This document shows positions 1 to 64,000 of a stretch of 64,000 nt of DNA, piece by piece (within the stretch, counting starts at the first letter, position 1; each line of letters starts with the position of its first letter). The notes under the pieces are model-generated. The model saw nothing but the letters and a program-made list of their open reading frames with translations. It did no database searches and was not told the DNA's origin. This DNA is from Owenia fusiformis (taxonomy: Eukaryota; Annelida; Polychaeta; Sabellida; Oweniidae), in contig CAIIXF020000002.1 of assembly GCA_903813345.2 (NCBI GenBank), positions 5,804,001 to 5,868,000 of the forward strand, read 5' to 3'. The position numbers were made by a program, and so were the translations under genes.

Positions 1-350
1 CCCCCCACACTCATAGCATTTGGGATTATTCCCCTAACAATAATAGCATTTGGGATATTCCCCTCACACATAGCATTAGGGAATATTCCTCTCACACTAA
101 TGGCATCAGAGAATATTCCTCTCTCGCTCATGGTATCATGGAATATTCCCCTCACACTCATAGCATTAGGGAATATTCCCCTTACACTCATAGCATTAGG
201 GAATATTCCCCTCACACCCATAGCATTAGGGAATATTCCCCTCACAATCATAGCATTAGGGAATATTACCCTCACAATCATAGCATTAGGGAATATTACC
301 CTCACACTCAAAGCATCAGGGAATTTTCCCCTCACACTCATAACATCAGG
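1..350. repeat. 30-bp minisatellite
   Basis: About eleven copies of a unit like CATAGCATTAGGGAATATTC plus CCCTCACACT. Because the period is a multiple of three it leaves open frames with a ten-residue repeat (IALGNIPLT-like). It lies beyond the last visible WDR19 exon, presumably in the next intron. Confidence 0.9.
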
Positions 351-607
351 AAATCCAGGCATTAATGAGGACTACTTATGCAGATCCACAGGTGCATCCC
401 TCGATACAATAAAAAACTGAAGTCAAAAATTAAAGTTTGATTTTTTTTAAAGTTGACAAATATATATTTTTAAAAGATGGACACAAAATTTTTAAATCAA
501 TTTATAAAGTGGTTTGTCTTGCACTGCAGAGCCAATCTGCCATTCTCTAAGCTGATGGCAATTAATATTTCACCTTTTAATATATGATTAAAAGGAAGAA
601 AACGTAC

Positions 608-3600
608 CTTATCCAGTGGCCACTGGTCCCAGAGAATCCCCTTTGTTGTACTGGAGAACTTTGGGACATCAATTGTCTGATCATTCACCTGAATAATAAA
701 AAACTTAAAAGGGCTCTGTTTCTTTTAAAAGTACCCAAGTTTTCATATTGCCAATCCAGTTAGCAGTATGTGCCAATCGTAATGGGAGCATGCAACAATC
801 TGAGAAATTTTGAAGCTCATGCATTTACAGGAAAAAAAGGATTAAAACAAAGTCCATTGATGATGCAAATAACAGACCATTCTGATTTATCTTAATCAAT
901 GGTGAATTTAAGGATCAAAAAATGGCACTGGGTGACTGGGTCTATGTAGGCAAATGTAACTCTATATTTCATCATGTACAGTTTTAATGTAAGAGGCCAT
1001 TATAAAAAGTTATATCTAGGATTGTATCTAGGTTTATCCAGAGGGAGGGTATGACAGTGAAAGCAAAAGGCAACTGCTTCACTAAATGTTTACATATAAA
1101 ATATAAAAGTTCAGGCTATATTTTCAAATGAAACTATGAAAATGATGTCCAATAGAATTTCAATATCATCTTTATCTTAACTTTGTCTTGCCTACTAAAA
1201 TTTGCCTAGACTTATTAAAGTTGCCTCTCATACATTCCAAAACTGGTTAAAATCAAATGTTTACTTACTGGATTGTACACAAAACAGTCACTTTTATCAT
1301 CGATGAAAATAAGACGTGTCCCGCTTGGATCTGGGTAAAGTTTCCTAATCCCCACGATGTGTTTGAATTCATTCACATAGGCCCAGTCTTCTATGAGGAA
1401 GTAGTAAATGCCACCAGACTGAAAACAAGAATCAACAACATTTATTATTTATCATAACAACATAACCAGTCGCCTACTTAGAGGCAAAAGGGCCTTTGTG
1501 CATTTTTCCTGATTTAGAGAAAATGCGGAAACAAACATGAAACCCAATATGAATCAGTGCATATACCTTTTTAAGGAACAAAATAACTTTTTTATTAATC
1601 ATCTAATCACTTAGATATTAATACACTTTGGAAATATGATGTATTCTTTTCATTTCATGTAAAAATTTCTCTCAACTGCACAGAGCGCCTTCTGCCTCTA
1701 AGCAGATGCATTGTAGAAGAGTACAAAGTGTCAAGTGGAGCAGCTTGGTCTATGTAAATGAAAAGTTATCAAAAGTCCTTCGACTCATTGATATGTAAAT
1801 TACCCTCTGTAAGTGGAACACCTCCATAGTGGAACAGTTTTTTTATTGTCCCCTGACCCACTGACTTTGTGTAAAAATCTTTTTGTGGCCCAAAAAAGCG
1901 ATACTTACATCAGTGCCATAAATAAGGAATTCGGGTGTGATGTCATGACATGTGATTCTACTATCATCCTTGTCTGGGAAAAGTCTTGTGTCACGTTCAT
2001 CATTCGTAGTGTCTGACTCAATCTAAATCAAATACAAAGAATTCAGTCAATAGAGAGATTTTGCAACTGACTTATAGCATGTTTATTATTCCATTTATGG
2101 TGCAGCTCTATACATCTATTAGTGTGATATTCTTACGTATAGACAATAATTTTTGCTAAAACATGCATTACTCAATTCAAAGAAAAGCCAAAAAGTTTCA
2201 GATCAAAAGACAAACTATGAAAAAAGTTATCAAAAAATTCCTTAGTGGATAAGGGTTAACCAAAAATCCAAATACATGTGTAAATAACCTGTTCCTAAAC
2301 TTCTAAATTATTAATTTTTCTATAAATATTCATTGCAAAGCATACGTTGTAGGGATAATTTGTGTTTGAAGTTTGATATGTTCAGGAAAAACATACAAAC
2401 CTCTATATCAAAACAGATACATGTACATTAAAATAAAACAAATATATGTGCATATTGCATTGGTCAATGAAGCAAATAAATATAATTCTATGCTTTTAAA
2501 ATTTCAAATATTCACTCTTGTCACATGCTTTTTACACATATTTTTCTCTAAAATTGATTGAAGTGTCTGATTTTTTACAGTTCCATACAATTAATAGTGC
2601 AAAAGCATCATTTCTCACTGAATCATCCAATTTCTATTTTTTTTTAAAATGACCATCGTAAAACATTTTCAAGGTCACGGTAGCATACAACCTTTTCTGG
2701 TACACCCACAGTGACTTCAAAATGTGCTAAACTATAATCCGATTTCAGCTTAATTATAATAAAAATAAACAGGTAATTTAAAATTGTTAAAACTGAATTA
2801 TAATTTTTATATATACATGCAAGTTACACGTAAAATAATGAAGTGAGGATAAAATTTCAACAAAATGTGTGCCTCGGCTTTATATCAATAAATAATTTCA
2901 TCAATAGCTAAGCAACTTAACCAGAGATGTTTTGAATACTTTATGGATTAGTTCTGATAATAGGGCAGTAAGTTGATTTTTACAAAGAAAATGTGGAGGG
3001 TACCATCTCAATTGATTAAAACTAGTAAAATCTAATTACCATATGAAGATTGACTTTGCCTTCAAAATGAACGGCAGCGTAGTCAGAGTTAAGTTTTATA
3101 CTCTGCACTGTTCCCAGATATTCTCTGTCTTTCAGCTTTTCTGTCCCTAAAAAAAAAGTTGGCTGAATTTATTGATAAGACAAATATAAATATACAGTAA
3201 AATCTGTCCTAGAGAACACCTCTCTCTAGTGAACACCTGTCTCTTGTGGACACCCTTCCTCTGCACATGACTCTACTGAACCCCTACCAACACTGAACAT
3301 TTTTTGTGCAAAAGGTTTTCAATATACACAGGTTTTACTGTATAACAAAATAAGGTTGGCTAAATATAGGTCTGTTGTACATAAAGGTTGGTTGAATATA
3401 AAGATTGGCAAAATAAAAATAATTGAATTTCCTTTTTGAATTCACTGCCTATGACTCAGGATAACCCACATTGAAGAATGGTGTTATGAACAGTCACTAT
3501 AATTTGGGTAGATATCTTAAATGTAACCAGTTCAATGTTTAAATGTAGTAGAAATATCTATACATACCACTATCCCCCAGTAGATAGAACCAGCATCTGT

Positions 3601-6600
3601 TGTTCATGCCAATAGCTAAGTGGTATGGCCCTAATCCCACAAACGAAGGCTCTACATCAATACTTGTTGGCAATGGGGTCTCCTATAAAATACATGTACA
3701 TTGAATAAAGCCAAGTGGTATGGCCCTAATCCCACAAACGATGGCTCTTCATCAATACTTGTTGGCAATGGGGTCTCCTGTAAAATACATAGAATAAAGC
3801 AAGTGACATCAAACCGTTCTAGATAACAGATATTGATGTGTTCCAACTGCAGAGATTGTCCCATTTGCCTGTTCGAATGTTAGTAATCCATTCTGACAAT
3901 CATGATGTTACTATACAACAACAAATTTAGATGTCAATTTTTAACCAAGAGCACAAAGTAATGTCAGGTAAATTCTGAAATGTCATATTTAATTTTGCAA
4001 TGTACAATATTGCAATGTGTATTATCAGTAATCTGCAAGCGATTATGTATGAATATTTTGAAAATAATTGTTGGAAATTGATTTTTCAATTTTTTCCAAA
4101 CTGACCTCAGCAATACTGTCTTGTACGGTAATCTCAAGCAGAGATGTCAGATACGCAATCCTCGTTCCATATGACGCACCAAGCATAGGAAGCTTTGTTA
4201 GGTATACATGCAAACTACCACGTTGTGTTGAAATGGCCATCAGCTGGCCATCGTCAGTCCATGAGATTTTATCAAGGCCTCGCTCATCATCAAGGTTTAT
4301 GATTGCGTACATTTCTTTCAAATCGGACAGATCATGGATTTTGATACTGAAATGGAAAAGGTATATTCATGATAAGCTAACATTTTGTTCAATTTTTTTT
4401 AATTGGTTTAATATAAAAAAAAAGTTCATGAAGTATTTCCAAAGACTTTCATAACAATTATGATATTCTTTAAAGTAGAGTTTTAAAACTCTAGTGTTCG
4501 TTAACTTTGTTTTATCCATTGTTGTGACAATTGTGACAAATATTCACTTTCTTTTTTTGCCCAAGACACTACTACACTAGAAGGATATTATTATAAACAC
4601 TAGTCATCCTAACAAGGGTTAACTCAGTAAGACCTACCAGTTGTCTCCCGAGGATGCAGCTTTGTTGAGGGCATGTGAGATTGCAATACTTGTGAGGCTG
4701 TCCTTGTGATTCCTTGCTTGAAACAACTCCTACAAACAATATAAATAAGTTATAAAAATACTTGATAGCTGATACAAATAGCAGGAGTCTCATTAGACAT
4801 TCTGTCAACAGGCAAAATGAATTAGCAACAGTGCTATAACTCCTCAAAACACGAAACAACAGGCAATTTAGGAAAAAAAAACTTACCTATTTAAATTGCC
4901 TATTGTTCATGTACTTATGTAGTATTAATATAAAAAACAGGTAAAATTTTTGAAAACATTAGGCAAAATTATTGGAAATCATAATCACAGGCATCGGAAC
5001 AGATAGTAGAACTGACCAAAATTAAAATTCACCCCCCCCTCCCACACACAGTCTGTCTACACAGAGACTGGGGAGGGGTTGATTTTAGAATTAATGAAAT
5101 GAAAATTCACACCTCCTCTTACAATCTGTGTACACATAGTGGGGGGGTGGATTTTATGACTGACGGAATTGAAAATCCCCTTCCCCCTACAATCTGTGAG
5201 CAAAGAGAGTAGGGGTAGGACTTTCATTTTGGTCAATTCTAGTACATATATCTGTTCTGGTGCCTGTGATTATAATCTTAACATTCAAACAGTTTCAACA
5301 TTCCTCGAACAGGCAATTATTGTGGAAAAATAAGAGGAAGTTCCCTGTTGATTGCTGTTAATGTACTTACATACTCTACCAGGTGCTGTTTTCCAACTCC
5401 ACATATCTCAAATAACAAATTGGTCATTGAATAGCTATGATATAATGAGGTAAAATGGCCAACTAAACAACATTAACATCCTACCTTGTGCAGTTTCTAA
5501 CTTTTTCACTAAAATCTCAATATACTACAAGTCTACCCATGCACATAATGCCTTCCTTTTCCATTGTATTTTTTAATTTTAGAACAATTACTCACAGAAT
5601 ATGAGTCAACGAACATATAAACGTGAAGGTGCAATATTTTAGAAACAACATTCTCGATCATTTTTTTTCATTCATTCAATCATACAACTTAGATTTCCAC
5701 TCAAAATTTAGCCTACTTTTCCTATAGTTTGAGTTTGTTCCATTTAAAGCTGCTTCTGTTTAGAGATAATCCTGTGATAAAGCCTAAACCAATTAGAATA
5801 CTCAGGGCCATAGCCAGGGGAATTCCCCCATTTTGAACGAATTCCCCACCCCTGTCCCCATGCCAAAAATTCTTTCAAAATTATGCACTTTTTCACCATT
5901 CGTAGCAATTTTCAAGTGATTTTGACCACTTCTGGGGCAAAGTTGTCAAAACTGAACCCCCTTGGAATTTTTAAAAAAGTGGACCCCCCTTGGCAAAAGC
6001 AGGCTAATACTGAGACTTTACTCACCTGCCCTATTTCTTTCATGTGTGTTGATATGACAACAAAATAACCATGAGAGAAACCAATCATGATGTAGCCGTC
6101 TCCATACCTAAAATATTTTCAAAAGTAAACATTAGACCTTAGCACACGTCCTTGAGTGAAGTTTGGAAACCAAATACAATTTTATCCAAAACTTTTCCAT
6201 TAATTTCAAACTTTACTTTTAGATGTTTTGGATATATTCACAATTATGCATTTGAAAATGCATTTAGAACAATGAAGTGCAATCTGATTGGTTGTTTCAT
6301 CCTGAATCAAGGAACACAGAAATTGAAGCCAAAAATGAATTCAAGATTAACCCGAACTTATTTTTGATTTGTTATAATAATGATCTTCTTTTGTGTATAA
6401 AATGTATCTAATTCTGATAAACGATTCCTCATAATCTTAAATAATATAAACTGGTATTTACCATTTGTAAGCTATGATGTTGCCATATCTTGCCTGGAAA
6501 GCTAACTCTATTGGATTCTCTGGATCATTCATGTTATACAGAAACAGTGTCTTCTTTCCTATCACCACACTCACCTGGAAGAGATATAAAAATGCATCTT

Positions 6601-9600
6601 TGTTATATACTATGAAACCTGTAAAGTGGCATACCTTTAGAAATGGAACACCTCTGTTATGCCATGGTCCCATTTGCTCCAATTTTCAGTACCAGCGCCT
6701 GGCCGATGAGTGTTTTGTTAAAAATTGAATTCTAATTTGAAGAAAATACTCATCGGCCGGGCGCCGGTGCTGAAATTGGAGCAAATGTGACCACTGCATT
6801 AGTGGAACACTTTTCAGTTGCAATACAAACTGACAACCACTATAAGTGGAACACTTCCAATGTGGAACAATTTTTAGAGGTACCACAGGTGTTCCACTTA
6901 GACAGGTTTTATTGTATAGTAAAACCTATGTGATCTGATTACCCCTTGGACAAGCTAAAAGTGTTCAGATTGACAGGTGTTCTTGTTTCAAGAATTGTAT
7001 GGAATATTAATAAAAAGGGACTAAAAATCAGATTGAGAGGTGTTTCAAGTAGAGAAAGATTCAGATAGATCTATCCTGTGATTTTGAACAGTATCGAGAG
7101 AACATAAAATTCCATATATCCTCTTTTTACACAAAAACTTGCTTGTGGCACTTTTCAAAATAACTGACAAATCTAGTCTATGCTGACAATAAGACAACAT
7201 CGTAAGTTAATAAAATTATGGCTATAGTGTACTATATTTCTGAGCTATATACTATTGACTTTAAATATTATATTACTGTGTTTTCTCCAATATTGCTCCT
7301 TTCATCGCCCTTCATCTCTGAGAATTGTATATCGGCAGGCTCTGCCCTCAGGGATGTCTGACGTATCGTATCCCCCTCTGAGTTACTGATTGTTATGGTC
7401 CTGTCATCACTTCCAAGGGCTAGGAGGTTTTGCTGACTCCAGGCTCCGCATGTTATCTTCTTTGTATGCTTGCCAAGTATTGGTACTTTCCTTTTAAAGA
7501 ATATTTCAACATTTAATCTAGCTTTGGTACTTTCCCTTAAAAGAATATTGCATTGTTAGTTTCATTAAAAAGAATATTGTAATGTTTAATCAAGCATTAG
7601 TACTTTACTCCAAATCAATATTGTAATACAAGTGCATATATATACAATATACAGTGTATATATTATACATATAAGCATTGGTAAATAATTCCTCAAAACC
7701 AATATTGTAATACTTTTCCAAGATTGAAAGGATATTTCGCCATTTTGTGTGTGTTTGCCCAGTATTATTTACTTTGCTAAAAATGTTTTTCACTTATTTT
7801 TAAGTGCCTAATGGACTGGTTACAATTTCTCGATGATTTCCCCAGCACAAACATGTCAACGTGAAAATCCATTTAAACACCCAAATTAGCATATTTTGAC
7901 CAACTTTTGTCAGTATTCGTAAACATTTTGAAAAAAACCTGTTGAGAAGAATGCTGCTTCATTTTAATAATTACATATTTCTAACATATTTTTACCTTAT
8001 ACAAAAATATTACCTCGAAGTTTGGTGATTGTATATTAGCAAGTTTCCCTTTGATGTTCCTATAGCTAATTGGGGACCTGTCTTCGACCACAGCAATAGA
8101 GAAAGTGAATCCCTGAAAGAATAAAGATTTCACTCAAATTCTTTATAGACACATGTAGTACAGTAAATCCTGCCTAATCGGAACACTACAAGGAGCAGTC
8201 AAGGTGTTCCCATTTCAAGATTTATTTATAAAGAACGTGTTTACATTAAAAGAAATTCAAATTAGAGAGGTATTCAAATATTCATGTTTTACTGCACTGA
8301 GTTCAAAAACCAACAATCAATCAAGGACAAGGAGTGTCAGAAAAATACCCAATTATAAGAATTTACAATAAAACAGTTAGCAATAATAATACCTATTGTG
8401 TGTACAACAGTACATTATGTATGTACGATACTAGTAATAATATGTTACCTTAGACCACTATCAAGTTGAGATGTTTTATGGGTGTTGGCATCCCAGAGGA
8501 ATATTACGCCAGATTTGTCATTAATGATCGCAAGAGTATCGCCATCTTTATCCCATCCAATACCTGTGCACATCCTGAAATAAAACAAGGTCAAAATGAC
8601 ACAATCTGAAATGGTAGTGTAGTTAAGTGTAGGATTGGATATACTAAATTTTGAACAGTGAAAGGTTGTCATAGCTCCGCATCCCCATATGATATCCAAA
8701 CTTTTTGCCTCGTTGATGGAATTTGCCTTGCTGAGAGAAAAAGTTTGCCTCACTGTACCCCCTTAAAGGTGCAACAATTAGTGCAGAGGGGCCATTCAAC
8801 GATCATGGACCAGTGTCAAAATATATTTAAGTTTGGATATTTCATCAAGACTAACATCTATTTTTATTATCCACAAAAAAAACCACTAGATAAACATTAT
8901 TTCAGCATATATTCCTCTTAAAACATGGTGGATCTTAAAAATATAAAAGCGGATTTCCCCTTTTTGAAGCTTTGAACTGAATTTACACTTCTTAATGCTG
9001 AAATTGATAGTTTAAAATTTTCCTATTTTCTCTCTACAGGCCTTGTTGCCCCTTTAAGATATCCTAGCTACGGCAAAGGTGGCTACAGCAATTTATCACA
9101 ACATGTTTGTGGTGACAAATTGAAGCAAGAGATAGATTCCATTTAAGCATTCTAAAGTTATGAAATCATGAGTCTCTAGTTTCTTTTTTATGAATTCATG
9201 ATTTCCAAAGCTACAATGATGGATTAGGGTTTTTTGAAGTGAAGAATGATGAAATGCAATTAATTATTGATTAAAAATGTCTGTTATATATAGTTATATA
9301 TAAATAGGATTTTTCTCACATTGCACAGAAAATGTGTAAAATTAGATGATTGTGTACAAAAAGTTAATGAAATGTGTGTGAAATAGACATTGGTCATAAA
9401 CAATGGGCTTACCCAGGCAGACTTATTTCATCCTTCAATTCACCATGTCTATCTTGGATCCTAACCATGTGATCAAACCTGTTAAAAGAAGCATTACTGC
9501 AATTAAGTATCTTGATCTATGCTAAACAAATAATTTTTTCTCATAATGAATATTTACATGTATTTAAATAAATTAGATGATTTTGTCCGTATATATTTTT

Positions 9601-12600
9601 TAAAATACCAAAGCAGTGATCTTCCAAGCATTAATGCAAGTGGGCGCACGACCGAACCGAGATTTTAAAATCAGGCTTGCACCCACCTGAAAATCTATTA
9701 TTACCACCTTGCAGGGCCTGTTCTAGGGGTTTTAGTACTAGTTGAGAAGGCATTGAAATTGCTATATTGACGTGAGCAATATTGTGTCGGGCGTTAATGA
9801 CTTAAGTCGGGCAATAATGACATTATCCGCCTGGCTATGTTTCCCGGGAAAAGTGATATCGTTCAGTGCGTAAGATTTTTTAACGGTGGTAATAATAGTA
9901 ATAACGTCATTTCTGTGGGCAAAATAGTGAAATATTGGACCTTGGGCCCAAATATTTCACTATATTGCCCTTTGAAATGACTTTATTGTACTATTAGCAC
10001 CTACATGAAAATGAAAATAATGAAAAATGAGCATAATTTTGACCTTTTTTTGACCAAATTGTTATAATGAGAATTTTGCACCCCCTTTCGAGAAAAAATC
10101 CTGTGGAAAACACTACAAAGGTACCAAAGTTGTTCCACAAATGCAGGTTTTACTGTATGTGGATTGATATAAATCCACACAACAAAATTATAATAAAAAG
10201 TTGTTTTTCAATTTGTATCACCAATTTTGATGGAAGGAATGCATATCGGGACCCTGTGTGGCTTACTGTATCATATGAACCAAAAATCATAAGTAATATA
10301 GATAGCAACTTTGGGAACCTTCTTTATTGTTCCTTTAAATGTAAGATATACCTACCCTGTGGTTGCTAAGTAGTTGCCAAGAGTCTTTTGCCAACTATAG
10401 TAGATTCCACCCTGGCCATGAATCTTTTCTGATAAACTAAATACACGCTGAAAAAAAAGTATAAGCGATGACAGCACCATCTTTCATCAGTCCATATCAG
10501 TATGGTGACTAATATGTCATTGCAATGACATCAGAGAGTCAATAAAAGATGTATATATGGGGTTACATCCTATATGGGACTCACTTCAACATTCAGGTTA
10601 TTTTGACCATGACCAATAATTCACAATTCCAGGATTGGCCATCTTGGATTAAGATCTCACCCATTGGACAAATGGATTTATTTTCTAACATTATCAAAAA
10701 AGTATTAATGTATCAAAGTATTAATATATGACAAAGTATTAAAGTATCAAAGTATTAATGTATCAAATTATTAATGTATGACAAAGTGTTAATGTATCAA
10801 ATTATTAATGTATGACAAAGTATTAATGTATCAAAGTATTAATATATGACAAAGTATTAATGTATCAAAGTATTAATGTATGACAAAGTATTAATGTATC
10901 AAAGTATTAATGTATGACAAAGTATTAATTTATCAAAGTATTAATGTATGACAAAGTATTAATGTATCAAATTATTAATGTATGACAAAGTATTAATGTA
11001 TCAAATTATTAATGTATGACAAAGTGTTAATGTATCAAATTATTAATGTATGACAAAGAATTAATGTATCAAAGTATTAATGTATGACAAAGTATTAATG
11101 TATCAAAGTATTAATGTATGACAAAGTATTAATGTATGACAAAGTATCAATGAAGTTTCGAAGCATTTCACCTAGTCTTTATATGAATAAATAAATCATT
11201 TAGAAAATTCTTTCAGATACATGTATCCCTAAAGCCTTATAAAAATACATCTTTGCTAAATATGCCTTGCAACCCTTCATCAAAGATCTACCAAGGAGGA
11301 TTAGCAGCCATTATTCAAAATTGATACTTTGTTGCCCCTAGTCGAACAATTTAGCAAAAAATTCTATAAAATTCTCTTAAGACCAAGTAATATTATGTGA
11401 ATATTCAAGTTTCATTGGTAGTTGTACTCTTCAAAATATAAGTAATATTGTAACCAAATTGGTCCACACAGAGTATCGAGTTTGAATAATGGCTTTCAAT
11501 CCCCCTTGAGATCACTTTTCACAATATTGATTTTCATCTGCAAACTTATCTTTGGGACTCAGTGTTGACAGAAGTGGAAAATGAATGAGTTTTTGGTTTA
11601 AAGACAGAATCAGATATTATAGAGACAATTTGTTGTTTTGGAAAACCAAAATCAAAAATTAATATCAAAACACAAGAACTTGAATCAAGGAGGATTGGCT
11701 CCCAGAGTGCAACATCGAAATTCTATCCCATATATGCACAGATCCGGAGCCAGATCCAGCCCCTATTGGTAGTAGACTCAGCCAAAAAAGACATTGATTG
11801 ATCAATATTTACCCTGTAATCTCTTCTTTATGTATTAGTTTGAATGGTTGCATGATTTTCCCGGGAGATAATGGAGGGCTTCGGTAATTTCCGGCAGTGT
11901 CGGATGTTGTTTGTCTCTCATATTACGTCACATTGCAACAAACAGCCAATGAAAGTAAAGAATTGCGTAGCCTAACAAACCATTGTTATTGTTTTTACGG
12001 GAGTTAAAAGAAACGTCATTGGACTTCTTGGTAATCTCTGATGTGACGTCATCCGGAGTGGTGTCACATTCTCAGAAAAGGCATTTGACTTCGAGAATAA
12101 TCATTTGAACAACGGAGATAGCCGAAGCGCTCCATTAAATATACGCGCGCTTATTTTATGCTTTTATTAACAGACGCTTTCTTGGATGTGTGGCTTAGTG
12201 ATTGGATTTGAAGCTAACAACAGTACGCGAGGTTTGAGGTATGACATGTGATATTTATTGAAAAACTGATTCCAAAATCAAGGAAAAATAAATTTTCCGA
12301 AAATCGCGTGTCTTGTTCTTGAGTATATTTATTGAGTCTAGACACAGAGGAGGTAATCTGGCAGATGTCCGTGCATATATGGAGATATCGTGTTACAGAA
12401 TTTGAATTCCAACAGCCGCCATTTTGTTCACTTCAACATTTGAATCGTGAATTGTGGTCTTATTTCCTAACAAAAAATTCCAAAACTCACAAGAAATGAT
12501 CGAGATATTGGTTCGAATCATTTGAACTGTTTATTTTGAATTTATAATCGGTTGTAATTTCAGAAAATAACGAAATTTCGGCGTTTTCATTGTTGGAAAA

Positions 12601-15600
12601 ATCGACTTTGATTCTGGGAGCCAATCCTCCTTGAACTTGAATGAAGAAGAATTTCAAGAAGATCAAGAAATCGGAAAATCGAAAATTTACATTGGGCCAT
12701 TCCATTTAAAAAATGTACGTGGGGTATGGATGCAAAATTCTGGGGGGGGGGGTGTTGACTGAAAAATTCTGGGGGGGGGGGGGGGGGTAGGAGACCAAAA
12801 AATTCTGGGGGGGGGGGGGGTGTTGACCGAAAAATTCTGGGGGGGGGTAGTATTTATAAGTCAGTCTGTTATGATGTACTACTTTCCTGTTGAAATTGCA
12901 GTGAAATTTTTTGCACAAAATTATCATTTGGAGGAACCATTTCTTCAATAAAATAAACATTACAAAATTTCAAGTAAATAGTAAGGTACAATTAAATGCA
13001 ATAAAAAGTAACACAGCATATTGTCAAGTGGAAATAAAGCTAGTTGAAGTAACAAATGTGCAAACTAATTTTACCCAATCGGCCATTTTGAATAGCACTT
13101 CCTATGTAAACAAATATTTAAAATTACCACACTTTAAGTGCCTTATAGTCTGAATATAATTCAGACTAAATAGGATATAGTCTAGGGGGGGGGGGGGGGG
13201 GAGACCGAAAAAATTCTGGGGGGGGGGGGGTATTGACCATGGAATATTCTGGGGGGGGGGGTATTTGCAAAGGCATTATGAAGGGGGGGTTAATAATAGG
13301 GGGGTGGTGGTGGTAGTCTGTGGGGGAGTATTCTATAGGGGTATAAGGGTGGAGTGTCTTTCAGTCTTTTAAAAGGAGGTAATAAGTCAGTTAATGTACA
13401 TGTATTTCTTGAGTATTTTGTGTATGGACTTGTCTGACACCAAATCTCGGTCATGTTTATTTTTTCGAAATTTAATCCCAGCCAACAGAACAAAGTATGC
13501 TACAGCTAGCTGTATACAGGTTTTTCTGACTTTCATCAATGTATTTGTGATCCTATATAATGCTTAATGCTAAGATAAGGAAAACTTTGTTATGCTCTTG
13601 TTAAGGGTATAACTTTCTCTACAGTGTCATGGCTTTCATAGAACTCCTCTTCATTTCTGGAACAGTAAAACATGATTTCCCCAAAAACATGAAGAATCAT
13701 TAAAATTAACAAATATGACATTTTTCTCTGAAACAGTTACTGCATATTATTTAAACATTTTTAAATTCAGACAATGAGAATTAGAATATCTTCATTCTCA
13801 AGTGAGATTAGTACATTTTCTAATTTATATCATACATCCTATATACTGGGGATCCACTTGATTACACTGGTTAGCGAAAAGGTTTGTTGGAACGTCGAAG
13901 GCACGATTTTTCTTTTTCCTTATTTCACGCTTTGTAGGCAGATTCCCCACGACATTCTTTCTCACAAATGTGTATCAGTATCATATGTTTTTGAAAATGT
14001 ACATGTTTGCGAAAAAATAGCTCAGAGGACAACAGAATCGTTACCCTTTGCATTTGTTTGACTTCACTTCTTAAAAGAGAGCTTCGTCTTCACTCTTTCA
14101 AACTAAAATAAACCTGTAAACTCACCGCGCCAATCAGTGTTCGTTGGCCAAATTTGACCGATGTTCTATATATGGTCATTCCTTCTGACGTCATCGTTGA
14201 GCCCGGCATTGTGTAATTTATGTTGAAGAAATAATAAATAATGAAAAAATATTGTAGTTACCAATGGAAACATTACATTTTAATTTTGATTGTGTGAAGT
14301 GAACAATGGTAGCGAGTTCAACTAACTAATTATGAAATATTCAGTTTTTATTTTTGCTTTTCATAATCATTTAGTCTGTTGAGAAAGTACACAGGTCATC
14401 TGAATATATCAGGATAAATATTACAACCTCAATATAACAAATTAGTGAACTTGTCTAGAGATCAGGATACATTACACTAATAGGCATATGACCTTACTCT
14501 GAATTGAGAGCTACAAGCAGTACACTAGATCCAAACAAAAAACAGTGTATGTGACAGTGACCTACATGTAAACTGCAATGTTGGAACCAATATATAGGTT
14601 CCAATCTGGCAATTACTTCCTTATTCTTTAGACTTTTAGACAATTTGGTCAAATTATGCAACATGTGTAGCCTTCAAATATAACTTTATTCAAGTAGATG
14701 AGAGTATCTAGAACACTTTTGTTATAAGTTCATAGTATTATTTTCTGTCATGTCTGTTCCACATTTTGGGCATCTAATTTCAGTCATAAACTATGTGGTC
14801 ACTTGCTTCACATATTGAACTTTTCATGTGTTTTTGAAAATATAGGACAGTAGTTTGAAAAGTAAACCACTGAATATTCTAGTTATTCATACATTCTAAA
14901 GAATTGTGAACCGTTAATAGGTACACTAATTTCTGGTAGTCAAAATTACTTCACTCATTTTGTCTACATTATTAAGGAAGGTTACTTCAAACTACCAGCA
15001 ATATTTTCAGACTAATTCAATCAGATTGTATCTTTGATAATATATACATACACTTTTTGTGCTAACTAGTATGTGAAAATATACTGTTGAGACTAGATGT
15101 CATCAAAACCACCATAGCTAAGGCAAAAAAAGTTGACCTAGAAATATCCTGTTACAGTAATATAAGCAATAATTCATTCTGAGCGTATGACTTACTGACA
15201 TTCTGTTAAAGGCACGTGTATATGGAAATATTTTGAAAATTTCTGGTACAAAATATAGTATGAAGGCATGTGTTTTATTTCTTTGTTTTTTTTCAGGAAA
15301 TTATCTTTGCATTGCCTTCTTTAAGTAACTGAGTAAGCCTGGTAATTATCTTGTGCCAAGAAAATCTCAGGTTATGCAGACCGAATCCAAAGAACATTAT
15401 GTTATTTATCAAAAGACATAAAAGTCGGTGCTAGCTATGTACATATTTCTTACTTCAATTTAATCTAAAGACCAGCCTAAGTGTTCTCTCAAAGCCCAAA
15501 AGTTGCGGCTGTCTCAAATCGCAGACTTTTTAAATCGACCAGTATTTCAAAAGACAGCTGTAGCTTTGAGAGAATATTCAAGCTAGTGTATAGAATCAAT

Positions 15601-16855
15601 TGAGTAGACTACATCCTCTAGACAGTATTTTTTGAAATTTAGTTAGAAATACTCAGACTGTAAACGGCCTATGTTAAATGTTGTTGTTCAAACATATCTT
15701 TTTAATGTAAATTATAATTCAAAGTGACTGATGTAGTAAATTAATTTGCATATTTAAATTATTTTTAAGTTCCACTACATGTAGCTTTATCTCTTAGACT
15801 AGACAATATGCTGTGTTACTTTTTATGTCATTTAATTGTACCTTACTACCTAATTGAATTTTCATAATGTTTATTTTATTGAAGTAATGCTTCCTCTAAT
15901 GAATTGATAATTTTGTGCAATACAATTCACCGCAATAACTACACGACAGAAAATAAGGATAACAAACTGAGTTCACACTCAGTCTGTTGGATACTAATCA
16001 ATAATGAGGTAAGAAATATGTGCATAGCTGGTGCAGATATTTTTGGACTTGTGAAATATAACATGAGGTTCTATTGTATACTTAGAGGTTATGTCACTAT
16101 GACGTGAAATATGCCTGAGTTCTCCCAATATAGGCCGACCTTGGGAGGCTCTATATTTGGGCAAGAACGAAGGCATATTTCACGTCATAGTGACATAACT
16201 GATGTATTACATGCCTTTGTTCCCATGGTTACTTTGTATCAATGACGTGACGTCATGATATTATCATGGTTATTAAAGAAATCTAATATCAAAACGAGGT
16301 AAGCGGGCTATATCGGGGTAATCGGGCAATATCGGTGGATATAGCTCGCTAACTTTCCCATTGACTTCCATACAAATGCTTCGCTAGGTATGTAATACAC
16401 ACCGATAACATGGGTATTTCCATGAACATGTGCCTTTAACACTAATTTGTAAATTCTGCAAACTGATTGCCTATTTCAATGGTAGGAGCAACTTATAACC
16501 TTTATATTGTTTCTCAAGGGGGGATTTTGCGTGTTTCGGGGGGTATGGATGCAATTTTCTAGGGGAGAGGGGTATGGATGCAAATTTCTGGGGGGGGGGT
16601 ATGGATGCAAATTTCCGGGGGGGGGGGGGGTGGTATGGATGCAATTTTCTGGGGGGGGGGGGGGTAGCAAGAAAAAAAATTCGGGGGGGGTGTCTCAGCC
16701 TGTGCATCCATACCCCCCGTACATTTTTTAAATGGAATGGCCCATTGGATACAGTGCAAAATGTTGATTTTATTAATAATTTCATGAAGATTCTTTCAAC
16801 AAAACCTAAACACCTTTGAGCATAAGTACATTATACACATATTGCCTACCTTCAT
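608..16855 (-). CDS. WDR19: WDR19 / IFT144, 5' part (15 coding exons, runs off left edge)
   Basis: Intraflagellar transport protein 144, a WD40/TPR subunit of the IFT-A complex that carries cargo back along the ciliary axoneme. Coding exons in transcript order: 16855-16850, 10447-10356, 9478-9413, 8574-8449, 8112-8014, 7490-7277, 6574-6462, 6107-6026, 4729-4638, 4346-4106, 3682-3568, 3146-3040, 2022-1909, 1418-1269, 688-608. All junctions are GT-AG and the phases join into 566 codons without a stop. The reading follows vertebrate WDR19 as I recall it: start [10 protein letters not shown], then [70 protein letters not shown]-like [37 protein letters not shown] and FIDDKSD. These are the N-terminal beta-propellers; the TPR half and stop lie left of base 608. 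Exon 1 carries only ATG AAG before its donor, which completes the expected N-terminus. Identity is very secure; exon edges are hand-read. Confidence 0.95.
3193..3342. mobile_element. MITE with ACAGTAAAAYCTG termini
   Basis: Inverted ends ACAGTAAAATCTG and CAGGTTTTACTGT flanked by TA. The interior has the phrase CTAGTGAACACCTG. A sister copy lies at 60783-60955, and more diverged relatives at 6615-6916 and 8159-8296. Non-autonomous DNA transposon in a WDR19 intron. Confidence 0.75.
3713..3800 (-). pseudogene. Tandem partial copy of a WDR19 exon (pseudo-exon)
   Basis: The segment starting at 3618 (5' part of exon 3682-3568 plus its acceptor and upstream intron) is repeated at 3713-3800, an offset of 95 bases. 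The copy keeps an acceptor (TTTTACAG) and codons for ETPLPTSID and [13 protein letters not shown], with a V-to-E change in between. It then breaks off inside the exon and has no donor at the matching place, so it cannot be a complete exon. Copy 1 carries about seven extra bases near its right end (3700-3707). Confidence 0.85.
4981..5273. mobile_element. TIR element, about 290 bp
   Basis: Left end ATAATCACAGGCATCGGAAC matches the right end GTTCTGGTGCCTGTGATTAT in inverse orientation. The interior has three similar blocks of C-rich or G-rich text around ACAATCTGTG. It sits in the WDR19 intron between exons 6107-6026 and 4729-4638. Confidence 0.75.
5805..6007. mobile_element. MITE of the GGCCCGTAGCCAG family (diverged copy)
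   Basis: Begins GGGCCATAGCCAGGGG, contains AAAATTCTTTCAAAATTATG and TTTTTCACCATTC, and ends TTGGCAAAAGCAGGCTA. The same layout recurs at 18131-18314 and 31638-31837. Its right end abuts the WDR19 exon at 6026. Confidence 0.7.
6615..6916. mobile_element. Foldback/MITE related to the ACAGTAAAACCTG family
   Basis: Contains an internal inverted repeat: TTTGCTCCAATTTTCAGTAC (from 6671) pairs with GTGCTGAAATTGGAGCAAA (ending about 6787), with GGCCGATGAG / CTCATCGGCC arms inside. It ends ACAGGTTTTATTGTATAG. Lies in a WDR19 intron. Confidence 0.6.
8159..8296. mobile_element. Diverged MITE, ACAGTAAAACCTG family
   Basis: Ends ACAGTAAATCCTGCC and CATGTTTTACTGC are imperfect inverted repeats matching the copies at 3193 and 60783. 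A solo right end with the same CAGGTTTTACTGTA lies at about 10142-10156. Confidence 0.55.
9890..9995. repeat. Imperfect palindrome
   Basis: Arms AATAATAGTAATAACGTCAT and its near-inverse ending TTATTGTACTATT surround CAAAATAGTGAAATATTGG / CCAAATATTTCACTATATTG. About 45-base arms with almost no loop. Probably a small foldback transposon; intronic. Confidence 0.7.
10685..11152. repeat. AT-rich minisatellite, about 34-bp unit
   Basis: Alternating TATCAAAGTATTAATG and TATGACAAAGTATTAATG units over about 465 bases, very regular. Located in WDR19 intron 1, close to exon 2. Confidence 0.9.
11291..11510. mobile_element. TIR element, about 220 bp
   Basis: Left CCAAGGAGGATTAGCAGCCA then TTATTCAAA pairs with right TTTGAATAATGGCTTTCAAT then CCCCCTTGAG. 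It shares the AAGGAGGATT terminal motif with the larger element just downstream (11675-12641). Confidence 0.65.
11675..12641. mobile_element. TIR element, about 970 bp
   Basis: Ends AAGGAGGATTGGCTCCCAGA (left) and TCTGGGAGCCAATCCTCCTT (right) are inverted repeats, extended by ACTTGAAT. The interior is relatively CpG-rich and includes TGACGTCA (about 12051) and several CGCG runs. No transposase frame is seen. Confidence 0.7.
12693..13310. repeat. G-tract array with GGGGTATGGATGCA end
   Basis: Starts ATTGGGCCATTCCATTTAAA and GTACGTGGGGTATGGATG, then repeats units AAAAATTCT plus runs of 7-18 G, broken by about 330 bases of ordinary AT-rich DNA (12850-13180). The minus strand gives proline-rich open frames that are artefacts of the C tracts. 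Confidence 0.8.
13840..14100. mobile_element. Dispersed repeat family C, copy 1
   Basis: GGATCCACTTGATTACACTG ... GGAACGTCGAAGG ... CATATGTTTTTGAAAATGTACATG ... ATAGCTCAGAGGACAACAGA closely matches 25575-25800 and, inverted, 26520-26680. The right part (CACTTCTTAAAAGAGAGCTT) recurs at 21850, 22090 and 34425. Confidence 0.75.
14126..14209 (-). CDS. Possible alternative first exon (28 codons) inside WDR19 intron 1
   Basis: On the minus strand an ATG at 14209 opens 28 codons ([10 protein letters not shown]..., ending ...GQRTLIGA) up to a good donor GTGAGT. The exon ends in phase 0, so it could splice to WDR19 exon 2 (CGT GTA TTT at 10447) and give a longer N-terminus. GTTACCAATGGAAAC at 14257-14271, 48 bases upstream of the ATG, resembles an RFX X-box of ciliary genes with one mismatch to the consensus. 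It could instead be the first exon of another ciliary gene, or chance. The expected MKRVF start exists at 16855. Confidence 0.35.
14257..14271 (-). promoter_or_regulatory. X-box-like RFX motif
   Basis: GTTACC-AAT-GGAAAC fits GTNRCC-N(0-3)-RGYAAC except at one base. It lies just upstream of the candidate exon 14126-14209 on the minus strand. Such motifs commonly lie within about 150 bases of starts of ciliary genes, and WDR19 is one. Confidence 0.4.
16088..16199. mobile_element. Foldback element with 30-bp arms
   Basis: GTTATGTCACTATGACGTGA then AATATGCCT is mirrored by AGGCATATTTCACGTCATAG then TGACATAAC. The core holds a second, weaker palindrome (CAATATAGGCCGACCTTGGG / GGCTCTATATTTGGG). 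Upstream of exon 1 of WDR19 in transcript space it is intronic (intron 1). Confidence 0.75.
16515..16750. repeat. Second G-tract array, inverted terminal motif
   Basis: Units GGTATGGATGCAAATTTCTG plus G runs. The right end reads TGCATCCATACCCCCCGTAC then ATTTTTTAAATGGAATGGCCCA, the inverse of the left end at 12693. The two arrays, 3.8 kb apart, may be copies or the two ends of one old element. Confidence 0.8.
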
Positions 16856-16934
16856 TATGTTTAATTGATCACATAAGACTGGTAAATCGGAAAACTACTA
16901 GATAAATAATTTGAAAATAGAAATGTTTTGGAAT

Positions 16935-16995
16935 GCAGAGCATGCGCACTAATCACTTCCGCCGTGACGCCCCAGATATCTCGGGATCGATCATA
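16935..16995 (-). promoter_or_regulatory. Putative WDR19 promoter with NRF1-like and ETS-like sites
   Basis: About 85-105 bases upstream of the WDR19 start codon lie GCATGCGC (16940-16947, NRF1-like half site) and ACTTCCG (16955-16961, an ETS site on the minus strand), followed by GTGACGC. No TATA box is seen. This is typical of TATA-less housekeeping promoters. The transcription start is not determinable from sequence, and the site assignment is inference. Confidence 0.45.
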
Positions 16996-16999
16996 CTGC

Positions 17000-17395
17000 A
17001 CTATATTGCAGAATAAATCGGTCAGTACGTGGATCCCTCAGTCGTGTATAGTTGTGCCTTTAACGGTGATTACTTCTCCCCTTTGTATATACTACAGTTG
17101 TATTCATTGTAAATCTTAATCATTTCAAGAATGAATCGTATTTTATGGTGGTCCTTGTTCTGCACATCATTTATGGGCTTTCAACTCAAGCCGGCCCATG
17201 TTCTCAGTGTACTAAAATGAATAGCCCGTCAACCCTAGTTGAATACACGGGGGGTATTGTTTTCATTTCAGGCGCCAGATTTAAACGGCGACACTTTCCA
17301 CAGCCTTCAAACTCTTGCCCCACTTCTGAAAGGATGTGGTAAAAACCAATAATGAGACGAGCACATTCCGCTGATTTTTAGAGCCGTGAGGGCGG
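17000..17395. other. Region just upstream of WDR19 without a recognised gene
   Basis: Short plus-strand frames start at 17131 (29 codons, MNRILWWSLF...) and 17145 (65 codons). Neither resembles a family I know and neither ends in a convincing donor. A divergent non-coding or short transcript from the WDR19 promoter is possible but not shown. Confidence 0.4.
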
Positions 17396-18130
17396 GAACA
17401 TTGGGCGAAAACGGCCCAATTGAAAAATAAAACTAATTACCAACTTATTACCAACTAATTTACAACTAATTATCAACAATTCTGCTGGCAATTGGAATTA
17501 AAGTTAAGCGTTAATTAAATCAATGATAATTATGGCCTAATTATCAGTAGCAAGTTCAACGTAAATTAACTTTTACAATAATGCTGATTTATGATTTTTA
17601 GTTGATAATTAAGATATGAAATGTTTGAGGGTGATAGTAAGTGGTAAATTAAAACGTTTTTGTTCTGAAGTAGATTATTGGTTGATAGTTAACATATAGG
17701 ATGATTATAATGATAATTAGTCGTAAAGGCCCATGATTTAGAAATACAAACCCCCTATTAAAGTTTAATTTCAAGATGGTGGAAAAAGAAAACATGTGAG
17801 AGATATTTCTCTCATAAAATTGAGAATTACAACGGGAATGATGCGTATACTAACATGAAATTTGGTCAACATTATTATTAGGGTATGTAGAACATGAATA
17901 CAATGTATCTTAAATCTTATTCACACTTCTGTCTGAAATGTTTATGAATTTGAAAATCTTTTTGAATCAGATCATATAATATTAATCCTAGAATGCAATT
18001 TAGGTACTAACATGGGTTACCTATATTTCACAAGTAATCCAAATGTGCTCTTCTAAATAATGATTGTTAGATCAAAGACATTTCAAAACATATTTTTGAT
18101 TATATCTGTTACGTCCTTATTATGTAACAC

Positions 18131-18314
18131 CAGGCCCGTAGCTAGAGGGGGAGCTGGGGGAGCGGAAGCTCCCCCCCCCCTGGCCAGAAATTCTTTCAAA
18201 ATCATGTTGTTTTTCACCATTCTGAGAGTTTTTCGCATAATTTTAATCAAAATTGTGAAAAGCTCCCCCCCCCCTGGAGAAAAGCTCCCCCCTGGTAAAA
18301 GCTGGCTACGGGCA
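18131..18314. mobile_element. MITE, GGCCCGTAGCTAG family
   Basis: Left CAGGCCCGTAGCTAGAGGGG, right AGCTGGCTACGGGC; middle AAATTCTTTCAAAATCATG and TTTTTCACCATTCTGA. C-tracts give AGCTCCCCCCCCC. Best preserved of three copies here (others 5805-6007 and 31638-31837). Confidence 0.8.
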
Positions 18315-18593
18315 AGAACATTATAGTCTAATGTTTGTGTTCTGATTTTAATTGTTGATGGCAATAATGATGTTTTCACATGCTTTTCATGAATCTTAAA
18401 AATTTGCAAAATAGAATAGCTTTAAAAAAGAGGGGGAGAAACCCCAGGGTTCAAAGATGACATACGCTTATAATGTAAATCTGTATTGAGATGACATCGT
18501 CGCTGATTGGTTTAGCGAGTCGATCGTTGATTGGTTTAAAACTAGGTCAATTTGAAAACTTTGAAAACCAAGATGGAGGGTACGTTTTCGACA

Positions 18594-18668
18594 AAAGGTG
18601 GTGTGCGAAGGAGGAAATGATATGTCATCAATTGAATCATGGGGTATTTCCCTCCTCTTGCTGTGAAA
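18594..18668. repeat. Short foldback, GAGGAAAT...ATTTCCCTC
   Basis: AAGGAGGAAATGATATGTCA ... GGGGTATTTCCCTCCTCTTG forms a hairpin. Similar hairpins lie at 24925-25022 and 49930-50045, so this is a dispersed family. Confidence 0.5.
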
Positions 18669-19366
18669 TTTCAATAGTTCAAGTTCGATGTTGTCTGTTC
18701 TGAAAGATCCTAATTAAAATGAATATTCCGTCACAAAATAGTTCAAGATGAAGCAAAAATCTCCGGGCGAAGGGAAGCAAAAAAGAAGCGAGTCATTTTT
18801 GAGAAGTCACGAATCTGACTTAAACCTAACTTTCAACTAATTATCAATAGTAAGTTAGGTGATAATTAGAGATTAACTTACATCAAACTTACAACTAACT
18901 TTCAACTAATTTACGTAAATCAGTGATAATCGACCAATATATAGCTCATTTGCATATTGATGGTAGTTATTAATCGTTAATTAAGTTGCAAATTTAAAGC
19001 GTTAATTAAGTTGATAATTAGCTCATTTGCATGTGAATTTTTACACCTAACTTTCAACTAATTATCAATAGTAAGTTAGGTGATAATTGGAGATGATTTT
19101 CCATAGGCTTTTTTCAATTGGGGGCGGCCCTCGAAATAAAATTTGAAGTTGTCCCGTACGCCGGCGATCTCGTTTTCTTTTTTGTCAATCATCGCGCACT
19201 TTGATGTTCCTTCCGAGTGTCCAATTCTCGTCTTAGACTACCTGTTAAAAATGTTTTTGAAAATCAATTGTTCTTGTAGCTAAGATTTTGTATGTTAGAA
19301 CCTTTGTAACGACCCTTGATACCAAGTTGCTAGGCTACTCAGTCCAGTCCAGCTGTAGTGGCTTAA

Positions 19367-19560
19367 GCCTTTATAGCTCAGTCGGTAGAGCATTAGTCGT
19401 GATTCCCACACGGGGCATTGTATTTAGCACACTTTCTTTCAATTTTTTTTATCTGGCTTGTTACACTTTGCTCGTTATAGTCATTAGTTAGTCATTCATT
19501 CATCTGTTTGTATGATGTATTATGAAATAAAGGAAATATAAAAATTAAAAAAAAAAGTTA
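19367..19560 (+). mobile_element. tRNA-like SINE remnant
   Basis: GCCTTTATAGCTCAGTCGGT then AGAGCA (19367-19392) carries a good Pol III A box (TAGCTCAGTCGG) and D-arm. The anticodon arm and the GGTTCGAATCC B box are not recognisable. About 150 bases on, the segment ends in an A-rich tail (AAATTAAAAAAAAAA). This fits a decayed tRNA-derived SINE rather than a working tRNA. Confidence 0.45.
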
Positions 19561-20126
19561 GTCATTCCCCTGGGGCGCCCTCGGGTCATTACACCTTTGT
19601 GGGCCGTTTTGCTGCCCCACAACGTGTGGATTTTCAAATCGATTTCATTTTAATTTCACTGACTTATACTTGCAGCTCGAAATTTTGATTAATAAAAATA
19701 TATATGCATACGTACTGTACTAAAATGTTAATACAAAACGACGAATTTTTGGAGATTTTTGTGGGAGGGGTAATTTGCAAAAAGAGAGTAAAATAGCCGG
19801 TTTAAAAAATAGTAATCGAGAAGATGGCGCAAATTTTAAAATTCGATGTGAAAATTCGATGTAAATTTTGAAGACTATCGTTTGATATAATACTAGTATT
19901 TCGATTGGCCACTTTGCCCCACAGGGCAGTTTTGCACCATGTTCCCCTAACGCTTTTGGGCGATTCCAAAGGATAAAACTTGCTGTGGATCTCACAATGA
20001 GACTTGCACATTGGCGGAATTCTATACTTTCAAGCCAATACCATATTTTATTTCAGAGAATCATGTTCAATAACCATAAGCGGACAGAAACTAGAAAGGC
20101 CTATTGCAAAATATCTTCAAACCAAC

Positions 20127-20315
20127 CTTATTCAATGATATCTCGTTCCCCATGGACTGCTGCTGCCGATACTCCCGTCGTTTTCTCTGGTTTTGTAATG
20201 CTTTCAGTTGATCTGCGTGTATCACCTTTGAGCCGATGTGTGCGGCTCTACCCCCGGGCCGTGCATCCCGCCGTGAGTCACGATTCCCGTAGCTCATCTT
20301 CTCAGGGTCGTTGGC
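20127..20315 (-). CDS. Unidentified internal exon, 63 codons
   Basis: Minus strand: acceptor TTATATAG at 20316, open frame of 63 codons in phase 0, donor GTTGGT after 20127. The product begins ANDPEKMSYGNRDSRRDARP and contains GGRAAHIGSKVIHADQLKAL, then a basic glutamine-rich stretch (NQRKRREYRQQQ). The composition (Arg/Asp/Gln-rich, no low-complexity DNA) and higher local GC look like real coding sequence. I do not recognise the family and found no convincing neighbouring exon. The gene would be transcribed from the right, perhaps from the promoter-like DNA at 24060-24130. Confidence 0.55.
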
Positions 20316-20510
20316 CTATATAATAGCATAAGTCACAGTTTATATTGTTTCCACAAAACTATAATGTAATTTCCGATAACTTGATAATAGTATACATAAA
20401 ATATACATAAAATTCGATTCAACACGGTAAATAAGCTATTGGCAGCGTAATCAAATCTATAGGGAGTGGCAAAAATGCAAAATCGGTCAGTGTGTTCCTC
20501 ACGCTCAAAT

Positions 20511-20760
20511 ATAGCCTTATATCTCCCAAAAGATCCATGATGTGTAATCAATTGGTGACGTTATTTAAGATTCAAAGTGCAAAAATTGGAGGAAAAATAT
20601 CTAAATTATCCCAAAGAATGGTAACCATTCTAGGAGAGACAAATGATTGCATTATTGTAAAAACTGTTAGTTTTCCTCAAATAATTAAGTATATTTTTGG
20701 GGTATTTTTAGAAAATAGACATGACAAGGAATGGTATGAGCCCAAAATATTCTGAAACGG
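20511..20760. mobile_element. Dispersed repeat family A, copy 1
   Basis: Shares long stretches with 61965-62215: GGTAACCATTCT, TTTTTAGAAAATAGACATGA then CAAGGAATG, and GAGCC...AAAATATTCT. About 250 bases, clearly homologous but diverged. No coding capacity seen. Confidence 0.8.
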
Positions 20761-21776
20761 AAAACAATTTGCAAGGGTCGAGTTGGAAAAGCATCAATTT
20801 CAATCTGTAGAGTCAAGTTATCACCTTGACAACCATTCAAAGAATGATCTTGAATGCGGTGATTGGTTATATTATGATGCACTGCAGTTATGAAATACGA
20901 ATTGGCTGGAATCGGACACAACTTAAGTAGATAGATCTGTGTGCGAATTATTCATCAATTTTCAGATTTATCATGTTTATGGACTTCAAATCATCACTTG
21001 CTCAGGAAGATTCTACAAAAGTACATACAAGCGCAGGAATACACAACAGTATTTCTCGTGGTCTGTGCACCTCGAATTCGAAGCCCCTTTAATTGTGATC
21101 TATTAGGAGATGATGGCATACTAACTGATACGAATAATACAGCACTAAAAGTAAACATCTCAGATTGCGAAATTGTTGAAAATCCACCGTAAAATGCTAT
21201 CGCTCGGCACTATCTCAGTTGTTTTTGCTGAGTCAATTTTGTTATGGAATGTGGATATTTAAACTATCAACCCCCTCCTTCTCATTTTATTTTTTTTAAA
21301 TACGAGAAATAACTACTTTTTACAAATCAAATTATACAATGAACTATTTCATTTTAATTAGTAGTAATTATTATTTCGGGATCGTAATATTTTATTTTTG
21401 ACTGCTGATTGAGCATGGAAAATAAGGAAAACTAGTGTTACAGTACGATCACTTAAAAGGGCCAATGGACCTTTATTTATAAAACCAGGTGCATTTATCA
21501 CTTGCACACATTCCAAGGGGCATTTTCTGCATGCAGTCTACACCCGAACGTGGATCGATAGCACATAAATAAACACCATTCCGAAAATGTGATTGACTGA
21601 TATAATCGGTGCGCAAAATATCCTCAATGATAACCCATGTCATTGAATATAGGTTAAGTACGTCATCATAGAACAGAGATTTTAAAAGAGATTTTTTGAA
21701 ATCATAATTCAAAGTGTAAATATAGTTATATTGACATCGTGTTTACATACCCTGCGCGCAGAGTCTAGTTTAAATT

Positions 21777-22445
21777 GGTTAACACTCGAATTTGTCAAGC
21801 TAGGGTCATATGTAATTTTGAAATGTCGCACATTTGATTCAAAAAACTCAAATGAAGCTCTCTTTTAAGAAGTGAAGTCGAACAAATGCAAAGTGTAGTA
21901 TGAGGTAGAATCATGTAAAACCTAAATATTTTTAAAACTGAATCAACTATATATAGCCATTTCGTTCACTACTGACATATCTTATCTCCCGGGTATTGAA
22001 AACACACTTGGTTAACACTAGAATTTGTCAAGATAGGGTCAACTGTAATTTTGAAAACCCTCACATTTGATTCAAAAATAAAGCTCTCTTGTAAGAAGTG
22101 AAGTCAAACAAATGCAAAGGGTAATGTTTAAATCTTGGAAATGAGATAGAATCATGTATTAAAACCTAAATAGTTTGTCAGTATAGTAACTGGTAGCTAA
22201 CTTCTGGTACCTTGATTACTAAAACAAGGGGATTACAACCATCGATTGTCCCCGGCCTTATTCAAAGTTTTTAAAACGGGTAGAAGGAATCAACTATAGC
22301 CTTTTCGTTCACTACATATCCTTATTTCCCGGGTATTGAAAACACACTTGGTTAACACTAGAATTTGTCAAGATAGGGTCATCTGTAATTTTGAAAACCC
22401 TCATATTTGATTCAAAATCTCAAATGTAATTATAGCAGCTCTTGT
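21777..22445. repeat. Three related units of about 100-120 bp
   Basis: GGTTAACACTMGAATTTGTC then AAGMTAGGGTCA starts at 21777, 22011 and 22351. The first two continue through CACATTTGATTCAAAA and AAGCTCTCTTNTAAGAAGTG; the third loses this tail. A CCCTGCGCGCAGAGTCTAG tag at about 21750 recurs inverted at 34460-34480. Confidence 0.75.
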
Positions 22446-22449
22446 TCCA

Positions 22450-23600
22450 TCTTCAAATGTTTAGATTTGCTCAATGAGTGAATGAAACTGCCCAAATATA
22501 TCAACTTTTTTCAATGCCAAGACGAAAACGTATACATTACATACCTATCAAGAATCTGTCTCCTGGGTCAAGTTTTTGTTGGTCGTACTACCCCAGCGGC
22601 AATTTCCTCTGGGATACAAACAAGAAACAATCCCCCTGGCAGCCTATAGTCATTAAATAATGTGTATCCCAAGCCATACTCTAGGTGGAATATCCCGCGA
22701 ATAAGATATCGCCCTGCAAGGTCTTTTATTGCCTCCTAAATCTCACGTTTTCAATCATTTCAAGGATTGAACTCGACATGGGGAGTACATTCACGGATTA
22801 TAGCCAAATTCTTTGTTTTAAATCATATTTGCTGAGTCCTCGCGTGAAAAAACATGACAATAAAATAGTATTTCATTCCTGGGGATAACTCAATAATTTC
22901 TATCGAACCGTTTCATTGACTGTTTACTCTTGGTTCATGAGACAACAACGCGTAATGATTATACATCTGGTATTGCTTTCCAGGGATCTGGGCTGATCAT
23001 TACTTACAATAACTAAACGGAAGCTTTGTAAGCGTAATTAGTTTTTCTATGGTTGCTCCGTGATGATATTGTTTTTATCCTGTAGTCTCATACAAGGGCG
23101 AACGTAATATTGTATATAACACACGGAAGTGCCTCGTTCGCAAATTCAATGTATTTGGAGTCATATTCTTTAGTTTTGTAATCCCACATCTTGCACCTAT
23201 TCATGGTTGACGCGCATGCATATGACGTATTGTTAGAATATGAATGTAATTCTGGTCGCAGTGGATAGAGGTCTTTTTCCCAGTTTTCTCCTGAAAGGGG
23301 ACCATTAATCATTGGAGGGCGAATGGGAATTCACTCGAATTCTTGAACAATGAACTACCAGGATTACACTTTGACAATTGTGTAAATAAAATAGTGTGTA
23401 CAGTATGCAATAAGTAATCTAAACGTTAATTTGTAGTTAGTTTTCTATCGTTAATCGAGAACAAACATTTACAAACGGGAGCTGTGTAGCAAATATAAAG
23501 TCAGAGTCTTTTATGCACAGAGTGTGCTGAATACGCCATACTATTAACTCTACAGTCGAAATGTTGATACATGCGCAGACCTCTATTTAGTGATATTTTC
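22450..23600. other. No recognised gene
   Basis: A minus-strand frame at 23312-23088 (ENWEKDLYPLRPELHSYSNN...) follows a possible acceptor TTTCAG and ends in a stop. It matches no family I know and has no neighbouring exons, so it is not called. Otherwise AT-rich DNA without clear repeats. Confidence 0.4.
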
Positions 23601-23609
23601 ATTTCAAAT

Positions 23610-23675
23610 ATGGCGGCCAATCCGATGTCTGACGACCCTTACAAAGAATCTAGGCAGTTTGCATTTTTACCTCCT
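23610..23675 (+). CDS. Possible first exon at a YY1-like ATGGCGGCC start
   Basis: CAAATATGGCGGCC (23605-23618) matches the YY1 motif that often overlaps animal start codons. From its ATG the frame reads MAANPMSDDPYKESRQFAFL then PP, with a possible donor GTGAAA at 23676; without splicing it stops at 23684. No later plus-strand exon was found, so this is weak. Confidence 0.25.
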
Positions 23676-24059
23676 GTGAAATAACAAGTGGAATTTAGTA
23701 GTTGTTTTGTGTTTTATTATCATTCTGCATCGTAATTCTATGTGATGTGGTGTTGAAATGTCAGCAGAAATGCATATCCATACGATAATCGAGTGAATCA
23801 GATAACAGTATTTTTCGAAAACCCGTCTCGTGCTAAGAGTGTAAAAACTTGTATCAACATGCTCAAAAGTGCCAATGTGCACATCAATGTCAAGCTAAAT
23901 CAATGTTGTGTCTAAAACAGGTACCTGATCTACTCAAAACAGCTTGTCATTCACGTGTACACGCTTTACAGCAAACACGGCGAAATGACCTGAATCTTGG
24001 AATTTCGTTCGAGAGCTAGTAATGTTTGCTCCGGTCTTCGTCATAAGTGTTCATCAGAC

Positions 24060-24130
24060 TTCACGCATGCGCAGGAGAAAAACCATCAACCAATAACTTT
24101 TATAAATCAATTTTGCGCATGCACCTTACA
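24060..24130. promoter_or_regulatory. Promoter-like cluster (two NRF1-like sites, CCAAT box)
   Basis: CGCATGCGCA at 24064-24073 and TGCGCATGCA at 24114-24123 are NRF1-like. CCAAT lies at 24090-24094 and TTTTATAAATC just after. The orientation is unclear: it could serve the unidentified minus-strand exon at 20127-20315 or a plus-strand transcript. Confidence 0.4.
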
Positions 24131-24649
24131 ACGGTAAAGAAATTCGTATTTATAAACGAACCAGTTTGAGATAACCCGATATCAGTCGGAGAAATCTGAC
24201 GATCTACGAAACTCACTTCAAAAAATCAAATGCGGACTGACGGCGTATTCTACTATGTTTGGATCTAAGATTTTCAGTATAGATAAAGTCTTTTATGATC
24301 TTTCGAATGAGGTAAGTCTCTAGTTCGACAGACAATCGTATCAACTTGAACAAAAGTTGAGTTTTGACGAAAATTTTTAACATGCGCAGAAGTCCCATTT
24401 TCGTTGTACCATATTGACTGTCTAGGACATGTGGGGTTGGTGGCATAGGCCAAGGAACATGTATATACTTAATGCGAAATCAAAGTTTGTCCAATTGGAG
24501 TCCCCTAGGATTTTTTCTTAGGAGTCCTGAGTTAGATTTTGCATTCATTATTTATAATACATGTTCCTTGGCTAGGCGGTCGAGCTACTGAAGTCGATAA
24601 GCACAATGTGGAGTTCTCATCCGACGTTTATGTTAGAATTGGAGTAATG

Positions 24650-24807
24650 CACTGGCGGATCTAGAAGCTAACAAGGGGGCCCACATTTTAAATCTGAAAA
24701 AAATTGAGCCCCAAATTCCAAAAATTGGGCCCTAAAGATGTTAGGGCCTAAAAAAGCCCAAAAGGCCTGCAAATTAAGGCCCTTCAAAATCATTGGGCCC
24801 GCCAGTG
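24650..24807. mobile_element. MITE with CACTGGCGG termini
   Basis: CACTGGCGGATCTAGAAGCT at the left and GGGCCCGCCAGTG at the right are inverted. The interior is rich in GGGCCC words. About 158 bases. Confidence 0.65.
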
Positions 24808-24924
24808 TAATAACCATTTGCCATATTGATTATTTTGTTTATTTTCACTTATTTACCATTGACTGCATTGTATTGAAACGGAGTCACTTTACCCATAATG
24901 AATTGATCAAATGTAGATCTAGAG

Positions 24925-25022
24925 GTATCGACCAAGACGAGGAAATATCCCAGAATTCATATATCTATATGAAGATAGCTTCATCCATGCATTTGGGGGT
25001 ATTTCCTCCTCTTGTATCGACC
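24925..25022. mobile_element. Foldback element, GGTATCGACCAAGACGAGGA type
   Basis: GGTATCGACCAAGACGAGGA then AATA mirrors TATTTCCTCCTCTTGTATCG then ACCC. The middle holds TATATCTATATGAAGATAGC. Same family as 18594-18668 and 49930-50045. Confidence 0.65.
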
Positions 25023-25574
25023 CAAGGCGAACCCGTTAAGGTATTAAGTAAACGTCCGGTGTGAATTAGAGGACAAAACAATAAAGGACATGTAACTTGA
25101 TATACTTAATTAGATATTAAGTTGTGCAATTAAGATGGGGTAGGGGCATGTGGTTAATCTGTTTGCTAATATGTTTTTTTTTTAATTTGAAATATATCAT
25201 ATATACCAAATCCCCAATGGACACACAAAATTAATCAAATATCAGAATTAGTTGATTAGGACCTCTAGAACGTCTAGAAACCCTTAACAAACAAACTTGC
25301 AACAGGCCTCATCGCGAGACTATCTACTAAGCCATACATAGCTGATGGAATTGAAGCAAAAAGTTTTTTGGTGAAACTGGTGCAAATTTCTTGCTAGTAC
25401 TTTGTATAAACCTCTGTAAACCGTTCTCCAAATGTCAAAATTAAAGATTTTTTGATCGGCTCAAATGAAACAAAATTGCCAAGGAATTTAGATTTGTTGA
25501 ACTTCATGGAGGGAGAGGGATTTGCTAGCAACAGCTTCTGACCCTTATTTCAAGAAAATTGGAAATGATCATAT

Positions 25575-26680
25575 TCATTGGTGATCCGCTCGATTACGCT
25601 GGTTACCGAAACGGTTCGTTTCAGTAACAAAATATCGGAACGTCGAAGGTTCGATTTTTCTTTTTTTCCTTATCTCACGCGTTGTAGGCAGAATCCCCAC
25701 ATTTTTTTCTCACAAACGTATATCAGTATCATATGTTTTAGAAAATGTACATGTTTGCGAAGAAATAGCTCAGAAGACAACAGAATCGTCGATTTAATTC
25801 CTCACATAAGTTACATAAACGGTAAGGGTTAAAAGTGCAGATCTTAACTGTTTTTCGAAATGCCGTTTATGTAACTTAACTAAGAAGTGAAATCTATGAT
25901 CATGTTGTCTTCTGAACTATTTGTTCGCAATATACAGGGTGGGCCAAGACACTATAACTTTTTTATTTTCCAACCTACATACCCCAAATTTTGCAGCTAT
26001 ATAGTGCCAAGGGTTCTAAGTAATAATATAATGTAACAAGTCCTTCAACTGGGATTATATTTGATCTAAAAAGAGGAGTTCAATTGGTCCGCCACCTCAT
26101 TTGATGATAGATTTTAGTTTTAGTCACCTTGCTGATATAGCAGTATCATTGAAATGCTAGCTATATTTTTTTCAACGTGTCTTAATTGCCAGCTTTAGTT
26201 AAGCAATTTTTTAGATTGGGTGCCTTCATACCATCTCCTGGAGACCTCCCCATACCCTATACTCACTTGGGTTTGAATTAGGGCCATTAGCTTGCGGTCA
26301 TCAGGGCGTATCAGTTTAGGAACATTATGCAAATTATGCTTATTTCTCATTGCACACCCCATGTTTAAGTGAGACGCTGTTGACATATTTTATTCAAGTA
26401 AAAGTGTATGATTCATGATCAATGGCTAGATACAACCTCAAGTCTCATTTGGTATGTAGATTATGATTTTGTATCATCAATTAAAAAAGTTATAGCATTT
26501 TGAAAAAAGTGGCGTTTTTTTTGCCCACCCTGTACATATGATAGTGATACATGTTTGTGATGAAAATGTGGGAATTCTGCCTAAAACGCGTGGAATAAGG
26601 AAAAAGAAAAATCGTACCTTCGACGTTCCGACATTTTGTTACCGAAACGGTAACCAGCGTAATCGAATGGATCATAGAGT
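25575..26680. mobile_element. Repeat family C, inverted pair interrupted by a mariner-type element
   Basis: Left half 25575-25800 (GGTGATCCGCTCGATTACGC ... GGAACGTCGAAGG ... AGCTCAGAAGACAACA) is answered in inverse orientation at 26535-26680 (ATACATGTTTGTGATGAAAA ... CCTTCGACGTTCC ... ACCAGCGTAATCGAATGGAT). So the family has long inverted arms. Copy 1 lies at 13840. Confidence 0.75.
25935..26532. mobile_element. Non-autonomous mariner-like element, TA target sites
   Basis: CAGGGTGGGCCAAGA at the left and TTTTTGCCCACCCTG at the right, each next to TA, as for Tc1/mariner insertions. About 598 bases. The only frame of note (26386-26195, minus, 63 codons) shows no DDE motif. Nested in repeat family C. 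Confidence 0.8.
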
Positions 26681-26944
26681 ATTAAATTATATACGAGGTC
26701 CCAATATCAACGCACTATTTAGTATTGACCACCGCTGTATACCTACTCCATTAGGTCAAACAAGATTGTTTACTCTTTGCAGCCAGATTAACATCACGAA
26801 TAGAAGCTTGTATTTCATGGCAACTAGTTTTTCTATATTCTTCAATGATAATAGTATTTACATGATAACAGTATTTATGACAAAATTGGCGACTATATAA
26901 TGAAAGTAATGAAAATTTCCAAAGCTTGTTCAACAATCTGAATA

Positions 26945-27395
26945 TTGATGTCAAGTTATTCTATTGTATTGAATGATGTCATAAACTTGTACTGTGCGTA
27001 CATGATGTCATCAACTTTTACTGTGAGTGCATGATGTCATAAACTTTTACTATGAGGACATGATGTCATAAACTTTTACTATGAGGACATGATGTCATAA
27101 AGTTTTACTGTGAGTACATCATGTCATAAACTTTTACTATGAGGACATGATGTCATAAACTTTTACTGTGAGTACTTGATGTCATAAACTTGTACTGTGA
27201 GTACATGATGTCATACCATTGTACTGTAAGTACATAATATCATACACTGTGAGCACTACATACTGCCATAAACTTTAACTGTGAGTGCATGAGATGGTAT
27301 AAACTTGAACTGTGAGTACTTGATGTAATAAATTTGTACTTTGAGTACATGATGTCATAAACTTGAACTTTGAGAACATGATGTCATAAACTACC
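26945..27395. repeat. 29-30-bp minisatellite, CATGATGTCATAAACTTTTA unit
   Basis: About fifteen imperfect copies of CATGATGTCATAAACTTTTA plus CTGTGAGTA. It ends some 40 bases downstream of the stop codon of the fucosyltransferase gene. TGATGTCA in every unit resembles a CRE/AP-1-type site. Confidence 0.9.
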
Positions 27396-27431
27396 TTAAA
27401 TTATATTGCATGTATGTCTTATCATGATCAT

Positions 27432-28649
27432 TTACGAGGCATCCATACCGATCCAGTTGTCTTCTCTGGGGTACATTTGCGTTTGGAACCACCTTTGCCA
27501 ATGTTTCCCTCGAATAGTTTTAGGCTTAAATGGTTGGTTGTAATAGATTACGTCACCTCCTGCTAAATATGCTGCCCACCATCCAAATGATCCGGTTGAC
27601 ATAATTGTGTGATTCATGCTTGATAAAATACCCATGTCATATTCTGCAGTTAAGCCCCAGGGAGTATGCTCAATAAATGTATTTTCTCCAGGGTTTTTGA
27701 GGTATTTTGTCGTCCAGTCTCTGTCATCCGTAGCCACTACGTAAATGATAGGTGTCTTGTACCGAGTAAGCGTGAAATTTATAGCTTTTTGGAAGTAGGA
27801 TATAGGTGTCGCTTGATATCCAGCTTTTATGATCTCCTTGTCATATGCACGGTCACCACGACGACAATGTATCCCAATATAAGTCAAATTACCGAATTGA
27901 GAGTATTTTCTCTGTAATTCGCTCATGAAAAACTGAATTTGGTATTGTATGAACTTGTTAAAAACATATAAGCTACGGATTAGAGGCTGATATTTCCAGA
28001 AATATAAGTAAGTCTGGACACCCCCTTTGTCTAGCTTAACATGATATTTCCATGCCATATCCATGTATTCTTCAACGTAACTTACATGGTGTATAATCTT
28101 AATTTTTCCTCCTGATTTGTTAAAAGCGTCATACTCCGGTGGTGTGTACGTATTGAATTGTGTCATATTAAATATCCTTACGACATCCGTATCATACGGT
28201 AAATATAGTTCCATATTGTTGGCTATCGCTATGGAGATCGCCGCTGCTACATGAAATAGTTTGTTACCAAGGCGACCGGTCCCATGTTCTAAATAAAGCC
28301 GTCTAGGTCTATCATCCTGTCGAGGAATATCTGGCACGTGAATATATGTGAAGTTATATGTATTGTTTCTAGTTTTTGGATGATACATTTCAAACATTGA
28401 AGATATTATATTTTCTTCTTTCTCAGTGTATCCATTACTGAATAATAATCTCGAGATGCTTCTTTGAAGTGAATTACGTGTACTTGTGTTACGCAATACG
28501 AAGTTTCGAGTTTGCGTTTGGGTTCCATTCTTATAGCTTGGTGTGACCCATATCGCTCTAAGTAAGAATATCCCGCCTAACACTACTAGCAATCTTAGTA
28601 TTAAGGAACATTGACCACAATTCCCAAGACGCAACCTTATGATTCGCAT
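27432..28649 (-). CDS. GT11 galactoside alpha-1,2-fucosyltransferase-like (FUT1/FUT2 family), intronless
   Basis: A 405-residue Golgi glycosyltransferase that should move fucose from GDP-fucose onto a galactose in alpha-1,2 linkage. The N-terminus is a type II signal anchor (basic MRIIRLRLGN, hydrophobic about residues 15-35), followed by a variable stem. Family motifs are in order: GTGRLGNKLFHVAAA (about 123-137, the usual GGLGNQLFQ site), IGIHCRRGD (258-266, the HxRRxD GDP-fucose site), VVATDDRDW (304-312) and NHTIMSTGSFGWWAAYLAGG (346-365, then DVIYY). NHTIM and FGxWAAYLxGGD are shared with vertebrate FUT2. Potential N-glycosylation sites occur in the stem and domain. It is a single open frame with stop at 27434-27432. 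A minisatellite follows the 3' end. The family is sure; acceptor specificity is not. Confidence 0.93.
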   Translation of the reverse strand: MRIIRLRLGNCGQCSLILRLLVVLGGIFLLRAIWVTPSYKNGTQTQTRNFVLRNTSTRNSLQRSISRLLFSNGYTEKEENIISSMFEMYHPKTRNNTYNFTYIHVPDIPRQDDRPRRLYLEHGTGRLGNKLFHVAAAISIAIANNMELYLPYDTDVVRIFNMTQFNTYTPPEYDAFNKSGGKIKIIHHVSYVEEYMDMAWKYHVKLDKGGVQTYLYFWKYQPLIRSLYVFNKFIQYQIQFFMSELQRKYSQFGNLTYIGIHCRRGDRAYDKEIIKAGYQATPISYFQKAINFTLTRYKTPIIYVVATDDRDWTTKYLKNPGENTFIEHTPWGLTAEYDMGILSSMNHTIMSTGSFGWWAAYLAGGDVIYYNQPFKPKTIRGKHWQRWFQTQMYPREDNWIGMDAS

Positions 28650-29780
28650 TTCTGTCCATCTGTTATACTGCCTTGCTATTATGTCGGCGGTCTCATCAAT
28701 TTCTTGTCAAAATTCATTGTCGTTGTTCTTACCAACACATTTTCTCCAACTTTTAGATGACTCGCAGATATGTTCTTCATGCCACTGCTGAAATGAACAG
28801 AAGTTTTTCAAAGTTTGACCTCATACACTACACAAATACTTCAACCGATGAATTAAAATATCCTTGAAGTATCCCTACAATTCCTACAAATCCCCACGTT
28901 ATAGACTTTTACTGTTTGAGTGAATATAATCAAGACACACTGTAATATAAATAAGAAGAGAAATTTACTACAAGGGCTAAATTGCCTAAATACCCGATTT
29001 GTTTTAAAGTTTACTTGAGTTATGAAAGGGCTAATTATGCTGTAGAGGCCAAACTGGTCAGTTGAGCCCAAGTTGTCCATATGTAAAGATATATATATCA
29101 TGATATAGGCAGTTGAAGATTAGTTTTTGAAGATTAGTTTTAGATATAATTTTAGGTGTGCACACTTTAGATAAGTTAGATAATCAACATAAGTTACAAA
29201 TTACAAACAAAATAAATACAATGAAAGAAACATCTTACCAACACGGAGACAACAACATTACACTAAGGTAATTTTTCGTTCACAGACACATCCATTTGCA
29301 ATCGAAGTATTTCGACAAGTGTTATAGATATTTGAACTGCAATTCTTTTATTGAGGGCATTGAACGGAATAAGCATTGAGTTCCTTCACCATTGTCTGGA
29401 TTGAAATTCATCGTGAACCATTTATAGAAAATACAAAGCCTTTTGTACTTTAGAGTAACTGGCAAACTCAAAGGATCAAAGGATCTTTTTCGAGCATTTC
29501 ATGAAATAAATTTATTGTTATCATGCCAAATTACAATATTTTGCACATTATACTGTATACATTACAAAAGAGTGGTATATATTTGGAGAACTTTTTGAAC
29601 ACACGTTTCTCTTAAACCAGTCATAAAAAATCTAAAAATTTAGCACAACGTCAATTTAATGGTCATCTTGTGAATGGTAACAATATAATTTGAAATATAT
29701 ATATTTACTTTCGTCTATATTGTCTTAGAAAACACATCAAACACTTGTTTTGTTCTTGGTATCCTGTTTCCAGAGTGAAA
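28650..29780. other. Upstream flank of the fucosyltransferase gene, nothing recognised
   Basis: AT-rich DNA. A 5' untranslated exon of the fucosyltransferase could lie here, but no motif decides it. The minus frame 29101-28853 is not like any protein I know. Confidence 0.4.
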
Positions 29781-30071
29781 TGAAACATCTTTCCAAACCT
29801 CATTGGAACAAAACGACATAAACACAGCATGTTTAGGTCTCTCAATATTGTAATTGTACAAAGGAATCGAAATTTTGGTTGATTTTAAAAAAGTATCTTG
29901 TTAATGATATAAAATGTTTATCTTGCTTTTTATCTATTTTGGGGGATTTTGTTTGAATACTTTTTCAAAATCAACCAAAAATTCCTTTGCATAACTATAA
30001 TATTGAGAGGTTTAAAAACATGTTGTATATCCAATTTTATTTTGTTCCAACAAGTTTCAGAAAGACATTTT
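29781..30071. mobile_element. Long inverted repeat, about 290 bp
   Basis: GAAACATCTTTCC then AAACCTCATTGGAACAAAA through GTCTCTCAATATTGTAATTG to GGTTGATTTTAAAAAAGTA is mirrored by TACTTTTTCAAAATCAACC through AACTATAATATTGAGAGGTT to TTTTGTTCCAACAAGTTTC. Arms of about 110 bases, imperfect. Foldback-type element. Confidence 0.75.
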
Positions 30072-30128
30072 AAATTGCTCCAAGTATAAATACACAAAAA
30101 AACTTGTCGTTAATAAGTCTCTACGGTA

Positions 30129-30277
30129 GAATTCGCGAATTCAACTGCTGGCTGACGGATTAACCAACTATTCTCTGGTCAACTCATTTAAACATGAATA
30201 GTACCTGCCTCCATTTCGTTCAAGTTCAAGAAGGTTATACCGTCAGCCGCCAGCCGGACTAAATTTGCGAATGCTAG
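30129..30277. mobile_element. Palindromic MITE family D, copy 1
   Basis: AATTCGCGAATTCAACTGCT then GGCTGACGGATTAA at the left and CGTCAGCCGCCAGCCGGACT then AAATTTGCGAATGCT at the right. The interior ACTCATTTAAACATGAATAG recurs in copies at 56515-56645 and 61018-61214. Confidence 0.7.
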
Positions 30278-30587
30278 TTTAATGAGACCATAATTCATAT
30301 TTCGGAGAATGCCGAGCCCCTATTTTTGACCAATTAGAGACGTCCTCTTCACATTCGTGGTACCCTCGGCCAACTTTGTTTGCAAAGAAAAGCTTCGGCA
30401 ATCTTCGGCAATCTCCGGCTTTTCTTGAGGTATCTTCGGTTGCTTGGCAAAAGTCGACACCCTAACCATTTTATTGGCTAATCGATATTATGTCAAGGTT
30501 GTGTCAGAACCAACCACTCAGGCCACTCGCTTGAGATTGAGTATCGACGTGGGATACATCCACGACGTCACCTGTCTTAGTGTATAA

Positions 30588-30769
30588 GGCTGAGGCCCAG
30601 GAATACGTTAAAAATGTTTAAAAAGTCCCCTAGTGTACTGTGTTGGTAATGCGTGGTGTATACATGTATATTAATTTCTTTTACTATATTACTATATTAC
30701 TTACATTGAATAGGAATAAGACTGATTTTTTATTAATGACTGTATACCCGGGCCTCAGGGCGACATATC
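30588..30769. repeat. TIR pair CTGAGGCCCAGG / CCGGGCCTCAG
   Basis: GGCTGAGGCCCAGGAATACG and CTGTATACCCGGGCCTCAG are inverted about 180 bases apart, with AT-rich filler. Short MITE, moderate support. Confidence 0.5.
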
Positions 30770-31637
30770 ATTTTAACTACATGTACGACATCTATGAATT
30801 CATCGCTAAGCTATAAACACAGTAGGAAAGGAAGGTATGTATTCTGCTCCAGAAATTCTGTATTGGCATGAGACGATCGGAAGTCATATCATACAATAAT
30901 CGGTCAACTTAAGTACTACTGAGAAAGTGAGGATTTCGGCATGACTGTATCCGTTCGACTTAACATGGGGATAAAAATCATGACAGAAGAACTCAAGTTT
31001 ATGAGTCTCAATAACTAGATTCATGTGAGAGTGTTGCTAAAATCCATTTATGATTTTCAATTGTAAGAATAGGGGTTCTTAAACGGAACATCAATAACTA
31101 AGGCCCTTTTGAATTTTTTGGTTGGTACTATATAAAAATGTAATGGTCCTGGCAAGCACCTTTTCACTTTAAGTTCAGTGAAGAATACAATTTTGCATTA
31201 TATTTCTTTTCAAATCTATGTTTTTCTCGACTATTCTTCTGAACATGTGAATGATTTTTTTCTTAATTTTCTGCAAGTCTTCTTCGAATCCTCAAAAATA
31301 GAACAAAACGTCGTCATCATACTTTGTGGACAACGAAGTCGATCACTATTCTTGTTTCAACGAGTAAAGATTAGGGGTAACTGTTATTAAGCCGCATGGT
31401 CACTTTGATATTAGCTACAAAGCATTTTAAAGAAGTAACTATTCTCATTAAGTACCCTTATTTTTGATTCTGAATAAAATAATCATCGCGGAACGGCACT
31501 GGTAAAATACGTTATCTGGTCACTTGGGAATATGCGTATTAGTTTATCCTACGAGACAATATGACATAATATGATACCCGACGCCAGATAAACCAAGGAT
31601 CACTGCCTATATGTCCTCTGTATGTCCTATACCGATA

Positions 31638-31837
31638 CAGGCCTGTAGCCATGGGGTCGTACAACCCCCCCCCCCCGCCCCCTCCGGCCAAAAACTGCTT
31701 CAAAATCAAGCAGTTTTTCAACATTCTGATGACTTTTCAAGTGATTTTGGCCAAGTTGTCAATAATGACCCCGCCCCCCATCCCTTGATATTTTCTATAA
31801 AAGTGATCCATTTTGGCAAAAGCTGGCTACGGGCCTG
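31638..31837. mobile_element. MITE, GGCCCGTAGCCAG family, copy 3
   Basis: ACAGGCCTGTAGCCATGGGG at the left, AGCTGGCTACGGGCCTG at the right; middle CTTCAAAATCAAG and TTTTCAACATTCTGATGACT. C-tract inside. See 18131-18314. Confidence 0.75.
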
Positions 31838-32179
31838 CGTATACGACATCCCCATATCTCAAACACCCAGAACCTCTCCCGGGGATAGAGATTCGTGAAT
31901 ATGGAAATTATTGAAGCTGAACTTTCGTCCTGTGAACGCGTCTCCGCGAAGCAAATCCCTGACTTTTACAGATGCCCGCATATCCAAAAGCTCAACCAGT
32001 CCATCTATCTAACATGGAAGGGTACATATTTATCTTAGATTAGGAAGTCTTCAATTTGTTGCATTTGGACCATTTCTCTATCCTCAGGGTTTTTATTGAA
32101 AACAAACTAAAACAGTTCTCCAGATTATTCATGAATGTAATTCATATTCATAAAGAGTGATAAATAAATATTGTACCTT

Positions 32180-32305
32180 TGATATAAAAGTTTGAATTTT
32201 GGTAATAAACAATACTTGACCTCATATTAAAGTGATGACCATTGGGCGTTGTCACATCTTCATCCTGAACGAAACAGTTGATATTTTTTACGAAGCAAAG
32301 CTAAG
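32180..32305 (+). promoter_or_regulatory. Candidate promoter and 5' untranslated exon of the first ZP gene
   Basis: TATAAAAG at 32183-32190 is a good TATA box. About 115 bases on, AAGCTAAG is followed by a consensus donor GTAAGT (32306). The first coding exon begins at 34071 with its acceptor six bases before the ATG, so an upstream non-coding exon is needed; this is the best candidate. Confidence 0.4.
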
Positions 32306-32739
32306 GTAAGTAAAAGCGTACATATTTTACTGTATACTATAATTATAAAAAAGATAAAAATCCAATTAATTTTTCATAAGATCAACTTTTGTATCTAGTC
32401 AGGAAGTTATTGCTAACAATTAATGAGATGCCATTTTGAATAATTGTAACCTACTTTTTTAGCTCTAACTTGAAGAGAGTCGAGTTAAATTTAAAAGGAT
32501 TTGATTTTTTGTATTTCAATTTTGTTGTATTTCAATGGATTTGAATTTGTCGTATTTCATCTAAATATTTGGTATTATATGTTTATCATATGTCGCTTGT
32601 TGACTATATTTACGATTAGTGGAATTTGACTGTATTGCTGTGGTAACATCTAGCTTAAAATACTATAAAAAAGATTGGCGTTGCCCAGTCAACTTTTGCT
32701 AACTTTTAACTTGAGGAAAAATGTACTGCATAATTATAT

Positions 32740-33035
32740 TACTTTGTATTGCATTATTGGATTATATTGCGTTGCATTGTAATTGTACCGTATCGTATCG
32801 TATTGCATTGTATTATATTATATTGTATTGTATTGTATTGTTCGATGGTTGTCTCAGAAGTAGTGCACATTTACACTAACTTTAATATTTTTTGATATTC
32901 TCGTATTGTATTGCAATGTATTGCATTGTATTGTATTGTATTGTATTGTACTGTAATATATTGTATTGTATTGTATTATTTAGTATCGGATTGTATTATA
33001 AATGTGCATTGTTCGAGAACCTACACCCGATGACA
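32740..33035. repeat. (TATTG)n microsatellite in a decayed mariner-type MITE
   Basis: Long runs of TATTG/TATCG. The text ATGGTTGTCTCAGAAGTAGT then GCAC at 32845 resembles the terminal repeat of the mariner at 52630, and ATGTGCATTGTTCGAGAACC then TACA near 33001 its inverse, so the microsatellite may have grown inside an old insertion. Confidence 0.55.
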
Positions 33036-33139
33036 CCATTAATGTTGACAATATATCCTATTTCTTTGACATAGTGGAAAAATGGGTTTATCGGAAAGTT
33101 ATATTCCTTTTCAAAGAGACTATTTCGGGATTATCATTG

Positions 33140-33450
33140 AATAACTCAGATGCGAGTAGGTAGTTATCAGTTTCGCCACCAGGTGGCTGAGTCGGGGGAA
33201 ATAACATGGCAGGGTATTACAAAATTCCCTTAAACTTGAATATGCATCCGTTTTAGTGGTTCACTTTTCATATTACCATTATGTACCTGATATTTATACA
33301 ATTTAAAATATGTCCAGTAAAAGAAAATATTATCTGCCCAACACAAGAAAAGATATTTCACTTTTTGTGGTTTTACAACATGGGGTCTATGGAGAATCTC
33401 CCCGACCTAGAAGTCACATTTTCAAAGAAAATTAATTTTTCAAAGTTGAT
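33140..33450. mobile_element. Dispersed repeat family B, copy 1 (CTCF-like core)
   Basis: GATGCGAGTAGGTAGTTATC then AGTTTCGCCACCAGGTGGCT, later TATGTCCAGTAAAA, GAAAAGATATTTCACTTTTT and GGTCTATGGAGAATC; collinear with 62370-62700. The CCACCAGGTGGC core (33176-33187) resembles a CTCF site. It lies in the putative first intron of ZP gene 1. Confidence 0.8.
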
Positions 33451-34076
33451 AAATTTAAACTTTTAAATTTAAACTTTTACAAATTGGGGGTAACAAAGGC
33501 CTCATAGAATATCAACTTTGGCCTTTTTGAAAGAAATACTACTTGGTAGATATAAGAATTTAAATTAACTATCTAAAATGCAATTCGTAAAACGGATGAA
33601 AGCCAATGCTCTTTTCATCAAGGAAGTTGGAAATATGTCTTTATAAGGAGTTTATTATGTAAGATACATGGCTTTTCTTCTCAAATGTAACCTAAATTTT
33701 ACTGAAAAAGGAAATGTGATTGTACTTGATATATTAGAATTATGAAGTATCTTAAATGTATGCATTTTGATAGTGTGTATACACTTGACTTTATTTGTCT
33801 GTACCTCGTTGACTGCTACGAGATTTGTGAATTAGGAAAATGTAGGAGGCAATATTTTCAAAATTTAAACTACTGTAACATATTCCTTATAATTCTAAAT
33901 TGATTTTCTAAAAAAGAAGATACTTAACCAAATATGAAGTAATGGAAGATTTAATTTCTTGCTAGATAACCTTTGAATTAAATCCAGAATTATAAGTCAG
34001 AACTAAATCGTTATAATTTTCTGTACCGTACATTTTAGAGTTAAAGATGCTGATTAATTTTCATTTGTAGGACAAT

Positions 34077-37000
34077 ATGGAGAAACACTGTTTGATGCTC
34101 ACTAGGATCTTATTTACTCTGGGGCTTGTAGTTCAGGTACGTATATGTATCTTTATCCCAACAAACATAAATGGGGCAAAGTCCAACTTGCCCGACCGTG
34201 CCCCAGCGAGTCCCATGAAGTCCCATTGAACCTCATTAACTTTGCCCCATGGTGTGCCATCGAGTCCCACCATGCCCAATTGAATCCCAGGGAAATAATG
34301 TTCTTTATTATAAAAGATTTTGCCGTGGCTATTTTGATGCACAAGTCAGCTTACACGTCATATGAACCAAGATGTCCTATGGAAAGAAAGGACAAGCTCA
34401 TTCTTGATTACCCTTTGCATTCGTTTGACTTCACTTCTTAAAAGAGAGCTTCGTCTTCAGTTTAACTAGACTCTGCGCGCAGGGCAATTCTTGATGTGAC
34501 TTGGTGTGACTTTGCCAGTGAAGCCCGGTTAAGTCCCATGGGACTTGATTAGTTCGTCATGGGGCAAATTCACACGGAGCCCGTGAAGTCCAATGGGGTT
34601 CCGCACAATATGGAGGTCACACCGCGATGTATGTTGGGCTTAATATGACATTTTCTAACATGTCTTATGATTAAACATTTCGTCATCTTTGTTTCTATTT
34701 TAAAACAATGGGCTTTCAAGAAAACCTAGCTATGCACGCAATAAAGTGGAGCCAATTAGCAGTTTAATTGCACATTCTTCATATAAAGTATCGTTTTTAA
34801 CGCGGTATCATATTCGATTTGTAATTGATATCTCATGAAGTAGTGTTGAAAAGTGCGCCACGTGTTCATTCATCAGGTCTAAAGTAATAAAGCCCATATT
34901 TTTAATATGTTACAATAGCATGATGATCTTCAAAATAAGAAGGGTCAAATATTTGTCTTTGCCTCGTTCCAAAAATCTTGGCGTTTGCCATCATAAACTG
35001 CTTTCAATACTAGTATCGCTCTTCTCAAAATTCCCACTATGAAATTTTCTAATATTGCAGATTTCTATAGTTAATAATTTTATTTAAAAGATCAAACTGG
35101 TTCTTTCTAAAAAGTCTTATTTTTGATATAGTTAGCCAGTCATTTAGTTAAAAACCTATCGACGGTGGTAGTATGCTTCAAAAAAGGTTATGCTTCAAAG
35201 GTGAAACGTGGTGTGGTTCTTTTAACTAAATTTACCCCTCCCATGGGCTCCAGACTTTAACATTTTTTTGCATAAAATGGCCAAAAACGTTTATTCTCTT
35301 GAATTCAAATAAAGAATGCAGTGGAATAGCAATAAAAATTATATTTAAAACACATTTCTGCTGACTTTGCCTGATAGTACAATAAGAACATATCAATTAT
35401 TGAAAAATGGAAAGTATTATAAAAAATCATTTTAAGTGTCTCATATAGATATTTATATTATATTTCAGAGAACAATCGGAGTTCCTCCAACTGTGACACA
35501 AGCTGATTGTAAGTAATTCAATTTAATGGATAGCTTTTCATCTTCTACCTTTTCAACAGAAATATATACACCTATTTTAATTTTCCATATTTCCTTGATT
35601 ATGGAGCTCTAACACTTAGGCCGCGTGGTCGCCACCGTTTGGATACTTTTTATTGCATAGCAAGGTATCCCCCATCACACCAAACACAAAACTAATTAAT
35701 TTTAAAAAAATGCCCAAAATTAGCCACACGATGGGGAACGGTGAACCAACACGACTAATGCGACACCTACCTTTGGGGAGAGTACATTTTAATTATACAA
35801 TTTCACAGCCATATAACTATTTCAAATATATTATAGTAGTATGTATGTATTCAGCGATTTAGAATAAATTTATAAAAGAAATTTGAATCACGACCCGCAG
35901 TTGCCGTGACATGTGGAACTGAGAGCGCGGGAAACACGTACGGACCGATAGATGTCACCCTTACTGTCCCGGATGCAGCCACCGTCGAGGATTACACAGT
36001 TTATATTTTCTCTGACAATGCTGCACCGCCATCTTGTGAGTTCAACAGAGACTCGACAGCGACCTCAGTACTTAACCCTTCAACACCCACGTTTACTAAT
36101 TCGTTCTCGTACAATTGGATCGCAGAAGCTCTCTCAAGCCCATATCCTAGTGAAGGCGTTTGTGATGTAGCGGCAGTAGTGAGTGGTTGCTCTTTTATAA
36201 GTAATATCAAATATATATACGAGATATTTCCATTTGTTGTTTGATGTCATGTATAAATAAGACAATAGAGTGCTTAAGCTTGTATATAAAATCGAAACAG
36301 CAACCTATACGTATCAATCGCCCACATACAAATGCATGTAGTTTCTCACTTAAATAACCGTTCGGGCTTCAGTGTTTGTTGAGACTACACCGCAGCATGT
36401 AGTAATATGCCATTGATAGTTCTATTGCTGGTTTTCTGATATATATTTTAAACATTCAACAAGCTCGTATCGTTAAACATTTGTAGCTAAACATGCTTGA
36501 CATACATCATCTTCTTCAGAAAGTATTCTACTGAGCATCGATATCAAAATTACCAACATAGTATGACTATATACATAAGTAAAATGATTCCCGATGATAC
36601 CAATGTGAAAATTTTAATTTTCCGTTCTAAACACAAAACTCTGAAGCTGAACGTGTATCTGAAGTCGACTATCGCATATAAAACTACTAAGCGGCAAGCG
36701 CTCGACAGATTCCTAAATTAATTCATGTACTTTCCGTCCAAGGTTACGTTGTGAAAAAGATTGCAAGCTTAAACTCTCTAAAATTATACTTGAGAAATAT
36801 TCTTCATAAATACGTGTAAGATAACAAAAGAATGTTTAGAAGTACTGAGTACAACATTATACGATTCAAAACACTTTTCCTTTGTAGAATTCCTCACACG
36901 TTATAATGAAAGTGATGGTGGTCGAAGGCATATTATTCACAGCGGAAGATAAAGTTTTTAACATTATATGTGAATACCAGCCTGCATCCATAGGTACTGG

Positions 37001-39661
37001 GACAGTAAACGTTAACAATGACCCTTTAGAGTAAGTACAAATATGTTCCCTCCTTAACGACTTAACCCCTCTGCTACAAGAGCACCGGTGTGAAAGCAAT
37101 TATGGTCCCCCAGGGATTATGGTCCCCTTTCTTAACGGCCATTACTGGCCCTGATTGCGTATAAGATAATGAGGGAGAGAGTTGTATTGAGGTCACCATA
37201 TAAATCAATGGAGAGTAGGACCATAATTTGAAAGGACATCCTACCCTTTTACACCTGTATGATCAACGACCCCATGAAATCGCGAGAAAGTAACCGTTGA
37301 AATCGCGAGTAAACACGCTTGGGAAAATGGATTAAAAGGGTAAAAAGACACATTACTGTTTAGTGATTCTTCAACAATACTTTACAAATAAGTATAAAAA
37401 AGGATAAAATCGATCAATCGTTCTGTTGGATTGAAAAAAACTGATCGTTCATTTCTAGGGCCTACTGTCCTTCAAGCTGCAAAATCATTCTTTCTTTTTG
37501 ATCTTTGAAAATCCATTTTGTTAAATGTTAAATCAAGTTACTAGTAATTACTTGTACTTCATGTTGTCAATTTATTTAGCTCCACTGACAACGTCGGGGC
37601 AACAGGTACGCCCAATGTTCTCGATCGGAACTACGTACTAAGTATGCACATTGATGCAACTGACGACCCTGTCGCATCTACAGTTACCATAGGAACAGAC
37701 GTGTACCTTAGAGTTTCGATGTCTGGGGTAGATTCTGGAGCGGGGGCAGGTATTCAACTTTATTTTCAACGAACATCAAACATCTTGAAGACATGTTGAC
37801 CCGTTTAGTTTATGACCCGGGGTTTATGATTGTACTCCTCTTATAATCACGTCATTATAACTTTGTCAACAATTGTCCAATAACATTTATTGTTGTCATT
37901 TCCTTTGTTTTAACAAACACGTCACTTTTTTCAGATGGAGATGAAAATGCGGTCCGTGTAGATTCTTGTATCGCCACCGATGATGCCATTACAAATACTG
38001 TAAATCTTATAACTAATAGGTATGATGTCTTATGATTAGGTAAGATAACTTATTACTAAAAGGTAGATGCCTTATAAGTGATAGGTAACATGTATACATT
38101 TCATAACTAATTAAGTAAAATGACTTATAACTCTGTAAGATGTTCGATAAGAAATAGGGTGACATGTCCATGTATTATAATTAAGAAGGAAGATGACTTA
38201 TAACTAATAGACACGATGTCTTATAAAGTATTCCATATTAATTTGTACTGCATTTATTGGATCTCAAATTAATCTCAAAATAAATCAGTCTAAATGTATT
38301 AGATCTCTAAATAAAGAAACGTTAAAGCTTTTCATTCTTTATAGCTATAGCGCACTCTAAATGTTACTGTTATATTTACAGATGTCGTGACGTAACTACT
38401 GAAATCATCTGGCAGGACCCCTACAATGCTCTCGACAGACTGGGATTCTTCACGGATAATACGGGAGCACTATCGGTGTCGCCTGCGTTTGAAATGTTTG
38501 CTATTACGGGTGGAAACACCAAGAATATTGTATCCTTCAGTTGCAATGTGGAAGTTTGTCGAATACTAGCTGATTGCCAAGGCGTAAGATTTATGTACTT
38601 TTGTATTTTTCCCCCTGACTTGGCATTGGAAAAATCATTTCAATACTGTTAAATGTAAACTGGTAAGAATAAGTTCATTTCGGCGATAAGAGGAGTAGGA
38701 ACAATACAGAGCACATATTTTTCTATTTTCCAGGATAACTGTCCGAGTAAAAGGCGTAAACGTGACTTTTTACGTCTGGCAGGCGTCGATAGATACAGAC
38801 GTAGTAGTAGTGCAACGGCTGGTCACGTGATGCTATCTACGTCAGTAAGAATACAAGATGATGCTGAAATAGTGAAAACTACCAGTGACCCTAATCAGTC
38901 AGGGACATCTGGTGAGTAAAACACAATTTTTTAACTTATTTACAGTACACTCCTCTCCATAGTTTAGTTTAGTTTAGTTTAGCACCTAATACTCCCTCTT
39001 GGGGGTCATAGCCACTACAACCTGTAAATATGTTGCATTGATTTTAATTTAAAAAAAAAGTTTAGCTTTATTGTTATTTATATACAATACAATACAAAAA
39101 AAAGTAATAAAAAGCAACCCAGCCCACTTGGGCTTATCAACCACTAATGTTAAAAATTACAATTAGATTCATAACAAACAATTTTAAAAATACTAGCATG
39201 AATTTCTTAGACACATACATGCAGTTAAATTCAATTTACATGATTAAATAACAACGTTCAACAAAATGAGCAGCTTGCCTAGGCATTTTTTCAAATAAAT
39301 ACTGAAACTTTTGATCCGTAGTTGATTCTGTTTCTTCAAAAATTTGGTGACTCAATGTTGCCAGATTTACATAAAGTACATTTTCTATTTTCCAAATTTT
39401 CATAAGTTTGGCCACCAGAAATTTTCACTTGACAGGGTATCAAATCATGTCAATGTTTGAATCGTAATTTTTCCTTCGGCTTTGATTTGTGATCAAAATG
39501 TTGGATTAACATATTTTAGCAAAGTATAAAATTGGCCTAAAATGTTCTTAAAATTGAGATTAAATTAACAAACTGTTTATTTTTCAGTTGCAAGCGTTTC
39601 AACCCATTCGATGTTGGCGATGATATTAGGAATGATCACAGGACTATATAGTCAAGTATGA
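34077..39661 (+). CDS. ZP-domain secreted protein, paralogue 1 (9 coding exons, 409 aa)
   Basis: Zona-pellucida-domain protein, a family that polymerises into extracellular coats and matrices. Coding exons: 34077-34136, 35469-35508, 35901-36178, 36888-37030, 37580-37749, 37935-38019, 38382-38583, 38734-38911, 39588-39661; all GT-AG and in phase. Residues 1-20 form a signal peptide. ZP-N spans about 34-230 (cysteines in VTCGTE, CEFN, GVCD, ICEY). ZP-C spans about 231-330 (SCIATDD, RCRD, FEMFAITGG, SFSCNVEVC, DCQGDNC), six cysteines as in ZP2-type domains. CPSKRRKRD at 329-337 is a furin-type cleavage site. The short hydrophobic tail (VASVSTHSMLAMILGMITGL) has no cytoplasmic part, which fits a GPI or cleaved tail. 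AATAAA lies at 39687. Paralogue 2 follows about 1.9 kb on with identical exon phases. The precise coat or tissue is unknown. Confidence 0.88.
34158..34640. mobile_element. TIR element in intron 1 of ZP gene 1
   Basis: CCCAACAAACATAAATGGGG at the left and CGATGTATGTTGGG at the right are inverted. The interior repeats words such as AGTCCCATTG and GGGGCAAA. A fragment shared with 14045-14090 and 21840 (CACTTCTTAAAAGAGAGCTT, CTCTGCGCGCAGGGC) is nested at about 34411-34483. Confidence 0.65.
37085..37260. mobile_element. MITE family F, copy 1
   Basis: CCGGTGTGAAAGCAATTATG then GTCC at the left, TTTTACACCTG at the right. TACTGGCCCTGATTG and GAGGTCACCATATAAATCAA then TGGAGAGTAGGA are shared with 50343-50505. 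In intron 4 of ZP gene 1. Confidence 0.75.
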
Positions 39662-39686
39662 CCTTGGCCCACTGGTCTCCGAACGT

Positions 39687-39692
39687 AATAAA
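39687..39692 (+). terminator. Polyadenylation signal of ZP gene 1
   Basis: AATAAA 26 bases after the stop. The surrounding text (CACTGGTCTCCGAACGTAAT) resembles that after the stop of the second gene (CAACTGGTCTAGGAACTTAA), so the 3' untranslated region was duplicated with the gene. Confidence 0.65.
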
Positions 39693-39699
39693 CAATCTG

Positions 39700-41200
39700 G
39701 AATAAGAATAGACCAGGCGTTGATGTTAGCAGCTGACATGGATAGAATAATTGATACACGGGTAAAACTGAAAATCGAAGCACAAATATTTTGTACAATA
39801 ACCATAGTGTGGCAAAATCAAAATCAACAATTTTGATTTAAGTAAATTGACAAATAATTTGAAGACAAAAATCCAGTGTAACAGAATTCTAAGATATGGA
39901 ACACATTTTAGTAATGTAATGAATTCGAAGTCCAGAGGTAGTTAGAAAATACCTCCTAAACTTTGCCGGACCCATTGACATTAGCCTAGCCTTGCTTAGT
40001 TTTTGCCCTGGCTATGGTTTAATAAAAAATGAACATATTCTGAATTTAACAATGTTATGAATATACCTAAATGTCACTTATGTGGTTTGATAAAAATAAA
40101 ATAAGTACAAAAGTTCTGTTTTTGGCGTATTTTCATATGTTAGGTTCCACATATTTGTAGTCCGGTCTAGAGAACGTTCTACTTTTTAACTCTAAAGTTG
40201 AACAGTAGTCTGACTTATTGAATTCTCGGCAAATGGCTGTATGACAGTAACTTAGGTATACTGTGTTTATAAATCACTTATTTTTATCTATAACTTAAAA
40301 CGTTTGTGTATTACGTTATCATTTGTAAATTCTGACCTTATAGGTCAGGAATCACAGTGATACTTGGCATAAAATCATATTTATTTAGTATCGAATCTAT
40401 AATATAAGCAAGAACTAATAACGTATACCTTTACGTATAAACAGACGTTATGGTGAATGACTGCGTTATTAACATTTGTTTTGGTTACCTTTTTTTGCTC
40501 ACCCTGTATGTATGTTCAAAAATCAGTTATCTGATTTCAGCTCATCGAATCTATCCATCTATTCAGATCATGTAGTCCGATTCCAATATTCCTATTTTAC
40601 TTACCATACCAAGTAAAGGGGTAACAAACGATATTGCCACACACGCGTGACTAGTTATTTATAGCAAGTTTCATTTGTTGGGTCTGTAAAAGCACGTGAA
40701 GAGTGATAAATAAGATGATTATCAGCGTTAAGGTGAGAAATTGTTCATATTCTTTTATTTCTAGATGTTAAGTGCAATGTTCAGGCATAAAATCGTTTGA
40801 TTATTTAAAATGAAACTGGGTTTAGTTTTCGGATATCAGAGGCTAGATTTTGCGATCTTGGAACTACCGATAACCGGCCTAGACCTTAATCTTCAATCGT
40901 TTTCTTATCATTGATTGAGGTTCCGATGCTCTTGATATCCTACCTACTACTTTTTCCTAAATTAAATTACTTTTGGCCCAAACCAGCATCCGGCTATTCT
41001 TCAAATATCATCTGCTGCCATTATTTTTTTCTACCTAACATCCTTTCGAGTTTTATTATTAAAATAGTGTTGAAAAATATGATCTGCTGCCATTTGCTTA
41101 CAATACCCGGATCATTTAGTGAACAAACTGTATCCCTCTGGATATAAATTTTAGATTAGAATTCCTAATTGATATTATACGGGCAGTTTTGAGTGTTCCG
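39700..41200. other. Spacer between the two ZP genes
   Basis: AT-rich. GTTAAG followed by donor GTGAGA at about 40733, with TTATTTATAG upstream, is an alternative candidate 5' exon for ZP gene 2. A solo transposon-like end TTGCTCACCCTGTA lies near 40496. The plus frame 40911-41147 is not convincing. Confidence 0.4.
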
Positions 41201-41204
41201 CATA

Positions 41205-41275
41205 GACATGGTGGATATGGTAAACAAGCGCACTTTACGTCATTAGAGCAGCGAATTGTACACAATTTATAAAAG
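41205..41275 (+). promoter_or_regulatory. Candidate 5' untranslated exon of ZP gene 2
   Basis: ACACAATTTATAAAAG precedes a donor GTAAGG at 41276. The acceptor before the first coding exon is at 41526. The upstream boundary and transcription start are not visible; no strong TATA box. Confidence 0.35.
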
Positions 41276-41532
41276 GTAAGGTTACTCTGTTGCTATAAAA
41301 CCTCATTATATATATATATTATTTATCATTAACAAAGGTATTTAAATTTCGATTTCCCAATTCATCTTTCTGTTCTAAGAGGGCTGATGTTCTTCACAAC
41401 GCAGCATCATCATATATCTTAAGGTTATCAATAATATTTCAACTCATCACTATTCTTTTCAACGCCTTCTTACATTTTCATTTAGACCATGGCAACAAAA
41501 CAGTTACATGTCATTTTCATTTGCAGGACACA

Positions 41533-44500
41533 ATGGGGAAACACTGCTGGGTACTCAGTAGTATAGGATTTGTTCTTGCCGTTCTAGTTCAGGTATGAGA
41601 ATGTGATATTTTCTGATAAATCCCGGCAGTGTCAAATCTTTGGTTCTATGAAGTAAAGTCGACTTGAACTTGTTTGTGAAAATTCAAAATAAGACAAGGT
41701 TTCGTTTTTACCCTTGGATATCTATTGTATACTGGAGAAAACCAACTATTGTCGGGAAAAATGCAGAGCATTGGTAGCCTTCGACAAACTATACTAGATT
41801 CACGAATTCTGGCAGTAGTGATGTTATTTGTATTGTATCAGCAAGTGTTTTTAGATATAAAAAATAAAAGTGGTGTTTTAATTATCGGTTTCTATAAAAC
41901 ATGTTTCATAGATTTTACTTTTTCAGAGAACGTTTGGAGTTGCACCGATTGTAACAACAGATGACTGTAAGTCGTTCATATTATAGATTACCAACATACT
42001 TTATCAATAACGGGGGGGGGGGTACATATTGTCAATATTGAATAAATTGTATTATTATATCACTATCTAGCTAGCGACAGTATGATAGGTCAAAACCGGG
42101 TCACATGTCGTGGGATACCTGGCGATATTCAATGGCAATGCTAATCAGATAAGACAACCGTGAGATATCTAACGATATCCCACGCTCCTGGGAATTTTCA
42201 AAAAATTTGTTTTCGTTCAGTGTAAATAATTTAGTTCAGTGTTCGAGTAGATTCGTAAAAATATCTGAAGAAAAGTATTTCAATGTTAACCTATGACTTA
42301 ATAATATTAGGGTGTTTAGGAATGTTTAGCTAGACAGTGATATAATAAAACAAATATTTAACTCTATTTTCGGTGAATACCTGTAGCACTTACACAAGGT
42401 GATATTCCACTTGCCCTTCGGGCTTCGTGGAATATCACTTGTGAAAGATGTACAGGTATTCACCTCAATAGAGTGAAATATTTGTTCAATATTGTTACTT
42501 TATTGTATAGTTGACTGTTGGGATCGAATATTGAGAAATTCAACATGACTTTTCGAATTGTATCTATGATCTGAATTAGAAAGCGTCCAATTAGATAAGA
42601 CTGTAGTCTGTATCGCTAATTATTTTCCTTATATTTTGTGACAAAATGTACATTTTGACAAGGTATATGTGATTCAAATATCTTGATATTACCTGTAGTT
42701 GCGGTAGCATGCGGAACTGAAGGCCCGGGGAACATTTACGGACCGATAGAGGTCACGCTTACTGTCCCGGATGCAGCAACCGTCGAGAACTACACAGTAT
42801 ATGTTTTCACTGACAGTCCATCGTCAGATTGTGAGTTTAATAAAGACTCAACAACGACTTCAATTGCAAACCCTTCAGTCTCGTTCACTAGTTCGTTCTC
42901 TTACTATTGGGATGCAGAATCACTGCCTGGTCCTTCTTACCCCAGCGAAGGCGTCTGTGGTGTTGAAGCAGTAGTGAGTTATTTCTCATTGTAAATATCC
43001 TTCCTAAAATGGACAAAATTAATTGTTCCCGTTCCAGTGGATAACCAAGGGTGACAGCAGCCCCCACATGGCAGCAGCCGCCATAAAATGCTAGATACCT
43101 GTGTGGAGACACACAACCATTAGATCCTTCCGCCGAGTGGGAAGACGAATAGATGGCATTATAAAAACAAAAATATAGTCCAATTATTGTAATTACATTA
43201 GCATCACCAGTGGTTGGATTTTGGTAAGTACATGAATGAAAAAGTGTATGTGTGGACCAACTCTGAGACATGATTTGATGTGATTAAGGTGCATTTTCTT
43301 TAAAAAATTTGACCTTTTTGACCTGCCTCCATCTGTCAAAATCAGAATGACATTTTTTGACATTTTCTATAGATGGCGTCTTCAACAGGTGAGATCTTTT
43401 GATTTTCGTGGGGAGTTATGATTCAAACTTTTTTGACTGACAGAGGACATACTGGGGTATGATGCAATGATAGCAAAACATGTCCACAAATCTTAGTTTT
43501 CTCTTGAAGACAGATCGTTTGTATGGGAATACGCATGTTATAACAATTAGTTGGGTTAACCCTATTATCGCCCATTCTGGAGTACCACTTTTTTTTAATT
43601 TGGTCATATTTCTCAACTTTTTCCAGTTTTTATTGGGACTTTCATTAATTTCATCCCTCTCAATGCGTTTGACAAAGTTTCATGTCACTATGGTCCATGC
43701 TTTTCCCCAAAAAGTGCTGAATAAGCATTTTTTCGCAAAAACTTACCCCGTGTTATTCAAATATGTGCATAAATTAGAGAAATCTATTGATTATTTTTCT
43801 AAATCACAAAAATTGATTCTAGGCAAAATGTGCTATCCAGATATAGCTCAATCAGCTCTGTAATACCTCCCCAGATCAAACTAGACATCTCCCAACACAT
43901 CCGTCATAGGCTCCAACCAGGAGTCAACTTTTTGTTACTTTGGTCATATTTCTCCACTGTTTCCATGATTTTTATTGGAATTTTCACAAATTTTGCTCTA
44001 GAAGGCTAAATCATTAGCCATGACCTAACCCTAACCCCAACAATATCTCTAACCCTAACTATAGCCTAACCCTAAGCCAGAGCCTAACTCTAAACCTTAA
44101 CCTGAACACCAACACTACCCCTAACCCTATCTATAGCCTAACCCTAAGCCAGAGCCTAACTCTAACCCTAACCCCAACACTATTCCTAACCCTAACTACA
44201 GCCTAACCCTAAGCCAGAGTCTAACCCTAACCCCTAACCCTAACCCCTTACCCCAACATTACCCCTAACCCTAACTATAGCCTAACCCTAAGCCAGAGCC
44301 TAACCCTAACCCCTAACTCTAACCTCAACACTACCCCTAACCCTAACTATAGCCTAACCCTAAGCTAGAGCCTAAGCCTAACCCCAACACTACCCCTAAC
44401 CCTAACTATAGCCTTACCCTAAGCCAGGGCCTAACCCTAGCCCCAACACTACCCTTAGCCCTAACTAAAGCCTAACCCTAAGCCCAAGCCTAACCCTAAC

Positions 44501-47500
44501 CCCTAATCCTAACCTTGACTTAACCTTAAGTAATCAAATACAGTGTTCAGAATGATCATTTATCAATTGGGAGACCTATAATTGGAAATGTGTGTTGTTT
44601 TGGTTTTCTTTGATGAATATTCCCCAGGGTAGAACAACAACTGGAGAAAATGACCAATTTTTCTGTATCCTCCATACTAAATATTTCTCTGTAAACATTC
44701 AGAAGCAATAATAATGATTACAATTAGTTTATGTAATTGATAACACATGAATTGTTCTATCATTTGACAAAGTTTAATGTCACGATGGTCTGTACTATTT
44801 CCCAAAAGTGTCGAATAAGCATTTTTTCGCAAAAATCTACCCCGTGTTATTAAATATGCGCATAAATAAGAGATATTAATTGCCTATTTCTTTAAATTAC
44901 AAAAATTGATTCTAGGCAAAATGTGCTTTCCAGATATAGCTCATTCAGCTCTGTACTACCTCCCCATCTCAAACTAGACACCTCCCAACACATCTAGCCA
45001 TAGGTTCCAATTTTAGTCAATATCCCAGGAAAACATCTAATTGCAGAAAGGGGATGGGTAACTTTAATCATTCATATATCTGGAAAAAATAGTCGAATCT
45101 ACTTGCGGTTTGTATTATTTTACTAGAAAACAACTTGGGGTTACATTTTGGAGGAAATTACAATTGTAACTTAAAGGATGGGTCACTACTAGGAGACACA
45201 CAACCATTAGATCCTTCCGCCGAGTGGGAAGACGAATAGATGGCATTATAAAAACAAAAATATAGTCCAATTATTGTAATTACATTAGCATCACCAGTGG
45301 TTGGATTTTGGTAAGTACATGAATGAAAAAGTGTATGTGTGGACCAACTCTGAGACATGATTTGATGTGATTAAGGTGCATTTTCTTTAAAAAATTTGAC
45401 CTTTTTGACCTGCCTCCATCTGTCAAAATCAGAATGACATTTTTTGACATTTTCTATAGATGGCGTCTTCAACAGGTGAGATCTTTTGATTTTCGTGGGG
45501 AGTTATGATTCAAACTTTTTTGACTGACAGAGGACATACTGGGGTATGATGCAATGATAGCAAAACATGTCCACAAATCTTAGTTTTCTCTTGAAGACAG
45601 ATCGTTTGTATGGGAATACGCATGTTATAACAATTAGTTGGGTTAACCCTGTATTGATCGTTTGGCCTTGACTGATTCTTTAATTGAGGTGAACTTGTCC
45701 AAAGGCCTTGTAACGCCAAATATCTAGATATTATCCTTTGACCTTGAGATGACCTTGGCCCATAAATATTGACTTTGACCTCAGGGCACCTATTAATGAA
45801 TCGCTACAGTATCCTTCAAGTGCCGTTTTCTCGTTGGTCTTATATTTTCAGTTAGGCTTTTATTTTCCCTTGAACTTCATTTTCTCTATTTTCACACACA
45901 AACTTTGCAAATGGAAATATATTACTTTGCAGAATTCTTCACACGTCACCATGAAAGTGATGGTTGTCGAGGGGGTATTGTTTACAGCGGAGGATAAGGT
46001 CTTTAATATTGTTTGTGAATACCAACCAGCATCCACTGGTATAGCCAGCGTAAAAGTCGACAACGAGCCTTTGGAGTAAGTACGATCCACATCCTTTCTA
46101 CAGTGCACATCATATCTGACCTTACATACTGCCATGGGATCAGGATGGTGTCTTCTTTTTATTCTACTGCAGACTCTCATGCTGCATTTTCCATAAATTT
46201 TCACATTATATCAAATGTTCGTTGAGTTGCGATCTTTATTTAGATCGATAAAATTGTTCAATCAACGCTGTCATTACAGTTTTTTCGAATGGATTGACTC
46301 GGTTTGAAGTTTCCCTTGGTGTACGCTAATTCTTGTTATTTTATATAGATCAACTGACAATATCGAGGCGACGGGTACGCCAAATGTCCTCGATCGAAAC
46401 TACGCGCTAACTATGCATACTGATGCAAGTGGAGATACAGTTGCATCTCCTATTATCATAGGAACTCATGTTAACCTTAGAGTAACGATGGCTGGGGCAG
46501 ATGGAGGAGAAGGAGCAGGTTTTAAAGTTCATTCCTTATAATAATTATTTCGTATGACTATTTTATGACATATTGCGTAACATATTTATACATCTAAATA
46601 ATACTAAACACACTTTTTACGTAAACTATTACGTAATTATAATTTTTCAGATGGTGATGAAAATGCGATCCGTGTAGATTCTTGTATCGCCACCGATGAT
46701 GCCGTTACAAATACCGTAAATCTTATTACTAACAGGTATTATGAAATGCAATGATATAAGTTTGAAAAACTGGAGATATTTCTTATTTAAAGAAACATCC
46801 AGTGGTCTAGTTTTTTAAGGCGACTCAAAGGAATGCCATATATATCTATGTTGCTTTATGTCTAACTTAAATGGAGTGCCTGATTATTTTTGACTAAGGG
46901 TGGCCGAATACAGATATTTTGGTCAGTGACATTAAAAAACGCGTCTAATAAGACTGACGCGCGCCCACCTAATTGTGGAACCTTAATAACCATTAATATG
47001 TTGGACAAATTAGTGGAATTTTAAGTCAATTGTATGGTCCTGTATAACCAACTACGATAAAACTAAATTGTATTTATTATCAAAGTGGCAAAATCGTGTC
47101 ATTTAGATCAACATAAAGGAAGAGGTCTACCATTTTCTGAAAAATGATTGAATTTATATTGCATTATCGCATAAAGATTGACAGTACACGATCCAGGCCT
47201 TTAAATTGAATCTCTTTATAATTATATTTTTCAGATGCCGTGACCTAAGTACCGAGGTCATCTGGAAACATAACTACAATGCCCGAGACAGAATCGGATT
47301 TTTCACTGATAATACAGGAGAACTATCGGAGTCGCCTGCCTTTGAGATGTTCGCTATTACTGGCGGAAATGCCAAGAATATTGTTTCATTTACTTGCGAT
47401 GTCGAAGTATGTAGAGACTTGGCTGATTGTCAAGGGGTAAGGAATACAATATTAAGCTTATTGACATGGGACAACATGGAACAACGGGAACAATGTGTTA

Positions 47501-48442
47501 GTTGATTATAAAATGGAAAGAGAGATCATATGGGCCTAAAATGCATTAAATGTTAGGAACAATTTCCCATAATTTATTAGCAGATTGTAAAATGACAGTA
47601 AAAGTATTTATAGTTTCTAAGTAAATTTTAAAATGGTAAAAATGATCGCACATAATTAAATAGCAGATTAAGAAATTGTAGGAAACTCACATATAAAATG
47701 GTTATGAAATTAATTAATTATGAAATGGTTTGAATAACCAACAACACAAAATTTACTAGTATTAGCAGATAGTTATAATTAAGAATGGTAATGCCTATCA
47801 AATAGAAACCAAACAGGACAAATCACATATTTCAGGATAACTGTCCGAGTAAGAGACGTAAACGTGACTTTTTACATCTGACTGGCGTCGACAGATATAG
47901 ACGTAGTAGTGCAACGACTGGTCACGTGTTTCTCTCTACGTCAGTTATGATACACGATGGTGCTGATGGAAAGGACCCACAGTCGGTTTCTTCTGGTAAG
48001 TACATGTACTGCAGTATAAACCAACCGGTTTTTTATATCTTTATCAATATGTTATTTTGTTAAGTTTTATACAATATTCTCAGATTCCATTGAAATATTA
48101 TGACAGAGAAAGTCTCTATTTTTGATAATATTTTAATTTCTTTACAATGTGTGATAAAAATAAAAAAGGTTGACTCCCTGTTTCAAGTGTCATGAATTTG
48201 GACATTTGTATATCTTATTTGCCAATACTTTCTATATTTGATTAGATATATCTATTCTCTTTCTGGAAAATAAGATTGGGATTCTAAGAGGATAATAAGT
48301 AAGATTTGAGACTGTTGAGCTAATATTTGCTGCGACTTCAACAAATTGTTTTCTTTTTTCAGTTGCAAGTGTTTCAACGCATTCGCTGTTAGCTTTGATA
48401 TCAGGAATGGTCATTGGGACTATATGGTCGAGTATGAAATAG
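41533..48442 (+). CDS. ZP-domain secreted protein, paralogue 2 (9 coding exons, 404 aa)
   Basis: Tandem duplicate of the gene at 34077. Coding exons: 41533-41592, 41927-41966, 42699-42973, 45933-46075, 46349-46518, 46651-46735, 47235-47436, 47836-47995, 48363-48442. Intron positions and phases equal those of paralogue 1, and five of nine internal exon lengths are identical (40, 143, 170, 85, 202). Signal peptide MGKHCWVLSSIGFVLAVLVQ; ZP-N cysteines in VACGTE, CEFN, GVCG and VCEY; ZP-C cysteines in SCIATDD, RCRD, FTCDVEVC, DCQGDNC. Cleavage site CPSKRRKRD is kept. The linker after it is shorter by six residues, and the tail ends TIWSSMK. The donor of exon 5 (GTTTTA) is weak. Intron 3 is about 3 kb and repeat-filled, against 0.7 kb in paralogue 1. 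Presumably the same job with partly diverged surface. Confidence 0.88.
42351..42484. mobile_element. Foldback element in intron 2 of ZP gene 2
   Basis: CAAATATTTAACTCTATTTT through GGTGAATACCTGTA and GATATTCCACTTG is mirrored by CGTGGAATATCACTTGTG through TACAGGTATTCACC and AATAGAGTGAAATATTTG. Arms of about 60 bases with a short loop. Confidence 0.8.
43105..43563. repeat. 459-bp direct repeat, copy 1
   Basis: Runs from GGAGACACACAACCATTAGA to CAATTAGTTGGGTTAACCCT. By eye it is identical, without gaps, to 45192-45650. Each copy holds the same minus-strand frame (start at 43271 and 45358), which is a by-product of identity. Both lie in intron 3 of ZP gene 2. Confidence 0.9.
43665..43917. repeat. 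Diverged direct repeat, copy 1
   Basis: TTGACAAAGTTTCATGTCAC ... AAGCATTTTTTCGCAAAAA ... ATTGATTCTAGGCAAAATGT ... CTCCCAACACATC corresponds to 44762-45010 with many substitutions and small gaps. Confidence 0.85.
44020..44515. repeat. Degenerate interstitial telomere-like array (CCCTAA)n
   Basis: Nearly 500 bases of CCTAACCCTAA variants with a higher-order unit of roughly 60 bases (CTAACCCTAACTATAGCCTA then ACCCTAAGCCAGAGCCTAA). The plus strand carries the C-rich strand. Lies between the two diverged repeat copies. Confidence 0.9.
44762..45010. repeat. Diverged direct repeat, copy 2
   Basis: Partner of 43665-43917: same order of words (AAGCATTTTTTCGCAAAAAT, ATTGATTCTAGGCAAAATGT, CTAGACACCTCCCAACACAT). 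Clearly older than the 459-bp pair that encloses it. Confidence 0.85.
45192..45650. repeat. 459-bp direct repeat, copy 2
   Basis: Offset of exactly 2087 bases from copy 1 at both ends. Left flank CACTACTA and right flank GTATTGATCG differ from those of copy 1 (CTGTGT and ATTATCG). No TG...CA ends and no target-site duplication were seen, so it is not a clear LTR. Confidence 0.9.
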
Positions 48443-48462
48443 ACCAACTGGTCTAGGAACTT

Positions 48463-48468
48463 AATAAA
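48463..48468 (+). terminator. Polyadenylation signal of ZP gene 2
   Basis: AATAAA 21 bases after the stop, in a context shared with paralogue 1. Confidence 0.65.
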
Positions 48469-48973
48469 ACACGTGTCCATGCTGTGTACACCCGATATAG
48501 AGACAAAATCAAAACATATGTAAATAGTAGTTATGGTTACTATTTACAATTTACAATTCTATTTTGTCATCACAAACTAGACATTAAAGTTAAAGAAGAC
48601 TGTACCCTCAGTCTCGATATTGCTCATTTTAACTTAATCATTAAATTAGAGGTTTTGATCACAAATGAGACCTTAAAGAAAACCATACTATCCCGATATT
48701 GCTTGGGGCTTTTAGGGTACAACAATAGACATGTATCGGCACAAAAATGCCGATTAAGATTGATCTGTAAATCGATTTTTAAGGAATGTACTGTATCTTA
48801 AACATCATTCTGTGCAAAATTAATATTAGTCCAAAATATACTTGTTATCATATACATGTAGTTTACCTTGTCGATTCGTATTTTATCAGGCGAATCTCAA
48901 ATAAATAACCAAAGTAAATATTTAAAAAGTGCTCTTTCGTGCTTTCGTTGTTTTTTATCATTGCATTCTGGAC

Positions 48974-49844
48974 ATACACTCCCCTCCATAGGTTTTGCAA
49001 CCTTAGCTCCCCCATTGAACTACCTGTTAAAGCCTCCTTACGTTTGAATTTTTATTAACTTAATCTGCGATGGAGAAACTTAAAATATTGATGGAAACGT
49101 GACTTGATTTTATTTCCAATACCTCCAAATTTTCTCATTTTTTCTCAATTACAATAGGTCGAAAATTGATGATAAATTTGATGAATTTTTGAAAATTGAC
49201 ATTCCAATCGTTAACCAATTGGAAATGGTAGATTTGCCGCAAGTCAATTGACAGAATATCCATCCATCCAAGTCATTGCGCATGCAAAAATACAAGTTAG
49301 GTTGGAAATTGAATTTGCTAACTTTATCTATCTATAAATTTCTTCAGGTTCTACAAAGATATGGGTCTTTAAAGTCAAAATTGTTTTTCAAAAAACCTCC
49401 CCCATTGATATAACACAGGAGGCGAAAAATTATCTTCAAAAATGACTTTGAAGCTCTGTAACTTTTGTATTCATCAATTAAACTAAACACGTAGTGTACA
49501 AAAAAGTTAGACAATTCAATTTTCTATATAGAAATATTTTTTGCTGAATCGTTTACTGAACAGATATCCTGATTTCTGATTTGCCCCAACCCACCATTTC
49601 CCATTGGTTTACATGGGAATGACGATTTTCAAAAATACATCAAATTTATCATCAATTTTCGACCTATGGGAAAAAAATTGGAAAATTTGGAGGGATTGGA
49701 AATAAAGTCAAGTTACGTTTCCATGTATATTATATGTAATTTCATCGAAGGGTAAGTAAATAAAAATTCGAACGTAAAAAAAGAGGCTTTAACACGTAGT
49801 TCAATGGGGGAGCAAAGGTTGCCAAACTTCTGGAGGGGAGTGTA
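48974..49844. mobile_element. Element with long terminal inverted repeats, about 870 bp
   Basis: TACACTCCCCTCCATAGGTT ... GCTCCCCCATTGAACTACCT ... at the left is answered by AGTTCAATGGGGGAGCAAAG ... CTGGAGGGGAGTGTA at the right. Inner arms (AATAGGTCGAAAATTGATGA / TCATCAATTTTCGACCTATG) extend the pairing to some 250 bases. A solo end, ACTCCTCTCCATAG, is at 38947. No transposase seen. Confidence 0.85.
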
Positions 49845-49929
49845 CATGTACCCGATGTGAGTGAATTAGACCTATGATATCATCAATAGGCCTAAGTGAC
49901 ATTGATACTGGGTATAGGCTGTATGTATC

Positions 49930-50045
49930 TCATTTGGAGGGAGAATATCCCATAATTCATAGACGAATCTATAGCCATTCAAAGATGAACCTATAGACAG
50001 ACAGGGTTGTCTTTGAATTCTGGGTGATTCCTCCTCTCTCTTGAG
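49930..50045. mobile_element. Foldback element, GAGGGAGAATATCCCATAAT type
   Basis: GGAGGGAGAATATCCCATAA then TTCA at the left and TGAATTCTGGGTGATTCCTC then CTC at the right are inverted. Middle GACGAATCTATAG / ACCTATAGACAG. Relative of 24925-25022. Confidence 0.5.
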
Positions 50046-50342
50046 ATTTTGGTACATTTTTCTTAATACAGGCAAGACCACTTGCGATTTCTCTTGCACA
50101 TAAGCTGTTTTTACATCATTGTCTTTAGAAAAACATATGTTATTGCAAGTGACAGATAGGGAGTACATCACTACGACAAGAAGTACATCTCTTCAAGTGT
50201 CAGGACAATCCTTAACACAAATAGGTTCATAGATAAGTTAAAGGGAGAATCGGAATATGCATATTGATTTTTTGATTTATTAATAATACAGAGCTTTCAA
50301 TATAAAAATAGAGTTATATAAATGTTGATATCTTTATTTATA

Positions 50343-50505
50343 ATCCCGGTGTGAAACAAATTATGGTCCGCGGGGATTATGGTCCCCCTTTAAAGGTCCT
50401 TACTGGCCCTGATTGTGTATAAGAGAAAGAGCACAAAGAGGTCACCATATAAATCAATGGAGAGTAGGAGCATAAATAAATAAGACTCTTTTACACTGGG
50501 TTTAT
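50343..50505. mobile_element. MITE family F, copy 2
   Basis: TCCCGGTGTGAAACAAATTA then TGGTCC at the left, TTTTACACTGGG at the right. Collinear with 37085-37260. Confidence 0.75.
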
Positions 50506-50743
50506 AATCTCGGGGAATTTTCAGATTATGCAATGAAAAGCTGAAAGTAGTAATGCGATTGAATTAAGGATACTTTTTTATATTTGAATGTTGGTATATT
50601 GAACACAATAGTTGGTTAATTATTAATGTTTTTTATCACCACAATTTTCTGAGTCTCCCTTTAAATGAAATTTAATTGAATCTTCATCCTCAAATTCATA
50701 TTATCAAAACGCTGTATCGATTATACACAAATAAAATCAAGAC

Positions 50744-51649
50744 ATGAGGAAAACCATAGCACTCAAAATGATATGGATGGCATTGGTTTTATTGTGTTTT
50801 CTCGACCCCGTTTCTTGTGAAGGTAAGACTAGTTAATCTCTAGGCATCTATCCATTTTTATAAATTTAATTTTCACTACCTTTAACACGAGACACTTGGA
50901 TCCTGGAATGTCATAGACATTTTTAAATGGCGATTAAGCCATTTGTCAATAAAGCTGTCAAATTACGTAACTTTCAAAATTTTAGTCTCCGTTTCGGATC
51001 CCGTCAGCAACTAGCATATCAAGAATTATGGAGGTATTTTTTCTAATTTTGAAGATAATACATTTGAGTCACACTTCCACAAATCGAAAAGTTATCCTGA
51101 AGAACATTATTGTATTTTCAAAATGATTGACTCTTCTATCGACATAGTTTATTCACTTTGAACATTTGATCTTAAAACATGTACATTTTATATAAAAAAG
51201 GTTAGAGGTCAATGGTTTCCCTATAAAGTCAATGATAATAGTAGGAAAAAGTAGTGAAGTAAAGTTTAAGTTATTTGAACTTGATTTTCCCAATGACTGA
51301 TTTCTAATGACAATGATAATGCCCTGCACATTTCATTTTCCATTCATGTAGGATTTGCATTTCAATTTCAAATTGTTGATGACCGGGTTCAAGAAAATCT
51401 TTGAAAAATCCATGGATTTCCAAATCATTTTCTAATAGAGGATTGGCATTTATTTATTCAAAGGACCAGATATGGTATGGCATATGACCTCAAATTTAGA
51501 ATGCGGGGAAGATGGTGAAAGCGAATGTCTAGACTTGTTTGATGACGACTGCCCAGGTTTTTGGGATTTCGACCGGGAATGCTGGGGCGGACCATCCACC
51601 ACTGCCTGCTGTGTCAATGTCCCTACAACACCCGTACCGTCGCCGCCAG
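50744..51649 (+). CDS. Signal peptide plus six-cysteine module: alternative 5' exons of the chitinase gene
   Basis: Exon 50744-50822 codes a signal peptide (MRKTIALKMIWMALVLLCFL then DPVSCE) and ends in phase 1 at donor GTAAGA. Exon 51464-51649 starts in matching phase and adds about 61 residues. They hold six cysteines (spacing C-x7-C-x7-C-x9-C-x8-CC), very acidic (EDGESECLDLFDDDC), then a threonine/proline linker (VPTTPVPSPP). It ends in phase 1 at donor GTACGT, which fits the catalytic exon at 55534 (G|AT = Asp), just as the other first exon (54917-55115) does. So this is probably the N-terminus of a secreted form. The spacing is defensin-like in outline, but I know no exact match. It could instead be a separate short gene whose last exon I missed. 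Confidence 0.6.
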
Positions 51650-51699
51650 GTACGTAATGCACATGTTGCTTATGAAAGATCTCCTCTACATCACGAGTC

Positions 51700-51830
51700 A
51701 ATGTCCCTGCTAATATGATAAATTTTAGTGTAACCCCTGTACCTTCAACCTTAGGAGGTATTTTTTATAGAGAAATGGAATGTTTGGGCTGACCATCATC
51801 CGTTACGTACACAATGTCTTCAATGTCAAG
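51700..51830 (+). pseudogene. Possible decayed copy of the six-cysteine exon
   Basis: AGTCAATGTCCCTGCTAATA ... GTAACCCCTGTACCTTCAAC and, further on, GAATGTTTGGGCTGACCATC echo GTCAATGTCCCTACAACACC and GAATGCTGGGGCGGACCATC in the exon just upstream. The order is scrambled and frames are broken. Confidence 0.35.
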
Positions 51831-52490
51831 TAATGATCAGAAAAAGAAACGTATAATAAATACTAATGTTCTTTCACATAAATTAAATATACAAAGTAAA
51901 TTAAGTCTGTAGGTATATGAACTTCTATAATACACTGTAAATTGGATAATCAGATATTTTAGAGTATAATAAGATACATGTAGATTCTCCAAATCGAGAG
52001 AAATGAATACAGAAATAGTGAAGTGTTGGACCTAAACCACATGCGGATTAAGTCTTTGTGATTGGTCAACTCTGGCCAGCCCCCTTGTCAGCTAAGAATG
52101 AATTATCATTATAGACCACTCTGTTCTGCAACACAAAATAACTAATCTCATGATTAGCTTTTACTTAATGTTTTATCAGCAGTGAGGAATTGGAACTTTA
52201 CGAAATTTAATTTCCCTGTTTAACCGTATTTTAATGATTTTTTGACCACCTTTAAACATCCCCGTGTCCACCAGTGAGACGTTATTTAAATGTTTGCTAT
52301 ACATAAAAAGTTTGCATTTTTAGCGATTAAGATATAAATTCTCGGTAAGAACGAAGTACATACATTTTACATAATGCACAATTAACAATAATCATAAACT
52401 CATCCGGTTTGTGTTATCATTTATTTTATTGAGTTAGTCAGAGATCTCAAAAGAAGGATTACTTTTGATGACACGTATACGTAACTATAT

Positions 52491-52598
52491 AATAGGGAGT
52501 TTAAGCTTGCAACCTAACGCGAACGGAAAATATTTGGGCAATTGGTCATACGTATAGGTTGGCGGTTCGATTTTATTTGCAAGCTTAACTCCCTATTA
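52491..52598. mobile_element. Short MITE, AATAGGGAGTTTAAGCTTGC termini
   Basis: AATAGGGAGTTTAAGCTTGC at the left pairs with GCAAGCTTAACTCCCTATT at the right. About 108 bases, with a weak internal palindrome. Confidence 0.75.
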
Positions 52599-52629
52599 TT
52601 CATTGGACTATGATTAAATGTTCTATATA

Positions 52630-53685
52630 CGAGGGTTGTCCCAGAAGTAATGCACTATATGCTCTAACTTTCTTTAATATTCTTCAATTCAGCTGAAATT
52701 TTGTGTATTTAACAATTGAAGTTTCATCTATTATATCCTGAGGTTTCAGCATCAAACATTTATATTAAGTCTTAATACGGTTGCTATAACGACATGGGGG
52801 TAGGGTTGGGCGGGGCAGGTACCAATTTTTCTAATTATGAAAAGATGTAATGTGTTATTTTATTAATATTTCTTTCCTTTAAATGATCAAAATGTTTGGG
52901 AAATTGTTAAATTTATACAGCATGATGTTAACCAAGTACAAATAATGACATTTAGCACTGTTATGTCATAATACCACATTTCAATAGTCACGGATTCAAA
53001 AACAGTCACAGTCAAGAAATTACAAAAATGGCTACAATTCTCACCTGATAACAGAAGGCCTTGCGTTTGGTGGCCTAATTTCATACTTCACTTTGCCACG
53101 CAAAACTTATGCTACCACGAAAAAAGTATATAAGGAGTATTTACCAGATAGAACTACAATTATGAGGTGGCAGAAGAGATTTAAAAGAGATGATTTGACC
53201 CTGGATGAGAACTCCAAACATAGGAGGCAAAAACTCCACAAGTCACAGTGCAGACATTACCAAGAGTGTTGAACCTGACAGGCATCAAAAGTACATAACA
53301 TGCAAAGGGCAATATTTTGAGAAATGTGAAACGGGACACTGTGTAATATACATCCATTAAATCTAGGATGTGCTCATAGCAATTTAGTATCTTCAAATGT
53401 ATTTTTGAGCATACTTCTTATAGCTACACAAAATGGTATTTGTTGATTAATTATTTCATATTTTAATTTTTTGTTCCTTTTGAAGTGACTGTATAACTTG
53501 CCCCACCCTACCCAAACTCACCAACTTGATTTTATTATAACATAAATATAGTTTTATCAGTCAACATGAAAATTTGTAGAGTAATCAAAATGTCTCTAAG
53601 GAACATTTACTGAATATTTCATGGAAAAATATCAGTTATTGATAAAGTTAGAGCATATAGTGCATTACTTCTGGAACAACCCTCG
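52630..53685. mobile_element. Decayed mariner-like transposon, about 1.06 kb
   Basis: Termini CGAGGGTTGTCCCAGAAGTA then ATGCACTATATGC and, inverted, GCATATAGTGCATTACTTCT then GGAACAACCCTCG are flanked by TA on both sides. The interior keeps a transposase helix-turn-helix remnant (53084-53272). Lies between the two alternative 5' exon sets of the chitinase gene. Confidence 0.85.
53084..53272 (+). pseudogene. Mariner transposase N-terminal remnant
   Basis: Frame YFTLPRKTYATTKKVYKEYL then PDRTTIMRWQKRFKRDDLTL ending in a stop resembles the second helix-turn-helix of mariner transposases (TTIxxWxxRFKxGDxxLxD). No DDE/D catalytic domain can be read downstream; the ORF is broken on both sides. Confidence 0.65.
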
Positions 53686-53689
53686 TAGA

Positions 53690-54900
53690 GACTATATTTT
53701 GGTAAAACATAGATATTTTGGAGTGAATCAATATTATTTCAATCTACAAACAAACAAAATTGAGCATCACAAATTGTTTTAAGTTAACGTATGCAAAATT
53801 ATGAACTCTTGTAGGGTATTTTTCTAAACACATAGAAGTCGGTAACAAAAAATGTGCGTGGTACTATAAAACAAACGAAAAACAGATAATCGCCAAAATA
53901 TGTCATATATAGTTCATAATACATACATCTAAATATAAAAAGGGAAAGTCAAAAGGTCCTTAGATCAAAATAGCGAACAGTAAATTTATTGTCAAAAAGT
54001 GTTTATATCGACAAACATGTGTGTTATCATTTTTAAGTAGCTCCTATCTCACAATTATTGTTTTTATAACAAAACATCTCTTGACACACCAGCTCGAAGT
54101 CTAATATATTCTGTATTTTATAATAGACACCCTGAACTGTATATGTTGGTCACCCTACACTCTGCTTATTTAGTAAGATTTAACAGTTTTGAACATAATA
54201 ATCTCAAATGAATGTTTCAATTAATTCTTCATCTGGGCTCTAATGTGAAAGAAGTTTTTGCTACTTTTGCGCAGGAAACACGGAACTGCTTTTTCGACTG
54301 CATACTCTTATTGGCTATTGCATAGACACACCTTGCATCTCATCGAAAGAGTATCCCAAGAGACGTGTCGACGTCTTATTACAAAGTGTGCTTCATAGAT
54401 TCATTAATTAATCAGATCTCAAATGTCTTATAACGAAGATAGCATTGTTGTAAAGAATTTTCATCTTCTACAAAATATATGTGTAGAACATATTCAAGAG
54501 CGATATCACAATACTTGATACTACCAGTAGCAAAGTGGACGGTACTTGAGAATGGACATTGTTAACGTATGCCATCATGGTGTATTATAGATTTTATAAC
54601 GTAAATACAATTCGTGAATCTGAATAAACATACGGCACAACTCAAAAGGAATACAATATTACTTCTCCAAAGGGCAAAACACGTTTAAAATTGTGAATAA
54701 ACCTGACACCATTACTCAAGAGGAGCACTATATAACATTCAATGCGGAGCAGTTTTACTACTGAATGAAGTAAAGCACATGACATAGCACTCAAAAGGAA
54801 CACAATATAAATTTTCCAAAACGGGAAAAGATAATACCTCACGTAAAACATATGCCATATCTCCAAAGAAAGATAACATAACACCCCAAACAGGGAAAAT
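53690..54900. other. No recognised feature
   Basis: AT-rich DNA upstream of exon 54917. A promoter for the membrane-anchored chitinase form should lie here, but no clear TATA box or known element was seen. Confidence 0.4.
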
Positions 54901-54916
54901 ATACTAGTAAAATAGA

Positions 54917-57900
54917 ATGACTCTATCCGAATTACTGAGTGGAAAACGGAAATTTATAGCTATAGGGATAGCAGTGGGAATATGCGTTATCCTTGGTATA
55001 TCGATTGGAGTAGGGGTACACATATCCAGCCAGCAGGGTGGACAGATTGGTGTGACGGAAAATCCTAGCAATGGAACTACTGAAGTCCCTTGGGAAATAA
55101 CAACTGGAATACCTGGTATTTACACACCGTAAAAGAGGACAACTGGGCAAAAATAGTGTTATACATGTATATATGTTATGCCATCAGTCTAAGAGCGGAA
55201 AATATGTAACGATATTGCCCGTTTTGTAGGTTTGAAAAATTAAAATGAAGGAAATAAAATGTAAATTGACTGTAAAGTTTATTACAGTCATCACTGTCAA
55301 TCTTTCCTTAATTTGTCTTATATTTTCCTCATTTTGAAATTTGCAAAACATGAACGTTATCATGAACTGATTTCAGATTGATATTTAATCAAGTGCTATT
55401 CATGTTTTTAAGTTGTTCTTTTTTAATATTACGCATTTTTGTTCTTTGTTATTGAACAAATTTCAACAAACCGCTTAAAATTCCAAATTGTAAATATAGT
55501 TTTCATGATGTGACCAAAGCATCTTTTTTTCAGATCGAAAATATATAATGGCCTGTTACTATACCAATTGGGCACAATATCGACCAGATGGTTACAAGTA
55601 CGTATGACCATTAAATATATACAGGGTATACCAAAAGTGTTACCCACCTCACAATGCATATCATTTTAATCGTGGGTTGCATGCCATTTTGGTACACCCT
55701 GTATTGTTAAATATCTATTATATGTATGTATATATGTATATTATCTATATTTAAAATCGGGTAATTTCCAGGAATGCTGGAGTAAAGAAGCCTTTTTTGT
55801 GTTCGTGTACATCTGGTACATAGACAAAAGTCTAAAAAGGTATATAGGGGTTATGCACTGGGAGGTTTTGGATACAGGGAATATCCCGAGGGATATACAA
55901 TATATCTTCCCGAGGGACCGAAGGGACCAAGGGAAGATATATTGTATATCCCAAAGGATATTTCCTGTATCCAAACCGACCGTGCATAACTGTTGTATTC
56001 CATACCTGATTAGGTTTGAAATAGTAAGCATGTATCCCATATTCTCTGGTGTGTTTACTTGCAAAATATATACTTTCAAATTTTCTTCCAAATTTTCTTC
56101 CAAATTTGTTTTCAACTTTTTTCAAAAATAAAAAGAAAATTTCCAATTTTTTTTTTCACATTATTTTTCAAACTTTTTTCACATTTTAATCCATAATTTT
56201 TTTTTTAGAATTTTTTTCAAAATTTTCTTACATAATTTCTTTCCACATTTTTTTTTCAAATTTTCATTTTCAAATTTTTTCCCCCAATTTATTTATTTTT
56301 TTCAAAAATTTTTTTTGAGCGGGACATACGATTTATATGTCCCGGAGCTCCGGTGGAGCGGGACATACGAAAAATATTTGCCCGGATATGGAATATATTC
56401 CCGGTTGATATGTCCCTGAAACCTCATCAGGTATGGAATACATACAAGTATGTACATCAGACGTTTGTACTTGTTATCAACTGAGATAACGTCGGATAAC
56501 GATTTGATTGCTATTTTTATGGTCAACTGATTTTAACATGAATAGAACCTGCTCCTAATCATATCCATATTTAAACCGTTGGCCACAAAATTGCAATCAA
56601 ATCGTCAGTCGACAGTCGGCAGTTGAATCCGCGAATGCTTGCTTAGACACAAAAATTGTTCTACCATTAATATGTCTTATCATCTTTCCTCGTGTACATG
56701 TAGGTTCTTTCCCGAAGACATTGATCCCTTCCTGTGTACGCATCTCATCTACGCCTTCGCCAACATGACTGGAAACCAATTATCAACATTTGAATGGAAT
56801 GATATCGACATGTAAGATCGGAATATATGCAGTCAGTGCCTGTTAGAGTATCACAGAATGGAGAATGGGGTATCTCCAAGAACAAATGTATCTGTAGACG
56901 ATTATCTACCGTATTAGTATAAATTGTAGCAGTACTATTCATATTTAAATGGGTTGATCATAAAATAGCAATATCCAATCGTGAACCCTGTTATATTTTG
57001 GTAGATCCAGGAAGCTATGACATATTGACTAGATTGGTAATGTCATTAGTTATTCTATTTTTTCTTGAACAGATTGCTATATCTATCTACCTAGCTTTGG
57101 CATCATCAATTATATAATTTACCATGCCTCCTCGGTGTACCAAACGGTGTCGGGGTTATATTATTAGGAAGGCATATTCTAACACTTGAGACCAAACATG
57201 ATACTAAAATCTCACACCATTTGTAATACCCTATTTTATGCATGGTATCTGAGTCGTGTCGCATCTTTAAAATCCATGTTGCATCAAACATTATAATTAC
57301 CATAGGTATAGACGTTTTAATGCTCTGAAAGCTAACAACACCAATCTCAAAACTCTCTTGGCAGTTGGCGGTTGGAACTTCGGGACGGAGCGTTTTTCTG
57401 ACATGGTTTCGACTCCTGAAAATATACAAGAATTTGTCACAACGACTATTGGTGAGTGAACCTTAAAACATTCGGCCTATTCCAGCATTTCATCATGATC
57501 TTTTTCAGCGAAACATGCTGGTTAATGATAAAATAAGTTTCCAAAATTCAAAAAAATATTTTTCCTTTAGATTTTCTCAGACTCCATGGGTTTGATGGAC
57601 TGGATCTTGACTGGGAGTACCCTGCACAACGTGGTAGTCCCCCTGAAGATAAACAACGATTTACTACGCTCTGTAGGGTAATGATCTACCTTTTGATTTT
57701 CGTACTTGTAAATGTAATTAAATGACATAAAGGAAATAATGTATATATAGAGGTTATTTAATGGGAAGGATGGAATATGGATTTTATTCCGAGGGAAAAT
57801 ATGATATTGGCCAAGGAAAATATCATATTGACCGAGGGCGATAGCCCGAGTGTCAATATGATATTTTCTGAGGCCAATATCATATTTTCTCAAGGAATAA

Positions 57901-60665
57901 ATCCATATTCCATCACGACCATCAATAACCTATTTATTTCATAATATTTTTTTTCAATTTTTGTATGTCATCATCCAATGATTGTGACATAAAATTATAC
58001 AATTTATCATATAACATTTTCAACTTTTATTATCAAGTTTTACTTAAAAATATAAATAATTTATAACAATTAAATGGCTCATAATATGGCAAAATAAACA
58101 CAATATCATGAATAACTACAAAAAATATACAAAAGCTATTAATGACTTCAAAAACTACTTCCTGTAGAGATGTGCTAGACGAGAAGCGTAAAACTCAAGA
58201 GAAATTACCGGGAATATTTCTGATACGGGATCTGATACGGGATTTTTGCTGATACGGGATCCAATACGGGATCTGATACGGGATTTTGGCTGATACGGGA
58301 TCTGATACGGGATTTTTCAAATAACACTTTTATTCCCTGTTATTTTCCCAGGGAAAACATGTTATTATGGAATAAATAATAAATATTTCTCATTTCTTTT
58401 AAATTAGTCCTTTTTGTACTACATCTCTCACACAAAAAACTTTCTCCATACCCCTTTATCTTTTCCTCCTGCTCCACCATTATTCTTTTCCCCTCCCCAC
58501 GACCATTTTTCTTTCGTGCTTCTTACCATCGTTCTTGCTTTAATCAAGGACGTCTATCTTATTCACAACTTAAACGCCCTATCTCCCTTAGTTAATGCCT
58601 CAGTCACATTATCTATAGCAGCCGAACGGTGACCGTAGCTTCCCAAAATCGAGCGAAAATATATAGCATGGGAAAACAACAGTACGATGTAAATTTTGTA
58701 TCGATTTTGTGAAGCTACGGTCGCCGTACGGCCCCCTGTAGAGCAAATGAGACTAAGCTGAAATCAACAGCACTTTCCTTTCTTTAATATATAACGTTCC
58801 TCTACCAATCCGTTCTGTATTAAAAGAGGTCGAAATATTCATTCAAAAATTAGGTATTTTCTCTAGAACTGTATACATACTGTTTGAACTGTGTAGGAAC
58901 TTAGACAAGGCTTCGAGGATGAGGCAACTAGAACAGGGCGTTCGCGTCTCATTGTCAGCGCCGCTGTTGGGGCTGGGAAATATGCAGCGGATACATCGTA
59001 CGAAATAGAGAGAATTTCAGAGTAAGCGAACCAGCATACGAGTGGTGGTTCAAAAGTAGTGGGAAAAGATTATATTTATCAGAAAATGCTCAACCGCGCT
59101 TGGTAGTAAAACGAGGAGATTGAAATGCAACTAAATATAATTGGATGAGCAATGGTAATATAAATCTCCACGCTTGTTATTTAGCCTACTCTAGCTACAC
59201 TTTTGTCCACTACTTTTGAATCACCCCTCGTATCTTTTATGACTCCTTATTCATCGAACCTAGTAGTTAAAAAGTGTTCTAATGTCAAATAGTTCAATAT
59301 TCTTTACCACTCTTGATTTAACTTAAATATCTTAAACATACATGCCCTTTTTATTACTATACTAGTAATATGCAATTTAGGTACTTAGACGATATATTCT
59401 TGATGTTGTATGACATGCAACCGACTGGCTACAAATACACGGGACATCATAGTCCGCTATATGCAAACCCTGTTATAGGAGACGCTTCTAAAGACAATAA
59501 CGTTGTAAGTAAAAAACTTAACATTCATGAATTCTTACATTTGGGGATTTTCTTGCAATCAAAAGTGAGTCATACTGGCATCGGTCGCATGACCTTCATT
59601 TTGTATGGAAAGTCAATTCTGTAACGCAATGCTCAAAAAACTAAATTATATTGACTTTCTCCGAACATTTGCCAAATTTTGGATCCTCGCTACGCCCCTG
59701 CTCTAGACATCGACTCTGATCATATTCCTCACACGAAACAGATTTAAGTGATGTCTTGGGATCTGCGTTCGTAATACGATAAATATATGTAAAATTGCAG
59801 AATTTTTCTGTGAACTACTGGGTTGCCAATGGCGCCGATCCCCGGAAGTTGATAGTAGGAATGCCCACATTTGGCAGAACGATGAATCTGACGTTTACAG
59901 AAAATCATGCGGTTGGCGCGTGTTCAAATGGACGTGGAGCATCCGCCCCTGGAACAAGAGAGGATGGATACATAGCATATCATGAGGTAGCCTAAGTTAT
60001 TTTGAGGTTGCTTTCAATCCAGTGTCGACCTAAGCACATCTCCGTCTCAAAAACGGTGACATATTGTTAAAGTCTCCAAGTTTTTTTTGTGAGTGGTGTT
60101 CACTCTGTTCAGTGGTTCGCGTTCGATGATAGATGACAGGTAGTGACAATTTGAATGTTAGTGCCTTGTTTGATACTAGAATATAGTAACTTCCCCTATT
60201 GTAAAGATTGGAATTGAATTTCCAGATTTGTAGTCTCTTAGAAGATGGAGCTATTGAATACTGGGATCCCTTCCAGCAAGTTCCCTTCTCTGTGCATATC
60301 CCCTCGAGTAGGTGGGTGGGATACGATAACACAAGGAGTCTAAGGATAAAGGTATAGTCGCATGAAATGAATTCGATAATGCATCATGTATGTGTATACC
60401 AACAAAGTTCCATACAGAAACATATGATAATTTTCTTCAAACCTAAAATGACTGACTTGTATAACTTTGGAGATGAACCCATTTTGAAAAAAAGTATACT
60501 TTCAGAAAATTGTTTTTGCAGGTGGAATGGTTAAAACGAAGTGGATTTGGTGGAGCCATGGTGTGGGCACTTGCGCTAGATGATTTCTCTAATGTTTGCA
60601 GCTTACATACCGGGCGCTTCCCGCTCATGAACGCAATCAAAGACGCTCTCTTGGGTATAAACTAG
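54917..60665 (+). CDS. GH18 chitinase-like protein, type II membrane form (10 exons, 442 aa)
   Basis: Glycoside hydrolase family 18, expected to cleave chitin or related N-acetylglucosamine polymers. Exons: 54917-55115, 55534-55597, 56704-56811, 57306-57451, 57571-57677, 58897-59021, 59381-59504, 59801-59986, 60226-60351, 60522-60665; phases all agree. The N-terminus is [12 protein letters not shown] followed by about 24 hydrophobic residues (type II anchor, no cleavage site) and a Ser/Thr/Gly-rich stem. The catalytic domain follows: [42 protein letters not shown] (DxxDxDxE with Glu acid/base), [18 protein letters not shown], and [13 protein letters not shown] at the end. Catalytic residues are present, so activity is plausible. 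MLYDMQ replaces the commoner MTYDLHG, which touches the substrate cleft. No C-terminal chitin-binding domain. The first donor (GTATTT) is weak. Confidence 0.88.
55622..55701. mobile_element. 80-bp MITE with TA target site
   Basis: CAGGGTATACCAAAAGTGTT and CCATTTTGGTACACCCTG, both beside TA. Mariner-type terminus akin to the one at 25935. It lies just after the chitinase exon 55534-55597. Confidence 0.8.
55850..55990. mobile_element. Near-perfect foldback, about 60-bp arms
   Basis: GTTATGCACTGGGAGGTTTT through GATACAGGGAATATCC and GATATACAATATATCTTCCC is mirrored by GGGAAGATATATTGTATATC through GGATATTTCCTGTATC and ACCGACCGTGCATAAC. Loop of some 20 bases. Confidence 0.85.
55994..56450. repeat. 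Inverted pair enclosing T-rich low complexity
   Basis: GTATTCCATACCTGATTAGG then TTT near 55997 is answered by AAACCTCATCAGGTATGGAA then TAC near 56428. The middle is TTTTTTTCAAA-type sequence (56040-56310) and GAGCGGGACATACGA direct repeats (56317 and 56355). Confidence 0.6.
56515..56645. mobile_element. MITE family D, copy 2
   Basis: TGGTCAACTGATTTTAACAT then GAATAG and AGTCGGCAGTTGAATCCGCG then AATGC match the copies at 30129 and 61018. Only the right half is clear. Confidence 0.5.
57751..57932. mobile_element. Foldback element, about 80-bp arms
   Basis: AGGTTATTTAATGGGAAGGA then TGGAATATGGATTTATTCC-like text, with AAATATGATATTGGCC, is mirrored by GGCCAATATCATATTTTCTC then AAGGAATAAATCCATATTCC. 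In the intron after the catalytic-motif exon of the chitinase. Confidence 0.85.
58220..58317. repeat. Tandem TGATACGGGAT array
   Basis: Seven copies of GATACGGGAT (one reads AATACGGGAT), some separated by TTTTTGC or TTTTGGC. Probably grew within an adjacent MITE. Confidence 0.85.
58623..58730. mobile_element. MITE family G, CCGTAGCTTC termini
   Basis: CGAACGGTGACCGTAGCTTC then CCAAAATCGA is inverted at TCGATTTTGTGAAGCTACGG then TCGCCGTACG. A second copy lies at 63268-63428. Confidence 0.75.
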
Positions 60666-60782
60666 ACATTGGGGGTGTGCTTTGGATCGAGGAGTTGGTT
60701 TACAAAGAGTTTAAAATAGGAATTGAATTAAAAGAGACTTGTAGCTGATACTTGAATTTGGTCCTACAAAAATATATTGTAA

Positions 60783-60955
60783 TACAGTAAAACCTGACTT
60801 AGTGAAAACCTCTCTCTAGTGAACACCTGCCTCTAGTGGACACTATTCCTCCGCACGTACATTCTCTACTGACTTCTGTATAAATTGCCCTCTCTATCAA
60901 AACCGAATGTTTTTTCTCTGCAAACAATTTTTCGATATATACAGGTTTTACTGTA
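60783..60955. mobile_element. MITE, ACAGTAAAACCTG family, best copy
   Basis: ACAGTAAAACCTGACTTAGT and ACAGGTTTTACTGT as ends; interior CTCTCTAGTGAACACCTGCC and CGATATATACAGG shared with 3193-3342. Confidence 0.8.
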
Positions 60956-61017
60956 ATGCTTTATTCATTGAATTCTAAGGAAACTGCAGTAAAACGGACA
61001 TGTCACATAAATATGAC

Positions 61018-61214
61018 TTAGCTTGTATTCGCAAATGCAACTAACGCCTGTCGGCTACCGGATTAAACTACTATTTTATGACAAACTCATTTAGATATGA
61101 ATGAAATAGTGGCAGTTACCTTTTATATTTAAATGGGGTACCCACAAAATAGAAGGCCTAGGTTAATCCGGTAGCCGACTGGCGTTATTTGCATTAGCAA
61201 ATTTATACAAGCTT
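61018..61214. mobile_element. MITE family D, copy 3 (most complete)
   Basis: TTAGCTTGTATTCGCAAATG then CAACTAACGCCTGTCGGCTA at the left; TAGCCGACTGGCGTTATTTG then CATTAGCAAATTTATACAAG at the right. Arms of roughly 60 bases. Confidence 0.8.
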
Positions 61215-61219
61215 AGCTC

Positions 61220-61960
61220 AAATATACTGCAAATACTCGATGCCTTAAAATGTAATGCTCATACTGTAACATAGGAAATTAAAAATATAATAAATGTACA
61301 GATTTCAATATTATTAACATAATACTTAGCTAGATGTGTTTAATGTTGTTATTAAGTATATCTATTGATAGCAGGACTATCTATGATACACTTTTTGAAT
61401 ATATATTGCATATTGAATAATGTTTTGAGTATTTAGTTTTGTATTTTGATTAAAGTATTGATCCAAGCTCCTGAACTCAAGTAACCAGTCTGGGTAGCTG
61501 GAACATGCCCAGTACTAAATGAAGTCTTGATTCAAGACCCCCTAGACCCCCCCCCCAGACACAGTGACATTATTGAGGCAAGACGAAACAAAATAGAAAT
61601 CTCGCATTCTTTAGTTTTCACTGTACCTCTTCCACTTTTGAAACGCCCCCTCCCCTGCCCGTTAATTAGTATTATGAAGAAATTAAGAAGTTAAAAAGCT
61701 TGATGCAAGGCAACACACTGTTATCAGTACAGTATTTTCTCTTCTGTCTGTGGACTTCGAGTCCATGATAACAGCGATGAAACTGGAGTTAAAATGGGAA
61801 GAATATTAATTAAGACCACTGGCGTAGGATTTGGTGAAAAGAGGTTTACCTTCATTCCATTTGACTTTTTTTATTAAAGGCAGAATCTGATCTATAGGGG
61901 GTGACAAAATTACAAGCAACATGTATAATTGACCTACCAATCTATTCCTTACACTATCAA
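61220..61960. other. No recognised gene
   Basis: AT-rich 3' flank of the chitinase gene with a C run at 61549-61556. AATAAA near 61289 may serve as a distal polyadenylation signal; none was seen closer to the stop. Confidence 0.35.
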
Positions 61961-61964
61961 ATAC

Positions 61965-62215
61965 AATATCTCCGAAAAGATTCACAATATGTTATAAATT
62001 GGTGAAGTTATTAATGATTCAAATTGCAAAAATGGGTCAAAAATGTTTAAATTCTCCCAAATAATAAGAATGGTAACCATTCTTATAGAAAAAATAGTAC
62101 ATTATTGTAAAAATCTTAAATTTTCCTGGAATAAAGTATGCACTTTTGTGATTTTTAGAAAATAGACATGACAAGGAATGACATGAGCCAAAAATATTCT
62201 AAAACTGAAACAATT
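61965..62215. mobile_element. Dispersed repeat family A, copy 2
   Basis: Collinear with 20511-20760: GAATGGTAACCATTCT, TTTTTAGAAAATAGACATGA then CAAGGAATGA, AAAATATTCTAAAACTGAAA. Same strand orientation. Confidence 0.8.
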
Positions 62216-62369
62216 TTTTGTTTAGCCTGCTCGCTATATCTGATTCTCTCTTTAATTTCTAAGGACATGTACTCATTCCCTTTTCTTTCACGCTATTCAG
62301 TTAGCCATAAAAACGATGAATTACAATACACGGCCGTCGATGGCCTCCTAATGAGGACTCGTTGCAAGA

Positions 62370-62810
62370 CTAATAACGCAAATGCGAGTAGGTAGTTACC
62401 AGTTTCACCACCAGGTGGCTCGCTCGGGTCAGATAACATGGCGGGTATAGTAGAACGTTCCCTTTACATTAAATTACATCTGTTTTAGTGGTTCAATTTT
62501 CATATAGCCCTTATGTATCGAATAGTTATGCAAATTCAAGTATGTCCAGTAAAATAAAATGTTCTATGTCCAATACAAGAAAAGATATTTCACTTTTTGT
62601 GATTAGTTTAATATGGGGTCTATGGGGAATCAACCCGAACTAGAAGTCACATTTTCCAAAAAAGATTACATTTTCAAAGTTGATCAATAATTTTCGAAAC
62701 CATATTTTTAGATGTATTTTTACATGTAGATTTCAAATATGACATCACGTTGACTGAATTTTGAATATTTAATGACGCAAATCAAGATCATTTCTACTCG
62801 CATCTAGTCT
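62370..62810. mobile_element. Dispersed repeat family B, copy 2 (CTCF-like core)
   Basis: AACGCAAATGCGAGTAGGTA at the left and TTTCTACTCGCATCTAG at the right look like inverted ends. CACCACCAGGTGGCTCG lies at 62406-62422. Otherwise collinear with 33140-33450. Confidence 0.8.
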
Positions 62811-62814
62811 ATTG

Positions 62815-64000
62815 AATTGCTTTATTGAGGGCGGTTAGGTTTGATGCAAGATCATGTATAAGGGAAGTTTAAGGAATTTCTGCATAAATGCAATGTTGCC
62901 ATTCTGGCAGAGGATTGAATTTATTAGCATTGGAAAGGAAAAAACGTTTTTCTGGATTTCGAGGAGATCACAGCTAGTAGCTTCAAATTTTTGAGATTTG
63001 CCTTCCCTCTATTCATTTTCCAGGTGAGCAAATATATACTTTGCCCCTCCCCGTCTACTCCCCCTTATTTTGGCTCCCTCTTTTTAAGGAAGCTTCACTG
63101 CATATAAACATTGACTGAGATCCTTGGCGCATCCCGGGGGGGGGGGGGGTTCTGGTATGACAATGCCACATATACGACTTCTGAGGTCGGAAATGGTCGG
63201 ATTGTCCCACTTTCTGGGAACATAATGCGTATGGAAGATACGGTAAAAGCCTCACATTTGCTCAACGGCGGCCGTAGCTTCTCTTAATCTATCGTACAGC
63301 TCATTCTTATATTTTATGCACGGGGAGTAAGTGTAAGTCATCCATTCTCTAGGCTACAGAATATAAGAGGGAAGTATGACTTACTCGTTTTTAAGCTGCA
63401 TGGGTCTCGATTTTGGGAAGCTACGGCAGATCCCGGGGGGTTCACTGAATATAACTTTTGGCTGGAGTCTGGGCTGAACCCTCAGATATCAACCAATGTA
63501 AATAATGTATTATTATTTTAGTTTTCCTTAATTTTGAGTTTAGTTAAAATGTTAAATTGTAATCTTCATTTAATGGAGGAAATAAAGAATATCACAATAC
63601 AATACAATACAATACATACCAACCAAAATTCATCCAAAAGCCCGGTACCAACTGGCTAAATATAGGGCCGCCATACCAAATGTCCAGATATAAAGTCAAA
63701 TGCCATACTAAATATCTAAATATAGGACAAATGTCATAAATGTCCAAAGTAGAAAAATATTCAAACGGAAGAAGGCCCTGAGAAGAACAGATCTAAGGAA
63801 AACTATCCAAAACACTCAAATTAAGGATATATGTAACTACTAGACAGAATACCATACCACAAGTGTGAAGTAACATATTTTCCACGATCATCATTTTCAT
63901 TTCAGAAAGTGGAAAAATCTGACCTCTGCCATACCTCGTGCCATAAATTTTGGGGCGGCATTCTCATACCAGATCCGTAAAATGGGTCCAAGTGTTACCA
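62815..64000. other. Right end of window without a recognised gene
   Basis: Contains a 14-G run at 63137-63150, MITE family G copy 2 (63268-63428), and an (AATAC)n tail after AATAAAGAATATCACAATAC near 63580-63615, perhaps the 3' end of a retroposon. The last 380 bases hold repeats of CATACCAAATGTCC / AAATATAGGRC. Confidence 0.45.
63268..63428. mobile_element. MITE family G, copy 2
   Basis: GCGGCCGTAGCTTCTC at the left and GATTTTGGGAAGCTACGGCA at the right are inverted. The interior contains two GTAAGTCAT / ATGACTTAC words, themselves inverted. Confidence 0.65.

Follow-up and report, generated by a model that had tools for sequence, protein, structure and literature searches.

Can one chitinase gene supply its enzyme both fixed to the membrane and free of it by choosing between two sets of first exons? 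The question is raised by a locus of the annelid Owenia fusiformis, in a window of 64,000 nucleotides (contig CAIIXF020000002.1, positions 5,804,001 to 5,868,000 of the forward strand; unless stated otherwise, positions below are those of the window). The initial annotation proposed that two exon sets upstream of shared GH18 exons, one coding for a signal peptide, an acidic six-cysteine module and a Thr/Pro linker and the other for a cytosolic stub and a membrane anchor, both end in phase 1 and complete the same Asp codon. The window is part of a 35.75-Mb contig, and the genome that we searched comprises 498 Mb, twelve of its contigs being 32 to 62 Mb long.

The shared part of the gene is a GH18 domain encoded on the plus strand by nine exons between 55534 and 60665 (55534-55597, 56704-56811, 57306-57451, 57571-57677, 58897-59021, 59381-59504, 59801-59986, 60226-60351 and 60522-60665, the last with the stop codon). 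The Pfam domain PF00704 is complete (E=1.2e-87, positions 2-317 of 317) and the DxxDxDxE catalytic motif, encoded in exon 57571-57677, is intact; on the full domain and the motif we assign the gene to the GH18 chitinases. A Pfam search of the gene product, up to the stop at 60665, returned this one GH18 domain and none besides, with no CBM14. The nearest solved structures are those of acidic mammalian chitinase and chitotriosidase (PDB 2ybt, 3fxy and 4wjx), and the PDB matches to these two span the whole GH18 domain (E=7e-128 and 8e-119). Both mammalian enzymes are secreted by means of a signal peptide and carry a C-terminal CBM14, whereas the window gene has an anchor exon and lacks CBM14. 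Comparison of the window gene with its relative sister 1 (see below) indicated purifying selection on the GH18 part (dN 0.10, dS 0.79). Genome-wide, 86 exon-level matches to PF00704 were found, a GH18 expansion with many of the matches on C9 and C11. The introns of the window gene contain palindrome-like repeat tracts (55850-56450 and 57760-57940), for example ggatatacaatatatcttccc and its complement.

The membrane anchor is encoded in exon B (54917-55115, plus strand), which comprises a cytosolic stub, an anchor of ~24 residues and a T/P/N stalk, and ends in CTG followed by the phase 1 donor GTATTT at 55115. In the genome search, exon B had a relative at C2:2850901-2851083 (59% identity, E=5e-11) and a second one at C2:2836238-2836348, the latter a weak match by itself. 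Two tandem sister chitinases are located on the same chromosome, 3 Mb from the window gene, and each has an anchor exon directly upstream of GH18 exons with matching intron positions. The similarity extends into noncoding DNA on the plus strand. A block at 53925-54083 matches the region upstream of the sister 1 anchor exon at 73%, its only other place in the genome, and a second block, closer to exon B (54444-54556), matches sister 1 at 66% (E=2e-10). Because each sister has an anchor exon of its own and noncoding blocks upstream are shared with sister 1, these alignments identify exon B as the N-terminus inherited within a small family of membrane chitinases that have a single GH18 domain. 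Constraint acts on the anchor exon too, less strongly than on GH18 (dN 0.37, dS 0.99, window gene versus sister 1). From the hydrophobic segment of ~24 residues and its basic flank on the N-terminal side, an N-in, C-out topology is predicted. With a signal-anchor exon joined to GH18 and kept in the relatives, the established product is almost certainly a type II membrane protein carrying one GH18 domain. We propose that a short basic stub in the cytosol would lead, through one anchor and a short stalk, to a catalytically intact extracellular GH18 domain, by which chitin might be trimmed or remodelled at the surface of the cell that secretes it.

Membrane GH18 chitinases are already known from insects, and the window gene adds an annelid example. 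The group III enzyme CHT7 of Tribolium (TcCHT7) has no cleavable signal peptide and carries an N-terminal membrane anchor and extracellular GH18; its layout comprises two GH18 domains with a CBM14 at the C-terminus, and the protein is found membrane-bound as well as released into the cuticle (PMC5891080). The window gene follows the same plan of an N-terminal anchor with GH18 outside; with one GH18 domain and no CBM14, however, it lacks the two-domain layout of group III. The mechanism by which CHT7 is released is unknown, and no alternative first exon has been described for it. Tribolium CHT11, of group VIII, has a transmembrane segment at the N-terminus of a GH18 chitinase, and a mosquito relative of CHT11 is without this segment (PMC3097210). 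The latter case provides a precedent for gain or loss of an anchor. The likeness of the window gene to CHT11, which carries a single GH18 domain, is one of architecture, both having GH18 and an N-terminal membrane segment. The literature searched contained no report of a chitinase gene whose first exons offer a choice between an anchored and a secreted form; such genes may nevertheless exist.

The other proposed N-terminus is encoded by set A, which consists of two exons on the plus strand. Exon A1 (50744-50822) contains the start codon and the signal peptide MRKTIALKMIWMALVLLCFLDPVSCE, and ends in CTTGTGAAG followed by the phase 1 donor GTAAGA; its codon log-odds are best in its coding frame. 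Exon A2 (51464, or 51470, to 51649) is in phase 1 at both ends and encodes the acidic six-cysteine module followed by the tail TTPVPSPP. It ends in GCCAG before the donor GTACGT at 51649, which is the strongest of the set. The GC content of A2 is 52.7% versus 34.9% for the window, and its codon log-odds, in bits per codon, are 0.27 in the frame of the exon versus about -0.05 in the other frames, a score within the top 0.7% of windows and typical of the neighbouring real exons. By composition and codon use, A2 is more than a chance ORF, and A1 and A2 are probably real coding exons.

The first GH18 exon begins at 55534 behind the acceptor TTTTTTTCAG, which is followed by AT. The donors of A1, A2 and B each leave one base, to which 55534 supplies AT, so that G+AT forms the Asp codon at the junction for set A and for exon B alike, and neither spliced reading meets a stop before the one at 60665 (443 and 465 codons, stop counted). 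As far as exons, phases, frames, the content of both sets and the shared codon are concerned, the initial annotation was thus borne out. We scored acceptors with a model built from 26 homology-defined reference sites, from which 55534 was excluded. The acceptor at 55534 scored 9.8, inside the reference range, and ranked first of 202 downstream candidates. The A2 acceptor scored 3.1 if placed at 51464 or 4.4 if placed at 51470, so that even the weakest of the 26 reference acceptors (4.9) exceeds it.

Agreement in phase, on the other hand, is generic for secreted proteins and nearly uninformative for set A. It constitutes weak evidence because the ordinary chitinases of this genome appear to join a phase 1 signal-peptide exon to GH18; several of them (among others L043, L049, L054 and L059) have such an exon upstream of the CYYTNW exon, as called by a simple hydrophobicity and donor scan rather than from transcripts. 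Since other chitinases appear to use exons of this kind, A1 could also splice straight to 55534. The claim of two alternative N-termini therefore fared differently in its two halves: the membrane form is supported by two sisters and shared blocks, and the secreted form is allowed by phase, with no relative that joins it to GH18. Whether set A is joined to GH18 of the same gene we consider evenly balanced.

Set A might instead be a separate small gene, unrelated to the chitinase, that encodes a secreted acidic Cys-rich peptide and has its terminal exon within 51650-54917. A signal peptide and a single small Cys module would suffice for a secreted peptide, and A1 and A2 are absent from both sister genes; a search for homologous DNA upstream of both sisters found none. 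Phase-compatible acceptors that soon reach a stop codon are available at 51984 (8.7) and 51913 (8.1), near the 9.8 of 55534, and a further acceptor at 51755 (2.6) would join a decayed partial copy of A2 in register, giving GGIFYREMECLG and then a stop. However, no conserved terminal exon was identified when one was sought, the top downstream acceptor is that of GH18, and the T/P tail of A2 resembles a linker toward a further domain. We regard the separate gene as rather unlikely. A search for internal coding exons between 51650 and the GH18 exons found no further one. A splice from A2 to an acceptor inside exon B, at 54966 (7.3, in phase), was considered and rejected, as a signal peptide combined with the anchor would make GH18 cytosolic. 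Likewise rejected was a signal-peptide-like ORF upstream of the sister 1 anchor exon (stitched reverse-strand ~9601), which is not followed by a convincing phase 1 donor.

The decayed copy (51756-51828, plus strand) begins ~100 bp downstream of A2, corresponds to the 3' half of A2 and contains an in-register TGA stop. It aligned with A2 at a score of 37, compared with at most 32 in 590 control comparisons, and shows a loss of coding sequence from this stretch. Set A itself could accordingly be a relic, that is, old signal-peptide and module exons that have been out of use since the gene adopted the anchor exon. The weak A2 acceptor, the stop in the adjoining copy and the insertion of a repeat and a mariner element between A2 and exon B are consistent with such a history, as is the outcome of the genome searches, which returned no significant relative of set A: a protein search with A2 returned itself and one weak match (E=0.27), around which no supporting Cys-rich secreted gene was found. 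Long disuse, however, should have brought stops or damaged sites, whereas neither A1 nor A2 is disrupted: their frames are open, their donors undamaged and their codon use coding-like. We therefore judge the relic decidedly improbable.

Upstream of A1, positions 35876-50483 contain a tandem pair of genes whose products are relatives of egg-coat (vitelline envelope) proteins; they carry furin-like KRRKR sites and match VERL_C weakly (PF25272; E=1.4e-6 and 4e-6, at or just above the cut-off). The second gene of the pair ends only ~260 bp before the start of A1, which leaves little room for a promoter of A1.

The cysteine module has the spacing C-x7-C-x7-C-x9-C-x8-CC and is acidic, with 13 D/E versus one R and no K over 60 residues. 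Its cysteine count alone is unremarkable, since six cysteines within 40 residues also occur in 3 of 203 other long ORFs. The spaced C..C..C..C..CC pattern was not found elsewhere in the window or in the sister region. A Pfam search of the module at E up to 10 gave no match, a PDB search gave two matches at chance level (E=1), and structure prediction yielded no confident fold (pLDDT 51 and 53). The initial annotation had called the module binding or antimicrobial-like. Beta-defensin, big-defensin and clip-domain patterns have six cysteines ending in an adjacent CC, and the module shares the number and the terminal pair with them; in contrast to them it has the spacing 7-7-9-8, is acidic and has neither a Pfam match nor a meaningful PDB match. 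An antimicrobial assignment is unsupported, the likeness to defensins and clip domains being that of the terminal CC with no profile match.

Taken together, we favour a membrane chitinase that has set A as an alternative upstream first-exon set, and we give this overall explanation, the best available, an even chance of being correct. Transcripts of the type A1-A2-GH18 would encode a free enzyme bearing the small six-cysteine module. If A1 were spliced directly to 55534, the product would be an ordinary secreted chitinase like others in the genome, and A2 would be a frame-neutral cassette. The fuller proposal, in which two promoters would direct one catalytic domain to the membrane or, together with a new lineage-specific acidic six-cysteine module, into the matrix, is more tentative and falls somewhat short of an even chance. 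If true, it would amount to a genetic switch that selects between chitin trimming fixed to the cell surface and trimming targeted to the matrix, and secreted and anchored first-exon sets in one gene would be a simple route to both enzyme forms. As the evidence stands, support covers the membrane family only. The locus reveals a small single-GH18 membrane chitinase family in an annelid, a maker of chitinous chaetae.

Between A2 and exon B lie an interspersed repeat (51817-52167, plus strand), which matches 25 other genomic places, and a DNA element (~52628-53687, plus strand) with inverted ends and TA at both edges. The family of the latter has 39 or more other long copies, most of them 92-93% identical. 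The element's matches to HTH_29 and HTH_48 (Mos1) are weak and below cut-off; on the inverted ends, the TA flanks, the multiple copies and the transposase-like remnant we class it as a mariner-like transposon. The initial annotation suggested that this insertion was a possible source of a promoter, and its position, between A2 and exon B and ~1.2 kb upstream of the anchor exon, would allow it to have given the membrane form its promoter. Yet the region upstream of sister 1 also has the noncoding blocks that lie between the element and exon B, and the mariner was sought there and not detected. The anchor exon and the blocks predate a duplication with dS of about 0.8; because the mariner copies are ~93% alike, the insertion is younger than that duplication and younger than the anchor exon. 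These two observations speak against the mariner as promoter source, and we consider that origin extremely unlikely.

The three copies of the family differ in the stretch between anchor and GH18. Sister 1 has a far longer Ser/Thr/Pro repeat stalk than the window gene (stitched C2:2828000-2864000, reverse-strand ~12918-13311), and sister 2 has almost no stalk. The GH18 exons show mosaic similarity over window positions 55534-57677: exons 55534-55597 and 56704-56811 share 91-93% identity with sister 1, whereas for exon 57571-57677 the identity is 92% with sister 2 and 79% with sister 1. As the best-matching sister differs among the exons, this pattern suggests gene conversion among copies 3 Mb apart.
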